Shown piece by piece: positions 1 to 64,000 of a stretch of 64,000 nt of DNA (position 1 is its first letter; the number at the start of each line of letters is the position of its first letter). This stretch comes from a virus. A program made the translations under genes and the position numbers. Below the pieces are notes generated by a model. The model saw only the letters and a list, made by a program, of their open reading frames with translations. It ran no database searches and had not been told where the DNA came from. Location of the stretch: positions 1 through 64,000 of IMG/VR virus record IMGVR_UViG_3300009008_000026; one strand, written 5' to 3'.

Positions 1-12
1 GCCACGGATGCG

Positions 13-1038
13 ATGGCAAACAGAGGACAAGTAATAACGTTCTATCATGTTAATTCTGGTCAGAATATGGCGTTTAAAGCGTTCCTCACCACCTACACAG
101 ACACATTCAGACCGGAGTGGACTTCAGAAGCAGTATTCGGAAGAGCAGATCCGATCTATATGTACAAAAACACAGTAAGGTCGATTACCATCGCATTTAA
201 GGTTCCTGCAGCAACGCAGAGTGAGGCATGGCAAAACCTATCTAAAGTGCAGAAATTAACCACGTTTTTATACCCGAACTATAGTGGAGTTGGCGGGTCC
301 GGGCGAACTGCACCAGCACAAACCATCTCCGGCGCACCATTAGTGCGCATGGGGCTTATGAACATAATTCGTACCGCCAAGGATGATACCGGTCATTTAT
401 CACCCACAGACACCGGCGGCATTGTGCCAAATACTCCTGAGACTGGCTTGTTAGGGGTTATTCAAAATGTAACGATTAATCACAACTTAGATAATGGTAG
501 CTCTACTGGCGGTGGTTTCGAACAATCTCAGGATGGTTCTACATCCACATCGATACTGCCAAAGTTTATCGAGGTAAACTTAGACTTTGCAGTGATACAC
601 GAAACCCATCTGGGCTGGTTTGATGACGGCACATTCAGCAATAATGCGTTTCCTTATAATACCCACAATTCCCAGGCGACTTTTGCTGAAAGAGCGCTAT
701 TTGCTGCGATCGTGGATGACATCACAATAGCAGACCAAGAAGAACTCAACGCCGGCGCAGCCAACGCACCAACCGAAGAAGCTGACGCCGCACCACCCGA
801 TCCAGCAACCTCTACATCAGATCAAGCTGCAGTACTGTGGGGTCCCGAACATTCGGAATGGAACAACCGCCACGAACTTATGTGGGGACCTGAACATCCG
901 TTCCAGCTTGAGCTAGCAGCGAGCGATTATGGAATTGCCGAAACAAACCGACGAGAAGGAGAGATTAGAGCACAATCAGATGCATCTGATGCAGTAGACT
1001 TAGCGCAACGGCTGCTCCTATTGGCGGAGGCATTATAA
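13..1038 (+). CDS. Tail/baseplate virion protein (possibly 5'-partial)
   Basis: 341 aa as read from the first ATG. The frame is open to the left edge, so the true start may lie outside the window. No enzyme motif is visible. The N-terminal half (about residues 1-120) is the compact, aromatic-rich part, and the C-terminal third is Ala/Glu/Asp-rich and looks flexible. It lies directly upstream of a gp53/LysM-type baseplate gene and a 1517-aa virion protein, with a 1-nt overlap to the next gene. A tail-end or baseplate role is inferred from this position and from general resemblance to structural proteins of large marine phages. The exact T4 counterpart is not clear. Confidence 0.55.
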   Translation: MANRGQVITFYHVNSGQNMAFKAFLTTYTDTFRPEWTSEAVFGRADPIYMYKNTVRSITIAFKVPAATQSEAWQNLSKVQKLTTFLYPNYSGVGGSGRTAPAQTISGAPLVRMGLMNIIRTAKDDTGHLSPTDTGGIVPNTPETGLLGVIQNVTINHNLDNGSSTGGGFEQSQDGSTSTSILPKFIEVNLDFAVIHETHLGWFDDGTFSNNAFPYNTHNSQATFAERALFAAIVDDITIADQEELNAGAANAPTEEADAAPPDPATSTSDQAAVLWGPEHSEWNNRHELMWGPEHPFQLELAASDYGIAETNRREGEIRAQSDASDAVDLAQRLLLLAEAL

Positions 1039-1376
1039 TGCCCAAAAGATACGCAGCAACAAAAGTACTCACCAATTCAAGCGAATACTACGAACCCTTA
1101 AGAAAGCCGAGAGGGCTTAAAAAGTTGGTTCAATACGCAACACCCAAGTTATACCACCCAACAGCATCCGAGAGAAGAGCACTACAGACAACCCAGCATA
1201 TATACAAATATGGTGATCGCCTCTATACGCTTGCTTACAAGTTTTACGGAAAAGCAGAATATTGGTGGATCATCGCTTGGTTTAACGGATATCCCACGGA
1301 AGTTGATATTCCCAACGGAGCATCCCTGTCAATCCCAATTAACTTAGAAGCAGCTTTAAACGTGCTGCGTGTCTGA
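1038..1376 (+). CDS. Baseplate wedge protein, gp53/LysM-like
   Basis: 112 aa. The segment from about residue 50 to 105 has the pattern of T4 gp53 and phage LysM proteins: YGDRLYTLAYKFYG, then the aromatic WWIIAWFNG, then an IPNGASLSIP strand. In phages such small proteins sit in the baseplate wedge and join wedges into the hub-surrounding ring. Its ATG overlaps the TAA of the upstream gene (TAATG), implying translational coupling. Position between two large virion genes supports the call. A LysM-only peptidoglycan-binding role is the alternative. Confidence 0.7.
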   Translation: MPKRYAATKVLTNSSEYYEPLRKPRGLKKLVQYATPKLYHPTASERRALQTTQHIYKYGDRLYTLAYKFYGKAEYWWIIAWFNGYPTEVDIPNGASLSIPINLEAALNVLRV

Positions 1377-1390
1377 TGGGGTGGTGATAT

Positions 1391-4300
1391 ATGTCCGATG
1401 ATATTAAAGCGCCATCGATCATAAAGCTAAGAGAGACGCTAGATGCGATGACAGAAGAGGAGAAGGGTACTGCTGCCATTCCATCATATGATGAACTCGT
1501 AGCAGCTGCCCAGAATAATGAGTTTGCCGAGGGCGTGTGGCAATCCGACTTTACGGTTAATATGGATGATCCGAACCTATATTGGAATAACCAATCAATT
1601 ATTGCGATGAACGATGATAACCACAATTGGAAAGGACCTGAAATGCCGTTCCTCGATGGATCGCCCAATCAGCTGGATGTCTCGACCATATGGGATCTGA
1701 ACGCTGCACTGTCGGTCGTTGCTGCGCAACCCGGTGGCGAATACGGCGCCCGCAGACCCGTTATTCCGACTCGTCCCGGAAATTGGGACCAATTCATTAC
1801 GCATGGCGGTCCTACAACGGGCCCCGGGTCAGAGTGGTATTCTAAAGATGACACCCGCATCGGCAATCGTGCACGTGAAGCCATGGCAGGAACTCCCTAC
1901 TGGGGCGCCCTAATGGGAACCGGTTATGAGATACCCGAACACAACGGTCTTTTTCTTGGCGGCACCTACAAAGATGACACAAACTCGCCATCCGCCGTTA
2001 CCTCTGTCTACCGGGCAACCCGAAAGACGTACACCCCAATCGTTGTGGTCGACCGCATGGACGGCATGCACGCGCGCCCGCGGACAGTAGCTAGCGACGA
2101 TAAGACTACAAAATACAGCTTAAATTCACAACCAGCCACCGCCACCAGTGAAGATTCCGTTATCGCAGCTGCTCAGAGGACTTCCAAAATGTATATGCAG
2201 TTCGCTGCAAATTTAATCAACGGGCTAAGGATGAAACACCTAATGATTGGACCATTCGCGCCTGAAGATTCTTCGGTCGACCCGGGCGATATTTGGAGAG
2301 AGATGAATGGAAAATTTCAGGCATGCCCCGCTACTGTTGGCATGGGGGATTTTAAAGAAGACTGGCTCGAACAGATTGAAGCGTCCATGCCTGATCATCG
2401 CGCCGCATGGCAAGCCCGTATAATCGAGGCTGGTGCAATGAGTGCCGACTACGCGGACTCCGGCGAATCCAAGAAGACAATTGTGCGCTCCACTTTTACC
2501 CGCGGATTAGATAAACAGGGGATGAAAATATTGGAAGTTAGTGATGGCAACCAAGAACAGCGCACCGCGCTGTTCGGCCTAGTTGGCCGCGGCGCCGGCG
2601 ACGATTTTGGACCCTTGCGCTTTAACCAAGCGGGAGCGGTGAAAGCACCCAACCAAACACTAGGGGCTCCTATAATTGATAGCATATCGGATTCGATGTT
2701 CACCCCTGGATATATGGCTCATGCAACTTATATTCCTAGTATACCCACTGTTGCAGAGTCAGATATAAAGGAAAGGGATCATCCTCTATATGGTTACCGC
2801 GGCACAGGAGATGACGCCCCGGAAACAGAAAGGCGCTTCATAAACACCCCCGGCAATCCGGAGGTGTTTGGTGTGTTTCAATCTAAGCCTGTCGTCGCAC
2901 TTTTAGACGACAAAACTATGATAGATTTGGTCAACGAACTCTATAGAAAGTGGTTCCAGTATAGGAATATTGCTGGAGAGATGGCATTGCGTGCATGCGA
3001 CGAGGGCGATGAAAATGCATTGGGAGAAGTGGGCATAGGCGATGAGGAAACAACTGCCGAAGATCTTGAGGCGGCAAATGCAGCTGCAGCTGCAGCAATA
3101 GCTGAAGCAGACGTCATTCTCGCCCTTGCACAGACATCCCCCCTTGAAGCAACCTTTAGAGAGCAGTGCTATCTTCTGTCCGACATTTTCAATTTAGCCG
3201 GCAAACGCCCAACAGATTCAAAGCCACTGCCCTACATTCCACCAGACAATGGCAACGCGATCGCGACAAATGCATCAATCGAGGTTAATGGATCTCCGTT
3301 TGGCTTTATGAATATGCTAACGGGTGATCCAAAGATGTATCCGCTCATGCAAGCGCATCACTCTCAGCTATCCGCATTACAGCCCACAATTCGCCTGTTT
3401 AAGGTAACAGACGAAACTGATGAAGCCGGAAACAGGAGCCAACATGAACAAGAGTTCAATTTCGACTCTCACGAGAAGAACTATAAAGAAACGACTACGG
3501 CAACAATGCTACAGAACTCCCGGACACGCGGTCATGGCGCCGGTATTAAAAACTTTGAGTTCACCTACGATGGAAGCAACCCATTCGCTGCAAAAAAGAG
3601 CATCAAAGCTACACTAACCATTTTCGCCAACAGTTTCGACGAACTAATGAAATTGCGTGGATCCGACGCTGCTAGTCAATATAGGTATTTAGATCTCGCT
3701 CTTAAAACAGGTCGCCGAAACATACCGTCTGAGCAGGGTGATTGCACTGAACCAACTCACCAGCAAGGGTCAAACACCACCGGCAATACAGCACAACAAG
3801 ATGCAGAGTTGGCAAAGCTGCAGTTTAGGCTAAAGGCGGTTGTAGGATATGCCAAACCTCCACGCAACGAATCGGATCCCACTGGTGCCCAGTTCTGGAG
3901 CGTGAGGGATCGCGGCGATCGTATCGGTATTCTCCAAAGAGGAGACAAGGTGTATAATGATGTACACGAAGCGGTATCCCACAGTTTTGTAACCATCAAC
4001 CTGACGCCGACAGTGCATGATTTTGCTTTCGACGATATGGGTCGAGTTACAATGACCATCAAATACTTGGCATATGTAGAGGACTTTTTCGACAGCCCGA
4101 CTTTCAATATCTTCTCAGATCTTGACATTGGAAAAGAGGTGCTGCATCGCAAAATGCGCTTTACAAAGCTGGCGACGTTCTGTGAACAAGAGAAGATGTC
4201 CGAGATCAAAGAGTCCGAAAGCCAAAACATAGCCCAAAATAAGATTGATGCTCTCCAAGCGCTTTTTGCGCGTATGTATACAAGGGGAAAGATAAGAACG

Positions 4301-5944
4301 ATTAACCTGACGTATGATCAGCTAGCCTCTTGGCGGCGGCATGGCCCATATTCGGCTATAGCTTTCACCCCACAAGATGTTGGCACTGCCTCGGCAACCC
4401 TTACTGGCTCTATCGGAATTAATGCCGCCGCCATCTTTGCCGAAGCCATGGCAGACACCGATGCAGAAAGAGCCCGGGCAGCCACCCAGACTCGCCAAAC
4501 CATACTCAGCAATGGTCAAAGCCAGAACATTCAGTTCTTTTACGCCGGCGATCTTGTTGATGAGATACTCGCTGGCATAGAAGAATATTTGGCACCTGAT
4601 GGGATGCGCGCACTCCTTGACGAGAGTGATTATTTTAAGGTCTACCCCACTGACCAAGCCGCGCCCATCACTCAATGCGAAATCGATTTCGAAAAATACA
4701 AGATTGAAAAGTTCGCAGAACAATTTAAGAGGTTTAGGACAGTACTGGGCCCAATAGAGTTAGTAAACCAAGCAAACCTCTCAGACTCGCGGTTCACCAA
4801 TTTCGGCAACGTGCCGGTATCTGTTAAGTATTTTACTGAGTGGCTGACCAAGCAAATGCTCACTAAAGAACGCGCAGAATACCCCCTTCCGCATTTCTTG
4901 AACAACTTCTTTAACATGCTTATTCGAAACTTCCTCAACGACGATACTTGCTTCTCGACAAACATAAAACAAAAAATAAGAGTTAATCAAGCAGTGGTTA
5001 CTGATTACACATCACAAGAAGCATGGAACCGAAAGGCAGAATCTGAATACGAATCAATTGACACACTAACATACGAAACATTAAGATATACAGCTGCTCT
5101 CGGCTCTTACGCGCCCCTGCGTGTTGCCTCTGGGCGCCTCACCTATGGTCCCGATGGGAGAGTAGTCTCGCGCCAACTCGACGCTACGGGTGTAGAATTA
5201 CCACTCCCAGCCCTTAATATATCGGGCCCCGACGGTGATCGCCACAGCACAACGACCGGTCTTGATGGTGGGCTGGACAGAGAAACAAACTATTTGATTT
5301 ACTATGCCGGCAGAACCAAACCAACCGAACAAATGACAGGAGACCCCACAATCGACATCAACAACGGAATCCTTCATTATGGCATGGGGCTCCAGAACGG
5401 CATTGTGAGAGACATTTCTCTCAAAAAGACTGAAGCACCATACCTCCCAGAGGTCAGATTTGAACAAGAGGGGTATGATGGACTACAGCAGTTGAGAGTG
5501 ACCTACGACGCGGATATTAAGACCTTTCCACTGCCAAACGCATTCCCGGGACAATATCTCTATATCGACCCGACCACCTTCGCCCCCGGCGCAGCACTTT
5601 GGGAAGACCGAAATGCCGCCGGCGAGGTATACAACTTAACGCACTTTGGTATAGGTGGGTATTTCATGATAATCAGGTCTACCCACCGATTCGGACCCGG
5701 CGAAGCCACAACCACAATTCAGGCAAAATGGGTCGCAGAACACGAAGGACGCAGCCAAGAAGTTAACGCTGCCGGCGATGCTGTTGATACGGAAGACGGC
5801 GGATCGACCCTCGATCGAGGACGTTGCCACGAGGCACAAAACTTACGAGCATTGGGGTCGCTAGGCGACTATATAGACAGTCCCGAAGAGGAAGAAGCAG
5901 CCCGCGAAGCCCAGTTAAACCCCGAAGTCGCTGAGGGACCATAA
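1391..5944 (+). CDS. Very large virion structural protein (tail/baseplate)
   Basis: 1517 aa, the second largest protein in the window. It is acidic and has no transmembrane segment. A short Ala-rich helical stretch lies near residues 550-580 (AAAAAIAEADV). I recognise no enzymatic motif. The start at 1391 follows a GGGGTGGTG purine-rich stretch. Size and position between the gp53-like gene and another virion-type gene suggest a baseplate, tail or fibre component. The assignment is positional only. The 3' end overlaps the next ATG (TAATG). Confidence 0.55.
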   Translation: MSDDIKAPSIIKLRETLDAMTEEEKGTAAIPSYDELVAAAQNNEFAEGVWQSDFTVNMDDPNLYWNNQSIIAMNDDNHNWKGPEMPFLDGSPNQLDVSTIWDLNAALSVVAAQPGGEYGARRPVIPTRPGNWDQFITHGGPTTGPGSEWYSKDDTRIGNRAREAMAGTPYWGALMGTGYEIPEHNGLFLGGTYKDDTNSPSAVTSVYRATRKTYTPIVVVDRMDGMHARPRTVASDDKTTKYSLNSQPATATSEDSVIAAAQRTSKMYMQFAANLINGLRMKHLMIGPFAPEDSSVDPGDIWREMNGKFQACPATVGMGDFKEDWLEQIEASMPDHRAAWQARIIEAGAMSADYADSGESKKTIVRSTFTRGLDKQGMKILEVSDGNQEQRTALFGLVGRGAGDDFGPLRFNQAGAVKAPNQTLGAPIIDSISDSMFTPGYMAHATYIPSIPTVAESDIKERDHPLYGYRGTGDDAPETERRFINTPGNPEVFGVFQSKPVVALLDDKTMIDLVNELYRKWFQYRNIAGEMALRACDEGDENALGEVGIGDEETTAEDLEAANAAAAAAIAEADVILALAQTSPLEATFREQCYLLSDIFNLAGKRPTDSKPLPYIPPDNGNAIATNASIEVNGSPFGFMNMLTGDPKMYPLMQAHHSQLSALQPTIRLFKVTDETDEAGNRSQHEQEFNFDSHEKNYKETTTATMLQNSRTRGHGAGIKNFEFTYDGSNPFAAKKSIKATLTIFANSFDELMKLRGSDAASQYRYLDLALKTGRRNIPSEQGDCTEPTHQQGSNTTGNTAQQDAELAKLQFRLKAVVGYAKPPRNESDPTGAQFWSVRDRGDRIGILQRGDKVYNDVHEAVSHSFVTINLTPTVHDFAFDDMGRVTMTIKYLAYVEDFFDSPTFNIFSDLDIGKEVLHRKMRFTKLATFCEQEKMSEIKESESQNIAQNKIDALQALFARMYTRGKIRTINLTYDQLASWRRHGPYSAIAFTPQDVGTASATLTGSIGINAAAIFAEAMADTDAERARAATQTRQTILSNGQSQNIQFFYAGDLVDEILAGIEEYLAPDGMRALLDESDYFKVYPTDQAAPITQCEIDFEKYKIEKFAEQFKRFRTVLGPIELVNQANLSDSRFTNFGNVPVSVKYFTEWLTKQMLTKERAEYPLPHFLNNFFNMLIRNFLNDDTCFSTNIKQKIRVNQAVVTDYTSQEAWNRKAESEYESIDTLTYETLRYTAALGSYAPLRVASGRLTYGPDGRVVSRQLDATGVELPLPALNISGPDGDRHSTTTGLDGGLDRETNYLIYYAGRTKPTEQMTGDPTIDINNGILHYGMGLQNGIVRDISLKKTEAPYLPEVRFEQEGYDGLQQLRVTYDADIKTFPLPNAFPGQYLYIDPTTFAPGAALWEDRNAAGEVYNLTHFGIGGYFMIIRSTHRFGPGEATTTIQAKWVAEHEGRSQEVNAAGDAVDTEDGGSTLDRGRCHEAQNLRALGSLGDYIDSPEEEEAAREAQLNPEVAEGP

Positions 5945-7158
5945 TGTCAACATTTTACGCAAAGAACAACAAGGAATCCACAAGAGCACTCTTCAACAAG
6001 AGGTTAATCTACAGAGTCGACTCAAATCCTGAGAATGTACGCCATCTCGTGAATTTCAATTTCGGAGAGAAGGCTCTCTTTGGCAGAGTAGATCGTCAAT
6101 ATATCCCCATTGTCCTTAACTACGACGGTATACTCACAGACCTTAAGGTGCCCCAATTCGCCCAATCGCGCAGCGTTCGTAGCCTGTCGTATGTTACTAA
6201 TGCCTTTAACGATATGGCGCGCGAATTCCGCCGAAAGATAATGCAAGGAGAGATCTCCGGAGATAGCAAGTATTTAGGCGCTATTTCGGCATACAAGGGT
6301 TTAGTTAGCCCAATAAAGGCGTATAACAGCCACATAGAAAATTATGCCCAAGCATTTCGGCAGATCTTTATTACTAGAGATATTAAGGTGAGAGATTTCG
6401 ATGAGTTTGTGGGCTATTTTATGGCGTATATAGAGCGTACCAGTCGAACCATTCCATTTACACAATCAGGCTTTATAAAAAGCCGGCATTCTACCGTAAT
6501 GAACACGGGGCTGGCGATTGAGATTGCTGATCTTGACGCTTCGGACGACGATACTAAAATTCAAGATTTCATTGACGATCCCAACTGGAAGTGTTATGTT
6601 AATATGTGCAATCGCTATGGGTTCATGATCGATAGCAATATACCATGGAGAATTGTGGCAGATATAGGATCAGAAGGAATGAGCACATATACCGCCGGAC
6701 TAGGGCTCGGCACTGCCACAGCCGTGATTGCTGCCCAGTTTAGAAAAGGCTATAGTATTGATAATCAACTACTGGTTAAGACGCTTCTGGGCATTTACGA
6801 CACTGTAAAAAAGCAATCTTTCCAAGAGTTGGAAGTTTGCAATGGGTCCACCATCAGCCACACGATTTATCCCGAAACCTACACAGTCGAGGGGCTAAAA
6901 GAAAAATACTCCCCGGAATATTTCATCGATCTATACTGTAGGATACGGTTCTTCGAGGAGGAGTCGCAGTTCGGACCAGACGAGCAGGCATCTCTTATTG
7001 ACGATTGCTTGGAGATGTCTCACCTTGAAACACCCATCGCCGCACTGAAGGTTTTTGAGATTGTTTTAAATAAACCATTTGACTATCGCGGCTCATTGAG
7101 TTATATTAGAGAAAGCAACAAAGCAAAACGCAAGCTCAAAGAGACGGAGAATGGGTGA
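5944..7158 (+). CDS. Conserved phage protein, probably virion-associated
   Basis: 404 aa, no motif that I recognise. It begins MSTFYAKNNKESTRALFNKR, is rich in Tyr and Phe, and has a predicted alpha/beta composition with no membrane segment. It is coupled to both neighbours: its ATG overlaps the stop of the 1517-aa virion protein, and its stop overlaps the start of the DNA polymerase gene by 4 nt. It therefore sits at the junction of the structural and replication blocks. A virion role is more likely from the upstream operon, but a replication role is possible. Confidence 0.45.
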   Translation: MSTFYAKNNKESTRALFNKRLIYRVDSNPENVRHLVNFNFGEKALFGRVDRQYIPIVLNYDGILTDLKVPQFAQSRSVRSLSYVTNAFNDMAREFRRKIMQGEISGDSKYLGAISAYKGLVSPIKAYNSHIENYAQAFRQIFITRDIKVRDFDEFVGYFMAYIERTSRTIPFTQSGFIKSRHSTVMNTGLAIEIADLDASDDDTKIQDFIDDPNWKCYVNMCNRYGFMIDSNIPWRIVADIGSEGMSTYTAGLGLGTATAVIAAQFRKGYSIDNQLLVKTLLGIYDTVKKQSFQELEVCNGSTISHTIYPETYTVEGLKEKYSPEYFIDLYCRIRFFEEESQFGPDEQASLIDDCLEMSHLETPIAALKVFEIVLNKPFDYRGSLSYIRESNKAKRKLKETENG

Positions 7159-8339
7159 TATTCCAGACAATTGACGATAAATCGGAGTGCGTAGGGATCT
7201 ACGCTGACGGACGCCTTCACTACAATAACTTCCCAGAAGATCTGTCTAAGACGTGGAAGTATACGGGATCGCTCACTGATTCCGATGTTGAATATGCATG
7301 GCTTTATACCGGCGGCAAAACACTCGCAGAAGTGTGCCCCGAAGACCTTCTACCAAGGCTCCAAGCTTCCCAGCGGCGGTCCCGCGCATATATTCGGTCG
7401 TTCGAGATTGCTAAAATCGATCTTCGGGAGCACTGCATATTTGATCTCGTGCCGGAAGACTACCTTAAGGATTTCTGCGAGATTAAGAACAAGATAACAC
7501 AGCACGTATTTGAGACATACGAAAGACCAGAGGTCTATGAACACCAGAGTGAGATCCAAAAGCTTTTGTATAAGATCTCTTACCAAAGGCTAAATTTGAG
7601 TGTTTCGGGCTGCAGGAATCTTCACTATTCGTACCGAAATTCGCAGAAAGTTAAAGAGTTGGTAAATGGTTATCGTCATATTGAGTATAATCTGTTTGGA
7701 ACAGTAACTGGTCGCTTAACAACCACACAGAGTAGCTTTCCTATACTCACAGTTAAGAAAGACTTTCGAAAGCTCTTGAAACCGAACAATGATTGGTTTT
7801 TATCACTAGATTATAATGCCGCTGAAGTTCGAACGTTTATTGGATTAGCCGGCGAAGAGCAGCCTCAAGAAGATGTACATACGTGGCACATAAAGAATCT
7901 CATCGCCGACTCAATAAGCCGGTCTGACGCAAAGGTTAAGTTCTTCGCATGGCTTTACAATCCAGATTCAGCCGACAAGGAGTTTGATCGCTATCATCGA
8001 CAAAAAGTACTTGACAAATGGTATGATGGTGTTTATATTAAGACTATATTCAAACGACGAATTCCGGTTGATAGGAGAAAAGCGTTAAATTACCTTATTC
8101 AAAGCACCACTTCCGATCTTGTACTAGAGCGCGCTGTGGCGATTGATAAATTTTTAGAGGATAAGAAGTCGTTTATCTCTCATATCGTGCATGATGAGAT
8201 CGTAGTAGATCTCGCAGATAGTGAACGAGAGATAGCACCTCAAATAAGAGAAATATTTGCAAACAATAAGATAGGCAATTTTATGGTCAATCTTACCTGT
8301 GGCAAGAACTATTTGGAAATGGAAGAGTTAAAAATATGA
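7155..8339 (+). CDS. Family A DNA polymerase, polymerase domain only
   Basis: 394 aa. The polymerase core of the Pol I/T7 family is visible: TGRLTTTQSSFP near residues 185-196, motif A SLDYNAAEVR (217-226, with the metal-binding Asp), motif B RSDAKVKFFAWLY (about 256-268), an ALNYLIQSTTSD helix (310-321) and motif C HDEIV (346-350). The usual length with a 3'-5' exonuclease is 550-900 aa. Here the first 170 residues carry no DxE exonuclease motif, so proofreading is absent or on another gene, as in phages with split polymerases. It overlaps its neighbours by 4 nt on both sides. A second, family C replicative polymerase is at 25648-29058, so this enzyme may have a gap-filling or specialised role. 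Confidence 0.88.
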   Translation: MIFQTIDDKSECVGIYADGRLHYNNFPEDLSKTWKYTGSLTDSDVEYAWLYTGGKTLAEVCPEDLLPRLQASQRRSRAYIRSFEIAKIDLREHCIFDLVPEDYLKDFCEIKNKITQHVFETYERPEVYEHQSEIQKLLYKISYQRLNLSVSGCRNLHYSYRNSQKVKELVNGYRHIEYNLFGTVTGRLTTTQSSFPILTVKKDFRKLLKPNNDWFLSLDYNAAEVRTFIGLAGEEQPQEDVHTWHIKNLIADSISRSDAKVKFFAWLYNPDSADKEFDRYHRQKVLDKWYDGVYIKTIFKRRIPVDRRKALNYLIQSTTSDLVLERAVAIDKFLEDKKSFISHIVHDEIVVDLADSEREIAPQIREIFANNKIGNFMVNLTCGKNYLEMEELKI

Positions 8340-9190
8340 TCTCAATAATTGGCATTGGCTCTGCTGGATCGGCTATCGCAGAGAGGTTCGCAACTACGGG
8401 TAATTACGACGTTTATATGTTAAATCATAGCGTAAAAGAGAACTCAGATCAAGAGTATAAGACAGAGAACTTTGACTCCCCAGAAGAGTACGAAAACAAC
8501 ATTCCAGACCTGTCAGAGTTTTTTGCGAATGTGCGTGATCGAGTGCAGGTATTCGTCATGGGCTCCTCAATGAGTTCAAACTATGTTTTGGGAATCCTCC
8601 AGCAAATAAGCCATAAACAGATAGACCTATTCTATATTAAGCCAGACACAGAACTTCTTACTGGGATGCCCCGTGTTGTGGAAAGGGTTGTTTTTGGAGT
8701 CTTGCAAGAATACGCGCGCTCTGGTATGTTTAGGTCGCTTACGTTGATCTCGAATCTAGATCTGGAAACAGCGCTTGGTGAAGTGCCGATTAAGACATAT
8801 TACGACACCCTGAATCAAAGCATATTCTCGACCGTTCACCACCTCAACTATTTCGAGTTCTCCGATCCGGAGATTGGACAAGTTTCCAAACCAGCCGCCA
8901 TGAATAGAATCCGAACAATAGGATTCCTCGATATCAAGAGGCTTAAAGAAAAGTTTCTTTTTCCCCTTGACACCCCTCGCGAGCTATGTTATTATATCTG
9001 TATAAACGATGAAAGGCTCGCTACTGAAGGCGGACTACACAAGAAACTGGTCGATATGCTAAAGAGTAAACCGAAGAATGCATTTCTAAAAATGTCATAT
9101 GCGATATATGGCACTCCACATGCAGATTTCGGATTTGTTGTGGCACATACAAATGTGATTCAGCAAGAAAAAGTGCTTGACAACGAATAA
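8336..9190 (+). CDS. FtsZ/tubulin-superfamily-like protein
   Basis: 284 aa. The layout matches the GTPase half of FtsZ/TubZ/PhuZ: an N-terminal IIGIGSAGSAI loop (residues 4-14, tubulin T1-like), a strand plus MGSSMSSN turn (75-82) where the T4 signature GGGTGSG would lie, IDLFYIKPD (96-104, like FtsZ 'VVTKPF'), then LTLISNLDLETALG (135-148) and YYDTLNQSIFSTV (155-167), which follow the FtsZ pattern 'LITIPNDKLL...AFGAANDVL'. The T4 glycines are largely lost, so GTP hydrolysis may be weak or absent. It sits between DNA polymerase and ssDNA-binding genes, with 4-nt overlap to the polymerase. Phage tubulins position replicating DNA in some large phages; that role here is inference. A plain Rossmann-fold protein is the alternative. 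Confidence 0.6.
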   Translation: MISIIGIGSAGSAIAERFATTGNYDVYMLNHSVKENSDQEYKTENFDSPEEYENNIPDLSEFFANVRDRVQVFVMGSSMSSNYVLGILQQISHKQIDLFYIKPDTELLTGMPRVVERVVFGVLQEYARSGMFRSLTLISNLDLETALGEVPIKTYYDTLNQSIFSTVHHLNYFEFSDPEIGQVSKPAAMNRIRTIGFLDIKRLKEKFLFPLDTPRELCYYICINDERLATEGGLHKKLVDMLKSKPKNAFLKMSYAIYGTPHADFGFVVAHTNVIQQEKVLDNE

Positions 9191-9205
9191 CAAAGATGTT
9201 ATATT
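9177..9205 (+). promoter_or_regulatory. Sigma-70-type promoter for the ssDNA-binding protein
   Basis: TTGACA at 9177-9182 and TATATT at 9200-9205 are separated by 17 bp. The -35 box lies within the end of the upstream gene. Transcription would start near 9212, leaving a leader of about 78 nt with two hairpins before the SSB start. Confidence 0.75.
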
Positions 9206-9213
9206 ATTAATAC

Positions 9214-9239
9214 AAGCAACCGGTTTGCTATCGGTGCTT
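9214..9239 (+). promoter_or_regulatory. 5' leader hairpin 1 of the SSB mRNA
   Basis: Arms 9214-9222 and 9232-9239 pair over 8 bp (AAGC + ACCG with CGGTGCTT) with a single bulged A and a 9-nt loop. It would lie at the extreme 5' end of the predicted transcript, where it could stabilise the mRNA or take part in autoregulation. Confidence 0.5.
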
Positions 9240-9249
9240 TAAAACCAAA

Positions 9250-9270
9250 GAGACAAGGAACGCTTGTCTC
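9250..9270 (+). promoter_or_regulatory. 5' leader hairpin 2 of the SSB mRNA (possible autoregulatory element)
   Basis: GAGACAAG (9250-9257) and CTTGTCTC (9263-9270) form a perfect 8-bp stem with a 5-nt loop, just upstream of the AAGGAG ribosome binding site and ATG at 9290. No T-run follows, so it is not a terminator. T4 gene 32 is autoregulated by gp32 binding a structured leader; the same logic here is inference. Confidence 0.5.
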
Positions 9271-9289
9271 GAACCCACAAGGAGAAATT

Positions 9290-10057
9290 ATGGGTATTAA
9301 CATGGAGCTAATGCGCAACAAGCTCGCAAACTTGCGCGGAGAAAATAAACAAGATACGAACAGTGTTTGGTTCAAGCCAGACGCCGGAGACACTAGCATC
9401 CGAATGGTGCCGACGAATGATGGAGATCCTCTTAAGGAAATGTTCTTCCATTATAACGTTGGAGATCATCGTGGCGGCATTTTGTGTCCTAAGCGTAACT
9501 TTGGGGAGAAGTGTCCAATCTGCGACTTTGCTTCTACTCTATGGCGCGAAGGAACCGATAACAATGACGAAGCCAGCAAAGATTTAGCAAAGTCCCTGTT
9601 CGTTCGAACCCGATATTTCAGCCCCGTCGTAGTGCGTGGCAAAGAAGATGAGGGCATTAAGGTTTACGGGTACGGCAAGCAAGCTTACGGTCTGCTGCTT
9701 GGATATGTGCTCGATCCTGATTATGGAGACATCACAGATGCCACGGAAGGTACAGATATTGTGCTGACCTACACTAAAGCTACCGGTCCCGGCAGCTTCC
9801 CCAAGACCAACCTAAAAATGCGTCGTAAATCATCCCCCTTGCTTGAGGACACGGAAGCTATCCCCGCCCTCCTTGATGGCATGCCGAATTTTGACACTCT
9901 ATTTGAGCGTCTTACTCCGGAGCAAGTTGACGCTATTCTCGATGAGCAACTCGCCGGAGACGGATCCGCCGAAACGCGATCATCTGAGACTACCAAGTAC
10001 AATACTCGTGCAACGTCTGACGTAGATCGTGCGTTTAATGAACTAGTAGCTGGTTAG
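9290..10057 (+). CDS. Single-stranded DNA-binding protein, T4 gp32-like
   Basis: 255 aa. The N-terminus is basic (RNKLANLRGENK). The core has a gp32-type zinc site with Cys66, Cys75 and Cys78 (ILCPKRNFGEKCPIC) and a His at about 60. The C-terminus is acidic and flexible, as expected for the tail of gp32 that contacts replication partners. Such proteins coat single strands in replication and recombination and help load helicase and UvsX. The start is fixed by AAGGAG 6-7 nt upstream. It is the only gene between its own promoter (9177) and a strong terminator (10072), so it is monocistronic and separately controlled. Confidence 0.88.
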   Translation: MGINMELMRNKLANLRGENKQDTNSVWFKPDAGDTSIRMVPTNDGDPLKEMFFHYNVGDHRGGILCPKRNFGEKCPICDFASTLWREGTDNNDEASKDLAKSLFVRTRYFSPVVVRGKEDEGIKVYGYGKQAYGLLLGYVLDPDYGDITDATEGTDIVLTYTKATGPGSFPKTNLKMRRKSSPLLEDTEAIPALLDGMPNFDTLFERLTPEQVDAILDEQLAGDGSAETRSSETTKYNTRATSDVDRAFNELVAG

Positions 10058-10071
10058 GTTGTGTCCGCCGC

Positions 10072-10101
10072 TGGCAGACCGGTCAAAGTCTGCCACCTTT
10101 T
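10072..10101 (+). terminator. Rho-independent terminator after the SSB gene
   Basis: TGGCAGAC (10072-10079) and GTCTGCCA (10088-10095) form a perfect 8-bp stem with an 8-nt loop, followed by CCTTTT. It lies 14 nt past the SSB stop codon. Confidence 0.85.
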
Positions 10102-10145
10102 AATTAGTCCCCAGAACAGAATAAGTTTCAAATAAGTAGGTTATT

Positions 10146-10952
10146 GTGAAGACACCATTACGATACCCCGGCGGCAAAACACGAGCAGTTAAGCACATTT
10201 TGCCACTCATTCCAGATGATGTTGAGCGGGTGTGTTCTCCGTTTTTCGGAGGTGGCTCCGTCGAGATGGCACTAGCCAACAAAGGCGTGAAGGTATTTGG
10301 TTATGACAAGATGAAGCAGCTTGTTTGGTTTTGGAACGCCTTATGTGGAGACAGTGAACGCTTGGCTGACGAGGTAGAAAGCCTCCGCGAAACCTTTGTT
10401 GATCGCAACGGCAACAGTGTTATCGGATGCTCCAAAGAGTCATTTCAGAGTTTTAGAGAGGATCTTAAGACTGATTCATTCATGTTCAGCTATGAGCGAG
10501 CAGCCAAGTTCTATGCTATCAATAGATCAAGCTTCTCGGGCGCAACGTTTAGCGGCGGCTGGTCAGAGAAAGCCGCCACAGCACGATTCACAGATAGTTC
10601 AGTTCAGCGCCTTCGAGATTTCAAAGCGGAGAACTTCCGAGTCGATTATGCAGACTTCGAGAATGCCATTCTAAGCCACCCTAAAGCCTTCCTCTACCTA
10701 GACCCCCCTTACATGCTTGAAACCAGTCAGAACTCATTATACGGCGTTAATGGCGACCTTCACAAAGGCTTTGAGCACGAGAAACTTCATTCCATCTTAT
10801 CAACACGAGATCGGTGGGTTATGTCATATAATGACTGTGAGGAGATCAGAGAAATGTATAAAGACTACGAGATCATCGCAGCAGAATGGTCTTATGGGAT
10901 GAACAAGAGCAAGAAATCGTCAGAGATTATTATAACAAATTATGGGAGATAA
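10146..10952 (+). CDS. D12-class DNA N6-adenine methyltransferase (first copy)
   Basis: 268 aa, GTG start. The Dam/D12 family pattern is clear: TPLRYPGGK at residues 3-11, the SAM-binding FFGGGSVE (33-40), an alpha-helical DNA-contact region, and catalytic DPPY at 186-189. It transfers a methyl group from SAM to adenine N6 in a short DNA site. It is followed directly by an EcoRI/MunI-like endonuclease gene and then a second D12 methylase, suggesting a restriction-modification unit. The target site cannot be read from sequence. A degenerate paralogue of this protein is at 41540-42304. Confidence 0.88.
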   Translation: MKTPLRYPGGKTRAVKHILPLIPDDVERVCSPFFGGGSVEMALANKGVKVFGYDKMKQLVWFWNALCGDSERLADEVESLRETFVDRNGNSVIGCSKESFQSFREDLKTDSFMFSYERAAKFYAINRSSFSGATFSGGWSEKAATARFTDSSVQRLRDFKAENFRVDYADFENAILSHPKAFLYLDPPYMLETSQNSLYGVNGDLHKGFEHEKLHSILSTRDRWVMSYNDCEEIREMYKDYEIIAAEWSYGMNKSKKSSEIIITNYGR

Positions 10953-10954
10953 AC

Positions 10955-11440
10955 ATGGGTGCAAACGCACTATCAAATAGAGACAATTGGCAGGACTTGG
11001 CAGGAAAGACAGGTAAGAACGGAGAGACCACATTTGCGTCTGCGGTGCGCTTTCGGCTACCGCCGCACTATGAGGTGGTTGAGAACCCACCTAAGCTGAC
11101 GATTTATTCGGATGGCAAGGGCATTGTGCTGGACACCAAGATTACGAACACCAAGACAGGTAAGAGCCTTTATGTCGAAAAGAAGACGGGCAACAAGGGT
11201 GGTAACGCGCATGAACGTGTGTACAAATATCTTTCCGAGCCGTTAAAGCGACTCGTGCGCCACAACGATCCTTCCTTGGCAGATGAGCCCTTCTTTCTAG
11301 TCTTCTCAGGCACTACTTTTGAAGGACAGAAGTATCAAGACGAAATAAAACTCTTGCTTGAGGACGCAAACTATGCAATAATAGAACAAGGATTTGCGAA
11401 CATCGATCAAGTTGTGAATCAAATCATGGAGATTGTTTAA
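10955..11440 (+). CDS. MunI/EcoRI-family type II restriction endonuclease
   Basis: 161 aa from the ATG at 10955; a longer in-frame start at 10886 would overlap the methylase and lacks support. The N-terminus MGANALSNRDNWQDLAG resembles R.MunI. The PD-(D/E)XK core is visible as Asp60, then Glu75 and Lys77 (YVEKK), with the same spacing as MunI Asp83/Glu98/Lys100. It is followed by GNAHERVYKYL (83-93), matching the family motif GNAHER (MunI) / GNAIER (EcoRI), whose Arg contacts DNA. MunI and EcoRI cut C- or G-flanked AATT sites; the exact site here is unknown. It is shorter than MunI (about 200 aa). It ends in an ATG overlap with the next methylase. Confidence 0.8.
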   Translation: MGANALSNRDNWQDLAGKTGKNGETTFASAVRFRLPPHYEVVENPPKLTIYSDGKGIVLDTKITNTKTGKSLYVEKKTGNKGGNAHERVYKYLSEPLKRLVRHNDPSLADEPFFLVFSGTTFEGQKYQDEIKLLLEDANYAIIEQGFANIDQVVNQIMEIV

Positions 11441-12306
11441 TGAAACCGTTATTTATGTGGGCTGGTGGCAAGAACAAGATGCTCAAGAAGTATGCGAATT
11501 ATCTCCCTGAACAGTTCGATAGCTACATCGAGCCCTTCTTGGGAGGCGGTGCTATGTTTGTGTGGGCTTACAAGAAAAACCCCGAAGCGACATTCTTCCT
11601 AAATGATGTAAACGAAGACATCATGAGAATTTACCAGTCGATTCGCAATGACGTAGGCAATTTTCTTACCACACTGGACAAGTACCAAGAGGACTTCCTG
11701 CCACTCTCGAAGCCCGAGCGCAAAAAGTTCTATTATGCTCTGCGTCAAGAACACGCATACAACTATCAAAAGTGGACAGCCACAGAAGAAGCAGCAACCC
11801 TGTACTTTCTGATGAAGACGGGATTCAATGGAATCTGGCAGATCAACAAAAATACTAATGGTCGGTTCGGCACTCCGAGTGGCTTGTTAAATCAGAAAGA
11901 TAAGGTCTATGATTATGATAACGTGATGGAGTGGCACGAAGCGCTGCAAAAGTGCACGCTGATCTCTGGCGATTTTACTGATTGTCTTGAATACGCACAA
12001 CCTAATAGCTTTGTTTTTCTAGACCCTCCTTATCGAGGCTCCTTCACCCAGTACGGTGTTTTTTTTGATGACACGCTGCAGCTGAGGGTAATTAAACTAC
12101 TAAATGACTTGACATCCGCCGGCTGCCATGTTATGATGTCTAATAGAGATGTGGGAGATGGGTTCTTCGAATCTCGGCAGGGAGATAATGACCTTGTTTA
12201 TTTTGACGTAACGTACACTGCTGGTCGTCGAAAGAAAAACACGGATGGAACGCATAGCGCCAAAAAGGCTAGAGAAATTTTAATGATAGGAGAGCACAAT
12301 GGCTAG
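11440..12306 (+). CDS. D12-class DNA N6-adenine methyltransferase (second copy)
   Basis: 288 aa. It has the Dam/DpnM-type layout: FMWAGGK (5-11), the SAM-binding EPFLGGGAMF (31-40), NDVNEDIMRIY (55-65), a central KTGFNGIWQIN segment (126-136) and catalytic FLDPPY (193-198). This copy is closer to classical Dam/DpnM than the first. Its start overlaps the endonuclease stop (TAATG), and its end overlaps the UvsX start by 8 nt, so endonuclease and methylase should be made together. It probably protects the phage genome from the adjacent nuclease, from host restriction, or both. Confidence 0.88.
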   Translation: MKPLFMWAGGKNKMLKKYANYLPEQFDSYIEPFLGGGAMFVWAYKKNPEATFFLNDVNEDIMRIYQSIRNDVGNFLTTLDKYQEDFLPLSKPERKKFYYALRQEHAYNYQKWTATEEAATLYFLMKTGFNGIWQINKNTNGRFGTPSGLLNQKDKVYDYDNVMEWHEALQKCTLISGDFTDCLEYAQPNSFVFLDPPYRGSFTQYGVFFDDTLQLRVIKLLNDLTSAGCHVMMSNRDVGDGFFESRQGDNDLVYFDVTYTAGRRKKNTDGTHSAKKAREILMIGEHNG

Positions 12307-13450
12307 AAAAGCCAAAACTAAACCCGGAAAGGTTTCAATGCAAGACTTGAGAAAGCTTGTTAATCAAAAAGCCGGCAGAAATGTCGCACACAACTTAACG
12401 GAAGCAAATCCGACAGAGGTAAAAGATTGGATCCCAACAGGTTCTAGGTGGTTAGATAGTATTATTTGCAAAGGTCAGCTCGCTGGAATTCCCGTCGGTA
12501 AAATTACCGAGATTGCGGGGTTAACATCTACAGGCAAGTCTTACATGGCAGCACAAATTGCAGCCAACGCCCAGAAGCAAGGCAAATTGGTTGTATATTT
12601 CGATTCGGAGTCTGCGATTGATCCGACTTTCTTGGAGTCTGCAGGCTGTGTTTTGGATGACCTCATGTATGTACAGGCATCATCTGTCGAATTCGTATTA
12701 GAGATGATCGAGGAGCTTCTTGGTGCAACAGACGAGAAGATCTTGTTTGTGTGGGATTCGCTGGCTTTCACTCCCGCTATTTCCGATGTAGAGGGTGATT
12801 TCAACCCTCAATCATCTATGGCAGTGAAAGCACGTATTCTTGCTAAGGGAATGTCTAAGATTACTCTCCCGATTGCAGATAAGCAAGCAACTCTCCTCGT
12901 ATTGAACCAGCTTAAGGACAACATTACCAGCGGCCCTCTCGCCCGTATAACGGCGATGACTACGCCCTATATCACTCCGGGTGGTAAAGCTTTGGTCTAT
13001 TCATATAGTCTAAGGATCTGGCTCACAGGAAGAAAGGCCAAATCAGCTTTTGTGTTGGACGATAAGGGCTATCGAGTAGGATCGGAGGTTAAGGTCAGGA
13101 TTGAAAAATCTAGATTTGGAACTCAGGGTCGCAATTGTGCTTTTCGCATCATGTGGGGCTCAGTTGATATCGGCGTTCGAGACGAAGAAAGCTGGTTTGA
13201 TGCCATTAAAGGATCTGATAATCTCACTTCTGCGGGGGCGTGGTATACACTTAAAACAGACAATTATGAAAAGAAATTTCAACCATCTAAGTGGGTTGCA
13301 CTAATTAATAGCGATACCGAGTTCCGCGAGCATGTTGAAAAAATCATGGATGAAGAGATTATCTATAGATTCAGCAACCGATCCGGCAACGCAACAGACT
13401 TTTATGAAGAACCAGAAGATATTTCAATACCAGTAGGAAAAACAAAATGA
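12299..13450 (+). CDS. UvsX/RecA-like recombinase
   Basis: 383 aa. RecA-fold ATPase: Walker A AGLTSTGKS (73-81), YFDSESAID (100-108) and Walker B ILFVWDSLA (148-156). The length is close to T4 UvsX (391 aa). It forms helical filaments on ssDNA coated with the gp32-like protein and drives strand invasion for recombination-dependent replication and repair. Its start lies inside the end of the methylase gene with an AGGAG ribosome site, and the stop overlaps the next gene by 4 nt. Confidence 0.9.
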   Translation: MARKAKTKPGKVSMQDLRKLVNQKAGRNVAHNLTEANPTEVKDWIPTGSRWLDSIICKGQLAGIPVGKITEIAGLTSTGKSYMAAQIAANAQKQGKLVVYFDSESAIDPTFLESAGCVLDDLMYVQASSVEFVLEMIEELLGATDEKILFVWDSLAFTPAISDVEGDFNPQSSMAVKARILAKGMSKITLPIADKQATLLVLNQLKDNITSGPLARITAMTTPYITPGGKALVYSYSLRIWLTGRKAKSAFVLDDKGYRVGSEVKVRIEKSRFGTQGRNCAFRIMWGSVDIGVRDEESWFDAIKGSDNLTSAGAWYTLKTDNYEKKFQPSKWVALINSDTEFREHVEKIMDEEIIYRFSNRSGNATDFYEEPEDISIPVGKTK

Positions 13451-13746
13451 AAACTTTACTCACAGCAACATTGTTGCTCTTTGCAACTGGGTGTATTGCT
13501 TACGCTCACCCACAATCAGCACATCACCCTAATCATGTTTCACAACAAATGGTTCAAGCTTGGGTCTGGGTACCCGGTCACTACACTCCGACCGGATCTT
13601 GGCAGCATAACCACTGGGAACGTCGCAGTGTGCAGCGATATATGTTAAGTAGGTACCCCCGCACTCACATCAGATACGTTGACGGTCGCCCCCGCCCCAG
13701 CTCACCTCCCCGCGGACACAGGCATCGCAGGCCACACCGCCGATAA
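13447..13746 (+). CDS. Exported small protein with a YXWVPGHY-type motif
   Basis: 99 aa. N-terminal signal sequence (KTLLTATLLLFATGCIAYA). The FATGC segment is lipobox-like, so it may be lipidated or cleaved after AYA. The mature part is rich in His, Arg and Trp and contains VWVPGHYTPTGSW, like the WVPGHY repeats of bacterial envelope proteins. The Pro/Arg/His-rich tail is low complexity. It probably acts in the host periplasm or outer membrane. A spanin-like or superinfection role is possible but unsupported. It overlaps the UvsX gene by 4 nt. Confidence 0.55.
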   Translation: MKTLLTATLLLFATGCIAYAHPQSAHHPNHVSQQMVQAWVWVPGHYTPTGSWQHNHWERRSVQRYMLSRYPRTHIRYVDGRPRPSSPPRGHRHRRPHRR

Positions 13747-13760
13747 GACGAATAAGGAAG

Positions 13761-14030
13761 ATGATGACAACATTACCAATTACGCTACTTGATGTGCGAA
13801 GCGAAGAGGAAGTAGCCGAGAGCAACGTAGAGGGAAGTATAAACATTCCCCACTCAGAGGTTCTAAACCGCTTAGACGAGATCCCACTGGATGGCGAAAT
13901 CGCAGTTTTCTGTAGGTCTGGTCGTCGAAGCGCAATCATAGTAGAGGTATTGAAAAAGCTCGGCTATGAGGCACACGACATTAAATCTTTCGAGCTAGCA
14001 AAGAAAATTTACAAAAGTGCTACAAATTAA
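13761..14030 (+). CDS. Single-domain rhodanese-like protein
   Basis: 89 aa, a complete rhodanese fold: LLDVRSEEEV (9-18), GSINIPHSEV (25-34), and the catalytic loop CRSGRRS with Cys51. These enzymes carry a persulfide on the Cys and move sulfur to acceptors, or act as phosphatase-like regulators. The AAGGA ribosome site fixes the start at 13761 or 13764. The role in infection is unknown; sulfur supply for tRNA thiolation or redox signalling is possible. Confidence 0.85.
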   Translation: MMTTLPITLLDVRSEEEVAESNVEGSINIPHSEVLNRLDEIPLDGEIAVFCRSGRRSAIIVEVLKKLGYEAHDIKSFELAKKIYKSATN

Positions 14031-14033
14031 ATT

Positions 14034-14062
14034 TTGACTTTCACATCATAACGTGATAGAAT
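14034..14062 (+). promoter_or_regulatory. Promoter with extended -10
   Basis: TTGACT (14034-14039), 17-bp spacer, TAGAAT (14057-14062) preceded by TGA (extended -10). It starts the small-gene operon at 14090. Confidence 0.7.
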
Positions 14063-14089
14063 ATATTATAACAACCAGAGGAGCACAAA

Positions 14090-14380
14090 ATGACAATTCA
14101 GCCGATTAACCAAATTCACCCCGAAGCCCTATTCTTAGAGCCTCGCGAACATTTTGATAAAGCCCTTGTAGGGGTAGTTGCCTCGCCAGAGGATCATTGG
14201 CCGAGAGTTGAATCTATGAATGTTGCAGCTTACGACACTTATCTCTGCATCGCTGCAATTCAGGTGTGGCTTGAGTGTTCAGATGAGGAAGCTGCCGAGT
14301 GGTTTGATTTTAATACTGCAGGGGCATGGCTTGGCGAGGGCACTCCCACATTCATCACGACAGAAGATGATGAGTACTAA
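14090..14380 (+). CDS. Hypothetical acidic protein
   Basis: 96 aa, begins MTIQPINQIHPEALF after an AGAGGAG ribosome site. It is acidic with a DEEAAEWFDFN segment and no recognisable motif. It is first in an operon driven by the promoter at 14034, and its 3' end overlaps the next start. Confidence 0.6.
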   Translation: MTIQPINQIHPEALFLEPREHFDKALVGVVASPEDHWPRVESMNVAAYDTYLCIAAIQVWLECSDEEAAEWFDFNTAGAWLGEGTPTFITTEDDEY

Positions 14381-14603
14381 CTTTATTAGGACGAGCGATG
14401 GTAAAATCTACCTACCGCGCCCAAAGGGCTGGATGCATGGGATGGGCTTGCAGAGCCTGTTCAGAAAAGCGCTTAACGAGCAAATTCACATCGCCGCCCC
14501 GACATACTGGGAAGAACTAAAGAGAGATAACGAGATGCTTACCCTAGTAAAAGTAACAGAAGACAAATACACAGTACAACCAGCGGAGGAACAAAATGAT
14601 TGA
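14370..14603 (+). CDS. Hypothetical small protein
   Basis: 77 aa from the ATG at 14370 (ATG at 14367 is equally usable). The frame is open further upstream, but that would overlap most of the previous gene. It begins MSTNFIRTSDGKIYLPRPKGW, a charged soluble protein without known motif. The end overlaps the next start by 8 nt. Confidence 0.55.
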   Translation: MSTNFIRTSDGKIYLPRPKGWMHGMGLQSLFRKALNEQIHIAAPTYWEELKRDNEMLTLVKVTEDKYTVQPAEEQND

Positions 14604-14814
14604 GTTTGCTTATTTAGTAATTGGATCTATTATCTTTTATAGCGTCTTTACCTTGGTGGTGGAGATACTCCATGACATCAGGAATAAAAAGTACGAACTC
14701 GCAGACGCCAGAGATACAGAAGAGCGACAAATCGCTGGTGAAGAGACGAGTGAAGTTGCTTTGGACTATTTACAATTAGCGAAAAGGTCAGGGAGCCCGC
14801 GTGAAACTCGTTAG
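14596..14814 (+). CDS. Small single-pass membrane protein
   Basis: 72 aa. One hydrophobic segment near residues 3-25 (FAYLVIGSIIFYSVFTLVV) is followed by a charged cytoplasmic tail. The AGGAACAA sequence just upstream gives only a moderate ribosome site. Function unknown. Confidence 0.55.
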   Translation: MIEFAYLVIGSIIFYSVFTLVVEILHDIRNKKYELADARDTEERQIAGEETSEVALDYLQLAKRSGSPRETR

Positions 14815-15097
14815 AGATAAGATACCCCAAATAATCATAGAAGATGGAAAAACTCCGATTTATCATGTTGCCGATGTAGCAGAACATAAGCGCGAGTTAT
14901 TTAATAAGGTGGCAGAGGAGCTAGAAGAGTTTCGGGCAGATCCTTCACTCGTTGAGGCAGCCGACCTTGTTGAGGCAGTCTTTTCGCTTATCGAGATTCA
15001 CAGCCTTAAGATGGCTTCGGTTGCCAAGGCAGGACTTGCAAAGGCACAAGCTGCCGGAGGCTTTGGCCGCGGCATAATTCTTGAGAGAGTCGAATAA
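14801..15097 (+). CDS. MazG-like NTP pyrophosphohydrolase domain protein
   Basis: 98 aa, GTG start. It begins MKLVRDKIPQII, the signature of the phosphoribosyl-ATP pyrophosphohydrolase-like (all-alpha NTP-PPase) family, and has the EELEEFRAD...EAADLVEAVFSL pattern with acidic metal ligands (EExxE and ExxD). Such enzymes hydrolyse nucleoside triphosphates. In phages they may adjust nucleotide or alarmone pools. It overlaps both neighbours. Confidence 0.75.
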   Translation: MKLVRDKIPQIIIEDGKTPIYHVADVAEHKRELFNKVAEELEEFRADPSLVEAADLVEAVFSLIEIHSLKMASVAKAGLAKAQAAGGFGRGIILERVE

Positions 15098-15098
15098 A

Positions 15099-15335
15099 GT
15101 GGTGAGAGCACAAATCAAATCTGGAGACTTGGTAAAACACAAGTCAACTTGGCACGACTATGGAGTTGGGCTTATTATTCGCAAAACTGGAAAGATCAAT
15201 ACGTGGGGAATGAGGCACGATCCAGACGAGCACATGAGATGGTGGGTTCACTGGACAAACTCACCCAGCGAACCAGAGTCTAACGGATTTTCTATAACTT
15301 ACGAAACGGACGTTACAATCGTTCATGCCGCATAA
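15099..15335 (+). CDS. GDLV-family small protein
   Basis: About 78 aa starting at GTG 15099 (or 15102). A start at 15081 would overlap the MazG-like gene. It has the IKSGDLVKHK N-terminus, then VGLIIRK and a WWVHWTN strand. This is an outlying member of the family concentrated at 51-63 kb; function unknown. Confidence 0.6.
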   Translation: MVRAQIKSGDLVKHKSTWHDYGVGLIIRKTGKINTWGMRHDPDEHMRWWVHWTNSPSEPESNGFSITYETDVTIVHAA

Positions 15336-15347
15336 AAGGAGAAATAC

Positions 15348-15464
15348 ATGTTTAAACATTTAACACAAGCAGACAACACAGTAGACTTCGAACCAGATCA
15401 CGTCCCAGAGGGCGGTTCAACTATCGACATACAATACACAATAATGGGCGATTGCCAACAATAA
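15348..15464 (+). CDS. Tiny hypothetical protein
   Basis: 38 aa (MFKHLTQADN...), preceded by AAAGGAG with ideal spacing to the ATG. It is acidic and without known motif. Accepted because of the ribosome site and the tight packing in the operon. Confidence 0.5.
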   Translation: MFKHLTQADNTVDFEPDHVPEGGSTIDIQYTIMGDCQQ

Positions 15465-15474
15465 AGGAAAGACA

Positions 15475-15648
15475 ATGAGAAAAGGACTAGAAGACAGAGA
15501 CAGACGCCGTGAAGCCGCAGAGGACAGGGCAGAGCAGCGTGAAAACCGCACAGCACAGCAGCAACTAGACAAACTAGACGCACTCCTCGGAGAAGGCGTA
15601 GGTGCAGTCAAAGAGCGTGCCCGCCTTGAGAAACAACTCCGAGATTAA
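15475..15648 (+). CDS. Small coiled-coil protein
   Basis: 57 aa, begins MRKGLEDRDRRREAAEDRAE after AAAGGAAAG. It is almost wholly charged residues plus Ala/Leu and predicted as one long helix or coiled coil. Function unknown. Confidence 0.55.
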   Translation: MRKGLEDRDRRREAAEDRAEQRENRTAQQQLDKLDALLGEGVGAVKERARLEKQLRD

Positions 15649-15658
15649 AGGAAATAAA

Positions 15659-16489
15659 ATGATAGTAATAAACAATGGCGAGAAGAACCCAAGAGCAGGC
15701 GAACTCAAAGAGTGGAAGGATGTCAGAAGAACAGCAAATGGTAGGATGGGATACGCAGGACATCCAGACGCCGAACCTTCTGTTTTAGACACATTGGCGA
15801 GAGATTCGCATCACCCAGTTCGCTACGCTGTTGCCTCAAACCCAAGCACTCGTCCTGACACTCTCAAATGGTTGTATACGAGCAAAGGAAAATCTAACAA
15901 TAAACACATGAAAGCAGCATTGGCGAGCAATCCCTCTATCCCTATTGAAATGCTGGAAGAGTTATTTCTTATAGTCTCCGAACACATAGATGAAAACCAG
16001 TGGGATACAACGAGAGAGGAGATAGAAAAAGCGGTTGCACTAAATCCAAGCACACCCGAAAGTATGCTCCTCCGCATCGTAGAAAACCCGACTCATCCAA
16101 AGCAACTCCAGTATGTGATGAAGAACGAAGGCGACGGACTAACAGAAGCAGTCATTCGCAAAGTGGCAGAGGACGACGGATGGGGAGTGAGTGTCGTAGC
16201 AAAGCACCCAAGACTGCCCCTTGACTTTATTGAGGACTACTCCAAATCAAAGAAATGGGGCGTTCGGAATAGCATAGCAGAGCATCCATCAACACCTGTT
16301 GAGATACTGCGAGAACTCGCCAATGATGAAGAACTCTCATTCGGTTTTTACACAGTGAGAAAAGCAGTGGAGAAGAACCCAAACACTCCCGAAGATGTTC
16401 TCGTAAACATCCAGACAAGAGAAGAGAAGTGGGCGGAAGAGTTAGGATTCAAAAACGCTTACGAACAAAAACAACTCCGAGACAAGTAA
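15659..16489 (+). CDS. LRV/HEAT-like repeat protein
   Basis: 276 aa from the ATG at 15659 after AAAGGAAATAAA. It contains several copies of a repeat of about 22-25 residues such as VRYAVASNPSTRPDTL, MKAALASNPSIPIEML, IEKAVALNPSTPESML, GVRNSIAEHPSTPVEIL and VRKAVEKNPNTPEDVL. This is the leucine-rich-repeat-variant pattern, an alpha-solenoid used for protein-protein contacts. No catalytic motif. It may bind a host protein. Confidence 0.75.
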   Translation: MIVINNGEKNPRAGELKEWKDVRRTANGRMGYAGHPDAEPSVLDTLARDSHHPVRYAVASNPSTRPDTLKWLYTSKGKSNNKHMKAALASNPSIPIEMLEELFLIVSEHIDENQWDTTREEIEKAVALNPSTPESMLLRIVENPTHPKQLQYVMKNEGDGLTEAVIRKVAEDDGWGVSVVAKHPRLPLDFIEDYSKSKKWGVRNSIAEHPSTPVEILRELANDEELSFGFYTVRKAVEKNPNTPEDVLVNIQTREEKWAEELGFKNAYEQKQLRDK

Positions 16490-16500
16490 AGGAAATAATA

Positions 16501-16818
16501 ATGAGCATCGCAACAAAAAGAAAAAAACTTAGAAACAAGCACATGCTTTCTAATGACGCTAATGAATATGTCCACTCAGAAGAGACTCGTTCCGCTGGAT
16601 TGGCTAAATCTGAAGACTTCATATTCAATGGAATCTCTTCAAGGAATAAAGACATAAGCGTTTATTTAGCGCAAGATGATAATAGTTATGTCATCGATCT
16701 TACCGCTGATAACATCTATGGACCATTTGATGATCTCGGTGACGCTATATTATTTTCCAACAAGGCGTTTGGAACTAAAAATCTTAAAACCCGACCTGTC
16801 TTCATAGACGCCGAATAA
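16501..16818 (+). CDS. Hypothetical protein
   Basis: 105 aa from the ATG at 16501 with AAAGGAAATAAT upstream; an in-frame earlier start overlaps the repeat protein. Basic N-terminus (TKRKKLRNK), remainder alpha/beta, no motif recognised. Confidence 0.5.
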   Translation: MSIATKRKKLRNKHMLSNDANEYVHSEETRSAGLAKSEDFIFNGISSRNKDISVYLAQDDNSYVIDLTADNIYGPFDDLGDAILFSNKAFGTKNLKTRPVFIDAE

Positions 16819-16838
16819 AATACCTTTTAGGGATAGAG

Positions 16839-17078
16839 ATGAGACTTGGCGATCTGGTAAGGGTAAGATTTAGAAGACTTATGCCACACCAACGCTTCGG
16901 CCCGCCCGAATGGGAAGAGTGGTGGGAAGAGGGCGGAGTTGTTGCTGCAGAATATCACACTTGGGAAAAGATCGTGAGTGTTCTCCATAAGGGTGAGATA
17001 ATTAGAAAGGAAGCGAACGATGTGCAGCTGATCTCCAGGAGTAAAAACGCCGCGAAAACAGAAGAAACCGCCGATTAG
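16839..17078 (+). CDS. GDLV-family small protein
   Basis: 79 aa, begins MRLGDLVRVRFRR with VVAAEYHTWEKIV as the second strand and a KEANDVQLISRS end resembling the C-termini of the early-array members. Function unknown. Confidence 0.6.
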   Translation: MRLGDLVRVRFRRLMPHQRFGPPEWEEWWEEGGVVAAEYHTWEKIVSVLHKGEIIRKEANDVQLISRSKNAAKTEETAD

Positions 17079-17092
17079 GACTATTTATTATC

Positions 17093-17998
17093 ATGAAACT
17101 TATAATGGAATCTTGGCGTGGATACTTAAATGAGTCAGCCCCGCAGGTGGCGGACGAGAAGACAGACCTACTCTTCGATAAACAGATCACAGCGATGCTC
17201 GAAAAAGCAGGATTGCTTGAAGAAGGACCCCAGTGGGATAAGATAAAAGCCTTCGCCAGGAGGAAAGGCATTCCAATCGCCACTGCGCTCGCCTTGCTTG
17301 GTGCCCCCGTTGCCGGCGTCAAAGCCGGACAATCTCTAGCATCCAAGCATAACACAGAGATAGCCACACAGCAAGCAGAAGAAGATGCTGCAGCACAACA
17401 AGCTCGCGATGCTCGCTTTGGCGCTGACTTTGGAGAGTTGCCGGCAGAGTATAATGATCTTTCAAATGATGAGTCCACCCGGCTCGCTTGGTCTCAATAC
17501 GACAATCGCACTCCCATAGCGGCACCCGTCAGTGGGTTGTTGACCGTCCTCTCCGGCGGAAACATAGAGAATCGCCCCTTTATGGCGTATGAGGTGCTTC
17601 CAGGCGATGTAATGCCCTTAAATCAGCTAACAGCCGAAGACTACAGGGCGCAGGTACAGGCCCAACTAGAAGACGATGGTCCTCAAGGAGTGGTGTACCT
17701 CCGAAATCAATTATTCGGCGACACCGGCAAGTGGCTTTCGGGCTCCGGCAACGAGACGTTCAGGATGGTTGATGGCAACCCAATTCTCCCACCTTCATGG
17801 TCTGTTGCCTATGACGTCTACGCTGAAGCGGTTGTGGAGAGAGTCGCGCAGATTAGAGATATCGCGTCTATCTCTCCGGAAAATACCTTGGAAGTCGCTC
17901 GCAGGTTTAATTTAGAATCTGCCGATGAGCTGGAAGCCTTCTTACAACATGAGTTATGGAAGGTTGGCGCCGGCACACCGAGCAATGATATAGAATAA
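17093..17998 (+). CDS. Candidate packaged virion protein with an N-terminal LxE targeting peptide
   Basis: 301 aa. The N-terminus MKLIMESWRGYLNE ends in L-N-E at residues 12-14, the (L/I)xE site used by T4 prohead protease gp21 and resembling capsid-targeting peptides such as MKTYQEFIAE of T4 IPIII. Two other proteins (42682, 49614) share the W-x-x-x-L-x-E layout. The rest has an Ala-rich hydrophobic segment near 63-82 and an Ala/Gln-rich helix, then a mixed domain with no known motif. No good Shine-Dalgarno is seen; CTATTTATTATC directly precedes the ATG. Confidence 0.55.
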   Translation: MKLIMESWRGYLNESAPQVADEKTDLLFDKQITAMLEKAGLLEEGPQWDKIKAFARRKGIPIATALALLGAPVAGVKAGQSLASKHNTEIATQQAEEDAAAQQARDARFGADFGELPAEYNDLSNDESTRLAWSQYDNRTPIAAPVSGLLTVLSGGNIENRPFMAYEVLPGDVMPLNQLTAEDYRAQVQAQLEDDGPQGVVYLRNQLFGDTGKWLSGSGNETFRMVDGNPILPPSWSVAYDVYAEAVVERVAQIRDIASISPENTLEVARRFNLESADELEAFLQHELWKVGAGTPSNDIE

Positions 17999-18003
17999 AC
18001 TCC

Positions 18004-18032
18004 TTGACAGCACCATTCGTTCATGCTATATT
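18004..18032 (+). promoter_or_regulatory. Promoter with extended -10
   Basis: TTGACA (18004-18009), 17 bp, TATATT (18027-18032) preceded by TGC. It drives the gene at 18049 and probably the 5' nuclease gene. Confidence 0.75.
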
Positions 18033-18048
18033 AATAATAGGAGGAAGA

Positions 18049-18243
18049 ATGAAAACAGTTTTACTGATAGTTATGGGTTTGTCTTTAGGTTGGGGTGTTG
18101 GTTATCTACCCGTCATGCTGATAGATGACTCGTCCGCTATTATGATGATCGACCAAGCGCAACTTGATGATGAGGGGAGCAATCTGTTATGGAGTGTGGA
18201 TTTAATGGATTTACAATTGGGGGTGTGCTATGACGAATACTAG
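18049..18243 (+). CDS. Small exported or membrane protein
   Basis: 64 aa from the ATG at 18049 after AGGAGGAAG. Residues 3-24 are hydrophobic (VLLIVMGLSLGWGVGYLPVML), followed by an acidic tail (DDSSAIMMIDQAQLDDEG). It overlaps the nuclease start by 14 nt. Function unknown. Confidence 0.55.
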   Translation: MKTVLLIVMGLSLGWGVGYLPVMLIDDSSAIMMIDQAQLDDEGSNLLWSVDLMDLQLGVCYDEY

Positions 18244-19228
18244 TACAACTAAGAAACGAATATTAATTTTTGATGCTTTGAACGCATATTTGAGGGCATA
18301 CATAGTTGACCCGAGCCTTTCAACGAACGGAGATCCGATCGGCGGAATCAAGGGGTTCATTAAGATCTTGCAACGACACGTTCGCGAGACAAGCCCGGAT
18401 CAAATCGTTATCGTTTGGGACGGACCAAACGGCTCTCGCAAGCGCAAGAGCGTAGACAAGAACTACAAGGCAGGACGGAAACCCATTCGGCTAAACCGAG
18501 CTTTCCACAACCTCACAGACGACGAAGAACTGCAAAATAAGATGTGGCAACAAACACGCCTCATAGAATATTTTAACAATATGCCGATTATCCAGTTTAT
18601 GCTCCCAGAGGTAGAGGCTGATGATGTGATTGCTTTTATCACTCAGATGCCAGAGTATAAGGGTTGGCAAAAGATCGTCGTTTCAAATGACAAAGACTTT
18701 ATGCAGTTGTGCGACGACGAAACAATTCTCTGGCGCCCCACCCAGAACGAGATCCTCAATAAGAAAAGTATTATTGAGAAGACCGGCGTTCACCCTGTCA
18801 ATATGGCGCTAGCACGCGCAATTGTTGGCGACACTAGTGATAATCTTCCGGGTGTTAAAGGGGCTGGCTTTGCGACGGTGAGTAAACGCTTGAACTTTTT
18901 GTCAGATTCAAAGATTTACACAATTGATGATGTTATTGAATTCTGCGAGAAGACGAGTGCGAAACTTAAAATCTTTAACAATATCACAGAGAACCGAAAA
19001 CTCATTGAGCACAACTACAAGATGATGCAGCTATATGCACCCCAATTATCGGTGCAGGGTAAAGATCATGTACGATATTCTATTGAAAACTTTGAGTGCG
19101 ACTTTAACAGGACGGATGTTATTAGGATGATGAGAGAGGATGGCTTCGGCGAATTAAATTGGGAAGATCTCCGTGCCGGGTTGAATAAAGTTCGCAAGGG
19201 ATGCACTAATACAACTGGTGGAGTATAA
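18230..19228 (+). CDS. 5'-3' exonuclease / RNase H (FEN family)
   Basis: 332 aa. FEN/T4 RNase H pattern: RILIFDALNAYLRA at the N-terminus with the first metal-binding Asp, IVIVWDGPNGSRKRK near 60-75, PEVEADDVIAFI (acidic cluster) and VVSNDKDFMQLC, then a helix-hairpin-helix-like VGDTSDNLPGVKGAG. It removes RNA primers and flaps from lagging-strand fragments. The length is close to T4 RNase H (305 aa). Confidence 0.88.
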   Translation: MTNTSTTKKRILIFDALNAYLRAYIVDPSLSTNGDPIGGIKGFIKILQRHVRETSPDQIVIVWDGPNGSRKRKSVDKNYKAGRKPIRLNRAFHNLTDDEELQNKMWQQTRLIEYFNNMPIIQFMLPEVEADDVIAFITQMPEYKGWQKIVVSNDKDFMQLCDDETILWRPTQNEILNKKSIIEKTGVHPVNMALARAIVGDTSDNLPGVKGAGFATVSKRLNFLSDSKIYTIDDVIEFCEKTSAKLKIFNNITENRKLIEHNYKMMQLYAPQLSVQGKDHVRYSIENFECDFNRTDVIRMMREDGFGELNWEDLRAGLNKVRKGCTNTTGGV

Positions 19229-19242
19229 AACTTATTTTTTAC

Positions 19243-19271
19243 TTGACTTCGAGGAATTATTGAGTTATATA
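19243..19271 (+). promoter_or_regulatory. Promoter of the helicase operon
   Basis: TTGACT (19243-19248), 17 bp, TATATA (19266-19271). The next gene starts at 19294. Confidence 0.65.
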
Positions 19272-19293
19272 TTATACAACAGTGAGGGAATAA

Positions 19294-20664
19294 ATGCGAG
19301 ACGATAGGGTTGATTTTAGCAGGTACGGAAAGGCATTTCAAGAAGGGCTCGTTCAGCTTATTTTTGAAGATCGGCCCTTTGCGGACCAGATCACAGAAGT
19401 GCTGGATATACAGTTTATAGAATTGGAATATTTACGCCTGTTTACGACCTTAATCGTTGACTATCGCGAGAAATATGAAACTCATCCCTCTGTCGATATC
19501 ATGCTGGTTTTGTTAAGAACAGAAATGGACAACGAAGATGAGGTTGTACAATCGCAAACTCGCGAATACTTTGCAAAAATTCATACCAAAGAATTAACTG
19601 ATATAAAGTACATTAAAGAAACTGCGCTTGATTTCTGTCGTAAACAAAACCTAAAAGAAGCGATGATGGAGTCGGTCGGACTTCTCCAGAAGTGCTCTTT
19701 CGATGAAATCTCTACAGTTATTAATAATGCGCTTAAGCTTGGCTCTGATACTAATTTTGGATACGATTATCTTAAAGACTTCGAAGCGAGATTTGTGCCC
19801 AAATATCGAAACCCCGTTACGACTGGTTGGCCAGAAATTGACTCAATAACGGGCGGTGGACTCGGCAAGAGTGAGCTAGGAGTGGTGATCGCTCCCACTG
19901 GTGCGGGCAAGAGCATGGTGCTCGTTCACTTGGGGACCCAAGCTATTAAGGAGGGGAAAACAGTTGTACACTATACTCTCGAATTACAAGACACTGTGGT
20001 TGCAAGCAGATATGATAGTTGTTTAACGGGGTATCCACTCAGCGATATCATAAACTTTAAAGAGGAGATTTACGAAGCCATCGGAGACATTGACGGCTCT
20101 TTAATTGTTAAGGAATATCCTACTAAATCAGCTACAACTAATACGATCCGCTCTCATTTATCTCGCCTAATAAAGCGCGGCATTAAGCCCGGGCTTGTTA
20201 TTGTAGATTATGCCGATCTTTTGAAGCCAGTTGTTGTAAGAAAAGAGAAAAGAAACGAACTCGAATCTATTTATGAAGACCTAAGAGGTTTGTCAACAGA
20301 GTTTAAATGTCCTATCTGGACAGCTTCACAAACCAATCGTTCAGGACTGAGCGCAGAGGTCATTACGATGGAACAGATTTCGGAAGCATTTAATAAATGT
20401 TTTGTAGCCGATTTTATCTTTTCTATTTCGAGAACAATCGAAGATAAACAAAACAATCAGGGTAAGATGTTCATTGCGAAAAACAGAAACGGACCAGATG
20501 GCATTATCTATCCGATTTTCATGGACACCTCGAATGTAAAAATAAAAATACTTCCACAGACCACAACTGCGGCTGTTGGGAGCATGCCTACACAAGCGCC
20601 ACTTGGGGTAAAGCAACAACAAACATTGTTGCGACAAAAATACACAAAACTAAGAAGGAAATAA
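19294..20664 (+). CDS. Replicative DNA helicase, DnaB/gp41 family
   Basis: 456 aa. An N-terminal helical domain (about 1-165) precedes a RecA-type motor with Walker A APTGAGKS (200-207), a YTLELQD box, Walker B LVIVDYADLL near 300 and a WTASQTNRS sensor. It unwinds duplex DNA 5' to 3' at the fork as a hexamer. The size fits T4 gp41 (475 aa). It is promoter-proximal, with NrdJ immediately downstream. Confidence 0.9.
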   Translation: MRDDRVDFSRYGKAFQEGLVQLIFEDRPFADQITEVLDIQFIELEYLRLFTTLIVDYREKYETHPSVDIMLVLLRTEMDNEDEVVQSQTREYFAKIHTKELTDIKYIKETALDFCRKQNLKEAMMESVGLLQKCSFDEISTVINNALKLGSDTNFGYDYLKDFEARFVPKYRNPVTTGWPEIDSITGGGLGKSELGVVIAPTGAGKSMVLVHLGTQAIKEGKTVVHYTLELQDTVVASRYDSCLTGYPLSDIINFKEEIYEAIGDIDGSLIVKEYPTKSATTNTIRSHLSRLIKRGIKPGLVIVDYADLLKPVVVRKEKRNELESIYEDLRGLSTEFKCPIWTASQTNRSGLSAEVITMEQISEAFNKCFVADFIFSISRTIEDKQNNQGKMFIAKNRNGPDGIIYPIFMDTSNVKIKILPQTTTAAVGSMPTQAPLGVKQQQTLLRQKYTKLRRK

Positions 20665-20668
20665 GAGA

Positions 20669-22633
20669 ATGAGAACACTAGCCAATACACGTAAATTCAG
20701 ATTATCCGATTCGTTTGTCGACCCCTACAAAGATAAAAATGTGCCTTGGGGCCCTGTTGGGTACGTTACCTACAAGCGCACTTACTCCCGCCGACTTAGT
20801 GAATTCGATCCAGATGCTACAGGCTCAGAAGAGTGGTACCAGACATGCCGGAGAGTTGTGGAGGGTATGTTTAACACTCAGAAAGAGCACGTTGTGCGTT
20901 TGGGGCTGGAATGGAACGACTCAAAGGCACAGCGCACAGCAAAAGACGCCTACGACAGACTATTTCACCTAAAATGGACACCACCTGGACGAGGGCTCTG
21001 GATGATGGGCACCAAGTTCGTCGAAGAGAAGACTGCTGCTGGATTGTTCAATTGTGCTTTTCGCTCTACTCGCGAATTATCAAAGAAGGGTGGTTACCTG
21101 TTTGCATGGATGATGGACGCCCTAATGCTTGGTATTGGTGTGGGCTTCGACACAGAAGGTGCCAACACACTAACGATCCAAGAGCCACAGTACACCGATG
21201 ATGTACACATCATTGCTGACTCACGCGAGGGCTGGGTAGACTCGGTTCACCTCCTCCTTGATGGTTTCTTTTTCGGAAGCAAGGTGCCAAAGTTCGATTA
21301 CTCAGCCATCAGACCTTTCGGTGCACTTATCAAGGGTTTCGGAGGCACATCGAGCGGTTCTGGTCCTCTAGAGGAGCTACATCGCAATCTGATCGAGCTA
21401 TACACTTCGAAAGTCGGAGAAGACATTACATCCGTAGACATTGTTGATACAGAGAACCTTATAGGCAGATGCGTTGTATCTGGAAACGTCCGACGTTCTG
21501 CCGCGCTAGCGATGGGCGCCCACGACGACAAGCAGTATCTCCAGATGAAGAACGATCAAGAAAAACTATACCATCACCGCTGGGGATCAAACAACTCCTT
21601 CAATGCTGTTGTCGGAATGGACTACACTTGGCACGCTAAGCAATCGCAAAAGAACGGCGAGCCCGGATACATCTGGATGAACAACGCCAGAACCAAAGGG
21701 CGGTTTAAAGATGGCACACGCCTAGACGATGTTAACGTTGCTGGTTTCAATCCTTGTGTTGAACAACAGTTGGAGGACGCAGAGTTGTGCTGTCTTTGTG
21801 AGACTTTTCCGGCTAAGCATGACGATCTAGAGGATTACCTAAAAACATTAAAGATTGCATACCTTTACGGTAAAACTATTACCTTGTCAAACACACACTG
21901 GCCAGAGACAAACGCTAAGATGCTCAAGAACAGGCGCATTGGACTCTCACAGTCTGGCGTAGTGCAGGCATTTAATAAGCACGGTCGCCGCACAATGTAC
22001 GAGTGGTGTGATAAGGCTTATGCATACGTTCAAGAGTTGGACGAAGAATACTCTAACTGGCTCTGTATCCCCAAGTCTGTGCGCATGACTTCTATTAAGC
22101 CGTCCGGCACTGTTTCATTACTCAATGGCTCAACTCCCGGGATTCACTTCCCAGAGAGCGAGTATTACATTCGACGTATCAGGTTCTCTAGGGACTCAAA
22201 AGTATTAGAGCGCCTCAAGGAGGCAGGATACAATGTGGAGGAAGACGCCTACACACCAAACACAGATGTAGTGGAGTTCCCTATTCATGAGCCCTATTTC
22301 ACAAAGGGCAAGAAGAGTGTCAGCATGTGGGAACAACTGGAGATTGCTGCACAATACCAGCACTACTGGGCAGACAATTCTGTATCAGTTACAGTCACCT
22401 TCAACGAAGAAGAAGCTGCCCAGATTAAAGATGCTTTAGAGATGTATGAAACACGACTCAAGGCAGTCTCTTTCCTGAAGTATGAGGAGACTGGCTATAA
22501 ACAAGCGCCCTATGAGCCGATCTCTCAAAAGCAATACGAAGAAATGAGTAAAAAGATCACACCGATTCAGCGAATCGATAGTGGTGAAGCACAGGGCACG
22601 AAGTTCTGTGATGGCGAAAGCTGCATAATTTAA
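20669..22633 (+). CDS. nrdJ: Class II (B12-dependent) ribonucleoside-triphosphate reductase
   Basis: 654 aa, monomeric RTPR type. Active-site cysteines align with the Lactobacillus enzyme: Cys129 (AGLFNCAF), thiyl-radical Cys363 (FNPCVEQ), Cys374 eleven residues later, and a C-terminal redox pair at 647 and 652 (KFCDGESC). PSGTVSLLNGSTPGIH, the phosphate-binding loop, is present. It reduces ribonucleotides to deoxyribonucleotides using adenosylcobalamin and needs no oxygen. This supplies dNTPs for replication and implies a host that makes or imports B12. Thioredoxin- and glutaredoxin-like genes at 33354 and 51289 could reduce it. Confidence 0.93.
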   Translation: MRTLANTRKFRLSDSFVDPYKDKNVPWGPVGYVTYKRTYSRRLSEFDPDATGSEEWYQTCRRVVEGMFNTQKEHVVRLGLEWNDSKAQRTAKDAYDRLFHLKWTPPGRGLWMMGTKFVEEKTAAGLFNCAFRSTRELSKKGGYLFAWMMDALMLGIGVGFDTEGANTLTIQEPQYTDDVHIIADSREGWVDSVHLLLDGFFFGSKVPKFDYSAIRPFGALIKGFGGTSSGSGPLEELHRNLIELYTSKVGEDITSVDIVDTENLIGRCVVSGNVRRSAALAMGAHDDKQYLQMKNDQEKLYHHRWGSNNSFNAVVGMDYTWHAKQSQKNGEPGYIWMNNARTKGRFKDGTRLDDVNVAGFNPCVEQQLEDAELCCLCETFPAKHDDLEDYLKTLKIAYLYGKTITLSNTHWPETNAKMLKNRRIGLSQSGVVQAFNKHGRRTMYEWCDKAYAYVQELDEEYSNWLCIPKSVRMTSIKPSGTVSLLNGSTPGIHFPESEYYIRRIRFSRDSKVLERLKEAGYNVEEDAYTPNTDVVEFPIHEPYFTKGKKSVSMWEQLEIAAQYQHYWADNSVSVTVTFNEEEAAQIKDALEMYETRLKAVSFLKYEETGYKQAPYEPISQKQYEEMSKKITPIQRIDSGEAQGTKFCDGESCII

Positions 22634-22647
22634 TAAAAGGAGAAATA

Positions 22648-22929
22648 ATGGTCAAACCAGTTAACAGATATGTTCAAATAACCTCAATGAGAACAGAAAC
22701 AGAAGAAACCCCAGCAGGAATCCTCCTGCCAGCGGATTTTAAACCAAAAGAATCTCGCCACAGAACAGCCTCAGTTGTAAGTTGGGCAGATGATGTTAGG
22801 TTCGCAGAAACCCTGGCTGTAGGTGCTGAAATCGTCATTGACAATACAATGGTAGAACAAATCGACACAGCAAAAGGTACAATTAGTGTTATACAGGATA
22901 ATTACGTTATAGCAATTCTCAATGATTGA
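22648..22929 (+). CDS. GroES-like co-chaperonin
   Basis: 93 aa, close to the usual 97. It begins with VKPVNRYVQI like the N-terminal strand of GroES. TEETPAGILLPAD corresponds to the mobile loop that docks on GroEL, and EIVIDNTMVEQI and DNYVIAIL are barrel strands. The partner GroEL is encoded far downstream at 39123. AAAGGAGAAATA gives a strong ribosome site. T4 encodes gp31 in this role for capsid protein folding; the same use is likely here. Confidence 0.8.
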   Translation: MVKPVNRYVQITSMRTETEETPAGILLPADFKPKESRHRTASVVSWADDVRFAETLAVGAEIVIDNTMVEQIDTAKGTISVIQDNYVIAILND

Positions 22930-22949
22930 GAGTTTGGAGCAACCATGAT

Positions 22950-23897
22950 ATGCCAATTGATAAAGACTTTTATAATGAAGCTTCAGGGACTAAGCTAGGG
23001 TGGGATCCCTCTTGGTTCGGAGAGAAGTATTATGACGACAAGCTAGTTCGAGCGGTTAAGAAGTGGCAGAGGCAGCAGGGACTATCTGTTGACGGACTCG
23101 TGGGTCCGATGACTTTTCGTAGAATCTGGACCGAGAGGCAAGCGTCAATTTCTGAACACAAGCCAGAAAACGAGAAGTATTCAAATTACATTGTATATGC
23201 CGGCGACTTTATTCCAATTGAGTGGAAAAAGGTTGTATTGTGGTCTGAGGAGTCGGGACATAAAGCCACCCCCGGCACCTATTATGATTATAGTAGCCGC
23301 CCCAAGAGGAGCATTCGCTATTTCGTGAACCATTGGGATGTGTGTTTGAACTCACGCTCATGCCAGAGAGTCTTAGACAATAGAGGAATCTCAGTCCACT
23401 TTCTCATCGACAATGATGGAACAATCTACCAGACTGTTGATATGCAGCACGCATGTTGGCATGCCGGCTCTGAGCGCGCCAACAGAGCCTCGGTGGGAGT
23501 AGAGATCTCGAATGCCTATTATCCAAAATACCAAGATTGGTATGTTGAAAACGGTCACGGAGAAAGGCCGATTGTCTCCGGTGCGCGCTGTCAAGGAGAA
23601 GGGTTACCAGACTTCACAGATTTTTACCCAGTGCAGATAGAGGCGCTTAAAGCGCTTTGGAAAGCAATCCACAATGGATTAGAAATTCCTTACAACGCAC
23701 CACTAACTCAGTTTGGCAATACCTCAACAAAGTACGAACAGGATGTGAAATATGGAACGTTCGAGGGATTCGTTAGTCACTATCACGTTTCTAAGAACAA
23801 GATTGATTGCGCCGGTTTGGATATAAAAACTCTTTTAGAAGAGGTGGAGAATGAAAAAGAACCAGCAACCGCTCCCTCGTGCTGTTGCGATCCGTGA
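22950..23897 (+). CDS. Endolysin: N-acetylmuramoyl-L-alanine amidase with peptidoglycan-binding domain
   Basis: 315 aa from the ATG at 22950 (GGAGC 10 nt upstream); a TTG at 22926 overlapping the GroES stop is the alternative. Residues about 23-65 form a PG-binding-1 domain (DDKLVRAVKKWQRQQGLSVDGLVGPMT). An Amidase-2 fold follows, with zinc-ligand candidates in YFVNHWDV, the core SVHFLIDNDGTIYQ, HACWHAG, and SVGVEISN. It cuts the amide bond between muramic acid and peptide for lysis. The C-terminus ends in CCCDP. No signal peptide is seen, so a holin elsewhere is expected. Confidence 0.85.
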   Translation: MPIDKDFYNEASGTKLGWDPSWFGEKYYDDKLVRAVKKWQRQQGLSVDGLVGPMTFRRIWTERQASISEHKPENEKYSNYIVYAGDFIPIEWKKVVLWSEESGHKATPGTYYDYSSRPKRSIRYFVNHWDVCLNSRSCQRVLDNRGISVHFLIDNDGTIYQTVDMQHACWHAGSERANRASVGVEISNAYYPKYQDWYVENGHGERPIVSGARCQGEGLPDFTDFYPVQIEALKALWKAIHNGLEIPYNAPLTQFGNTSTKYEQDVKYGTFEGFVSHYHVSKNKIDCAGLDIKTLLEEVENEKEPATAPSCCCDP

Positions 23898-24768
23898 ACA
23901 CGAACAGATAGTAGTAGGCTCAAGCCTCGAAGCACTCCTGTACGCTTTTAAGCACCAGTTGCCAGTTTTCTATACTGGATTTGACGTGCCATTTCGGTTT
24001 GATCATCTGTTGCCGTCTTACGATTTGTCTTGTCTTGGATTAACTAACGAATCAACGGCGATAGCGACACACGATGAGTCTTTTGTGGTAGGTGCACCCC
24101 AGTCCCTTCTTTGGGATCGTCTATTGTTCATATTGTCTCTCGCAGGACTATCTCCTCTGAGTAATCTGTGCGAGAATATCAGGTGCGATGGCGACACTAT
24201 CGTCTGTTCAAATGAATATTCTAAAATCGCAGAGATTCGATTTGGTAAGATGCATTATTTTGGTGATGACAATTGTACCGGCATAATAGAGAAAGTTGTT
24301 GCGGAGCGCCATTATATATGTTATGATTGGATAGCGTTCAATCGTGGAGGTAAGCATGAAATCGACTATATCGAAACAGAAGATGAATTTGTCAAGCAAA
24401 TTTGGTTCTACTCATCAGATCGTATCGATGGTAAAACAGCCGTCAAAGATGCGTGCACGGTTTCACACTTATCGGAAACACAACTCAGGGAATTTGACTT
24501 CTCGGAGACGATGGCAAGATTTAAACTGATCAACGAAATGGAAACAAGGGGAATGAAGGGTCTTTTTAACGGATATTGCCCTAAATACGGTCATGCGAAG
24601 TACTATAAATTTAGAACAAGTAATCTTGGCCGCAAGAGAATTGAGAAACCACAGAACACACTCCCATCCTCCCCTAAGATTACGATTGCGCAAGAAGACA
24701 AAGGAACTCTTATTGAGAGCCTTCCAGAAAGTAGTCGAAACTATCAAAGAATAATAAGTTACCTATGA
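23851..24768 (+). CDS. Conserved hypothetical protein
   Basis: 305 aa, overlapping the endolysin 3' end by 47 nt with a GGTGGAG ribosome site. It begins MKKNQQPLPRAVAIREHEQ with a strand-turn QIVVGSSLEALLYA that looks Rossmann-like but lacks a full GxGxxG. No catalytic motif is seen. It overlaps the next gene by 4 nt and probably works with it. Confidence 0.5.
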   Translation: MKKNQQPLPRAVAIREHEQIVVGSSLEALLYAFKHQLPVFYTGFDVPFRFDHLLPSYDLSCLGLTNESTAIATHDESFVVGAPQSLLWDRLLFILSLAGLSPLSNLCENIRCDGDTIVCSNEYSKIAEIRFGKMHYFGDDNCTGIIEKVVAERHYICYDWIAFNRGGKHEIDYIETEDEFVKQIWFYSSDRIDGKTAVKDACTVSHLSETQLREFDFSETMARFKLINEMETRGMKGLFNGYCPKYGHAKYYKFRTSNLGRKRIEKPQNTLPSSPKITIAQEDKGTLIESLPESSRNYQRIISYL

Positions 24769-25658
24769 CAGCACGCTCACATTTAGCCGGGATTATCCCC
24801 GTTGCCGGACTGAAGACAGATTACGACATAGCCACACCAGAGTACCTACTACCCGTTGATCCCGGATTCACCGCTATTCAGAAGGCGGTTTATGAGTGCG
24901 CACTAGCAGGTTGCCAGACGATCTGGATTGTTGCCAACGACGACACTGCACCAATAATCCGTACGATTATTGGTGAATGGATCTACGATCCTGTGTACTT
25001 TTCGAACCCACATATAAGATTTTCCAGTGAACACCGGCGAGAGATTCCAATATATTATGCCCCCATTCATCCGAAGGATCGTGATCGCCGCGACAGCTAT
25101 GGCTGGTCCATCCTGCACGGGATTAACAGTGCGTGGAGAACAGCTACTCGCATATCTAAATGGGTTGTGCCCGATAAGTATTACGTCTCTTTCCCCATGA
25201 ATGCTCATAATGTATATAACATCAGGCGCCAGCGTTTGAAGATCTCCGACACGACTAAGAACTGGTTCATGACGCACGAGGGGAAAACCGTAAAGGATAA
25301 TATCCCGCTCCCATTTACTATGTTTGGGCAGGATTATATCCATTGCCGCCGGCATGTCAACAAACAGACAACGAGGCAGTTTCTCAACCCGCCCCCCGGC
25401 GAGATGCCTACCGAGAAGCTCCCTCTCCATGAGAGGTGGTCGGCCCGCCACTTTGATTTCGAAGAGATTTTCGATGCTGTTTGCACCACTGATGCTCACA
25501 TGGAAAAAGCTGATTGGTTCTATGATATTACCAATTGGGAAGGCTATAAGAGTTTCCTTGGATCAGAGAATTTTATAAAAAAACCAATAAATGACTTGAT
25601 TAAACCTCACGGACATGTTAAGTTACCATATAGAGAGGGAGAAATAAATGACGATTAA
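24765..25658 (+). CDS. Nucleotidyltransferase-like (GT-A fold) protein, tentative
   Basis: 297 aa. The N-terminus GIIPVAGLKTDYDIATPEYLLPV, followed by FTAIQKAVYECALAGCQTIWIVAND, follows the layout of sugar-phosphate nucleotidyltransferases (a GxAGxG-type loop, then PK-x-LLPV, then 'AGI..I.IVT'). The key K and R residues of the first loop are changed, so activity is uncertain. Its end overlaps the DNA polymerase III alpha start by 11 nt. Confidence 0.45.
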   Translation: MTARSHLAGIIPVAGLKTDYDIATPEYLLPVDPGFTAIQKAVYECALAGCQTIWIVANDDTAPIIRTIIGEWIYDPVYFSNPHIRFSSEHRREIPIYYAPIHPKDRDRRDSYGWSILHGINSAWRTATRISKWVVPDKYYVSFPMNAHNVYNIRRQRLKISDTTKNWFMTHEGKTVKDNIPLPFTMFGQDYIHCRRHVNKQTTRQFLNPPPGEMPTEKLPLHERWSARHFDFEEIFDAVCTTDAHMEKADWFYDITNWEGYKSFLGSENFIKKPINDLIKPHGHVKLPYREGEINDD

Positions 25659-28600
25659 GTTCGTAGGGCTTCACGCCCATAGTGTAGCAGGTTCAATTTT
25701 TGATGCGATTGGGTACCCAGACGCCCACATGAATTATTGTTTTGAGAACGGTGGAGATGCGCTAGCACTCACGGATCACGGTAATATGAACGGACTAGCC
25801 GCTCAAGTACTGCATGCAAAGAAGATGCAGGCGGAAGGTAAGAACTTCAAGCCTATCTTTGGAGTTGAAGCATATTTCACCACATCGGTTAAGGAATGGA
25901 GAGAGGCTTATGACGAGGCTATGGCTGACAAGAAGAAAGCCCGGGCTACCAAAAAGACAGCCCAATCAGGTGCAACGACAGAGGATGAGGGAAACACAAA
26001 AGCTGCGCAGCCGATCCTTAAGCGCCGGCGCCACTTAATCCTCCTCGCACAGAATCAAACTGGACTGAACAACTTGTTCAAGCTAATCTCGAAGAGCTAC
26101 ACGGAAGAATACTTCTATAGATACCCACGAATGGACTACGGCCTCCTTAGAGAGCACTCGGAGGGCATTATCGCCGCGTCTGCATGCTTGGGAGGGGTGT
26201 ATGCCGGCAACTACTGGGAGAACCGAGAGGAAGGTTCTGAAGCCGTCCTAGAAGCTATGCGCGAAACCACACGTGAAATGGTGTCAATCTTCGGTGATCG
26301 CTGGTACGCAGAGTTACAATGGAATAACATCCCAGAACAGCACGAACTAAACAAATACATAATCCAGATCGCCAAAGAGTTTGATCTTAAGATGATCTCA
26401 ACAGCGGACAGTCACTATCCAGACCCTGACGCATGGAAAGATCGTGAGATGTATAAGCGCTTAGGCTGGCTTGGTCGCGGAACTCCATCATGGGGAGAAG
26501 GATCAGAGTTGCCGTCAGGTGTGGAAGAGATCGGATACGAGCTTTATCCCAAGAATGGCGAGCAAATGTGGGAAAGCTACAAGAGCTATTGCAAATCAAC
26601 AGGATTTGAATATGATGATGACTTGGTGATGGACAGCATTACCGAGACGTACGACATCGCACACAATCGCATTGAGGACTTCTTCCCTGACACAACCGTG
26701 CGCTTGCCCGATTTTGTTGTACCGGCTGATTCTACCGCCACACAGGCGCTAGTAAACTATGCTCTAGAGGGTTTGAGGCAGAGAAATCTACACAAGAACT
26801 CAGAATACATGGAGCGCCTCAAACACGAGCTTAATGTTATTGATGACCGTGGCTTCTCAAAGTACTTCCTAACGATGAAAGCAATCGCCGACGAAGCTAC
26901 TACGCAGATGCTGGCAGGTCCCGGTCGCGGGTCAGCAGCCGGCTCACTAGTGGCTTACTCTCTGGGGATTACACAAGTTGATCCGATTAAACATGGGCTC
27001 CTGTTCTCACGTTTCTTGCGCTCGGATGCTACTGACTATCCTGATATTGATTATGATGTGTCTGATAGTATGGCACTTAAGGAGCGCCTTGTCGAGATGT
27101 GGGGTGAAGATACAGTCGCCCCCATTTCCAACTGGAACACTCTCCAATTGAAATCTCTTATCAAGGACATCTCAAAGCTCCACGGCATTCCTTTCACAGA
27201 GGTCAACAGTGTTACTAGTACGATGATCCGCGAAGCGACACCAGCAGCGAAACAGAGACATGGCATTAAGGCAGGTGTTTACGTGCCGACTTGGGAAGAG
27301 GTAATAGAGTTTTCACCAACCCTACAATCGTTTCTCACAAGGCATCCCGAGGTGCATGCGCGTGTTGAGGGGCTTGTGGGACAAGTCCGGTCATGCTCGC
27401 GACATGCTGGTGGGGTGGTGGTCGCTGAGAACCTCGACCAGTACATGCCGCTAATCAACTCCGGCGGTGTACGACAATCTCCGTGGGCAGAAGGGCAGAA
27501 CGTTCGACACCTTGAGCCGATGGGCTTCATTAAGTTCGATTTGCTTGGGCTCTCTACTCTTAAGATGATGGAGGGTTGCATCGAACACATCTTGCGCCGC
27601 CATCACGGGGTAGCTGAACCAACCTTTGAACAGGTTCGAGAGTATTACAACGAGAAGTTACACCCAGACACTATCAACATGAGCGATAGCGAGGTCTATG
27701 AAAACGTCTTCCACGCTGGGAGATGGGCAGGTATTTTCCAGTTCACAGAGCAGGGTGCACAGGGTTTCTGCAAGAAAGCAAAGCCCGAAAGCATAGTTGA
27801 TATCTCAGCTGTAACCTCGATTTTCCGTCCAGGACCATTGTCCGCCGGCGTTGACACTGACTATGTGGAAGCGAAGACACACCCACAGTATGTGTCGTAT
27901 TTGTCAGAAGACGCTCGCGAGATCACCGAAGAGACTTTCGGGTTCCTCATCTTTCAGGAGCAGATTGCTCTACTGGCTCATAAGCTTGGTGGGCTGACGC
28001 TTGATGAGGGCAACATGCTCCGCAAGGTGTTGACCAAGAAGGGAACTGGTAAGGGTGGTATTAAAACCAAGCTTAGAGTTAAGTTCGTTGACGGCTGCAA
28101 GGCAAACGGTATCGACAGTGATGCTGCAAATAGCCTGTGGGATAAGTTCGAGTTCTTCTCCGGCTATGGCTTCAATAAATCACATGCCGTGTCCTACAGC
28201 ATCATCTCGTTCCAGTGTGCTTGGCTGTGGAACTACTATCCCGCAGAGTGGATGGCAGCGTTCCTCGACAAAGAGCCGGAGAGTAGAAAAGAGAAGGCGA
28301 TCAATATTGCAAAGAAGTATGGATTCGATATCGCACCGTTGGATATCAACAAGTCCGGTACCGTGTGGGAGATTAGCGACGATGGGAAGACCCTCATTCA
28401 ACCCTTGACCTCTATCAAGGGGCTCGGCATGAGCGCCATTGAGCAGATTCTAGACAACCGACCATTCACTAACGCAGAAGATCTGTTATTCCGCGAAGGA
28501 GTATCGTACAGCAAGTTCAACAAGAAAGCTCTCGATGCTCTCTGCAGAGGCGGAGCCCTAGACAACATTATCGATGATAGGTTTACGGGACGCAAGCACT

Positions 28601-29058
28601 TCTGGTCTGCATGTGTGGTCGAGAGGCCAAAGAATTTAAAGAAGCTAGCCGAGAATATGGAAACGTATAAGCCAGAAGGCGACTTCTCTGAAGAAGAGGT
28701 GATCCAGTTCAAGACAGACCTGACTGGTATCTTCCCAATCAACCTTGTGATCAACTTAGAGACGATTGAGAAGCTGAAAGAGAAGTTTGTCCCACCAATC
28801 TCGGAGTTCGATGAGGAGTTGCAGTTGTGCTGGTTCATCCCCCGCAAAGTAACCGAGAGAAAGACGAAGAACGGAAAGCTCTATTGGGTCTTGGAAGTCA
28901 TTGATAGCAATAACGAACTCACCCGGATTAGGTGCTGGGGTGTCAAGCCGCACGACTCGGTACAGGTTAACCGACCCTACATGAGCCGGCTGAACTACGA
29001 TCCAGATTGGGGCTTCTCAACGAGATCTATTCGACATAACTTTAGGTTGTTGGGGTAA
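25648..29058 (+). CDS. dnaE: DNA polymerase III alpha subunit (family C replicative polymerase)
   Basis: 1136 aa, full bacterial DnaE length. A PHP domain is at the N-terminus, with GLHAHSV (7-13) and LALTDHGN (39-46) keeping metal ligands. The polymerase active site shows GPGRGSAAGSL (424-434) and PDIDYD (465-470, two catalytic Asp). Downstream are FQEQIALLAHKLGG, SHAVSYSIISFQCAWL, and a helix-hairpin-helix-like region with a C-terminal OB part. It should be the main replicase. The same phage also carries a family A polymerase (7155). No clamp or clamp-loader gene is seen in this window. Confidence 0.93.
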   Translation: MTIKFVGLHAHSVAGSIFDAIGYPDAHMNYCFENGGDALALTDHGNMNGLAAQVLHAKKMQAEGKNFKPIFGVEAYFTTSVKEWREAYDEAMADKKKARATKKTAQSGATTEDEGNTKAAQPILKRRRHLILLAQNQTGLNNLFKLISKSYTEEYFYRYPRMDYGLLREHSEGIIAASACLGGVYAGNYWENREEGSEAVLEAMRETTREMVSIFGDRWYAELQWNNIPEQHELNKYIIQIAKEFDLKMISTADSHYPDPDAWKDREMYKRLGWLGRGTPSWGEGSELPSGVEEIGYELYPKNGEQMWESYKSYCKSTGFEYDDDLVMDSITETYDIAHNRIEDFFPDTTVRLPDFVVPADSTATQALVNYALEGLRQRNLHKNSEYMERLKHELNVIDDRGFSKYFLTMKAIADEATTQMLAGPGRGSAAGSLVAYSLGITQVDPIKHGLLFSRFLRSDATDYPDIDYDVSDSMALKERLVEMWGEDTVAPISNWNTLQLKSLIKDISKLHGIPFTEVNSVTSTMIREATPAAKQRHGIKAGVYVPTWEEVIEFSPTLQSFLTRHPEVHARVEGLVGQVRSCSRHAGGVVVAENLDQYMPLINSGGVRQSPWAEGQNVRHLEPMGFIKFDLLGLSTLKMMEGCIEHILRRHHGVAEPTFEQVREYYNEKLHPDTINMSDSEVYENVFHAGRWAGIFQFTEQGAQGFCKKAKPESIVDISAVTSIFRPGPLSAGVDTDYVEAKTHPQYVSYLSEDAREITEETFGFLIFQEQIALLAHKLGGLTLDEGNMLRKVLTKKGTGKGGIKTKLRVKFVDGCKANGIDSDAANSLWDKFEFFSGYGFNKSHAVSYSIISFQCAWLWNYYPAEWMAAFLDKEPESRKEKAINIAKKYGFDIAPLDINKSGTVWEISDDGKTLIQPLTSIKGLGMSAIEQILDNRPFTNAEDLLFREGVSYSKFNKKALDALCRGGALDNIIDDRFTGRKHFWSACVVERPKNLKKLAENMETYKPEGDFSEEEVIQFKTDLTGIFPINLVINLETIEKLKEKFVPPISEFDEELQLCWFIPRKVTERKTKNGKLYWVLEVIDSNNELTRIRCWGVKPHDSVQVNRPYMSRLNYDPDWGFSTRSIRHNFRLLG

Positions 29059-29060
29059 AT

Positions 29061-29573
29061 ATGAGAGAGATAAAACTATGGAAGAACAGAAATGAGCTTT
29101 CAGATAAAGTTGCCATTGTTGATGACGAAGATTATAATAGGGTTATGGAAGCTATTAGTTCGCGATCCAAGTGGTATGTTCACTCACCACCACCCAGCAA
29201 AAAATATTATGCCTTTGACGGCAGCCACCGACTTTCAATTCACAGAGTAGTGATGAGTGCCCCGAAAGGCTTCGATGTGGATCACGTCAACGGAGACCCT
29301 TTAGACAACAGAAAAGAGAATCTACGGATTTGTACTCGTTCTCAAAATTGTCAAAATAAGTCAGTAAGAGCCGATAGCAAATCAGGATTTAAGGGGGTCG
29401 ACCAGCGAGCGACCCGATTCCGAGCTTACATAGGGGATCCCAATCGAAAAAACCGCCATATAAACTTAGGCTCCTACTCCACCCCCGAAGAAGCAGCGAG
29501 AGCATACGACAAAAAAGCAACAGAACTCCACGGGGAGTTCGCAACGCTAAACTTCCCAAAGGTTAACACATGA
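29061..29573 (+). CDS. HNH homing endonuclease with AP2 DNA-binding domain
   Basis: 170 aa. Middle part HNH: LSIHRVVM, then FDVDHVNGDPLDNRKENLRICT with the DH and N of the nuclease. C-terminal AP2/ERF domain: SGFKGVDQRATRFRAYIG and LGSYSTPEEAARAYDKKATELHG. Freestanding HNH-AP2 nucleases are common mobile genes in phages. It sits 2 nt after DnaE and overlaps the ClpP start by 4 nt, so it lies neatly between two genes without breaking either. Confidence 0.88.
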   Translation: MREIKLWKNRNELSDKVAIVDDEDYNRVMEAISSRSKWYVHSPPPSKKYYAFDGSHRLSIHRVVMSAPKGFDVDHVNGDPLDNRKENLRICTRSQNCQNKSVRADSKSGFKGVDQRATRFRAYIGDPNRKNRHINLGSYSTPEEAARAYDKKATELHGEFATLNFPKVNT

Positions 29574-30175
29574 ACATTATAAAAACATTCAGCCCATTAT
29601 TAAAAGAGCCTGAACTCAAAGACGGATTGCCAACAGTAATCAGAGTGAACAAGTTCACAGAGGCATCCGCGAAAGCCTTCACAGAAAACATGTCGAAGGC
29701 ACAGAACACAGGACAAACTGTAATCCCTGTGGTTATCGATAGCTACGGTGGCTCAGTGTATGCCCTCATGACAATGATTTCAGCAATCAAGCACTCGAAG
29801 ATTCCAGTAGCGACCATCGTCGAGGGCAAGGCTATGTCCTGTGGGGCAATCTTGTTCAGCTTTGGCGCTCAAGGTAAGCGGTTCATGGACCCAGATGCCA
29901 CAGTGATGATTCACGATGTCAGCAGTATGAGCTTTGGAAAGGCAGAAGAGATCAAGGCTTCCGCCGAAGAGACTGAGAGACTAAACCAGAAGATCTATCA
30001 CATGATGGCGACCAATTGTGGGCAGGATGCAGATTACTTTCTTGACATTGTGCACGAGAGGGGTCATGCCGATTGGTTCTTAGATGCGAAAGAGTCTAAG
30101 AAACACGGACTAGCCAACCACATACGAGTGCCTACTTTCAAGATCTCTACTACAGTAAAGTTTGAGTTCAAGTGA
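29570..30175 (+). CDS. ClpP-family serine protease
   Basis: 201 aa. The ClpP fold has IDSYGGSVYALMTM (oxyanion GG), nucleophile Ser90 in AMSCGA, His115 in VMIHD, and an Asp at about 168 (ADWFLDA). The triad appears complete. A ClpP-like protease could degrade host or phage proteins with a host ATPase, or process head proteins. A second, divergent copy is at 36750. Confidence 0.82.
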   Translation: MNIIKTFSPLLKEPELKDGLPTVIRVNKFTEASAKAFTENMSKAQNTGQTVIPVVIDSYGGSVYALMTMISAIKHSKIPVATIVEGKAMSCGAILFSFGAQGKRFMDPDATVMIHDVSSMSFGKAEEIKASAEETERLNQKIYHMMATNCGQDADYFLDIVHERGHADWFLDAKESKKHGLANHIRVPTFKISTTVKFEFK

Positions 30176-30209
30176 TGCCTTCGACTACTTATAGGCGGAG
30201 GTCCTTGAT

Positions 30210-30845
30210 GTGTCGACTATTGAGTTAAGATGGCGAAAAGTTGTCAACGAACTAAAATATTTATACAAGGAGTTAGAGCTATCAAAAGAGATAGGAAAGG
30301 AATCAGCTCAGTCGTTTCAGGAGTACTATGAGCAATTCTGCGCCTCCAACGAGATTGACCCTCACGACCTGTATGACAGGAACCAAGAAAGAGTTGACAA
30401 TTTATACACACCACCTCCGTTAGAAGAGCTAATAGAAGAGAACGAAGAACAGACACCAGAAGAAAAAGAAGAAGATGACGTTCACAAATCATTCTACAGG
30501 GTATACCGTAAGCTAGCGTTTCACCTTCACCCAGATCGTCAACCAGCTGATATAACAACAGAAGAAAAGGAAGAGATGAGCCGGATGTTCAGAGAGGCTA
30601 AGGATGCGCTAGACAATAAGCACTACTTTATCCTGCTTGACTTGGCGGAGCAGTTCGGAATCGAATCACCCACCAACTATAAAGAGCAGATTCGATGGAT
30701 GAGGAAGGAAGTAAAAGCAGTTGATCAAAAGATCGCCGATGAAAAAGGGACTTATAACTATCTTTTCGGTGAGACTGAGACTGACGAAGAGCGTGATAAG
30801 CTGATTAAGACGTTTTTAAAGCAAGTTTATGATTTTTCTTCTTGA
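30210..30845 (+). CDS. J-domain (DnaJ-like) protein
   Basis: 211 aa, GTG start after GGAGG. The N-terminal 85 residues are helical and acidic. A J-domain follows, with FYRVYRKLAFHLHPDR and the diagnostic HPD at 107-109, then helix III/IV (FREAKDALDNKHYFILLDLAEQFG). J-proteins stimulate DnaK ATPase and bring clients to it. With GroES, GroEL and two ClpP-like proteins it suggests control of host proteostasis. It is unusual in having the J-domain in the middle. Confidence 0.8.
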   Translation: MSTIELRWRKVVNELKYLYKELELSKEIGKESAQSFQEYYEQFCASNEIDPHDLYDRNQERVDNLYTPPPLEELIEENEEQTPEEKEEDDVHKSFYRVYRKLAFHLHPDRQPADITTEEKEEMSRMFREAKDALDNKHYFILLDLAEQFGIESPTNYKEQIRWMRKEVKAVDQKIADEKGTYNYLFGETETDEERDKLIKTFLKQVYDFSS

Positions 30846-30870
30846 CAGCCCCTCCCCACTATGCTATATT
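30842..30870 (+). promoter_or_regulatory. Promoter with extended -10
   Basis: TTGACA (30842-30847), 17 bp, TATATT (30865-30870) preceded by TGC. The gene at 30901 follows with a 31-nt leader. Confidence 0.75.
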
Positions 30871-30900
30871 AAAAGAGTAAGTAAACCACAGGAGGTACAA

Positions 30901-31146
30901 TTGGCAAGCTCACACACTGAAAAGCAAAGATACGTTAAGGAATACATTAGGTCGCTAGCAGCGATTGAAGAGGCTATGGAGCCATACAAGGAACAGCGCA
31001 GAGAACTGCGATCTGAGTATCGCGAAAACAGCTGGCTCGACACAGATGAGATTCGAGCAGCGGTAAAGGCTTACCGTTTGTTTAAGGGGAAGTTTAATAT
31101 TGATGAGGTCGTAGAAAACTTTGAACTACTCAGCGGGGGAGAATAA
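30901..31146 (+). CDS. Small helical protein, possibly GapR-like
   Basis: 81 aa, TTG start after AGGAGG; the open frame runs further upstream but that part lies across the promoter. The pattern RSLAAIEEAMEPYKEQRRELRSEYRE...DTDEIRAAVKAYRLF resembles the DUF2312/GapR fold, a DNA-binding helical protein that senses overtwisted DNA. Resemblance only; not certain. Confidence 0.5.
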   Translation: MASSHTEKQRYVKEYIRSLAAIEEAMEPYKEQRRELRSEYRENSWLDTDEIRAAVKAYRLFKGKFNIDEVVENFELLSGGE

Positions 31147-31149
31147 TAA

Positions 31150-31200
31150 TGCAGACACTTAATGCACAACTACTATCATTTGCGCCGATGGAGCGCTAGG
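31150..31200 (+). CDS. Possible 16-aa leader peptide
   Basis: ATG followed by 15 codons and TAG (MQTLNAQLLS...) between two genes, with GGGGGAGAAT upstream. It could be a coupling peptide for the methylase at 31215; equally it may be chance. Confidence 0.2.
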
Positions 31201-31214
31201 GAGCACCGACTAAC

Positions 31215-32624
31215 ATGGCAGCTAGACAACAACACGGATTTGACAACGAGAAAAACGTCATCTCCAGTAATGATCTTGTTGACGTTGGCGAGATAGAGGG
31301 TTATACTTCAAAATGGGACGCAAGGGCTCCAAAAGCTAACATACTAGAATTAAACAAGATTGTAGAAAATGTGCCGACACAGATTAAAACAATAAGATAC
31401 GGAGGAAGTGTGGATATGGGTGATGTGTTTCGGCATGCTGAGAACACAGAAAATTTCATCCTTCAAGTAGATTTCTATACAGGACCCAAGAAGGATCTAA
31501 ATATTGTTGAGAGCCACAAGGTTTATGTTGACGCAGACAAGTGGGCTGAATTGTTTGAGTTTGAAGATTATGGTTTCTTGAAAGAATGCTTAAAAGAAAT
31601 CACAAACGAATATTCCGATGATAGTAAGTGGAAAGGAATGATGGCTGAAATGCACAATCGCTGGGGTAAAGACCGTCGCGTAATTCACTTGGCGCCCAAG
31701 AGAGATCACAAGAAGCAAAAGAGGATTCAGTGCACGATCCCTAACGTTAAATTTTATGAAAAGTTCTTGCCACTATTCAACCGAGTAGAATATGTCAAAA
31801 AATCCCTAGATCAGTTTTACACGAAGCCTGCAATCGTAGAGAGTGTGCTTAAGATGGTCGATTTATCAAAGTATGATTTGATTGTCGAACCCTCGGCAGG
31901 TGCCGGAGATTTTTTGAAGAGACTGCCGCTAGATAAAAGTATCGGACTCGACATAGAGCCAGCCACAAGTGGAATACTGAGAAAAGATTTTTTTGATTTC
32001 GCGCCCGAGAGAGTGAAAAATACACTCACAATTGGAAACCCACCATTTGGCAAAAACTCAAGCACAGCAATAAAATTTTTTAATCATGCGGCTCAGTTTT
32101 CAGATTGTATCGCATTTATTGTGCCCAGAACTTTTAGAAAACCATCGGTCATTAATCGCTTGAATGAGAATTTTCACATTGTAAAGCAAAAGATCTTGCC
32201 GAGTGATTCGTTCTATACTCCGGAGGGTGAATCCCGCGCCGTCCCAACGGTATTTCAGATTTGGGAGCGCCAAGAAGCCCCGAGGACAAAAATTAAAACC
32301 TTTACTACCCACCCGGATTTTGATTTTGTGCGTATCCAGAACAACCCAACAAGACAACAGAAGGAGCTTCAGTGTAGAAATTCAGACTTCTGTGTACGCC
32401 GGGTTGGTGGAAGCGCCGGCAAAATATATAAAGATTATGATATTATATATAGAGACTGGAAAAGCCACTATTATATCAAGCAAAAAACAGAAGGGGTTGA
32501 AAGAATTATGTCGCTCATTAGGTGGGATGACAGAGAGAGTCCCAAATTTGACACTGCTGGAAACCCAAGCATATCAAAACACGAATTAATTAAACTTTAT
32601 AAGGAAACTAAGAAAAAACTATGA
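31215..32624 (+). CDS. N6-adenine methyltransferase with a long N-terminal domain
   Basis: 469 aa. The methylase domain starts near residue 196: QFYTKPAIVESVL, motif I VEPSAGAGDF (224-233), GLDIEP (244-249) and the catalytic GNPPFG (274-279). The N-terminal 190 residues are not part of a standard methylase; they are mixed alpha/beta with KKQKRIQCTIP near 166-176 and could be a target-recognition or nuclease part, as in single-chain type IIG enzymes. I see no certain nuclease motif. It overlaps the next methylase gene by 4 nt. Confidence 0.72.
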   Translation: MAARQQHGFDNEKNVISSNDLVDVGEIEGYTSKWDARAPKANILELNKIVENVPTQIKTIRYGGSVDMGDVFRHAENTENFILQVDFYTGPKKDLNIVESHKVYVDADKWAELFEFEDYGFLKECLKEITNEYSDDSKWKGMMAEMHNRWGKDRRVIHLAPKRDHKKQKRIQCTIPNVKFYEKFLPLFNRVEYVKKSLDQFYTKPAIVESVLKMVDLSKYDLIVEPSAGAGDFLKRLPLDKSIGLDIEPATSGILRKDFFDFAPERVKNTLTIGNPPFGKNSSTAIKFFNHAAQFSDCIAFIVPRTFRKPSVINRLNENFHIVKQKILPSDSFYTPEGESRAVPTVFQIWERQEAPRTKIKTFTTHPDFDFVRIQNNPTRQQKELQCRNSDFCVRRVGGSAGKIYKDYDIIYRDWKSHYYIKQKTEGVERIMSLIRWDDRESPKFDTAGNPSISKHELIKLYKETKKKL

Positions 32625-33112
32625 ATAAAGCAACGCAAAGGACAATGTTTAGCTCTGCCACTGGCAAATGGGCGACACCCCAAGAATTTTTCGACAAACT
32701 AAATTGGAGATTTGGTCCCTTTAGTCTTGATCCGTGCGCGTCAGAAGAAAACACAAAGTGTACAAAGTTCTTCACAGAAGCAGACGACGGGCTTACCAAG
32801 GATTGGACAGGGCACACAGCCTTTGTTAATCCCCCATACGGACGCGGTATCGATCAGTGGATTCAGAAGGCTTATGAATCAGCCGAAGCTGACGAGAACA
32901 CCAAGGTCGTTATGTTGATTCCGGCACGAACCGATACCAAGTATTGGCATGATTATGTGATGAAAGCAGAGTATATCTACTTTATCAAGGGGCGCCTTAA
33001 GTTTGGCGATAGCAAGAACTGTGCGCCATTCCCATCTGCCGTGGTGGTATTCCGCAAGCACCCCACGTGGGCAGCGGGTGCATTGCCGTCGATGGGGGTA
33101 TTAACACGATGA
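32621..33112 (+). CDS. Phage-type DNA N6-adenine methyltransferase (Dam_phage family)
   Basis: 163 aa. Typical short phage Dam: KWATPQEFFDKLN (17-29), FSLDPCASEENTKC (34-47) and the catalytic FVNPPYGR (68-75). The short length fits the family (about 150-180 aa). This is the fourth active-looking adenine methylase in the window. Site specificity is unknown. Confidence 0.85.
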   Translation: MNKATQRTMFSSATGKWATPQEFFDKLNWRFGPFSLDPCASEENTKCTKFFTEADDGLTKDWTGHTAFVNPPYGRGIDQWIQKAYESAEADENTKVVMLIPARTDTKYWHDYVMKAEYIYFIKGRLKFGDSKNCAPFPSAVVVFRKHPTWAAGALPSMGVLTR

Positions 33113-33357
33113 ACCGAAAACAACGGCGCGCCGCCGAGAAGAAAGAGAAAAGTCAATCTCCAGAGGAAAAAGCGCTTGCCCAGAAATTTTTCCTTTTTGA
33201 CCAGTTGCCGGACGAATGCAACACTTGCGATACTCCGTTTGATAAGAAAAGCAAGACTCAAGCGCTCAATTGGCAGGTCGTTGTGCATACCGAGCAAGAG
33301 AAAGTTAGACTCTTTTGTCCCACGTGCATCACAAGCGCAAAGAAGGCAGAGGAATGA
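33109..33357 (+). CDS. Small zinc-ribbon protein
   Basis: 82 aa from ATG 33109, which overlaps the previous stop. Two CxxC knuckles, ECNTCDTPF and FCPTCIT, likely bind zinc. The N-terminus is basic (MNRKQRRAAEKKEK). Function unknown. Confidence 0.6.
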   Translation: MNRKQRRAAEKKEKSQSPEEKALAQKFFLFDQLPDECNTCDTPFDKKSKTQALNWQVVVHTEQEKVRLFCPTCITSAKKAEE

Positions 33358-33740
33358 AATCCGACCCAAAAGCTGTCATAAGGCTCTCGACTTCCGGATT
33401 CAAACAAATCTTGGACGGAGACACCCCCGAACCAATCACGAGCATTATAAAGGTATACTCGAATGACTGCCATTTGTGTCACAACCTTAAAGAATACTAT
33501 GAGGACCTCGCAAAGACGTACAACGGCGAACAGGGCATACACTTTTTTGCCTTTAATATTAACGACTCCCCCCGCATTAAGAAAGAGCTAGGGCTCAATG
33601 GCGTACCGACAATCCTAAAAGTATTACCTAGCACCAACAGCAAGCCAACAGTTGCCTCACTTGAGGACCCAGATAACCCCAACAAGCACACATGGTTCCG
33701 TGTGGGCGATATAAGAGACTTTATAGAAAAGGAGAGATAA
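33354..33740 (+). CDS. Thioredoxin-like protein
   Basis: 128 aa from ATG 33354. Thioredoxin fold: VYSNDCHLCHNL with redox Cys39 and Cys42, FAFNINDSPRIKKELGL, cis-Pro GVPTILKV, and a C-terminal RVGDIRDFIEKE helix. It may reduce NrdJ or cellular disulfides. The CHLC active site differs from the usual CGPC. Confidence 0.75.
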   Translation: MKSDPKAVIRLSTSGFKQILDGDTPEPITSIIKVYSNDCHLCHNLKEYYEDLAKTYNGEQGIHFFAFNINDSPRIKKELGLNGVPTILKVLPSTNSKPTVASLEDPDNPNKHTWFRVGDIRDFIEKER

Positions 33741-33743
33741 GAA

Positions 33744-34115
33744 ATGATAAAGAACAAAAGAGCATACGAAGCGATAATCTTGCGATTGCAAGCAGAAGGC
33801 ACAGCAGCCCTCGCCAACATTGAGTGCCAGTTCCGATCTGTGGACCCTGATATGGACGAGATAGTTCGACTGTCGGAGACCCTCACTAAGTGCGAAAACG
33901 CAATCACCATGCTCCAAGGATATATTGGACCAAAGATAAATCCTCCTGCCATACCGGCTCGACCTGCGCCTGTAGTACAGTCGCCCCAAGCACCAACACG
34001 CACAGAACCATTGGTCGTAACACCGGAGATGTCGGCAACAATGCGGCGCAACGAAGCCAAAGAAAAAATCAAGAAGACAGCATCAAAAGCAAAAACAAAG
34101 AAGGCAAAGAAATGA
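33744..34115 (+). CDS. Hypothetical protein with Lys-rich tail
   Basis: 123 aa. N-terminal helical segment, a Pro-rich linker near 68-88 (NPPAIPARPAP), and a strongly basic C-terminus (KIKKTASKAKTKKAKK) that could bind nucleic acid. The stop overlaps the next start. Confidence 0.55.
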   Translation: MIKNKRAYEAIILRLQAEGTAALANIECQFRSVDPDMDEIVRLSETLTKCENAITMLQGYIGPKINPPAIPARPAPVVQSPQAPTRTEPLVVTPEMSATMRRNEAKEKIKKTASKAKTKKAKK

Positions 34116-35137
34116 CAACCCTATCATATGATGACGTACTACTGCAGCCGCAGTATTCCGATATCCGCTCTCGTTCAGAGATTGATATGACTACTGACTT
34201 GGGTCGAGGGCTTGTGTTGGCAACTCCCATCTTCTCTTCCCCCATGGATACGGTCACAGAGGGGAGGATGGCTGTTGCTCTTGGAGAGTCTGGTGGGTGC
34301 GGTATCATTCACCGATACAACACCACAGCCCGTCAGCAACGCTTTGTTGAGCGCGCTAAAACTTTGTCGAGGAATACTGGCATTAATGTCGGTGCTGCGA
34401 TTGGCATTACTGGTGATTATCTGGAAAGAGCAGAAGCACTAGTCAAATCGGGCGTGGCTTTCTTATGTGTCGATGTGGCCCATGGCCATCATATTCTTAT
34501 GAAGGAGGCGCTAGCCGCGCTAAGGGAAAAATATCCCGATCTACACTTGATGGCTGGCAACGTCGCAACCTTGGAAGCGGTTAACGACCTGTCTGATTGG
34601 GGTGCCGATAGTGTGCGCTGTAACATCGGCGGCGGCTCCATCTGTACAACGAGAATTCAGACTGGACATGGCGTTCCCGGACTGCACACAGTCCTTGAGT
34701 GCGCGAAGACTGACCGCAATGTTAAGATTATTGCTGATGGTGGGATCCGAAATAGCGGTGATATTGTAAAAGCTCTAGCGGCCGGCGCAGATGCCGTTAT
34801 GTGTGGTTCTTTGTTTGCCGGCTGCACTGAAGCGCCGGGAGAGGTCTTCCGTTCTTCTAGCGGAGAGACATGGAAAACATATCGCGGAATGGCATCTAAA
34901 GAAGCGCAGTCAGATTGGAAAGGAAATTACTCCAGCCTCGAAGGGGTTGCATCCAAAGTGCCTTATCGCGGCAGTGTATCTGTGGTGCTTAACGACCTTC
35001 GACGAGGTATTCGCTCCGGCTTTTCCTATACAGGTGCCCGCAACATAGAGGAACTGCATGCAAAAGCTCAGTTCATTGAGCAAACGACATCTGGACTAAC
35101 TGAAGGTCACCCGCACATCATGGGGAGAACTTGGTAA
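34112..35137 (+). CDS. guaB: IMP dehydrogenase / GMP reductase family protein
   Basis: 341 aa from ATG 34112. TIM-barrel with LSYDDVLLQP (4-13), FSSPMDTVTE (41-50), the catalytic loop GGGSICTTR with Cys178, ADGGIRNSGDI and EGVASKVPYRGSV. There are no CBS domains, so it is shorter than typical GuaB (about 490 aa) and near the length of GMP reductase (about 345 aa). Either it oxidises IMP to XMP (GTP supply) or reduces GMP to IMP. The loop after the Cys (TGHGVPG) lies closer to IMPDH, in my reading. Confidence 0.8.
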   Translation: MTTLSYDDVLLQPQYSDIRSRSEIDMTTDLGRGLVLATPIFSSPMDTVTEGRMAVALGESGGCGIIHRYNTTARQQRFVERAKTLSRNTGINVGAAIGITGDYLERAEALVKSGVAFLCVDVAHGHHILMKEALAALREKYPDLHLMAGNVATLEAVNDLSDWGADSVRCNIGGGSICTTRIQTGHGVPGLHTVLECAKTDRNVKIIADGGIRNSGDIVKALAAGADAVMCGSLFAGCTEAPGEVFRSSSGETWKTYRGMASKEAQSDWKGNYSSLEGVASKVPYRGSVSVVLNDLRRGIRSGFSYTGARNIEELHAKAQFIEQTTSGLTEGHPHIMGRTW

Positions 35138-35478
35138 TGAGCGATAATGATAATGACGCATCAATCGACTATGGCAAGTTAACAAAAAAGATTACCTTTG
35201 TTGATAATGATCACCGTCAAGCAAAGATGCAGGTTAAACTCCAGTCAGCTAGTCTAACTCAGAGCGCCTTCTTTCGGGGGGTAATCACTGGGTTGATTGA
35301 GGGAGACACTAGAATCGTTAGCTTTGTTGAAGATATGTCGTCAATATCAAAGGGAAGAAAATCTAAAACTCGCAAGCTGTCCGAGCAGGGAAAAACAGCC
35401 GTTGAATCTCTTGGATTAAGCGAGCAACAAATGATTGATATCTTTGATATGATAGCAGAAGAGCACCCCGAACTATAA
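35137..35478 (+). CDS. Hypothetical, possibly ribbon-helix-helix-like
   Basis: 113 aa from ATG 35137. The segment AKMQVKLQSASLTQSAFFRGVITGLIEGD looks like a strand plus two helices of RHH DNA-binding proteins. It could be a regulator. A palindromic AAAAGTGCACTTTT lies at its 3' end. Confidence 0.45.
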   Translation: MSDNDNDASIDYGKLTKKITFVDNDHRQAKMQVKLQSASLTQSAFFRGVITGLIEGDTRIVSFVEDMSSISKGRKSKTRKLSEQGKTAVESLGLSEQQMIDIFDMIAEEHPEL

Positions 35479-35491
35479 AAGTGCACTTTTT

Positions 35492-35520
35492 TTGACTTTA
35501 ATGGAACACATTACTATTTA
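35492..35520 (+). promoter_or_regulatory. Putative promoter before the acidic core protein
   Basis: TTGACT (35492-35497), 17 bp, TATTTA (35515-35520). The -10 overlaps CTATTTATT, a motif also found upstream of other LxE-containing virion genes, so this may be a late promoter. Confidence 0.5.
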
Positions 35521-35561
35521 TTTTTGAGTTGAACGCATATATGTTCTAAGGAGAATACTAA

Positions 35562-36263
35562 ATGGCTCGTAAAAAACTATTATCTGAGGGCGAGGTTAGG
35601 CAATTCATGAAATTGGCCAATCTTGGTGCCCTTTCTGAAAACTACTTTTCAAGCACCCTAGAGGAAGAAGAGGAAGAAGTCGTTGTTGACGAACTTCCTG
35701 TTGAAGACGAAGAAATCGTCGACGAACTTCCCGGTGAAGAAGACATGGGACTCGAAGCACCAGACGAAGGCGCCGAAGGACTTGTAATGAGTCTTCTTCA
35801 ACGCGTTCAAGACTGGGCTGAAGAGAACGGTGTTGAAATGGACCTAGACGGCAGCGAAGGAGGTGAACTTGAAGATGCCGAGCTAGAAGACGAAGTACCC
35901 CTCCCCGATGAGGAAATGATGGACGTGGAAGCAGTGGAAGAGATTCCAATGCAAGAAGACGATCTTTATGAAGGCGATCTCGCCGAAGTTGGTCAGGTGG
36001 CGTCTATAAGACAACCAGAACGCCGGAAACCCGGAGTCCCCCGCAGTCAAACAAGGGATCCTAAGTCAGCATGCGCCCCAGGCGAACGCTGGAATGCCGA
36101 GCTTAAGCAATGCGATCCAGCGGCAGCTGGCGGCGAAGAAGCCATGGTTGCAGAAGTGGTACGCAGAGTTGCTGCACGCCTTAAGGGTGCAAAGCAAACA
36201 GCCACAGTAGCAGACCAGTTAGCCGAGCGCATTTTCGACCGACTGACATCAAAGTCCAAGTAA
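35562..36263 (+). CDS. Acidic prohead core/scaffold-like protein
   Basis: 233 aa. Starts MARKKLLSEGEVRQFMKLANLGALSE with LxE sites at residues 7-9 and again near 24-26, then a long Glu/Asp-rich central region (about 31-145) and a basic C-terminal helix (VVRRVAARLKGAK). This composition suits a scaffolding/core protein removed by a prohead protease. CAPGERWNAELKQCD forms a small Cys-containing element. It is separately transcribed and followed by a terminator. Confidence 0.55.
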   Translation: MARKKLLSEGEVRQFMKLANLGALSENYFSSTLEEEEEEVVVDELPVEDEEIVDELPGEEDMGLEAPDEGAEGLVMSLLQRVQDWAEENGVEMDLDGSEGGELEDAELEDEVPLPDEEMMDVEAVEEIPMQEDDLYEGDLAEVGQVASIRQPERRKPGVPRSQTRDPKSACAPGERWNAELKQCDPAAAGGEEAMVAEVVRRVAARLKGAKQTATVADQLAERIFDRLTSKSK

Positions 36264-36292
36264 AAACAAAACACTATTTACGAGCAAACTTA

Positions 36293-36334
36293 TTAGCCGC
36301 TGAGGATAGCTCCTTTAGCGGCTAATTTGGTTTT
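36293..36334 (+). terminator. Rho-independent terminator after the acidic core protein
   Basis: TTAGCCGCT (36293-36301) pairs with AGCGGCTAA (36317-36325). The loop itself can close through AGGA/TCCT, giving a hairpin of about 14 bp, then TTTGGTTTT. Confidence 0.75.
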
Positions 36335-36348
36335 AGAAAGGGAGCCCC

Positions 36349-36753
36349 ATGAGTTGGAGTCTATTTACAATCACATTTATCTTAGGATATCTTACCTGTA
36401 AAGCTTTATACTTTTTCAGAGCGGCACGACTGAGCTTATCTGTTCTACGAGCTACTCATCTTATGTCAACTGCCATATTGGCAAAATCAATGGAAGATCT
36501 TCATTACGCAAGAATGTTCCGCATGCGCCATATGGCTGAGTCTGGCGAAACAGAGCACAATATTGATGCCTTTTCAATTCGTACGAATCAAGAGATAGGC
36601 TACTTCAAAGAAAAATCAATTAAAAACATCATAGAGTTGCACCCTCAATTCTTTAAACATATTTTAGAATTTGAGGATTGGGACGGTGCGATGAAATACT
36701 TAAATAGGAATGAGTCGATTGTGATCCATTTTCTTAAGGGGGGCGAACAATGA
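36349..36753 (+). CDS. Membrane-anchored hypothetical protein
   Basis: 134 aa. Residues about 4-24 are hydrophobic (SLFTITFILGYLTCKALYFF), followed by a helical, charged domain. GGGAGCC gives the ribosome site. It overlaps the downstream protease by 4 nt. Confidence 0.55.
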   Translation: MSWSLFTITFILGYLTCKALYFFRAARLSLSVLRATHLMSTAILAKSMEDLHYARMFRMRHMAESGETEHNIDAFSIRTNQEIGYFKEKSIKNIIELHPQFFKHILEFEDWDGAMKYLNRNESIVIHFLKGGEQ

Positions 36754-37406
36754 TTAATCGCATTAAAGAGCTAATTGGTGCCGGAAGTGAAGGAGAGCCA
36801 GAAAAAACTGAAGAGAAGCCAAAAATAATTATTATGGATCCAAGCGCCCTGAAAGAGGCAGTCGAAGCTCCAGCAGCAGAGTCTTATCTTATAGGACTCT
36901 TTGCTACCGTTGAGGAAGAAAAGGTTTCTGAGTTGGTTCATGCATTATTGGCAGTTAGTGAAGAAAACAAGCGCCAACCAGAGGAGAAAAGAACTCCCGT
37001 TGATTTTTATATCTCCACATACGGCGGCTCGGCAGACGACATGTTTGGGCTCTATGATGTGATGCGCAGCACGAGAGAGACACAGCCAATCCGCACAGTT
37101 GGATTGGGCAAGGTAATGTCCGCAGGTGTCTTGTTGTTGGCTGCTGGCACCAAGGGACAGCGCAAGATCGCCAAGAACTGCCGCGTCATGATCCACTCAG
37201 TAGTCGGGGGCAACCACGGTGCCCTTCATAACATGCTAAATGAGATGGAAGCCATCGAGGATCTGCAACACATGTTTATAAATTGTTTGGTAGCAGAGAC
37301 AAAAATGTCGAAAACACAACTTAAAAAGATGTTGGATCGCAAGGTTAATGTCTATTTATCAGCAGAAGAAGCGGTCGAACTAGGGATCGCTGATATAATT
37401 GTTTAA
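36750..37406 (+). CDS. Divergent ClpP-like protease, possible prohead protease
   Basis: 218 aa. A ClpP fold after a 45-residue acidic N-terminus: FYISTYGGSADDM (GG oxyanion loop, about 86-98), Ser124 in KVMSAGV, His149 in RVMIHS, and YLSAEEAVELGIAD at the end. The catalytic Asp position of ClpP appears to be Asn200 (RKVNVYLSA). It sits in the head-protein region next to proteins with LxE sites, so it is a candidate for head maturation. A host-protein-degrading role is the alternative. Confidence 0.68.
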   Translation: MINRIKELIGAGSEGEPEKTEEKPKIIIMDPSALKEAVEAPAAESYLIGLFATVEEEKVSELVHALLAVSEENKRQPEEKRTPVDFYISTYGGSADDMFGLYDVMRSTRETQPIRTVGLGKVMSAGVLLLAAGTKGQRKIAKNCRVMIHSVVGGNHGALHNMLNEMEAIEDLQHMFINCLVAETKMSKTQLKKMLDRKVNVYLSAEEAVELGIADIIV

Positions 37407-37423
37407 ATAAGAGAGTCTATATA

Positions 37424-39052
37424 ATGAGCTTACAGAAAATACTCCAAGAAGAATACGAGAAGAAACTTATTCTCACCCCAAACCACCTACTTGAGATGAT
37501 TGAGGAGATAATGGCACAAGCCCCACTCACCGCAATGGACACTCTTGTTGAAGACGCAGCCACTGGCGGCCGGTTTAGTTTCAGTATTCCGATTCCCAAG
37601 CTTGTCCCCACAGAAGCCTGGGGTGATCCCGACAGCCAATCTCGCGGCGATATTGCAAGAATTTTTGATTCTATTACACGTGAGCCGGATATCCGCGCTA
37701 GAATTCAGCATGTTAATACTTTTTTGGATCCAGAGCAAGCCCTGAGAAAGGCTCCCGGCGGCAAGATTAACGCTGTTCTCAACATGATGCAGATTATCGA
37801 AGCACTTCAGGCTTGCCTTAATGACTACAATGAATCATCAGCCGGCTTTGTTTTTGAGGGCTTTATGGCTGCATTGACTGGTGGTAAGCAGATCGCCGGC
37901 AGAGTTGGGGGCACGCTCCCCATTGAAGATTTTGTTGCATTCTCCGAAACCGGGGACACGCCGGTGCCTACTAGTTTGAAGCTGTTGAGCCCTAATACAC
38001 CTATTCACGGCAGCTTTACAAACCTCGTTGATTACTTATTTATCCGCGGCGGACGAGGAGTACCAGAAATTCGATATTTGATCGCACTCAAAGACGTAGA
38101 AGCGGAAAACGTATCCAAACTTGCCTTCTTTGATTTTGTGATAAACAGAGACAATTTTATTGAGGTAATGCTTCAATCTAACAATGGAAGTTTGTTGGGT
38201 AAATCTGCAGCCGCCCTGAAGAAACATATTGCTACTTGGACTGACCCTAAATCGGATCCGGGCCCCGAATGGCGCCTTAAGATGCGCGACTTGCTTCGTT
38301 CGGCGCCGGGGTATACTGCAAACCGAGGCATGTTTTATGTAAACTTGGATAATGCCGGCACCTTCAGTGCAGACTCTGGACCAATTGCTGATCCTGATAA
38401 GAAGCGCAAACAGTATGGACTTGCCCGGGCGCAAGGTGAGACGACTGCTTTGCACAACGCAGCGCAACAGGCGGGTGCAGCTTCTTATCGAGGTGACGGT
38501 CCTCCTTTAGAGGACTGGATTAAAAACTTAGATTTAGATATGGAAGGGTATACCAAAAATAAGCGAATGAAGACCCTGCAAGCCATAGCAGATGCCTTTC
38601 AAGATGGCGTACGGCGCGCCGAAACAGAGCCGGAAGAGGAAACGGTTAAAGAGTCTTACTACGGTTTTGGTGCCTTTCACGAAAGAGAGAAACAACTAAT
38701 GAAAGAGGAGCTTCTTCTGGAGGCTGGCAAATCATCAGGGGGCAGTCAGTGGGGAATTAGTCGCGGAAATATGAACGCGATGCGCACACTGGTTTCCACT
38801 GAATACTATGGAGAGCTAGATCTGTCTCAGGCAAATATTGATGTACTCTCTAAAATTTATACTGACAAGCTGGGTGAAGACTTAATGAGTCTCTTGGAAA
38901 TTACAAAGAACTTTTCCGAGAACATCGGTCGCTACTTTAGTACGCCGGATCGTGCAGAAGCTATTGAAGCCAACCAAACGGCTATTGCGCAAGGTGGTCA
39001 AATTATTACGGGACTAGCTTCGGACCCCGCCGGCGCCAAGGAAGAAACCTAA
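37424..39052 (+). CDS. Virion-associated protein with LxE N-terminus; possible nuclease fold
   Basis: 542 aa. The N-terminus MSLQKILQEEYEKKL has L-Q-E at 7-9. The middle shows AGFVFEGFMAALTGG, then PIEDFVAF, then PTSLKLLS and HGSFTNLVDYL, an E...D...(x)LK spacing that could be a PD-(D/E)XK-like core. The C-terminal 140 residues are helical and contain another LLLEAG segment. Function unproved; a packaged nuclease is one possibility. It ends just before the GroEL promoter. Confidence 0.45.
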   Translation: MSLQKILQEEYEKKLILTPNHLLEMIEEIMAQAPLTAMDTLVEDAATGGRFSFSIPIPKLVPTEAWGDPDSQSRGDIARIFDSITREPDIRARIQHVNTFLDPEQALRKAPGGKINAVLNMMQIIEALQACLNDYNESSAGFVFEGFMAALTGGKQIAGRVGGTLPIEDFVAFSETGDTPVPTSLKLLSPNTPIHGSFTNLVDYLFIRGGRGVPEIRYLIALKDVEAENVSKLAFFDFVINRDNFIEVMLQSNNGSLLGKSAAALKKHIATWTDPKSDPGPEWRLKMRDLLRSAPGYTANRGMFYVNLDNAGTFSADSGPIADPDKKRKQYGLARAQGETTALHNAAQQAGAASYRGDGPPLEDWIKNLDLDMEGYTKNKRMKTLQAIADAFQDGVRRAETEPEEETVKESYYGFGAFHEREKQLMKEELLLEAGKSSGGSQWGISRGNMNAMRTLVSTEYYGELDLSQANIDVLSKIYTDKLGEDLMSLLEITKNFSENIGRYFSTPDRAEAIEANQTAIAQGGQIITGLASDPAGAKEET

Positions 39053-39061
39053 ATAAAGTTC

Positions 39062-39090
39062 TTGACACTAAGGACTCTGCCGGTTATAAT
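39062..39090 (+). promoter_or_regulatory. Consensus sigma-70 promoter of groEL
   Basis: TTGACA (39062-39067), exactly 17 bp, TATAAT (39085-39090): both boxes match the consensus perfectly. It suggests strong transcription of the chaperonin by host polymerase. Confidence 0.88.
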
Positions 39091-39122
39091 AAATAAGAAC
39101 GTTTAACACAAAGAGGTGAGAA

Positions 39123-40703
39123 TTGAGTAGCAGAGCATATAACAGTCAACAAGCACTACAGCAGAAGATAATGGATGGAGTTAATACGTTAGCCGATAAC
39201 GTGGCTTCAACACTTGGTCCCCGCGGCCGCAACGTCCTCCTACAAGAACAGGGAAAGAAACCCTTCATTACAAAAGATGGTGTTACTGTCGCAGCATTTG
39301 TTGCACTTGATGATCCCTTTGAAAACGCAGCAGCCCATATAATTAAGCAGGCTGCAGTGCAGACCAACTCGGATGCTGGCGATGGCACCACGACTGCCAC
39401 AGTGCTAGCACGTGCTATTCTGCGAGAAGCCCAAAGATACATTGCATCAGGAATCTCCCCAATAGAACTACAAAGAGGGATTGAAGTAGCAGCCAGAAGT
39501 ATTACAGCCAACCTTAAGAACATGGCAACCCCGATTACTAGCGTCGATGATATCACCCACATCGCAACCATCTCTGCCAACAATGATACTGCAATTGGAG
39601 AGCTTATCGCTCTCGCTGTGGATCGTGTTGGGCAAGATGGCTCTATTACAATAGAGGACTCTCGCTCGCTTGAGACTTCTATCGACATAACGGAAGGGTT
39701 TCGGTTGCCATCGGGGTATTGTGCTAGCGCGTTTGTTACAGATGAGCGCCGCGCCATGATGAAATACGACGAACCTCTCATCTTGGTAACTGACTACAAA
39801 ATCTCAGCAGTGGAGCCTATTCTTCCGTTGCTTGAGCTTGTTGCACGAGAGGGTCGACCGTTGATTGTGGTCGCCGAAGAGGTCGAAGGACAAGCACTGG
39901 CGGCGATGATTATGAATGCGGTGCGAGGCTCTCTCAAGGTTGCAGCGATTAAGGCTCCCTTCTATGGCGAAGAACGCCGCACCACGATGTCAGACTTGGC
40001 ACTCTCGGTGGGTGCTACCTTCGTAACGCGTGAATCAGGAGCCAAGCTCGCAGCAGTCAAACTGTCGGACTTAGGTAGCGCAAGTTCGATTGAGAGCAAT
40101 AAGCATAACACAACCATCATCGGTGGGACAGCAGACTACGAACAAATCGAACACCGCATTGAAAGCCTCAAAGAAGAAATCAAGGCAACAGAGTCGATAC
40201 AGGAAGGAGAGATTCTCCAGCGTCGAATCGTACGCTTGGCGTCTGGGGTTGGAGTTATCCGTGTTGGTGGAGCCACAGAGGTGGAGATGATTGAGAAGAA
40301 GCATCGTATTGAGGACGCCCTTGAAGCAGTTAAATCTGCCCAAGAAGAGGGCACTGTTCTTGGGGGCGGTAGTGCTCTGCTTCGAGCATCAAGAGAACTC
40401 GAACTGTCAGAGCTAGATAATAGTGATCAGGCACTCGGCATTGCAATAGTAAAAGAAGCGTGCAAGGAACCAATCCGGCAGATGGCTCTGAACGCTGGGC
40501 TCTCGCCTGACTTGATTCTTAAGCAAGTTTCTGAGGCAGATGAGACGCAGGGATGGGACTTTCGTCGTAATGAGTTAACAGACCTATATGAGAACGGAGT
40601 GATAGACCCCGTTAAAGTTACTTGTTGTGCACTGCAGAATGCAGCTAGTTGTGCGGGCACACTAATTACTACTAACTTCGGTATCATCCAGACAGGGATT
40701 TAA
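39123..40703 (+). CDS. groEL: GroEL-type chaperonin (Hsp60)
   Basis: 526 aa, TTG start after GAGGTGAG. The full-length group I pattern is present: TLGPRGRNV (30-38), ITKDGVTVA (49-57), the ATP site GDGTTTATVLA (86-96), VAEEVEGQALA, and GVGVIRVGGATEVEM with IEDALEAVKSA. The GGM-rich tail is missing. GroEL is rare in phages. Together with the phage GroES at 22648 it should make a dedicated folding chamber, perhaps sized for phage virion proteins. Confidence 0.93.
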   Translation: MSSRAYNSQQALQQKIMDGVNTLADNVASTLGPRGRNVLLQEQGKKPFITKDGVTVAAFVALDDPFENAAAHIIKQAAVQTNSDAGDGTTTATVLARAILREAQRYIASGISPIELQRGIEVAARSITANLKNMATPITSVDDITHIATISANNDTAIGELIALAVDRVGQDGSITIEDSRSLETSIDITEGFRLPSGYCASAFVTDERRAMMKYDEPLILVTDYKISAVEPILPLLELVAREGRPLIVVAEEVEGQALAAMIMNAVRGSLKVAAIKAPFYGEERRTTMSDLALSVGATFVTRESGAKLAAVKLSDLGSASSIESNKHNTTIIGGTADYEQIEHRIESLKEEIKATESIQEGEILQRRIVRLASGVGVIRVGGATEVEMIEKKHRIEDALEAVKSAQEEGTVLGGGSALLRASRELELSELDNSDQALGIAIVKEACKEPIRQMALNAGLSPDLILKQVSEADETQGWDFRRNELTDLYENGVIDPVKVTCCALQNAASCAGTLITTNFGIIQTGI

Positions 40704-40704
40704 T

Positions 40705-40911
40705 ATGCAAGTTGGGGATTTGTGCCACGTTCCGCAGGGAGTATATCTATATGATAACTTCCGCCTTTTTAGGAAGCGAACTGATATCCCCACCGTTGGA
40801 GTCTATATGGGCGAAGCCGGCTATGAAACACACGCTCTAATCTTCTTAGAGGGGCAGAAGTTCGCCGTTCGAAAAACAAACATTTATAAACTAAAGGACA
40901 AGACATGTTAG
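40705..40911 (+). CDS. GDLV-family small protein
   Basis: 68 aa, MQVGDLCHVPQGVYLYD with VGVYMGEAGYE as the second strand. It follows groEL by one base and is probably co-transcribed. Function unknown. Confidence 0.55.
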   Translation: MQVGDLCHVPQGVYLYDNFRLFRKRTDIPTVGVYMGEAGYETHALIFLEGQKFAVRKTNIYKLKDKTC

Positions 40912-41195
40912 TAAAACTTACAGAAGTCGTCAACAATGGCGCAGTCACAACTGGGGTGAAGTACACTCTAAGAGAAGTGATGATTAATCCCGAACACGTA
41001 ATCATGATTCGGGAAGATCATCGAATGAGTGTTCTAAATGAACAAGGGGCGATAGCAGACGGTCTAAGCGACGAACACACATTTTCCAAGCTCACGATTA
41101 ATAGGGGCCACAGCGGCAGCGATATCATTGTCATCGGCTCTCCTGCGATTGTTGAGAAGCAGCTTAATAAAACTCCTACGCTTTTAAGGGGATAA
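40905..41195 (+). CDS. Hypothetical protein
   Basis: 96 aa. MLVKLTEVV...LREVMINPEHVIMIRED is a beta-rich N-terminus recalling the small FlbD-like fold. The C-terminal half has no motif. It overlaps its upstream neighbour by 7 nt. Confidence 0.5.
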   Translation: MLVKLTEVVNNGAVTTGVKYTLREVMINPEHVIMIREDHRMSVLNEQGAIADGLSDEHTFSKLTINRGHSGSDIIVIGSPAIVEKQLNKTPTLLRG

Positions 41196-41196
41196 C

Positions 41197-41556
41197 GTGG
41201 GACAACGTGTAACAATACAATATTCGATAGACATTGATAACCTGCCGAACGAGGTCAAGCGCCTCGTGGATCGGGTCGACCACGAAATTAGTACCCTGCA
41301 AGGTGTCAAGTGGTCCGCTGATCCGTTCACTCCAACTACGGGAGAACTAATCGCAGAAACAAGAGAGTCCTTGTCTGCAATCGATCATATGTTACAAGAC
41401 ATTGATGTGATCATAGCGGGCTATTTACAGTATAAGGCGGGAACACGCGCAGCAGCAGAGCAAGCACCAGAGACGCTCCCTGCTGACGAGATTCAAGAAA
41501 GATTGTCGGAATTCCGCGCGAAGATGGGGCAGATCGATAATGAAGTCACCGATTAG
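41197..41556 (+). CDS. Hypothetical helical protein
   Basis: 119 aa, GTG start. Mostly alpha-helical, acidic (VDHEISTLQG, LSAIDHMLQDIDVII). It overlaps the next gene by 17 nt. Confidence 0.5.
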   Translation: MGQRVTIQYSIDIDNLPNEVKRLVDRVDHEISTLQGVKWSADPFTPTTGELIAETRESLSAIDHMLQDIDVIIAGYLQYKAGTRAAAEQAPETLPADEIQERLSEFRAKMGQIDNEVTD

Positions 41557-42304
41557 AGAGGCGATCAATAACTTTAAAGCCCTGTCTACTCTTCGCAAGA
41601 TGATTCCACGTGGAAGTGTGATTCACTCATTTGCATTGTTTGACGGAGGGCTGGAAGTTGGGTTAGCGCATGATGACCGATTCGTGGTCGCACACACCAC
41701 CAAATATCCAGTGTATGAGTTTTGGTCATGTGCCTTAAAAGATCCTGTGCGCATCGCAACTCTGTCGAACTTTCTACACCCCGTAGAAGAGAATACCCAC
41801 AAGGTACTGCAGGAAAATTGGGCAAGATATCAAGACCCATACCTGCGAGCGGCACTATTCTTCTTATTAAACCAATGTTCAGACTCTGGGTTGATCTCGT
41901 CGGGGGTTCTAGACAATGATAAATATAACTCCTTCGCTGTATCTCGCTTAACCAACTTTAAATCATCAAATATTCATATAGAGTTTGATAATGATAGTAC
42001 ATTATCCGAAGCAATTCAAGGAGCAAGCAACGGGGACGTAGATTACCTCCTTGTTCCCGCTGGGAACTATAGCTATGGGTTTCTACATCACGGAAAGATA
42101 CAAAGCTATGAGACAACTCCCATAAATCACAAAGAACTGTTCGCTACGATGAAGGCGATACAACACAAGTGGGTTCTTGTCTACAACTTCCATAAAGAAG
42201 TTAGAGATATCTATAAAGAGTTTAAACAAACGATGATTGATAAGTATGGGAACCCTACGCTTAACGAAGAATCTTGCAAGGAGCTTATAATTGCCAACTT
42301 CTAG
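41540..42304 (+). CDS. Catalytically dead D12-methylase paralogue
   Basis: 254 aa. Its sequence follows the D12 methylase at 10146 from end to end: SFALFDGGLEVGLA for the SAM loop (SPFFGGGSVEMAL there), FWSCALKDPVRIA for FWNALCGDSERLA, RAALFFLLNQ for RAAKFYAINR, and KWVLVYNFHKEVRDIYKEF for RWVMSYNDCEEIREMYKDY. The catalytic DPPY is replaced by VPAG (172-175). So the fold is kept and the active site lost. It may bind DNA or SAM, or partner an active methylase. Confidence 0.6.
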   Translation: MKSPIREAINNFKALSTLRKMIPRGSVIHSFALFDGGLEVGLAHDDRFVVAHTTKYPVYEFWSCALKDPVRIATLSNFLHPVEENTHKVLQENWARYQDPYLRAALFFLLNQCSDSGLISSGVLDNDKYNSFAVSRLTNFKSSNIHIEFDNDSTLSEAIQGASNGDVDYLLVPAGNYSYGFLHHGKIQSYETTPINHKELFATMKAIQHKWVLVYNFHKEVRDIYKEFKQTMIDKYGNPTLNEESCKELIIANF

Positions 42305-42641
42305 TGTAATCGCAGGCTTCGGACTGTTCGTGATGGGGCACATCTTGGCATGGTTTCAGCTAAACTCGCAGTTTGTGTGGGAATGGTGGGAGAAACACCC
42401 CGTCTTCACAGTGGCGCTATACGCCATTCCTACGGGGCTTTGCTTCTTGATGGGGTCTAAGCTCATTGTGGATGCTACGGGCGCCCTGTGGACGTCTAGG
42501 TTCCTCGCATTCTCTGCCTCCTATCTTGCGTTCCCGCTGCTTACGTGGTATTTCATGGGCGAGACTATGCTAACAACCAAGACAATGGTCTGCGTGCTTC
42601 TCTCTTGCATGATTGTAGCGGTCCAACTCTTTTGGAAGTAA
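42291..42641 (+). CDS. Polytopic membrane protein
   Basis: 116 aa, TTG start. Three to four hydrophobic segments (VIAGFGLFVMGHILAWF, VFTVALYAIPTGLCFLMG, AFPLLTWYFMG, MVCVLLSCMIVAVQLFW). No motif. It overlaps the upstream gene by 14 nt. A holin is possible but it is far from the endolysin gene. Confidence 0.6.
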   Translation: MPTSSVIAGFGLFVMGHILAWFQLNSQFVWEWWEKHPVFTVALYAIPTGLCFLMGSKLIVDATGALWTSRFLAFSASYLAFPLLTWYFMGETMLTTKTMVCVLLSCMIVAVQLFWK

Positions 42642-42681
42642 TGTAAAATAACCAACTATTTATTGTATTGGAGGAAATTTG

Positions 42682-45600
42682 ATGAGTTATTCGACCGACA
42701 AGTGGTTTCGCTATCTACACGAAGGTGAGAAGCCGCAAGAGAAGAGAAAGGCTTCCACTGCGCCTAGTCCCCCCCGCCAGACTCAGCCATACTTTGATCA
42801 GGAGATTGAAGAGTCGACTAACAGAATGAACATGTTTCTGAGTCAGGTTGATCTCCTCAATGAGATCTCGCCCCAAGAAGCAGATAATGTTATGAACTGG
42901 TTCGGTGATGATTACGACATGCTTTCGTTTGACGATCTGTTTAAGGGTAAGCTACGCAGAGCGATACCACTGCAGTCCGAGGACGCAAAGAAGCTACTGG
43001 AAGTGGTTAACCGCCTCAAGAGCGAAGGTTGGAAAGTTGGTGTCGAGGTTCCATGGGACGGAGGAACACACAATTCAGGAAAGTTCCCAGTAAAGACTGT
43101 CAAGCAGAAAGAACGCCGCAGAGTAGGAGAGCTACCAGCAGGCTTTGGCGAAGTCGACCCAGAGACAAACCCCGATCCGCGACCCGTTGAGGAGTATGAG
43201 GTTGACACGGAGGTTGCCGACTTGCGCCTCACGAAGACTCGCACCATCACAATCCCCAAGGGGCCAAGGGCAGGCGAGACTGTTGAGAAGAAAGACGAGA
43301 CAACAATGTCTCGCGCGATCCTCAAGAATAAAAACATGCCAATAGAACTGCAGGATTGGTGGAGAAAGAAACAGGTCTACTATACTAAAGAAGACCAATG
43401 GAAACAGATCGAGCGATTCTTTAAGGAAGATGTTGACAAAGATGATTTAGGGATGATGGCAATCTTGTCTCGCCATCCTCTCGATGTTCTCCGCATGAGC
43501 GACATTGACAAAATCAGGTCTTGCCACAGTGAGGGAGCTTCGGAGTTTCATTGTGCTATAGCCGAAAGTCGAGGACATGGACCGATTGCTTATCTTGTGT
43601 CCCCACAGCAGTATGAGAAGCTTATGAGCGGAGATCTTGGAGTAGATCCTAGCGTAATAGAAGACATGGAGTTTAGGAAGAGCCTTATAGATACACTCGT
43701 AAAAGCTGAAGGGGCTAGCGTTCGGTGGACCTTTGAGCCTCCCGACGACATCAAACCCTTTTTAAATGATAACGGAGTCTTCTCTGGGAAACGATACGCG
43801 AGCGAGTATTTCATTCCGAAGTACGAAAAGAAGCTCGGAGATCAAAACCTAACACCAGAGAATGTATCAGCCGCCCTTGCCGTAATCTTCCGAGCCTCTA
43901 ACCCCTCCGAGCGTCAAGAGATGATGCCGCGATTTGGTTATAGCTATTTAACCTCTAAAGAACAGGCTGACGATTGGCGCTTTAGAATAACCATGGTGGA
44001 TAGGCTGACTCATAGCGAAAAGTTTGACCAGTATGGCGAGAAAGACTTTGATAATAAGTGGTCGCAAGCCGCACTTGACGGCGGAGAAATAGACTACGAA
44101 GAATACGCCAAAGAACACTTCATTCCAAAATACTCACACAGTCTGGGGAACATCTCTGGGTTTGGCCCAGAGTGGCTTACCGTGAAGAATGTCGCTGCAG
44201 CAGCCGAGGCAGTCCATCGACAGAGAGACACTTCAGCCTCGCCAGAACGTGCGATGGATAAGTACGGCTATAAGAGTCCACCCACTCAACCCGTAGGACT
44301 AGAGGCTGAATACGCAGACTACGAACGAAAGAAGAAAGAGTGGGATCAGAAAGAAGAAGCCACCACTTGGTTGAAACAGTATTATGAGAAGTTTCCCAAG
44401 GTCGCAGCCCGCATCGCATCCAGCAACAGGGCAAAGAAGCACGATGATGTTGATCAGGTGATTGATGGCATTCAGGATAGTGACAGTAGCGCCTTCACAT
44501 CGTTGCCCACATCTGTTCGCAAGCATCTGAATGACGAATGGTTCATCCGAGCAGCGACAGCAGCAGTTAATAAAGACAACTTCAGTCTCAACGGTTTAAA
44601 TCTGCAGCCGCCTCAACCGCCGAAAGCGCCAGAAAAGAAGAAGATTACAGACATTTCCGACTTCGATGATCAAGAGATCTTCAGGGATAAACATCGTGGT
44701 ATTGAGGGCATCGGCGCAAGAGCCCGCGTACGATTGCGTAAGTTTGTTGATGATGAAGAGGACATAGAGTTCGCAGTCCCAGAGCAACGCCTCTATGGTT
44801 TAAGTGTTCCTGGGTTTCTTGAGGCCGTACGTAAATGGACTTGGGATGAACAGAAAAACTTGTTCACAGGACCAAATGGAGAGGTCACCATCCCAAATTG
44901 GAACGCGCTTACTCGCCATGGTGGTAGCTACGAAGACTATAGGGACGGGACAATACTTAATAACTTCTTCGCCGAAGGCGGATTCCCTGATGAGTATAGA
45001 GATGGCGTCAACGTATCTCACGATTATGACGAAGCTGAATACGAAAATCGACAGGAAGAGATTTTTCAAGAGGCTGTTGACGAGGTTGAGAACATAGTCA
45101 GGGCGTGGAATGGGAACTTTGAAGCCTGTAGTCTAGACGCAGAAGTAGAGGAGTTTAACGACTATGACGATCAGAACATGGCGCCGTCTGTATCGGCTTG
45201 GGGCTCATGCCGCATAGCTGTTAGACTACCGAATGCAGTATCGGTCAAGGAAGAGAGCCAAGCAGACCTAGGAGACAGCAGTGTCCCCTACTTTGTCGTT
45301 CGATTCGAAGAGGATTACTTTGAAGACGGCACAGCATCCACAGTCTTCCCAGTATCCTATCACCACAAGTCACCCGGCTCACGCGAAATAGCGGACATGC
45401 TCGCTCGCGATGAAGGAGAAGAAGAGATCTCATGGGATTTAACAATGGATCACGCGTCCGGCGAAGTCTATTTCAATGTTGAATACAGTATACCAGCGGA
45501 TTACGATTATGGCAATGGCCCTGATGTGGCGGAAAATCTAGGTCAATGGCTTCATGACGAATGGGACTCCAAGATCGACGAAATACATGAACAGATTCGC

Positions 45601-47709
45601 AAGGGACTCGTTGAGTTAGAATACCTTGCGCCATCACATTTTGATAAGAAGGCTGAAGACGAGGACCACGAAAAGTGGGCAGAAGAACTGCGCTATTTCC
45701 GCTATCAGGGCCCCGACGATGACGGAGAGATGTGGTTCACACTCTTCCACGATTCGGGAACCGAGCGCTTCCAGACAACGGACGTTATCGTGCCCTTTGG
45801 CTTGGTCGCGACACGTGGTCAGACACAGATGGCTGCCACTGATGTTGTTGCCATAATTGGCGGCACCGTCGACCGTGATAGTGCCAGAACGCAACACGTA
45901 AAACACACAGGACAAGCCAAGAGAGCTTTGGCAGCCGAACTTCGCAGGCTCGAAGCAGAAGCAAACGCTTATGTTGCCCGCCAAATGAACTTTGACTTCG
46001 GAGATCCTAAATACGACAAACCTGAAGATGCGTTTGGAATCGACCTGGCGAAAACAGTGTTCTTTTCGACCTATCTCGTTGAGAACGACAGTCTGTTATC
46101 TCCCGAACAGCGCGCTCGATTAAAGAGCGACAAAGATCGCTACCTTGGCTTTGGTATGAGGATTACTGTCAAATCAGTTGACACAGAAAAAGAAATCGAG
46201 GGTGCTTTTAAGTTTGTTGAGTACATCGACAAGAACATGGATAGAGTAAAGCTAGCCTTTGAGACAATTTACAAGGAATCCATCGAAGAGTACGAGGAAC
46301 AGCGAAAGAAAGTCCTGCAAGCACGCTCGTCCAGAGGCACGATGAGCCAATACATTAACGCCCTCGACACTTACATTCGCAACGTAGGGCCCCCAGAATG
46401 GGACTCCAGAAACCACCACCGCTGGATCCAACGCCTAGCTTCGGCTATGGCGTTTGTTGAGTGGACAGATGATGCGTTCGATCACATGCGCGCATACGAA
46501 AAGCGCGCTTGGATAGAAAACTACCTAAGACCCCTTCAAGCCGGCAACGAAATGGCGTACGAGTTCGAGCCAGATCGTGAAGCGGGCACACCCCGAAACT
46601 TTGGGGAAGCGGCAAGGGCACAGCTAGCAGAAATGGGAGCATCACACAACCAAATAAACTCTTACACATGGGAGGGTCCAAAAACATACCCAGAGATTTA
46701 TGACAAGATAGTAAATCCCGCCCAGAAACCAGAAATAGAAGCACCCTCACCCGATGAGGTTGCACAAGCGAGGTCAATTATGGCACAAGGCGACAGAACA
46801 GATCCAGACGCACAACTTGAAGAACAGATCATGAGAGTTCAAAAGCTCACTGAGAAGAAAAGAGATCCATCCCACGACCTTCGCATCTATCGTATGCAGC
46901 TTAGTTGCGGTGTTGTTGATGGTGTCGGTGGAACAGATGCAGAGATCATGGCAGAAATGAGAGGGATCGAAGCGGTGACTACCGTCCGTCCCATTGCTGA
47001 TTCCAAACGACGTATTACCCCAACAGAGATGTTTACCATTTTTGAGGTGAAGTTCGAGCTTCTCGGCTCACAAAGTCGTGTTGATTACCGCGATCAGGTT
47101 TTGCTGCCAGCGGTTAGAAAGATCGCAGGGATTCAGGTTATTAACTGGTCGGCAATCCACAGGACTAACACGCAGGGAACCGTGCGAACTGTGCGCGAAG
47201 CCCTCGAAAAACTACATGAACAAGGCTTTGGTGCAAGCATGGGGTCTACAGTCGGTGGTAAAACTGGGTGGGCAGGCGATATTAGGTTCCCCAACACTCC
47301 ACCACGACCAACACCAACTCCCACACTCGATAGCATTAAAGATGACTGGGTGGATGGCGGTGTACAAGTTTATGATATGCCGACAAACACTAACGAAATG
47401 CAGTATCACACCATGATGCCTGTGAGCGAGTTGTGGCATCATTGCTCGCGTTACAGCAGGCACCCGCACGAGGTGTTCGATGTTAAACAAAGGCGCTTCG
47501 ACAGTGTTTATCAAAGACTAAAAGATAAGCTAGAAGACCCGACAGCCTACCAAGACTTCATTCAGAACGGAGCCAATGGGCCCGTTTATTTGGCTATAGG
47601 AAAAAATGGTAGAATTAAAATTACAGGGAATGAAGATTTAGTTTGGTTTGCTAAAAAAGCCGGACTCGAAGAGGTGCCAGTGTTCATTAGTTATCAAAGA
47701 CAGGTGTAG
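42682..47709 (+). CDS. Giant virion-internal protein with LxE N-terminus and ParB-like C-terminus
   Basis: 1675 aa from ATG 42682 (GGAGG upstream); a TTG one codon earlier is also open. N-terminus MSYSTDKWFRYLHE has L-H-E at 12-14, nearly the same as MFPIDKWFRILNE of the protein at 49614. Long acidic, helical stretches with no enzyme motif follow. The last 45 residues (GPVYLAIGKNGRIKITGNEDLVWFAKKAGLEEVPVFI) look like a ParB/sulfiredoxin-type domain. The size, LxE peptide and CTATTTATT motif upstream suggest a protein packaged in the head and possibly injected. Function not known. Confidence 0.55.
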   Translation: MSYSTDKWFRYLHEGEKPQEKRKASTAPSPPRQTQPYFDQEIEESTNRMNMFLSQVDLLNEISPQEADNVMNWFGDDYDMLSFDDLFKGKLRRAIPLQSEDAKKLLEVVNRLKSEGWKVGVEVPWDGGTHNSGKFPVKTVKQKERRRVGELPAGFGEVDPETNPDPRPVEEYEVDTEVADLRLTKTRTITIPKGPRAGETVEKKDETTMSRAILKNKNMPIELQDWWRKKQVYYTKEDQWKQIERFFKEDVDKDDLGMMAILSRHPLDVLRMSDIDKIRSCHSEGASEFHCAIAESRGHGPIAYLVSPQQYEKLMSGDLGVDPSVIEDMEFRKSLIDTLVKAEGASVRWTFEPPDDIKPFLNDNGVFSGKRYASEYFIPKYEKKLGDQNLTPENVSAALAVIFRASNPSERQEMMPRFGYSYLTSKEQADDWRFRITMVDRLTHSEKFDQYGEKDFDNKWSQAALDGGEIDYEEYAKEHFIPKYSHSLGNISGFGPEWLTVKNVAAAAEAVHRQRDTSASPERAMDKYGYKSPPTQPVGLEAEYADYERKKKEWDQKEEATTWLKQYYEKFPKVAARIASSNRAKKHDDVDQVIDGIQDSDSSAFTSLPTSVRKHLNDEWFIRAATAAVNKDNFSLNGLNLQPPQPPKAPEKKKITDISDFDDQEIFRDKHRGIEGIGARARVRLRKFVDDEEDIEFAVPEQRLYGLSVPGFLEAVRKWTWDEQKNLFTGPNGEVTIPNWNALTRHGGSYEDYRDGTILNNFFAEGGFPDEYRDGVNVSHDYDEAEYENRQEEIFQEAVDEVENIVRAWNGNFEACSLDAEVEEFNDYDDQNMAPSVSAWGSCRIAVRLPNAVSVKEESQADLGDSSVPYFVVRFEEDYFEDGTASTVFPVSYHHKSPGSREIADMLARDEGEEEISWDLTMDHASGEVYFNVEYSIPADYDYGNGPDVAENLGQWLHDEWDSKIDEIHEQIRKGLVELEYLAPSHFDKKAEDEDHEKWAEELRYFRYQGPDDDGEMWFTLFHDSGTERFQTTDVIVPFGLVATRGQTQMAATDVVAIIGGTVDRDSARTQHVKHTGQAKRALAAELRRLEAEANAYVARQMNFDFGDPKYDKPEDAFGIDLAKTVFFSTYLVENDSLLSPEQRARLKSDKDRYLGFGMRITVKSVDTEKEIEGAFKFVEYIDKNMDRVKLAFETIYKESIEEYEEQRKKVLQARSSRGTMSQYINALDTYIRNVGPPEWDSRNHHRWIQRLASAMAFVEWTDDAFDHMRAYEKRAWIENYLRPLQAGNEMAYEFEPDREAGTPRNFGEAARAQLAEMGASHNQINSYTWEGPKTYPEIYDKIVNPAQKPEIEAPSPDEVAQARSIMAQGDRTDPDAQLEEQIMRVQKLTEKKRDPSHDLRIYRMQLSCGVVDGVGGTDAEIMAEMRGIEAVTTVRPIADSKRRITPTEMFTIFEVKFELLGSQSRVDYRDQVLLPAVRKIAGIQVINWSAIHRTNTQGTVRTVREALEKLHEQGFGASMGSTVGGKTGWAGDIRFPNTPPRPTPTPTLDSIKDDWVDGGVQVYDMPTNTNEMQYHTMMPVSELWHHCSRYSRHPHEVFDVKQRRFDSVYQRLKDKLEDPTAYQDFIQNGANGPVYLAIGKNGRIKITGNEDLVWFAKKAGLEEVPVFISYQRQV

Positions 47710-47712
47710 GGC

Positions 47713-48492
47713 ATGCTACGTACGACATTAAAAAACATAATCGCCGGACTTTTAGGAGGACTCCTGATTGTCGGTACTGTGTATATGTCTTACAAGAGTT
47801 CAGAAAAGTCACTACAACCGCCGTCAGAAGGAGAGATAACAGCAATAGATAACGTAGGCACAGGCTTATCGGATGATGAGCGCGCCACCGTCGTATTATC
47901 TCGTGCGAGCGCTGTTCAAGTTATGTCACTGAAAGTGGCAACTGGGAGAATCGCCGCATCATCTGGCACATATGTGGAGTATGGTGGGAAATACTTTGTC
48001 CTCACCACTGCTCACGGTGTGGGAGGGCAGTGCTCAGCCACACATATTGCGGTTGATCGAGAGCTATATGACTGCGTAGCGATTACATTTAAAAACATTG
48101 TCGATGATTGGGCAGTTATTCAAGTTGATCCTCTTCCCAATCGCACTCCCGTCCGTATTCCCGATCAGATTCCTCGACCTCAAGAACTACAGGCTGACTT
48201 TGCAACACAAAATACAACCTACTACACGGGATACCCCAATCATGGAGGACCATATACCTTTGACGGTAGAATTGTAGCCTACAGCGAACGCGAGGGAATC
48301 TTTATTGACTCCTACGGCTGGTCCGGCTCTTCTGGATCGGGAGTTTTCTCAGCTAGCGGAAACCTCATTGGGATCGTTATGGGGCTGGAGATCGGGGAAA
48401 CAAACTTTGGGACTGCAGTTTTAGAAAATTTCATATGGGTAATCCCTATAACACGTGTCAACTGGACAGTTGTTGGCATTTTCGCGGAGTAA
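47713..48492 (+). CDS. Membrane-anchored trypsin-like (S1) serine protease
   Basis: 259 aa. N-terminal transmembrane/signal helix (about 9-26, IIAGLLGGLLIVGTVYMSY). Protease triad: His101 in VLTTAHG, Asp in DDWAV (131-132), Ser207 in WSGSSGSGV. Soluble domain probably outside the cytoplasmic membrane. It could cleave envelope proteins or host surface factors. Confidence 0.78.
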   Translation: MLRTTLKNIIAGLLGGLLIVGTVYMSYKSSEKSLQPPSEGEITAIDNVGTGLSDDERATVVLSRASAVQVMSLKVATGRIAASSGTYVEYGGKYFVLTTAHGVGGQCSATHIAVDRELYDCVAITFKNIVDDWAVIQVDPLPNRTPVRIPDQIPRPQELQADFATQNTTYYTGYPNHGGPYTFDGRIVAYSEREGIFIDSYGWSGSSGSGVFSASGNLIGIVMGLEIGETNFGTAVLENFIWVIPITRVNWTVVGIFAE

Positions 48493-48499
48493 TATTAGA

Positions 48500-48742
48500 A
48501 TGGTCGATAAAAACGATAAACCTGATCGTTATCTTGGTATTTTTAACAAGATCGATCACATAGAGAGAAGGATAGTGGAGATAAAAGAGCACATAGCTCA
48601 GATTAGATCCGCTCATTCGAACATCACTGAAGAGGAGGAGATGTGTCTTGATGAGCTAGAATCTGAAAAAGCCCTCCTTGAAATGGTGAACGTGGTAGCG
48701 ATTGATACGATTGCAGATACTGAGCCACACGGAAGCGCATAG
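48500..48742 (+). CDS. Small coiled-coil protein
   Basis: 80 aa from ATG 48500. One long charged helix region (IDHIERRIVEIKEHIAQIRS...EEEEMCLDELESEKALLEM). It meets the next GTG start end-to-end. Function unknown. Confidence 0.5.
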   Translation: MVDKNDKPDRYLGIFNKIDHIERRIVEIKEHIAQIRSAHSNITEEEEMCLDELESEKALLEMVNVVAIDTIADTEPHGSA

Positions 48743-49095
48743 TGGTAGACAACGAGACAACGAGCGCGCCCCAGCAAACGGAACCAGAAGACTTGAAGCC
48801 CAAGAAGCCCAGCAACAGGGCTCCTGAAGGCATTAGGACATTTACGGTATGCCGTCGCAACGACGAGACAGGTATTAGTGGAGAGGGAGTAGTCATCGAG
48901 GGTGCGACTTTCGCGACAGGGCATACAATAATCCACTGGCTAACACCAGCGCCGCGCGGCTCGATTGCATTCTTTGATGCTTTTGATGATTTTATTAAGA
49001 TACATGTAACCTCACATCCAAAAAATGGAACAATCATCACGTTTGAAGACGGCGAACAAACTATTTATGATGGAGAGAAGATAGATGAGCTATAA
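48742..49095 (+). CDS. Hypothetical protein
   Basis: 117 aa, GTG start. A Pro/Lys-rich N-terminal linker, then a compact beta-rich domain (TFTVCRRNDETGISGEGVVIEG). Motif not recognised. It overlaps the next gene by 11 nt. Confidence 0.5.
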   Translation: MVDNETTSAPQQTEPEDLKPKKPSNRAPEGIRTFTVCRRNDETGISGEGVVIEGATFATGHTIIHWLTPAPRGSIAFFDAFDDFIKIHVTSHPKNGTIITFEDGEQTIYDGEKIDEL

Positions 49096-49612
49096 ATATA
49101 CTAGCGGGAGTGTTCGCAGAGGTGACCTCTATTACGAAGATGATCGTGTGGGTTCCCCCACCTATATTGATTTTGGTTACGATACTATTGCCTTGCGACC
49201 TAGCGGATCAGCTATTCTTTATGCTGAAGATGACGCCGTAGGCATCGGTACGACTACACCAAATTCTACTCTAACTGTTAATGGCTCACTTCAGTTTAAA
49301 GTTGGTCAGTTGAGTGGGAACGCCACCCTTGACGACACTGATCACGTTGCAAGTGTAGATTGCAATTCGGGTAATGTTGTTGTCACGCTGCCTAGCGTTT
49401 CGGAAGAGATGGCTGGGCGTGTATATATTATTAAGCGCGCCGATACTGGCGCCAGTGGTGGTGGAAACTCTCTTATTATTGCCCGCAATGGAGCCAATAT
49501 TGATGGAGCCGCCGCCAACCTTAGCGGGATTGCGAACGGCACATGTCACACCCTAATCTGTGTGGGTGGAGCAGGCTGGATCATAGTAAATAAATATGTC
49601 GGAGGATCTTGA
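49085..49612 (+). CDS. Tail-fibre/decoration-like beta-rich protein
   Basis: 175 aa. It contains VGIGTTTPNSTLTVNGSLQF, a motif frequent in phage fibre and adhesin proteins, and a Gly/Ser/Asn-rich beta C-terminal domain (GASGGGNSLIIARNG). Likely a surface structural protein; which structure is not clear. Confidence 0.55.
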   Translation: MSYKYTSGSVRRGDLYYEDDRVGSPTYIDFGYDTIALRPSGSAILYAEDDAVGIGTTTPNSTLTVNGSLQFKVGQLSGNATLDDTDHVASVDCNSGNVVVTLPSVSEEMAGRVYIIKRADTGASGGGNSLIIARNGANIDGAAANLSGIANGTCHTLICVGGAGWIIVNKYVGGS

Positions 49613-49613
49613 T

Positions 49614-50558
49614 ATGTTTCCTATTGATAAATGGTTTAGAATACTGAACGAGGATCGCAACAACCAGCAAGTTTCAAACGAACCTTATCAAAAGGAGGTA
49701 AGGAAGAATTATGTGAAGGACAGAAACACATACTTGAAGGGTGGACCCATACCAACAGACGCCGGCGGATCGGGGTATACTGAAAACCCCCCCAATAGCA
49801 GGGCCAAAAGCGCGCCTCCCATTGGCGAAGAGGTTGAGCCAGAATCATTTGAGATGAATCCTACACTCCAGCCAGACGTTTTTCAGGAGAACGCGATGCT
49901 CCCAGAAGTTCGTGAGCGCCTTGTAGAAATAGCCAAAGACTTCATCGATGGACTGGAAGTTGCAGTTACGATCCAAGATATAAGATTAACAGGCTCGTTA
50001 GCGAACTACAACTGGTCAAAATACAGCGATGTGGATCTCCATATCATCGTTGACTTTTCAAAAATCGACGAGGACACTCAGTTAGTGAAAGCGTTCTTTG
50101 ATGCGTCCAGAGCAAGGTGGAATGACACTCACGACATCTTACTGCATGGGTTTGAGGTAGAGATATATATTGAAAACATAGAAGAGGGTCATCAATCCAG
50201 TGGAATCTATTCTGTTCTACACAATAAATGGATCATAGAGCCTGCCCCTCAAGATGTTGATATTGATTTTGCGACAGCGCGGAAGAAGAGCGATGATATT
50301 GAGACACGCACAAACCTTATCGACCACATGATCAGTGCTGGGAAGTACGAATCTTCTCTAAGAAGTATCAAGAAAGTTAAAGAGAAGATAAGAAGAATGA
50401 GAAGAGCAGGACTATCCAGCGCACAAAAAGAATTCTCTGCGGAGAATATCGCTTTTAAAATCTTGCGGCGTAACGGTACACTCGCAAGGTTGTCCCAGAT
50501 GAACCACGACACTTATGATAAAACCATGTCTATGCTTGATGAAAAGGAAGAAGAATGA
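49614..50558 (+). CDS. Pol-beta-fold nucleotidyltransferase with LxE targeting peptide
   Basis: 314 aa from ATG 49614 (GGAGG 8 nt upstream), chosen because it gives MFPIDKWFRILNE, parallel to the N-terminus at 42682. A nucleotidyltransferase site follows: TGSLANYNW (126-134) and SDVDLHI (138-144) with the DxD metal pair, then FEVEIYIE with the third acid. The N-terminal 90 residues are linker. It resembles predicted nucleotidyltransferases, which can modify proteins, nucleotides or tRNA. If the LxE peptide is real, the enzyme is carried in the virion. Confidence 0.7.
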   Translation: MFPIDKWFRILNEDRNNQQVSNEPYQKEVRKNYVKDRNTYLKGGPIPTDAGGSGYTENPPNSRAKSAPPIGEEVEPESFEMNPTLQPDVFQENAMLPEVRERLVEIAKDFIDGLEVAVTIQDIRLTGSLANYNWSKYSDVDLHIIVDFSKIDEDTQLVKAFFDASRARWNDTHDILLHGFEVEIYIENIEEGHQSSGIYSVLHNKWIIEPAPQDVDIDFATARKKSDDIETRTNLIDHMISAGKYESSLRSIKKVKEKIRRMRRAGLSSAQKEFSAENIAFKILRRNGTLARLSQMNHDTYDKTMSMLDEKEEE

Positions 50559-50794
50559 AATTTCGTCCGATTGAGGAAGGGGAGAAGGTATATCCCGGCG
50601 AGTATTTGCTCCACAAGCCGTCGCAGCAGATTGTTATGTGCGGAGCCCTAAAGAGAGAAGAGGGTGTCATCAGAAGCCTTTCTCGCGGGAGACTGTTAGA
50701 AGATCGGATTGAGAACTTCCAAAAAATTCATCTATCCGCCGAAGAACGTAAGAAAAGGAAGTTTAGGAAATCATGTTCAGGCTGTAAGGGTTGA
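50555..50794 (+). CDS. Hypothetical basic protein
   Basis: 79 aa, overlapping the upstream stop by 4 nt. Starts MKFRPIEEGEKVYPGEYLL; a CSGCKG pair at the C-terminus. No family recognised, though a small beta-barrel is possible. Confidence 0.5.
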   Translation: MKFRPIEEGEKVYPGEYLLHKPSQQIVMCGALKREEGVIRSLSRGRLLEDRIENFQKIHLSAEERKKRKFRKSCSGCKG

Positions 50795-50796
50795 AA

Positions 50797-51018
50797 ATGA
50801 ATGATCCAATTAACTCAATAAAGACTTTTTGTTTGATCCAAATAGAGATTCAGAAAGATCGCGAGCTTAGACTGAGAAGAGGAATAGAAGACAGCATGAT
50901 TCAAAGAGAGTTTCTTCAATCTCTCTTAAGGGACTTGGGGCATATTGATGTTTCTGACCCAAAACTTATCGGCAGCCTTCTAAGGGAGATTAAAAAAGAA
51001 ACCGAGGGGAGCAAGTGA
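50797..51018 (+). CDS. Hypothetical helical protein
   Basis: 73 aa from ATG 50797; a TTG at 50791 is the alternative. Charged and helical throughout (EIQKDRELRLRRGIEDS). It overlaps the next gene. Confidence 0.45.
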   Translation: MNDPINSIKTFCLIQIEIQKDRELRLRRGIEDSMIQREFLQSLLRDLGHIDVSDPKLIGSLLREIKKETEGSK

Positions 51019-51287
51019 CAAAAATATATTGCTATTGTTTGTTTGACAGATCGGGCAACTTTAGGGGCGTATACAGTTCTGCGAACGCTGTTCACCGAGA
51101 TGCGCTTAAACTGTGTAATAAAGGGGGAGGAAAAGTTGTTATAGAGGGAACCCAAGGAGACAGCCCAGTCGAAGCTAGTGCCACTGCACTAAGGAATATT
51201 CTCAAAGGAGCCTTTGACGTACAGGTCATCTATACATCGGGCCCCGCGTATCGAGCACATATAATTAAAACAAAACTTAAGGAATAA
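51015..51287 (+). CDS. Hypothetical protein
   Basis: 90 aa, GTG start with GGGGAG upstream. Alpha/beta composition (KIYCYCLFDRSGNFRGVYSS). No motif known. Confidence 0.5.
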   Translation: MTKIYCYCLFDRSGNFRGVYSSANAVHRDALKLCNKGGGKVVIEGTQGDSPVEASATALRNILKGAFDVQVIYTSGPAYRAHIIKTKLKE

Positions 51288-51288
51288 A

Positions 51289-51537
51289 ATGGAAACCTTT
51301 ATAGTATACGGCATCTCTGATTGCCCTTCCTGCCTTTATGCATGCGCAGACTTAATGGCAAAAGATTATCAATACGTTTTTGTCAATACGGACTTCTCAA
51401 AAGATTATCGAACTGCACTTTGCAAGAAATTTACTTGGCAAACATTTCCAATTGTGATAAGATCTATAGAGAATAATGAGGAATTTATTGGCGGATACGA
51501 TGAACTGAAGGAATGGATAGCGAAAAACACTCGATAA
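51289..51537 (+). CDS. Glutaredoxin-like protein
   Basis: 82 aa. Glutaredoxin fold with VYGISDCPSC (redox Cys12/Cys15), YVFVNTDFSKDY, TFPIVI (cis-Pro) and FIGGYDELKEWI. It could reduce ribonucleotide reductase or other disulfides. Confidence 0.82.
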   Translation: METFIVYGISDCPSCLYACADLMAKDYQYVFVNTDFSKDYRTALCKKFTWQTFPIVIRSIENNEEFIGGYDELKEWIAKNTR

Positions 51538-51552
51538 AGTTCTATTTATTAT

Positions 51553-51789
51553 ATGATACTCAAGCGAGGGGATTTAATAAGATGGGTAGTAGATTGGGGA
51601 GTGTATGCGATATCTACCAAAGGAGAGGCTCACGGCAGATATCCCCAGTATTGTCATGGGATTGTGATAGAAGTGTCGCGAAAAGATCCCAAAGCTGTGG
51701 TGGTGTTTTGTTACGATTGCAAAAACGAGGGGGGCTACACTATTCTCCACTCCTCGCGCGACGAGTTTGAGCTTTTAAGTGAGGGATAG
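51553..51789 (+). CDS. GDLV-family small protein
   Basis: 78 aa, MILKRGDLIRWVVDWG, second strand CHGIVIEVSRKDPKAVVVF and EFELLSEG end. No Shine-Dalgarno; CTATTTATTATAT directly precedes the ATG, as at 17093. Confidence 0.6.
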   Translation: MILKRGDLIRWVVDWGVYAISTKGEAHGRYPQYCHGIVIEVSRKDPKAVVVFCYDCKNEGGYTILHSSRDEFELLSEG

Positions 51790-51794
51790 ATAAA

Positions 51795-52070
51795 ATGGAG
51801 AAAGCCCCAATACAAGATGTCATCGAGGCATTAAAGAAAGAGTTTAAAATATGGTATCCCCTTGATTTCCAGCCCAAGCAATCAACCGATGATGGAGGAA
51901 CTCATGTTGAAGTATTTATTGAAAGAGAAGTGCCCGACGAGAGACTAGATGGGTGGCTACTGGAGGTTATCCCTTCTGGTAAATATATGGGTTGGCGATT
52001 GATTATTACAAAAGTTCCATTGGGCTATATTGATTTATTTATAAGAAATGAGAAGAAAAAGGATTGGTAA
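51795..52070 (+). CDS. Hypothetical protein
   Basis: 91 aa. MEKAPIQDVIEALKKEFKIWYP, then a beta-rich region (GGTHVEVFIEREVPDE). No recognised family. Confidence 0.5.
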   Translation: MEKAPIQDVIEALKKEFKIWYPLDFQPKQSTDDGGTHVEVFIEREVPDERLDGWLLEVIPSGKYMGWRLIITKVPLGYIDLFIRNEKKKDW

Positions 52071-52418
52071 GTGAAGGTAGGTGATCTAGTGGCACTCCCG
52101 CGCAGAAGAAACAAAGGCATGGGGATCATACTAAGATATAAGGAGAGTTCCGAACGACTGAATCTTCATTTTAAATCTTTGTCATCCCCGTCAGACTACT
52201 GGTCGGGTTCTCGGAACGACAATGGGATGTTTCTAGGTGAAAGTGTGGAGTTTGCTGATGCATTTTTTCTGTTTAATAATTGGACCAACCATCCCCCGCG
52301 CATTAAAACGAAGTTCGTGTACATAAAATGGTTTCAAAAACCTTCTGAATACCACGTTAAAAAGGTTCGACTCGATGAGGGATGGTATCCTTTAGAATGG
52401 GTTCAAAAAATTGAATAG
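52071..52418 (+). CDS. GDLV-family protein (long form)
   Basis: 115 aa, GTG start. MKVGDLVALPRRRNKGMGIILRYKESS, an insert of about 50 residues, then FVYIKWFQKP and WYPLEWVQKIE. One of the longest family members. Confidence 0.65.
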   Translation: MKVGDLVALPRRRNKGMGIILRYKESSERLNLHFKSLSSPSDYWSGSRNDNGMFLGESVEFADAFFLFNNWTNHPPRIKTKFVYIKWFQKPSEYHVKKVRLDEGWYPLEWVQKIE

Positions 52419-52430
52419 TATACTTATAAT

Positions 52431-52697
52431 GTGGATAATAGTGAGGATATAGTTTTTGGTGTGGGGGATCTCGTACTTTGCACGTATGATTTATACGAAG
52501 GGTATGCCTATTTTTTCGAGTTGCCTCACGAAGACTATCCTTTTCGAGGAATTATAGTCGAGGTTCAAGAATACACTGAGTTTGCAGATCGTTTTGGCTA
52601 TGATGAGCTTTATATAGTTCGCTGCTTTGACGGAAATGAGCGTTTCTTTACCCATAGTGAGCTAAAACTTCTTTCTCATGCTAAAAAAGTTCCTTGA
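52431..52697 (+). CDS. GDLV-family protein
   Basis: 88 aa, GTG start. Acidic leader (MDNSEDIVFG) before VGDLVLCTYDLYEGY, then FRGIIVEVQEYTEF and a YIVRCFDGNERFF strand. Its 3' end lies over the promoter of the histone-like gene. Confidence 0.6.
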   Translation: MDNSEDIVFGVGDLVLCTYDLYEGYAYFFELPHEDYPFRGIIVEVQEYTEFADRFGYDELYIVRCFDGNERFFTHSELKLLSHAKKVP

Positions 52698-52722
52698 CAA
52701 AGAACAGACAGCGTGATAAGTT
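52694..52722 (+). promoter_or_regulatory. Promoter with extended -10
   Basis: TTGACA (52694-52699), 17 bp, TAAGTT (52717-52722) preceded by TGA. It drives the Hc1-like gene. Confidence 0.65.
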
Positions 52723-52761
52723 AAATATACCATAGCAATAATGCTAATAAGGAGAGAGAGA

Positions 52762-52956
52762 ATGAGCAATAATATACCAAATACTTTGGACAATCTGATC
52801 ACGCTGTTGGAAAACACCCGCGATGATTACACTAAATTCTATGATAGCGGAAACGCTAGCGCAGGAACTCGTGTTCGCAAGGTGATGCAAGAGGTTAAGG
52901 CCCTCGCACAAGAAACTCGCTTGCATGTGCAAGAGACTAAAAATAACAATACTTAA
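52762..52956 (+). CDS. Histone H1-like (Hc1 family) protein
   Basis: 64 aa from ATG 52762 after GGAGAGAG. The segment FYDSGNASAGTRVRKVMQEVKALAQETR matches the N-terminal helical region of bacterial Hc1 histone-like proteins (KGNKAAAQRVR...). The Lys/Ala-rich tail of Hc1 is missing. It may condense DNA or bind nucleoid. Function by family resemblance only. Confidence 0.6.
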   Translation: MSNNIPNTLDNLITLLENTRDDYTKFYDSGNASAGTRVRKVMQEVKALAQETRLHVQETKNNNT

Positions 52957-53028
52957 TGACAGAATCCGCAGGGAGGCATGGGTTCACAGATGCCTCACAC
53001 ATTTTTAAATAATTAAAAGGAAAAAGAA

Positions 53029-53289
53029 ATGGAAAAACTTAAATCACTTTGGTCGCGTTGGAAGGTACAGATTAGCTTTGTGGCAGGAGCCTTGGTCGTA
53101 TCAACGACGATGGGAACTTGTTCTTTCGAGCCAGCAGTATCCCCAGCAACGACTGGAACAACAACCACAGAAACCACCACTGGCACAACCACTGGCACGA
53201 CTGACGGGGCGATTGTGGGTGCGGTTGACGCGATTAATGACATCGCCACCGGCACAACCGACAACACTACGGACAATAACGGTCAGTAG
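53029..53289 (+). CDS. Thr-rich exported/membrane protein
   Basis: 86 aa after AAAAGGAAAAAG. Hydrophobic segment about 15-32 (ISFVAGALVVSTTMGTCSF), which may be a lipoprotein-like signal, then a low-complexity Thr/Gly/Asp tail (TTTTETTTGTTTGTT). Function unknown. Confidence 0.5.
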   Translation: MEKLKSLWSRWKVQISFVAGALVVSTTMGTCSFEPAVSPATTGTTTTETTTGTTTGTTDGAIVGAVDAINDIATGTTDNTTDNNGQ

Positions 53290-53527
53290 AGAAGCGAAAG
53301 AAAAAATGTAGAGTGGCTGAGTGTTGCAAGGTAGGAGTCGGGTTCAATGCCTATACTGAACTCTGAGCGGTTGAAGAATGATCTTTAACGCGAAACCTTT
53401 AACCCTTCAAGGTCAAGTGTATAGCACAAAACACACGGGAATTGAAATTAGGCTAGCGAGATGCAGACGCGGCGAAAACAGCGAGCACGACACTTGGCCA
53501 CTTTACATTTGCTTTACAATTAACTTC
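53290..53527. other. Non-coding stretch, nothing certain
   Basis: About 240 bp without a convincing gene. A TTGAAG...CTTCAA pair near 53370-53420 could form a weak hairpin. A GGTTCAATGCC piece near 53340 looks tRNA-T-arm-like, but no full tRNA folds. One possible 60-aa frame at 53378 has no ribosome site. Confidence 0.4.
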
Positions 53528-53556
53528 TTGACATGTCATGCGCGGTGTGCTAAATT
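53528..53556 (+). promoter_or_regulatory. Promoter with extended -10
   Basis: TTGACA (53528-53533), 17 bp, TAAATT (53551-53556) preceded by TGC. It lies upstream of the gene at 53580 and the tRNAs. Confidence 0.7.
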
Positions 53557-53579
53557 GTAAAGAGATAAGAGAGAAAAAC

Positions 53580-53753
53580 ATGACATACACAGTAATCTTC
53601 GCAGACCGCAAAAATAATCTAAAAACCGAAGTCTTCTTCGGAGCAGCATGCCACAAGAGGGCATACACAGAGGCCAAGCAAGAGTTTGGGACAGTGGTTG
53701 CCCTTATCACGGGCAATCAGTTGGTCTACACCAGCGCGCCCAGTCGCGCGTAA
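53580..53753 (+). CDS. Hypothetical small protein
   Basis: 57 aa from ATG 53580 with GAGAGAAAAAC upstream. TYTVIFADRKNNLKTEVFFGA, then a helix and YTSAPSRA. Alpha/beta, motif not recognised. Just upstream of a tRNA. Confidence 0.45.
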   Translation: MTYTVIFADRKNNLKTEVFFGAACHKRAYTEAKQEFGTVVALITGNQLVYTSAPSRA

Positions 53754-53762
53754 TTAATAACG

Positions 53763-53837
53763 TGCCCTTAGCTCAGTTGGTAGAGCAATCGACTGTTAAT
53801 CGATGGGTCGCAAGTTCAAGTCTTGCAGGGGCAGCCA
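53763..53837 (+). tRNA. tRNA-Asn (GUU)
   Basis: Full cloverleaf: acceptor TGCCCTT / AGGGGCA (one G-U pair), D-stem GCTC/GAGC, anticodon stem ATCGA/TCGAT with loop CTGTTAA (anticodon GTT), T-stem GCAAG/CTTGC, encoded discriminator G and CCA. The linker between acceptor and D-stem is only one base. Confidence 0.9.
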
Positions 53838-53841
53838 TTTT

Positions 53842-53926
53842 TGTAGGATATGCCGCCCTACAGATACAAACAGAATCATTCAGATTCAAAATAATTAATC
53901 ATCATTGTCATTAGGCGCACAATGAT
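53842..53926. other. Intergenic region with two hairpins
   Basis: TGTAGG (53842-53847) pairs with CCTACA (53857-53862), just after the tRNA, and ATCATTGT (53901-53908) pairs with ACAATGAT (53919-53926) over 8 bp. No T-run follows either, so processing or regulatory roles are possible. Confidence 0.35.
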
Positions 53927-53950
53927 TAGCGTTATAACAAGGAGTTTAAG

Positions 53951-54001
53951 ATGCTACATAAAATGAGATGTACACGATTTTTTTCATTAAAATATGGTTA
54001 A
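53951..54001 (+). CDS. Possible 16-aa peptide
   Basis: ATG with AAGGAG upstream, 16 codons ending in TAA that overlaps the start of the next gene. It may be a short leader peptide coupled to the zinc-finger gene. Confidence 0.25.
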   Translation: MLHKMRCTRFFSLKYG

Positions 54002-54314
54002 AAAAAGTAAAACATGCAGAAATGCAAAACATGAATTTAAGAGTGAGTACGATAGCAGAGAAGAAGCACAACGATCAGCAGATTACGTCATGAAGAAGTT
54101 CGGTGGATTCGCTGAACCAGTGAAATGCTGGAATTGCAGAAAATGGCACTTAGGAATTGATTCCTGCGAGTGTTCCTATTGCACACCCAGATACGGACTC
54201 GGAACAAAGACACTATTTACTTCGTATGCCGCGGCCAAGTTCATGGCTAGTAAATTTGACCAGTCAGTTTATGAATGCCCGCATGATTTTGGTTATCACT
54301 TAACATCACATTAA
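53994..54314 (+). CDS. Small zinc-binding protein with repeated C..C..WHLT motif
   Basis: 106 aa. Basic start (MVKKSKTCRNAKHEFK), VKCWNCRKWHLG near 44-55 and YECPHDFGYHLTSH at the C-terminus: two half-motifs of the same C-x2-C/H-WHL type, with CECSYC between. Likely zinc-binding and perhaps nucleic-acid-binding. Confidence 0.6.
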   Translation: MVKKSKTCRNAKHEFKSEYDSREEAQRSADYVMKKFGGFAEPVKCWNCRKWHLGIDSCECSYCTPRYGLGTKTLFTSYAAAKFMASKFDQSVYECPHDFGYHLTSH

Positions 54315-54398
54315 CATATAGGGCATACCACTTGCATGGAGACAAGCACAGGACATAAATAGCAGTAGCTAGACGCTGAACACTAACCCCCTCAAACT

Positions 54399-54474
54399 GC
54401 GCCCGTAGCTCAGGGGTTAGAGCGTTGTTCTTATAAAGCAGATGTCATGGGTTCAAATCCCATCGGGCGCACCA
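54399..54474 (+). tRNA. tRNA-Ile (UAU anticodon)
   Basis: Full cloverleaf: acceptor GCGCCCG / CGGGCGC, D-stem GCTC/GAGC, anticodon loop CTTATAA (anticodon TAT), T-stem ATGGG/CCCAT, discriminator A and encoded CCA. It reads AUA directly without the lysidine-modified CAU tRNA used by most bacteria. Confidence 0.88.
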
Positions 54475-54501
54475 CTTCACCACCAACAAAGAGAGAGAAA
54501 C

Positions 54502-54729
54502 ATGTCGCACCATTATGCAGAATTTCGGGAATCAGTCTGGTCAGCCATGACGGGAAAAGAGGAGGATTATACTATTTTGGAGTTTAATCATAACACGAAG
54601 GAATATAAAACGCTGACCACCATCTCGGCGGTTAGCCCTGATGTAGCTAAACTGAAATACATCAAAGAAAGCAAATGGAGTTCTTCACCAGAGACATGCT
54701 TGTTTGTTAAAACACCGATCTGTAGATAA
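54502..54729 (+). CDS. Hypothetical protein
   Basis: 75 aa from ATG 54502 after AAAGAGAGAG; an in-frame earlier start would run into the tRNA. Mixed alpha/beta (YTILEFNHNTKEYKTL). No motif. Confidence 0.5.
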   Translation: MSHHYAEFRESVWSAMTGKEEDYTILEFNHNTKEYKTLTTISAVSPDVAKLKYIKESKWSSSPETCLFVKTPICR

Positions 54730-54741
54730 AAGGGAAAAAGA

Positions 54742-54930
54742 ATGGAAAAAGAAATAGGAACAGTTGTATGGAAATCATACCTTACTTATCTTTTGTTCGG
54801 CACTGTGCGCGAGGTTAAGATTGAAGACGGTTGGCGTTTGCTTCGGATCGAATGGGATCTGCCGCATGCTGCCTTTAAAGTTGATGAATGGCAACGTGCT
54901 GGAAATGTAGGGGTACGGCAAAGAGCATGA
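54742..54930 (+). CDS. Small beta-rich protein, possible distant GDLV relative
   Basis: 62 aa after AAGGGAAAAAG. GTVVWKSYLTYLLFGTVREVKIEDGWRLLRIEW gives the strand order of the GDLV family but the GDLV motif is replaced. It overlaps the next gene. Confidence 0.45.
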   Translation: MEKEIGTVVWKSYLTYLLFGTVREVKIEDGWRLLRIEWDLPHAAFKVDEWQRAGNVGVRQRA

Positions 54931-55151
54931 ATAAGATGAATGTAGGAGATGTGGTAAGGCTTAACGACAAGTTCGGACACATTAAAAATAAGAATAATTT
55001 GAACAACGGGGACGTTGGATTTATTATAGCAAACGAAGTTAAGACAGAAGTAAATCCTTTCGGATCATGCATAAAAGTTCTCTTTACAGATGGAACACTT
55101 ATAACTGCCCACTGGGATAACTTTGAACTTTATAAGAGATGTGCAACATGA
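54927..55151 (+). CDS. GDLV-family protein (GDVV variant)
   Basis: 74 aa from ATG 54927, overlapping the previous stop. MNKMNVGDVVRLNDKFG, GDVGFIIANEVK, and a strand IKVLFTDGTLITAHW. Function unknown. Confidence 0.6.
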   Translation: MNKMNVGDVVRLNDKFGHIKNKNNLNNGDVGFIIANEVKTEVNPFGSCIKVLFTDGTLITAHWDNFELYKRCAT

Positions 55152-55333
55152 CAGACTATGAAGCGATTGGGATGGCAGAGGGATTTGTGGAGTGCCCAGA
55201 TGAAAAAACTTACTTTGAGGCTTGGCAACACTTAATCAATACAGGACAATGCTGGACTCTTCAGGGATGGTTTGGACGCAGAGCGACAGAGTTAATCGAA
55301 GAGGGCGTTTGTCACCTTCCAACAGATAGTTAA
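55148..55333 (+). CDS. Conserved phage hypothetical protein
   Basis: 61 aa from ATG 55148 (overlapping the previous stop by 4 nt). EGFVECPDEKTYFEAWQHLINTGQCWTLQGWFGR is a pattern seen in many phage early proteins of unknown role. Confidence 0.55.
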   Translation: MTDYEAIGMAEGFVECPDEKTYFEAWQHLINTGQCWTLQGWFGRRATELIEEGVCHLPTDS

Positions 55334-55338
55334 CGAAG

Positions 55339-55428
55339 GTGGAAGGTAGGGATCTAAGTGCTACAATTGTATTTGGGTTGGCCGTGATCTTTGCCATAAT
55401 GTTACTGTCATCATTTTTTTGGAGATAA
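55339..55428 (+). CDS. 29-aa single-pass membrane peptide
   Basis: GTG start, MEGRDLSATIVFGLAVIFAIML..., almost wholly one transmembrane helix ending in FFWR. The ribosome site is weak. Accepted because a second peptide of this kind occurs at 57320. Confidence 0.35.
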   Translation: MEGRDLSATIVFGLAVIFAIMLLSSFFWR

Positions 55429-55432
55429 CACA

Positions 55433-55654
55433 ATGAGAGCGATTAAAGTTGGCGATCTGGTTACATGGCGACATCCACGCGAGAGAGGCAGGAGCGAGCC
55501 CAAAGGGTGTGGTCTTGTTATCATGGCTGAGATGATGGGGGCACCCGACTACAAAAGGCCATGGCTTGTGGTAAAATGGTCTAATGGAAAAACACAATCT
55601 ATGCCAAAGTGGTTATTAGCTTCCAGAGTGGAGGTGATCAGTGAAAGTAGGTGA
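55433..55654 (+). CDS. GDLV-family protein
   Basis: 73 aa after GGAGATAACACA. MRAIKVGDLVTWRHPRERG, GLVIMAEMM, a WLVVKWSNGKTQSM strand and EVISESR at the end. The last 14 nt also encode the start of the next copy. Confidence 0.65.
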   Translation: MRAIKVGDLVTWRHPRERGRSEPKGCGLVIMAEMMGAPDYKRPWLVVKWSNGKTQSMPKWLLASRVEVISESR

Positions 55655-55937
55655 TTTAGTAACACTCTCCTCAAGGGCACAAAGCCTATACTCCATGGCT
55701 CCTTGGTCGCCGTACAAAAGGCAAAAACAAGGCAAACATCCTGCGGTTATTGGGCTTGTTGTTGAAGTAAAAGAGAGTGATAATTTCTGGGATAAAGGCA
55801 GAGAACTTTTTTATGTAAAGTGGGTCAATCACGATGGCCCTCCAAGCCGAGAAGGAAGAGCGGGAAAAAACAGGAAACCAAAAGATAAATGTTTTTGGCG
55901 CACTGATTTAAAGTTTGTGTACAAAAAAACCTCATGA
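55641..55937 (+). CDS. GDLV-family protein (long form)
   Basis: 98 aa, GTG start in the 14-nt overlap. MKVGDLVTLSSRAQ, IGLVVEVKESDNF, LFYVKWVNHDGPP, RTDLKFVYK. Same length and layout as the copy at 61533, so the two are close paralogues with different middle parts. Confidence 0.65.
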   Translation: MKVGDLVTLSSRAQSLYSMAPWSPYKRQKQGKHPAVIGLVVEVKESDNFWDKGRELFYVKWVNHDGPPSREGRAGKNRKPKDKCFWRTDLKFVYKKTS

Positions 55938-56236
55938 GCAGCTTTTATTTATTTATTTTAGTTGCGCTCGCGCTGCTTTTATGTTATTCTAATTATAGAC
56001 GCTCACAACAAATAAAAAAAAGGAAAGAAATAATGAAAATCGGACAAGTAAAAACATGGCTAGACCAAGGGCCAGTAATCTTGTTAGGACAATGCAAGAT
56101 TCCAGATCCTGTATGGATTGGAGATAAGGAGGTTTATATGAACGACCCACATGCATGGCCATCTGAAATCGGCTGGACTGTGAAGCTCCTTGAAACTAAT
56201 GAGATTCTAGACGTTCACGAAGAAACACTTTCTTGA
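55934..56236 (+). CDS. Membrane-anchored GDLV-like protein, or two nested starts
   Basis: 100 aa from ATG 55934: hydrophobic helix about 3-20, a basic linker, then MKIGQVKTWLDQGPVILLG, which resembles a GDLV-family start. A second start at 56033 with AAAGGAAAG upstream gives the 67-aa soluble part alone, and a weak promoter-like TTGCGC-17-TATTCT lies inside the helix-coding part. Either a fusion or a nested gene. Confidence 0.5.
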   Translation: MSSFYLFILVALALLLCYSNYRRSQQIKKRKEIMKIGQVKTWLDQGPVILLGQCKIPDPVWIGDKEVYMNDPHAWPSEIGWTVKLLETNEILDVHEETLS

Positions 56237-56277
56237 CAACTTTCTTGTAGACACTCCTGTAAACCCTGTGGTATAAT
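56233..56277 (+). promoter_or_regulatory. Array promoter A
   Basis: TTGACA (56233) upstream of TAGACA (56248-56253), 18-bp spacer, TGTGG then TATAAT (56272-56277). The first of the eight related promoters; the outermost GACA copy is missing. Confidence 0.8.
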
Positions 56278-56304
56278 ACAAACACTAATCAGAGAAGGCT
56301 AAAA

Positions 56305-56571
56305 ATGAATTGGAAATACGGATTAATTCTAGTGGAGGTAAGCGAGGACGGCGAGCAGTTGTGTGAACTGGTGGAGTTGTACAAGCTCGACGACAGTGAT
56401 ACATACGGGGCTTTTTGCCCCGCACGGATCATGTCGCCAGAAGAATTGAGCCGCGCCAACAAAGATGTCGAGCGCGATGGTGTTAACAAATACTTTTATG
56501 ATCACGGCACCTTCACCCGCCAGCCGCGCGAACTTCCGCAATACGAGTGGGATTGGCGACCCAAGGGATAA
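56305..56571 (+). CDS. Conserved phage early protein
   Basis: 88 aa. MNWKYGLILVEVSEDGEQLCELVELYKLDD is a beta-rich acidic N-terminus; the C-terminal part has PQYEWDWRPKG. Immediately downstream of promoter A. Role unknown. Confidence 0.6.
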   Translation: MNWKYGLILVEVSEDGEQLCELVELYKLDDSDTYGAFCPARIMSPEELSRANKDVERDGVNKYFYDHGTFTRQPRELPQYEWDWRPKG

Positions 56572-56574
56572 ATA

Positions 56575-56649
56575 ATGTTAAGAGAGTTCGAGCAAACAAA
56601 GAAAGCTATCGAAGATTCAGGGTGGAGCCGCCTGTTCGTTAGCTACTGA
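56575..56649 (+). CDS. Possible 24-aa peptide
   Basis: MLREFEQTKKAIEDSGWSRL..., stop at 56649. Weak ribosome site; the following 80 nt are a structured RNA, so this may be a leader or chance. Confidence 0.2.
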   Translation: MLREFEQTKKAIEDSGWSRLFVSY

Positions 56650-56733
56650 GAATAAATGCGATAACGAATGTGGTCTATAACCCGTAGCTGATCACTACAC
56701 TGGGATAGTCCACTTCCAAGCTCCGATTTATTC
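56650..56733 (+). ncRNA. Candidate structured RNA with three nested stems
   Basis: Outer stem 56650-56660 with 56724-56733 (10 bp, one bulged G), middle stem 56670-56683 with 56702-56713 (GTGG/CCAC, CTAT/ATAG, CCC/GGG with a T-T mismatch and AA bulge), inner stem GTAG/CTAC (56684-56687 with 56695-56698) closing a 7-nt loop CTGATCA. No protein is read through it and no T-run follows. Found by eye; a computed fold is needed. Confidence 0.4.
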
Positions 56734-56747
56734 GTACCTCGTTCTCT

Positions 56748-56803
56748 CTGACATTCTCTTGACAATTTAGTTATAGACAACCCCACTGCACATGTGGTAT
56801 AAT
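56748..56803 (+). promoter_or_regulatory. Array promoter B
   Basis: CTGACA (56748), TTGACA (56759), TAGACA (56774-56779), 18 bp, TATAAT (56798-56803) with TGTGG before it. Confidence 0.8.
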
Positions 56804-56832
56804 GTGTGAACATTCAAACAAAGGAACAAAGA

Positions 56833-57078
56833 ATGATTAAAGAGTGTAAACACTGTGGCGATGTATTTCGCTTAGATGCGATTGCTAAGAAGAGTGCCGG
56901 CGGCAAGATTAACGAGTGTGCTGATTGCGTGGTCGAACTAAAGACCGAGACAGCAGTCAAGTACACAGGATTAGAACTAGAGGATACTGGTTCTTTTATG
57001 ATTAATAGGCATGCAACGGTTGAAGATCGAGAAAAGTATATGCATGAGCTTAAAAATGGTGTAGACCTTTCAAAATGA
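56833..57078 (+). CDS. Small zinc-ribbon protein
   Basis: 81 aa from ATG 56833 after AAGGAAC. CKHCGDVF and ECADCVVE give two CxxC knuckles (zinc). The C-terminal half is acidic and helical. It overlaps the next gene by 4 nt. Confidence 0.65.
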   Translation: MIKECKHCGDVFRLDAIAKKSAGGKINECADCVVELKTETAVKYTGLELEDTGSFMINRHATVEDREKYMHELKNGVDLSK

Positions 57079-57317
57079 TTACTGTGTTTATTATATTGGT
57101 TTCGTTCTCTTTCGGGTTTGCAGCAGGATCATGGTTTAAAGCTACGATTTATGACAATCAGCCGTGGGAAGTCTTTCGTTGGGACTCTGGGGCACTGGGC
57201 TATCGCCGTGTCCCTATGGGCGCAATGTTAGGGCGCAATGACAACGTGCTGATGGGCTTGCGCCTGAACTCCGAACAGTTTCCAGCGGAAGGTATTCGAG
57301 TTGAAGGAGGGAAATAA
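57075..57317 (+). CDS. Small membrane protein
   Basis: 80 aa. N-terminal hydrophobic segment (ITVFIILVSFSFGFAAGSWF), then a soluble part (WEVFRWDSGALGYRRVPMG). Function unknown. Confidence 0.55.
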   Translation: MITVFIILVSFSFGFAAGSWFKATIYDNQPWEVFRWDSGALGYRRVPMGAMLGRNDNVLMGLRLNSEQFPAEGIRVEGGK

Positions 57318-57319
57318 AC

Positions 57320-57412
57320 ATGACGAAAATCGAGCTTATAGTTCTATTATCGGCTGGCGTGCTAATTGGTGCACCGCTGTCGGTAATTTTTAAACCCTTG
57401 ACATTCACTTAA
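57320..57412 (+). CDS. 30-aa membrane peptide
   Basis: ATG after GGAGGGAAAT, MTKIELIVLLSAGVLIGAPL..., one transmembrane helix. Its last codons (LTFT) are written in the DNA of promoter C, so coding and promoter sequence overlap. Confidence 0.5.
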   Translation: MTKIELIVLLSAGVLIGAPLSVIFKPLTFT

Positions 57413-57453
57413 CAACTTTCCTATAGACAACCCCGATTAATCTGTGGTATAAT
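57398..57453 (+). promoter_or_regulatory. Array promoter C
   Basis: TTGACA (57398), TTAACA (57409), TAGACA (57424-57429), 18 bp, TATAAT (57448-57453). The spacer is identical to promoter E. Confidence 0.82.
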
Positions 57454-57485
57454 GTAGGCACAAATTAAAGAAGGAGTGAGAAGAA

Positions 57486-58103
57486 ATGCCAAACTGGTGC
57501 GACAACACATTAAACATTACAGGAACCTCGGAGAGTATCAAACAGATCGTCCAAGCCCTGCGCGCAAATAACTTCAACTGGAATGAAACATTTGTTCCAT
57601 ACGTAGATAGGAGTAGCTGGGGAACCAAATGGGAAGTGGATAACGGAACTCTTGAAGCCCTGATAGAACAGGACTATACCGAGGGAGATGACTTTTTAAA
57701 TGTTTGGTTTGATACTGCTTGGGGCCCGAATCTCCCTGTGAGCGAAGCCATAGCTAGTAAGCATGGTGTGGAGATCACACATAAATACGAAGAGGGCGGA
57801 AACGCATTAATGGGGATAGCCCACATCGACAGTTCTGGCGATTGTTATGATGAAGAGTTTGATACTTCTGACATCAAGCAAGTTGTAGAATTTCACGAGG
57901 GTATGATCCCAAGCCAGTATTTGGCCCTCACGAAGCCCGACGGAGCGAAAATTGCAGTAGGTGATCTCCTTTACCGCGATGATACTCCTTTTGGAGTCTT
58001 GTTAAGTGAGAGATCGCTTCTGCCTGTTGGCGCGCAAGTGCCCATCACGGTGGGAGAAATTGATGGAGTTATTTATTTTGATGAATACGGGTGTGATTTA
58101 TAA
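57486..58103 (+). CDS. Api92-like domain fused to a GDLV-type domain
   Basis: 205 aa. N-terminal MPNWCDNTLNITGTSE is the Api92/DUF1281-type ferredoxin-like start found in phage and symbiont proteins. From about residue 155 a GDLV-family unit begins: GAKIAVGDLLYRDDTPFGVLLSE, then a strand IDGVIYFDEYG. This fusion shows that the GDLV unit is an independent domain. The stop overlaps the next GDLV gene (TAATG). Confidence 0.7.
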   Translation: MPNWCDNTLNITGTSESIKQIVQALRANNFNWNETFVPYVDRSSWGTKWEVDNGTLEALIEQDYTEGDDFLNVWFDTAWGPNLPVSEAIASKHGVEITHKYEEGGNALMGIAHIDSSGDCYDEEFDTSDIKQVVEFHEGMIPSQYLALTKPDGAKIAVGDLLYRDDTPFGVLLSERSLLPVGAQVPITVGEIDGVIYFDEYGCDL

Positions 58104-58261
58104 TGAAAGTCGGTGACTTAGTTAAATGTGTTTCTGCTGACGGTGTTATTGGCTTGGTGGTTCGTATTAAACCCAACGCACATGGTACACCCATTTATGA
58201 GGTCTTAATCGGCTCAAACTGTTACCCCTTCCGCTCTAATATGCTGTGGAAGGTGGTGTAA
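58103..58261 (+). CDS. GDLV-family protein (52 aa)
   Basis: MKVGDLVKCVSADGVIGLVVRIK, then a strand IYEVLIGSNCYPF and MLWKVV end. Among the shortest family members; close to the minimal domain. Confidence 0.65.
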   Translation: MKVGDLVKCVSADGVIGLVVRIKPNAHGTPIYEVLIGSNCYPFRSNMLWKVV

Positions 58262-58270
58262 AGTGAACAG

Positions 58271-58513
58271 TTGAGTGAAGAGTTACTATCACAAATTAGA
58301 TGGTTGGAGGATAAAATAAAGTCGCTCCAAGATCACATCTGCGAGATAGAATTTGAAAATCATCAACTTAAATTATCAATCGGCGGCGCTATCAAAACTC
58401 TCGAAAAACAGAACGAAGAGACAAAGAAAATAATTTGGGGCGCAACAGGGGGAACGATTACAGACTCCAAGAACTTCACCCCCTTGTCCGAGAAGAACAA
58501 GACAGGCGACTAA
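58271..58513 (+). CDS. Coiled-coil protein
   Basis: 80 aa, TTG start (GTG at 58275 is out of frame). One long heptad region: LLSQIRWLEDKIKSLQDHICEIEFENHQLKL. The C-terminal 25 residues are polar. No motif. Confidence 0.45.
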   Translation: MSEELLSQIRWLEDKIKSLQDHICEIEFENHQLKLSIGGAIKTLEKQNEETKKIIWGATGGTITDSKNFTPLSEKNKTGD

Positions 58514-58520
58514 TTTTCTC

Positions 58521-58576
58521 TTGACATTCACTTGACAACTTTCCTATAGACAGCCCCCATAATTCTATGGTATAAT
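58521..58576 (+). promoter_or_regulatory. Array promoter D
   Basis: TTGACA (58521), TTGACA (58532), TAGACA (58547-58552), 18 bp, TATAAT (58571-58576), with TATGG instead of TGTGG before the -10. Confidence 0.82.
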
Positions 58577-58607
58577 GTAGGCACATTCAAACAAGGGAGA
58601 GTAATTT

Positions 58608-58979
58608 ATGGGATACCGTTCAGAAGTAGTTTTAGTCGTTGGCAAGGAGATCATACCACAGTTTATGGTCACTATGGCAAAGTCGCTAGCGGCGCGCGCC
58701 ATGTGTTTTGACGACGCCGATCGCGTAAAAGATTACGAGGAAGAGGGCACTATTCTCTTCCGTTGGGATAGCATTAAATGGTACGACTCCTTCGAGGAGG
58801 TGCAAGCCATCGAGGACTTTCTGGATTGGTGCGAGTGCGAAGAACTTGAGCTTGATGATGGAGTCCATTCGGCTATGGATTTCGTCCGCTTTGTTCGCAT
58901 CGGCGAAGATACGGACGATGTAGTTGAGCGCGGAATGGGATTCTGGAGCGTTGGCGTACGAAGGGCGATCTCATGGTAA
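58608..58979 (+). CDS. Conserved phage early protein (MGYRSEV family)
   Basis: 123 aa. The N-terminus MGYRSEVVLVVG is common among early proteins of large phages. Acidic alpha/beta protein (WCECEELELDDG); no catalytic motif. It overlaps the next ATG (TAATG). Confidence 0.6.
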   Translation: MGYRSEVVLVVGKEIIPQFMVTMAKSLAARAMCFDDADRVKDYEEEGTILFRWDSIKWYDSFEEVQAIEDFLDWCECEELELDDGVHSAMDFVRFVRIGEDTDDVVERGMGFWSVGVRRAISW

Positions 58980-59149
58980 TGAAAGTCGGTGATCTGGTAA
59001 ACAACCTTAACTCGGAGTGTGGACTGTTGGGGATTATTGTGGGCTGGCATGTCTCCACCCATGGGCGCTTTCCTCTTGTACACTGGAATGACGGGCGCAC
59101 AAGTTGGATTGTGGCGCATCGTGTGGAGGTGATAAGTGCGAGTAGGTGA
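58979..59149 (+). CDS. GDLV-family protein (56 aa)
   Basis: MKVGDLVNNLNSECGLLGIIVGWH, then a strand FPLVHWNDGRTSWIV and EVISASR end in the 14-nt overlap. Confidence 0.65.
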   Translation: MKVGDLVNNLNSECGLLGIIVGWHVSTHGRFPLVHWNDGRTSWIVAHRVEVISASR

Positions 59150-59327
59150 TTTAGTAAAAGTCAAGGTGAAATACAACCGCGCCAAGATTGGCTTGGTAGT
59201 GGAAGTAGCGACTTACAACGGCAGCGGTGCCGTCTATGGATACATGGTCAAGCCTGTTGACGGAAGTCGCCCCATTATCATTATCGCGGAACCTCAAGAC
59301 ATGGAGATAGTAAGTGCAAGTCGGTGA
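59136..59327 (+). CDS. GDLV-family protein
   Basis: 63 aa, GTG start in the overlap. MRVGDLVKVKVKYNRAKIGLVVEVATY, a YMVKPVDGSRPIII strand, and MEIVSASR end in the next overlap. Confidence 0.65.
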   Translation: MRVGDLVKVKVKYNRAKIGLVVEVATYNGSGAVYGYMVKPVDGSRPIIIIAEPQDMEIVSASR

Positions 59328-59502
59328 TTTGGTTCAAAGAGGAGATGTTGTCGGACTGGTTGCGGAAGTCATGATTGCCAATGAAATCCAATGGATTAAG
59401 ATTATCGCCAACAATGGAAAATACGTTGGCGGCAATAATAGGTATTTTTCTCAAATAGGCTGGAAGGTAATAAACCCAGCCACAACAAAGGTAGAACAAT
59501 GA
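59314..59502 (+). CDS. GDLV-family protein
   Basis: 62 aa, GTG start in the overlap. MQVGDLVQRGDVVGLVAEVMIAN, WIKIIANNGKYVGG, GWKVINPATT end. The stop overlaps the next start by 4 nt. Confidence 0.65.
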   Translation: MQVGDLVQRGDVVGLVAEVMIANEIQWIKIIANNGKYVGGNNRYFSQIGWKVINPATTKVEQ

Positions 59503-59834
59503 GAGTTTGGGTTATGAGCGGGATTCACGAGGGTGACATGTGGGCATCCACCCACTTAACAGAGAAAGGCGCTGTACTGGCGGCCATTGCCGATGTGCTG
59601 GAGTATTTGAACGTGAGCGATGCGGAGGGTGCCCTAGACGCTAGGAACCACTACGGGCGCTATAGCAACGAGGCAAATGGTGATCACACGGAGGCTATGC
59701 CATGGGATCCCAGCGAGCTAAGGAAGCTGAAATCGCCTGCTTTGTGGAGAATCTTTGCACAATGGTCAGAGCTTACGTGGGATAACTGCGTGGGCTATAG
59801 CGTTGAGGTCATGAAAACGACGATTGAAGCGTGA
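59499..59834 (+). CDS. Conserved phage early protein
   Basis: 111 aa. MRVWVMSGIHEGDMWASTHLTEKGAVLAAIADVLEYL; alpha/beta, no motif known. It ends just before promoter E. Confidence 0.55.
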   Translation: MRVWVMSGIHEGDMWASTHLTEKGAVLAAIADVLEYLNVSDAEGALDARNHYGRYSNEANGDHTEAMPWDPSELRKLKSPALWRIFAQWSELTWDNCVGYSVEVMKTTIEA

Positions 59835-59844
59835 TAATCGTCCC

Positions 59845-59900
59845 TTGACACTCTCTTTACAACTTAACTATAGACAACCCCGATTAATCTGTGGTATAAT
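59845..59900 (+). promoter_or_regulatory. Array promoter E
   Basis: TTGACA (59845), TTTACA (59856), TAGACA (59871-59876), 18 bp, TATAAT (59895-59900). The 18-bp spacer matches promoter C base for base. Confidence 0.82.
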
Positions 59901-59929
59901 GCTAGCACATTCGGAACAGGAGTAATAGA

Positions 59930-60433
59930 ATGAAAGTACGGAACGCCCTCAAGAAAGTCAAGTCCCATTTCAAAAAACAAGGTATTGACATCGTTATCAA
60001 TCATCCAGAACAACACGGTTCTTACAAGTGGTCATTCGAGCATGATGGCTACGTCGGCTCGTTCTCTGTGAACGGCATGCATGGCTGGGATCCTGACGCC
60101 CTCGATGGCGAAGCTACCCTGTTTCACGTTCGCCGCGAGAACGACCACAGCGACCTGTACACAGACTACCACGCCGGCTCATTCCGCGATAACATCACAC
60201 AGGTATGTGAGAGCCTTCTGTCATCGCCTCCAAAGTATCCCGTTGGATCGCTGGTGCGAGGCAGACAGAACAAGCGCGCAAAGCGTTTCAACTTCAACGG
60301 TAAGGTGGGGCTCGTAACCTCTGCGGCTGATGGCTATTGCGAAATTCAATGGGTCGGCGACACACCTAAAGTCAACGCCTACTATTATGCCGTGCAACGG
60401 TACTCTTTCCGTGACCTTGAGGTGGCATCATGA
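59930..60433 (+). CDS. Early protein with C-terminal GDLV-like domain
   Basis: 167 aa. N-terminal 105 residues form a separate basic alpha/beta part (VRNALKKVKSHFKKQGIDIVI). From about 103 a GDLV-type unit begins: YPVGSLVRGRQNK, KVGLVTSAADGYCEIQWVGD, and RDLEVAS at the end. A second independent fusion of the domain. 4-nt overlap (ATGA) with the next copy. Confidence 0.6.
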   Translation: MKVRNALKKVKSHFKKQGIDIVINHPEQHGSYKWSFEHDGYVGSFSVNGMHGWDPDALDGEATLFHVRRENDHSDLYTDYHAGSFRDNITQVCESLLSSPPKYPVGSLVRGRQNKRAKRFNFNGKVGLVTSAADGYCEIQWVGDTPKVNAYYYAVQRYSFRDLEVAS

Positions 60434-60642
60434 AAGTAGGTGATTTGGTACAGTTTACCTCCAGCGTTGGCGATTCTGACCAAAAGAAAGTTGGTCTTGT
60501 CTTTATGATTGATGAAACCATCGATCACGCAGACCCAGATGTTAAGTGGTGCGGCGTACGCTGGAATGATAGTCGATTATCGCCATTAGGATACACTGTA
60601 ACAGCTAGCCGTTATTTGGAGGTGATTAGTGAAAGTCGGTGA
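60430..60642 (+). CDS. GDLV-family protein
   Basis: 70 aa. MKVGDLVQFTSSVGD, KVGLVFMIDE, a WCGVRWNDSRLSP strand, YLEVISESR end in the 14-nt overlap. Confidence 0.65.
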   Translation: MKVGDLVQFTSSVGDSDQKKVGLVFMIDETIDHADPDVKWCGVRWNDSRLSPLGYTVTASRYLEVISESR

Positions 60643-60838
60643 TTTGGTTAAATGGCGCGGTTCTGTCGCAGTCGTTGTTAGGGAGAACCGCCACTATGTC
60701 AGGGATGGCTTCGTCGTCGATGAAGACAGCCTCACCGACGGCGCGCCGCTATTGCTGCGACATTTTAGCTGGGACATCCTTAGCGGGGATCGTGTGGTTC
60801 GTATCCTGCGTAAACTCCCAGTGGCTAATCCCTCTTGA
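60629..60838 (+). CDS. GDLV-family protein
   Basis: 69 aa, GTG start in the overlap. MKVGDLVKWRGSVAVVVRENRHYV, LLLRHFSWDIL, VVRILRK end. The stop runs into promoter F. Confidence 0.65.
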   Translation: MKVGDLVKWRGSVAVVVRENRHYVRDGFVVDEDSLTDGAPLLLRHFSWDILSGDRVVRILRKLPVANPS

Positions 60839-60890
60839 CACTCACTTGACAACTTAACTATAGACAACCCGAATCAAACTGTGGTATAAT
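60835..60890 (+). promoter_or_regulatory. Array promoter F
   Basis: TTGACA (60835), TTGACA (60846), TAGACA (60861-60866), 18 bp, TATAAT (60885-60890). Confidence 0.82.
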
Positions 60891-60921
60891 GTGCTCACTA
60901 GTTAGAGAAGGAGACAACAGC

Positions 60922-61152
60922 ATGACATTGACACCCTCGCGCAAAGCATCGAGTCGCACGAAGAACCGCATACGGGAACATGGGCCACACTTTGAAGTGG
61001 TTCGTGTTGACAACGCCATGTGTCTTCACGGGCGACAGGCGGCGTTTGTAGAGGCTCCCGATGGCTGGAGGGGCTGGTTGCCTCTTGATGAGCTACAAGA
61101 GACTGTAAGGGTAACAGAGCGCACCCTGACTAACGATCCGATTGATTGGTAA
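60922..61152 (+). CDS. Hypothetical early protein
   Basis: 76 aa from ATG 60922 after AAGGAG. Basic N-terminus (TPSRKASSRTKNRIREHG), then beta-rich FEVVRVDNAMCLHGRQAAFVEAPDGWRGWLPLDEL. Resembles a small barrel but lacks GDLV. Confidence 0.5.
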   Translation: MTLTPSRKASSRTKNRIREHGPHFEVVRVDNAMCLHGRQAAFVEAPDGWRGWLPLDELQETVRVTERTLTNDPIDW

Positions 61153-61161
61153 GGAGAGAAA

Positions 61162-61365
61162 ATGCAAGTAGGTGATCTGGTTAGATTTTATGAAAGCACC
61201 CACCCTGAATACAACGGGATTGTTATCTGGAGAGGTAGAATGGGCTCCCCAATAGAGACTGTGAAGATCCTCATGTTTGACGGATCCACCCAACTCAGAT
61301 CACCGAGCAGCATTGTGGAGATCCTATCACCAGCGCACAAAGAGGTGATACATGAAAGCCGGTGA
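61162..61365 (+). CDS. GDLV-family protein
   Basis: 67 aa after AAGGAGAG. MQVGDLVRFYESTHPEYNGIVIWRGRM, a VKILMFDGSTQLRS strand, KEVIHESR end in the 14-nt overlap. Confidence 0.65.
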   Translation: MQVGDLVRFYESTHPEYNGIVIWRGRMGSPIETVKILMFDGSTQLRSPSSIVEILSPAHKEVIHESR

Positions 61366-61546
61366 TTTGGTAAAATGGAGAAGCAAGACAAACCCAAACT
61401 ATTACGGGGAATACCGCGAGGCTGTTGGGGTTATTGTGAAAGTGTATCACATGGCTGATAAAACTATCGTCACTGACATCTTGATGGATGGTAAAATAAC
61501 CCGCTGGAGCAAAGCAAACTTTGAGGTGATCAGTGAAAGTCGGTGA
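61352..61546 (+). CDS. GDLV-family protein
   Basis: 64 aa, ATG in the overlap. MKAGDLVKWRSKTNPNYYG, VGVIVKVYHMADK, ILMDGKITRWSK and FEVISESR end in the next overlap. Confidence 0.65.
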   Translation: MKAGDLVKWRSKTNPNYYGEYREAVGVIVKVYHMADKTIVTDILMDGKITRWSKANFEVISESR

Positions 61547-61835
61547 TTTGGTCGCGCTCTCGTCTTATGCGGAGGGATTGATAGACCTTAAAGTGTATAG
61601 CTCCTTCTGGCGCGCCGAATACTTCAACAAGAAGCCACTGATGGGTATCATTGTGGAAGAGGTAAACTGGATCTGGATTGCCAAGCCATCACAGCAGCCC
61701 TTCCGTGTTCGCTGGCTCAATGAGCCTGACCCAAGGCTGATCCCCAATGGGCGCGGAGGGAGACACAGAGAGAACTACTTCACGCGCAAGGATCTGAAGC
61801 TAGTGAGAGCCCCCAAGAAGAAAAAGACCCCTTGA
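61533..61835 (+). CDS. GDLV-family protein (long form)
   Basis: 100 aa, GTG start in the overlap. MKVGDLVALSSYAEGL, LMGIIVEEVNW, FRVRWLNEPDPRL, RKDLKLVRAPKKKK. Close paralogue of 55641 with a basic tail. The stop runs into promoter G. Confidence 0.65.
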   Translation: MKVGDLVALSSYAEGLIDLKVYSSFWRAEYFNKKPLMGIIVEEVNWIWIAKPSQQPFRVRWLNEPDPRLIPNGRGGRHRENYFTRKDLKLVRAPKKKKTP

Positions 61836-61887
61836 CATTCACTTGACAACTTAGCTATAGACAACCCTACTTATTTTGTGGTATAAT
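61832..61887 (+). promoter_or_regulatory. Array promoter G (MoxR-like gene)
   Basis: TTGACA (61832), TTGACA (61843), TAGACA (61858-61863), 18 bp, TATAAT (61882-61887). Confidence 0.82.
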
Positions 61888-61936
61888 ACTCTCGTATTCA
61901 CAAAGAACCACACACCCAATCCAAGGATAACATCAC

Positions 61937-63022
61937 ATGTCAGTCGATTTTAAAACATTCCTCTCCATTGCTCCTCACATTCTCGACCAGAAACTCCCCG
62001 TGTTAGTTCGCGGGCGTCACGGTGTCGGTAAATCTGAGGTGGTCTATCAGATTGCCGCAACGCGCAATCTTCCTATCGTTGAACGCCGCGCCTCACAAAT
62101 GACCGAGGGCGATCTTCTCGGCTTGCCAGATACGTGCGATACCGCTATCAGTGGTCGTAAGGCTACCACGTGGAACGCTCCAGATTGGCTTGTAACCGCT
62201 TGCGAGCAACCTGTTCTCCTGTTCCTCGATGAAGTAGACCGCGCGACCTTAGAAGTCCGTCAAGGGCTCTTCGAGCTTACTGACAGCCGCAAGATCAACG
62301 GGTGGAAACTTCACCCTGAGACTCTCATTGTTGCAGCCGTTAACGGTGGCGAGCACGGCGCGCAATACCAAGTTGGCGAGATGGATCCCGCCGAGCTTGA
62401 CCGCTGGACTGTGTTTGATGTCGAGCCTTCTGTTGAAGACTGGCTTGGTTGGGCGAAGGATAACGTCGATGAGGTTCTCTGGGACTTCATTAACCACAAC
62501 CGCGTCCACTTGGAGCATGCTGGTGAGTTCGAGCCTAACAAGGTTTACCCTTCACGCCGTAGCTGGAAGCGTTTCAATGACGTTGCAGTCCCTACGGGAG
62601 CCTTCACACAAGATGGTCAGAATGGTGAGCTTCTCTATAACCTCGCGACTGCGTTTGTTGGCTTCGAGGGCGCTGTAGCTCTCAAGGACTTCGTTGAACG
62701 CTACGAGTGGCAGGTGTCGGTTGAGGATCTCCTTGACGATGGTGACTTTGCGCGCACTGAAAACTGGGGTATTAACGACCACTGCGCTATGATCGAGAAG
62801 ATTGAGGCATGCGGACGCTTGTCTGAAGAGCTTACAGAGACTCAGGTTAGGAACGTAGCCACTTATTTCTGTAGCTTGCCATCTGAGGCGGCTATGAAGC
62901 TCTGGGCTGTGCTTGGAGAGGCTGACTGCATCGAGAACGTCATCGCGATTCACAAGGCAGAGTCAGCCAGTGGTCGCTCTGTGAGTGATGCGCTTGTCGA
63001 GATCCTTGAGGGGCAAGGATAA
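61937..63022 (+). CDS. MoxR-type AAA+ ATPase
   Basis: 361 aa. Walker A GRHGVGKS (26-33), ASQMTEGDLLGLP (52-64, typical MoxR loop), Walker B LLFLDEVDR (94-102), sensor-like VAAVNGG. MoxR ATPases act with VWA/metallopeptidase partners to mature or insert metals into complexes. The partner candidate is the next large gene (63321). Confidence 0.82.
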   Translation: MSVDFKTFLSIAPHILDQKLPVLVRGRHGVGKSEVVYQIAATRNLPIVERRASQMTEGDLLGLPDTCDTAISGRKATTWNAPDWLVTACEQPVLLFLDEVDRATLEVRQGLFELTDSRKINGWKLHPETLIVAAVNGGEHGAQYQVGEMDPAELDRWTVFDVEPSVEDWLGWAKDNVDEVLWDFINHNRVHLEHAGEFEPNKVYPSRRSWKRFNDVAVPTGAFTQDGQNGELLYNLATAFVGFEGAVALKDFVERYEWQVSVEDLLDDGDFARTENWGINDHCAMIEKIEACGRLSEELTETQVRNVATYFCSLPSEAAMKLWAVLGEADCIENVIAIHKAESASGRSVSDALVEILEGQG

Positions 63023-63026
63023 GCCC

Positions 63027-63236
63027 GTGAGAGATCTAAGGGCTGGCGACCTCCTGATCAGGCATGGCGATAATCGCCCTGTGCTGGTCGCCGAGGTTCT
63101 GGTGAGCCGCAGACCCAAGTACGGCAATACGGTCGAATACAGGAAGGTCTACAGGCTCCTAGACGGTGCCAGCGATACCTCACGGTGGATCAAAGATACT
63201 GAGATCGCCGTAAAGTACAGACTCCCCACTCCTTGA
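63027..63236 (+). CDS. GDLV-family protein
   Basis: 69 aa from GTG 63027, just after the MoxR-like gene. MRDLRAGDLLIRHGDNRPVLVAEVLVSRR, EYRKVYRLLDG, EIAVKYRL end. The stop lies just before promoter H. Confidence 0.6.
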   Translation: MRDLRAGDLLIRHGDNRPVLVAEVLVSRRPKYGNTVEYRKVYRLLDGASDTSRWIKDTEIAVKYRLPTP

Positions 63237-63288
63237 CATTCACTTGACAACTTAACTATAGACAACCACACGATTTGTGTGGTATAAT
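63233..63288 (+). promoter_or_regulatory. Array promoter H
   Basis: TTGACA (63233), TTGACA (63244), TAGACA (63259-63264), 18 bp, TATAAT (63283-63288). Within the spacer ACCACAC...GTGTGGT is a perfect 7-bp inverted repeat. Confidence 0.82.
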
Positions 63289-63320
63289 ACCTTCGTATTC
63301 AGCACTTAGGAGCCCTCAAC

Positions 63321-64000
63321 ATGACCGACTCACCCAAAAAGACATATGACCTTAACGCCGACGTAGCGCGTCTTCTTATGCGTGAGCCGTTCTTCGCCTC
63401 TCTTTCGAGGAGGATCGACAAGACACGAACGACCACGATCCCAACGGCAGGTGTGAGGATCAATAAGGAGCGCGCACAATTCGAGCTTCTCTATAACCCT
63501 GAGTTTATGGGTGCGTTGAAAGACGAGCACAAGCTGGGTGTCCTTAAGCACGAGTTCTATCACATTATCTTCGAGCATGTAACTGGTCGTGCGCCGTCTG
63601 GTGGGATGAAGAAGATCGACAACATCGCGATGGATCTCGCGATCAACGGTCTACCAGACATGCGTAACATTCTACCACGTGAAGGCGATGAAGGCCCACT
63701 TGTAGATGGTCAGCCTATGCTAGCATGCATCCCTGAGATGAAACCATTCGAGGATCTCCCTTGCGAGAAGTCATACGAGTGGTATCTTGCCGCGTTGAGA
63801 GACAGACAACCAGAGGAAGAAGAGGGTGAAGGCGGCGAAGGCGGTGAAGGCGGCGACGGACTGCCTCGCGAGTTTGATGATCACAGTGCCTTCGGCGAGG
63901 GTGATGGATCTGACGCAAGTAATGAGATCGCCAAGGAGCGTCTCAAGAAAGCCGTTAAAGAAGCGGCTGAAGAAGCGATGAAGGCAAACAACTGGGGCAC
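63321..64000 (+). CDS. Metallopeptidase/VWA-like protein (3'-partial)
   Basis: At least 226 aa, open to the window end. LKHEFYHIIFEH gives HExxH (77-81) with a further His at 86, a zinc-metallopeptidase-like signature of the DUF2201/VWA-type phage and bacterial proteins found beside MoxR ATPases. A Glu/Gly-rich linker (about 170-185) would lead to a VWA domain beyond the window. Start after TTAGGAGCC. Confidence 0.72.
   Translation, partial: MTDSPKKTYDLNADVARLLMREPFFASLSRRIDKTRTTTIPTAGVRINKERAQFELLYNPEFMGALKDEHKLGVLKHEFYHIIFEHVTGRAPSGGMKKIDNIAMDLAINGLPDMRNILPREGDEGPLVDGQPMLACIPEMKPFEDLPCEKSYEWYLAALRDRQPEEEEGEGGEGGEGGDGLPREFDDHSAFGEGDGSDASNEIAKERLKKAVKEAAEEAMKANNWG

Follow-up and report, generated by a model that had tools for sequence, protein, structure and literature searches.

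A predicted tubulin-fold protein with degenerate GTPase motifs, fixed in the replication cluster of T4-related phages that also encode a canonical tubulin

Very common phages related to T4 apparently encode two proteins of the tubulin superfamily, one of which is GTPase-degenerate and locked in the replication operon. The gene for the degenerate protein, here called B-type, lies in the window, the 64,000-nucleotide stretch analysed here (positions 1 to 64,000 of the IMG/VR record IMGVR_UViG_3300009008_000026); the second gene, called A-type, is found in relatives of this virus and has the hallmarks of a canonical tubulin/FtsZ. From the fold, the motifs and the genomic setting we infer, with roughly even confidence, that the B-type protein is a pseudo-GTPase tubulin subunit that partners the A-type protein and couples it to replication.

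A viral gene family with a fixed place in the replication cluster

The B-type gene sits among the replication genes of the window as follows.

7155..8339, + strand: family-A DNA polymerase, N-terminally truncated, 394 aa (PolA-like); PF00476 E 3.3e-14; constant upstream neighbour
8336..8339, + strand: 4-bp ATGA overlap of the PolA stop and the B-type start
8336..9190, + strand: B-type ORF, ATG start, 284 aa; protein of predicted tubulin/FtsZ fold with degenerate GTPase motifs (models and alignment)
9290..10057, + strand: gp32-like SSB; PF08804 E 1.1e-15; constant downstream neighbour
12299..13450, + strand: UvsX/RecA-like recombinase of the same cluster

The original prediction had placed the gene between a DNA polymerase and an SSB gene, and this setting holds not only in the window, where the PF00476 and PF08804 matches flank the ORF, but family-wide. 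Among the first 179 related loci, a PolA-like gene lies upstream in 174 of 174 and gp32 downstream in 167 of 167 cases in which the contig reaches that far. The overlap between the polymerase stop and the B-type start, which is expected to couple their translation, is equally constant: all 216 distinct members that have upstream sequence show NTGA at the start codon, that is, an overlap with an upstream stop, and for 186 of the ATGA cases the stop was confirmed to close an upstream ORF of 200 codons or more. On the other side, 99 bp separate the end of the B-type gene from the gp32-like SSB gene.

The wider gene order comprises a 112-aa ORF, two large ORFs (1517 and 404 aa), PolA, the B-type gene, gp32, an optional methyltransferase/restriction cassette and UvsX. 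In the window, the cassette (10146-12306) resembles a type II restriction-modification system, with a MunI-like restriction enzyme flanked by two D12 adenine methyltransferases, and sits between gp32 and UvsX; only some relatives have one. The 1517-aa protein (1391-5944) is without a PHROG match, and its first 1200 residues are without a Pfam match; its sequence varies far more than those of its neighbours (identities mostly 30-50%), and it is probably a virion structural protein. The window encodes two DNA polymerases. The PolA-like protein (7155-8339) has palm and finger motifs and keeps HDE in motif C, and an exonuclease domain was not seen in it; the other, at 25648-29058, is a DnaE-like Pol III alpha with 1136 aa.

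We gathered 217 distinct B-type sequences, all of them viral. Scans of IMG/VR confirmed 125, 466, 578 and 565 relatives, depending on the patterns used; these counts are lower bounds and the sets overlap. No relatives were found in isolate phages or GTDB genomes. Strong purifying selection on the gene is strongly supported, with a median dN/dS of 0.056 and a maximum of 0.162 at a median dS of ~1.1 (44 independent close pairs from the 217 distinct sequences). Because it has hundreds of IMG/VR relatives and so low a median ratio, the ORF is a real protein-coding gene rather than a chance reading frame. The B-type family is an undescribed viral family, and its gene is a core gene of a large uncultured lineage of T4-related ('far-T4') phages.

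Predicted fold of the B-type protein

An AlphaFold2 model built from an alignment with the window protein as lead sequence reached a pLDDT of 88.4 and a pTM of 0.88. A second model, led by a member 57% identical to the window protein (L179) and built from a different alignment, reached a pLDDT of 87.8 and had nearly identical secondary structure. In Foldseek searches, the window-led model, compared with 350,542 PDB chains, gave 664 matches below 1e-3 (best E 3.8e-11, TM up to 0.74, ~10-15% identity), and the L179-led model gave 793 PDB matches below that threshold (best E 6.9e-13). The best 50 were all FtsZ or TubZ in both searches, and the FtsZ/TubZ matches aligned over approximately the full chain at a TM of ~0.7 and 10-16% identity. 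Five matches below 1e-3 were found in BFVD: two unnamed proteins and three phage proteins annotated as 'FtsZ Cell division GTPase', 'Cell division protein' and, in a jumbo phage, 'tubulin-like protein'.

Judged by these models, the B-type protein almost certainly has the tubulin/FtsZ fold, with two domains and a central helix H7. Such a fold had been proposed from the letters of the window, and the contrary outcome, some other fold, did not appear, because FtsZ and TubZ filled the top 50 places for two separately built models. The proposal had also held that a T1-like loop, a T4-like turn, a LISN segment and a YYDTLNQSI segment follow the order of FtsZ; in the two models these map to S1-H1, S3-T4-H3, S5-T6 and H7, in that order. 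Both models lack helix H8, and in both a short strand replaces the H9 region.

Sequence comparisons gave far fainter signals. PF00091 matched neither the window protein nor 33 aligned members nor five further members. Searches of Pfam and PHROGs, including PHROG 4733 (PhuZ), gave no match for the B-type protein; only sub-threshold Pfam signals appeared, mostly to Rossmann dehydrogenase models. FtsZ homology was sought with Pfam and PHROGs, with phmmer and hmmsearch against the PDB, and with hhalign, for which the targets were FtsZ (sets of 8 and 60 sequences), PhuZ and the A-type family; nothing convincing emerged. For the B-type family, hhalign probabilities were 2-4%, and the register of the FtsZ alignment differed between runs. 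The hhalign score with PhuZ was 25.7, against a maximum of 23.9 among 60 column-shuffled controls, at a probability of only 3.7%; with the A-type viral tubulin it was 24.3 against a shuffled maximum of 23.4, and with FtsZ it was 22.4 against 23.5, within the null. In an unguided profile alignment with PhuZ, both T1 (GIGSAGSAIAERF / CGGAGFRIGELF) and T4 (VFVMGSSMSSNYVLGIL / VVYSMGGASGSTIGPSL) fell in register. Weak PDB matches to uteroglobin fusion peptides and cysteine synthase, together with Pfam matches to Rossmann and GARS_N models, were judged to be chance or generic. Homology of the B-type family to tubulin/FtsZ is therefore argued from predicted structure, and the sequence is no more than suggestive.

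Degenerate GTPase motifs

The segments that correspond to the tubulin/FtsZ GTPase loops are located in the window as follows.

8351..8374, + strand: T1-like loop GIGSAGSA, residues 6-13 (family alignment; in register with PhuZ T1)
8561..8584, + strand: T4-like turn GSSMSSNY, residues 76-83, in place of GGGTG(S/T)G (family and profile alignment)
8750..8755, + strand: T6-like Ser-Asn, S139 and N140 (N140 in 215/217; model secondary structure)
8813..8815, + strand: N160, in the N-terminal part of the H7-like core helix (217/217; model secondary structure)
8855..8881, + strand: T7-like loop EFSDPEIGQ, residues 174-182 (models and alignment)

The GxG of the T1-like loop is kept (G6 in 215 and G8 in all of the 217 members), and the fuller GxGxxGxN form occurs in a minority, with N13 in 61 of 217, as in the GIGDAGCN of L446. 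The loss of the T4 glycines, already remarked on for the window protein, extends to the entire family: GGGTG is missing from 217 of 217 distinct members, and in its place stands a conserved GSSxSSNY (G76 in 217, S80 in 202, N82 in 201 and Y83 in 203 members). The LISN segment carries N140 and YYDTLNQSI carries N160; we infer that these two residues occupy the guanine-contact positions of FtsZ and tubulin, an assignment made by the order of secondary-structure elements rather than by superposed coordinates. The acids of the T7 motif NxDxxD are not conserved in the family, and residues 174-182 contain no DxxD. Residue 177 is acidic in only 176 of 217 members and is T, S or N in 36; the region reads (E/D)PEIG in most members and TPLVG or TPIVG in the clade of L446.

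It is thus very likely that the B-type protein is not a canonical GTPase; its site is degenerate and probably non-hydrolysing, yet still under constraint. Loop by loop, conservation did not clearly separate the nucleotide face from the opposite face, and we therefore do not count it as evidence for head-to-tail assembly.

Because the canonical T4 and T7 motifs and a PF00091 match are lacking, the B-type protein should not be classed as FtsZ or PhuZ. With FtsZ (PF00091) it shares the predicted full-chain fold, the order of strands and helices, the GxG of the T1-like loop and Asn residues at the putative T6 and H7-start positions; it differs in having no GGGTG(S/T)G, T7 NxDxxD, H8 or C-terminal tail, in its low identity (10-15%), in being PF00091-negative and in lying in a phage replication cluster. 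PhuZ, the phiKZ TubZ (PHROG 4733), is likewise a phage-encoded protein of tubulin fold, with T1 and T4 in profile register, but it is a single active GTPase of 327 aa from nucleus-forming jumbo phages, whereas the B-type protein is degenerate, has ~284 aa, comes from T4-related viruses and is paired with a second tubulin. The divergent prokaryotic FtsZ/tubulin relatives FtsZl-1 and FtsZl-2 (Makarova and Koonin 2010, PMC2875224) were sought by their GGGTG(S/T)G loop, which is missing in the B-type family, and that paper mentions no phage.

A canonical tubulin in the same genomes

When six large related contigs were searched with PF00091, four proved to have a canonical tubulin/FtsZ ORF of ~380 aa. 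When 31 records (that of the window and 30 B-type-carrying relatives) were searched with an A-type alignment, the gene was found in eight, in two of which the contig end truncates it; conversely, 6 of 16 large A-type-carrying contigs had a B-type gene. Fourteen contigs carry both, and these are all of the contigs that span both positions. The A-type gene lies upstream of the B-type gene, at a distance of 39-45 kb. The absence of any counter-example reflects the fact that no contig with only one of the two genes extends over such a distance; by their listed coordinates, the largest reach 35.0 kb (G010) and 35.4 kb (G034). The window's record has no PF00091 match anywhere, since only 8.3 kb lie upstream of its B-type gene.

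An example of the A-type gene, at L342:1297-2448 on contig IMGVR_UViG_3300025131_000007, follows a gp46-like (SMC_N) gene. Other A-type genes are at L343-L345, L354-L361 and L362-L441, and 74 distinct A-type sequences were collected. The protein has an acidic N-terminal extension, a T1 of VGVGGGGNK, a T4 of AGGGGGTGSS, in which GGGTG is present in 74 of 74, and a T7 of SFDSKDLE (FDxKDLE, with DxxD). It matches PF00091 at E 1.7e-10, one divergent member falling 0.1 bit below the cut-off, and its hhalign probability is 96.5% against FtsZ and 86% against PhuZ. IMG/VR holds 215 relatives; there were no close relatives in isolates, only gp138 of Bacillus phage G (E 8e-4). By its sequence, then, the A-type protein is a canonical tubulin/FtsZ, with the PF00091 match, GGGTG and the T7 DxxD all present.

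The two types belong to the same virus lineage and the same superfamily, but the A-type protein is longer, has full T1, T4 and T7 motifs, matches PF00091, is far more conserved (mean identity within the collected samples of 87%, compared with 57% for B-type) and is encoded beside a gp46-like gene. With a second, canonical tubulin/FtsZ encoded ~40 kb away, the B-type gene is best viewed as half of a pair.

Relation to far-T4 isolates

A T4-type gp23 was found in six large relatives, and its nearest isolate counterparts are those of Flavobacterium phage immuto (50%), Microcystis phage Mel-JY01 (48%) and Rhodothermus phage RM378 (39%). On gp23 sequence, the nearest isolates are therefore far-T4 phages. 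No gp23 was found in the window's own record, presumably because that record starts downstream of this module.

In both immuto and Mel-JY01, structural genes are followed by a PolA-like gene, small ORFs, gp32 and UvsX, and within the regions examined no tubulin was detected in the slot between the PolA-like gene and gp32. In far-T4 phages other than the window's lineage, the slot holds a conserved ORF of ~130 aa with the motif HRKKxxNTLYTINALN (L277:8971-9360, L530:1346-1801 and L529 about 18764-19171). We dropped the idea that split tubulins fill the slot in immuto and Mel-JY01, as reading of the sequences and a profile search showed this unrelated ORF. Since these phages have the slot but no tubulin in it, the slot is older than the B-type gene, which has so far been found only in the lineage of the window. 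Motif C of the PolA-like protein reads YDAF rather than HDE in Mel-JY01 and immuto (L277:7694-8920 and L530:1-1326), so that a loss of polymerase activity may be under way in these phages.

Discussion

Known phage tubulins (PhuZ and TubZ) are single active GTPases, mainly of nucleus-forming jumbo phages and plasmid-like phages. In the mechanism that we favour, the B-type protein would be made together with the replication proteins, and the A-type protein would form GTP-dependent filaments. The B-type protein would bind the A-type protein as a non-hydrolysing partner, be it a mixed subunit, a cap or a nucleator, and would link the filaments to the replication complex, thereby positioning replicating phage DNA or holding it together. 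The parts of this proposal differ in strength. That the B-type protein acts in replication or DNA positioning seems to us an evenly balanced proposition, and that it does so through the A-type protein falls slightly short of even. The most specific form, a two-component cytoskeleton in which a GTPase (A) and a pseudo-GTPase (B) co-assemble or cap each other and tether or position replicating DNA, is put forward tentatively. Co-occurrence within one virus lineage could reflect shared core-gene content without interaction, and the location of the two genes in different clusters speaks against pairing. Also unfavourable to the mechanism is the tubulin-free slot of the related phages immuto and Mel-JY01.

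The setting of the gene also suits a different role: the tubulin fold may have been co-opted for a replication accessory factor that does not polymerise but partners the truncated PolA, or gp32, in a clamp-, loader- or chaperone-like manner and is unconnected with the A-type protein. The absolute PolA linkage and the 4-bp overlap across more than 200 distinct sequences argue for such a factor, as do the lost GTPase motifs and the missing H8 and shortened H9 region of the models, H8 and the H9 region being part of the lower subunit interface in FtsZ. We nevertheless consider it doubtful: it leaves the canonical tubulin in every checkable genome unexplained, and we know of no tubulin-superfamily protein with a replication accessory role. 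Were the Ser-rich GSSxSSNY instead to serve as a phosphate loop, the B-type protein could be an active, non-canonical nucleotide-dependent polymer that self-assembles. This loop is conserved rather than drifting, and the corresponding loop of phiKZ PhuZ also deviates (GGASGST), but the T7 acids are missing in part of the family (the 36 members with T, S or N at residue 177) and H8 is absent from both models, making self-polymerisation quite unlikely.

FtsZ is a common phage target, and a GTPase-dead subunit of FtsZ fold that retains a T1-like GxG and the putative base-contact Asn could cap host protofilaments, so that the B-type protein would bind the host division protein as a decoy and block septation, the second function suggested in the original prediction. 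We favour this less and regard it as improbable, because the gene is a constrained core gene, with strong purifying selection and conserved synteny rather than a variable early-gene locus, and because similarity to cellular FtsZ is undetectable in sequence, whereas mimics tend to retain the interface; a viral FtsZ-like partner is, moreover, already present in the same genome. We consider it highly improbable that AlphaFold2 and Foldseek have placed a simple Rossmann-type NAD(P)-binding protein near FtsZ through resemblance. The only Pfam signals are indeed sub-threshold and mostly to dehydrogenase models at the N terminus (F420_oxidored E 0.0056), but both models have hundreds of PDB matches below 1e-3 (664 and 793), the top 50 are exclusively FtsZ/TubZ and align over approximately the full chain, and the dehydrogenase-like matches in BFVD are far weaker and partial.

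Under the favoured pairing of A-type and B-type proteins, the closest parallels are alpha/beta tubulin and BtubA/BtubB, in which GTP binding is retained by the two subunits and their co-assembly is proven. Each of these systems, like the phage one, has two tubulin-fold proteins; GTP binding and co-assembly by the A-type and B-type proteins are putative, however, and their genes lie ~40 kb apart. The window also carries a GroEL-like chaperonin gene (39123-40703; PF00118 E 9e-68, PHROG 5725). Its presence fits the reported co-occurrence of jumbo-phage tubulins with HSP60 (PMC7824862) but proves nothing. Among open-access titles and abstracts, we found no report of a GTPase-degenerate tubulin fixed in a replication operon alongside a second, canonical tubulin, and Pfam and PHROGs contained none either.

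If the A-type and B-type proteins cooperate, tubulin pairs with one inactive partner arose in viruses too, and viral intracellular organisation extends to T4-type phages; the two proteins would also make a compact system in which the effect of a pseudo-GTPase tubulin on a filament could be studied. If the two-component reading is true, these phages would hold a counterpart of the two-subunit tubulins outside the nucleus-forming jumbo phages.
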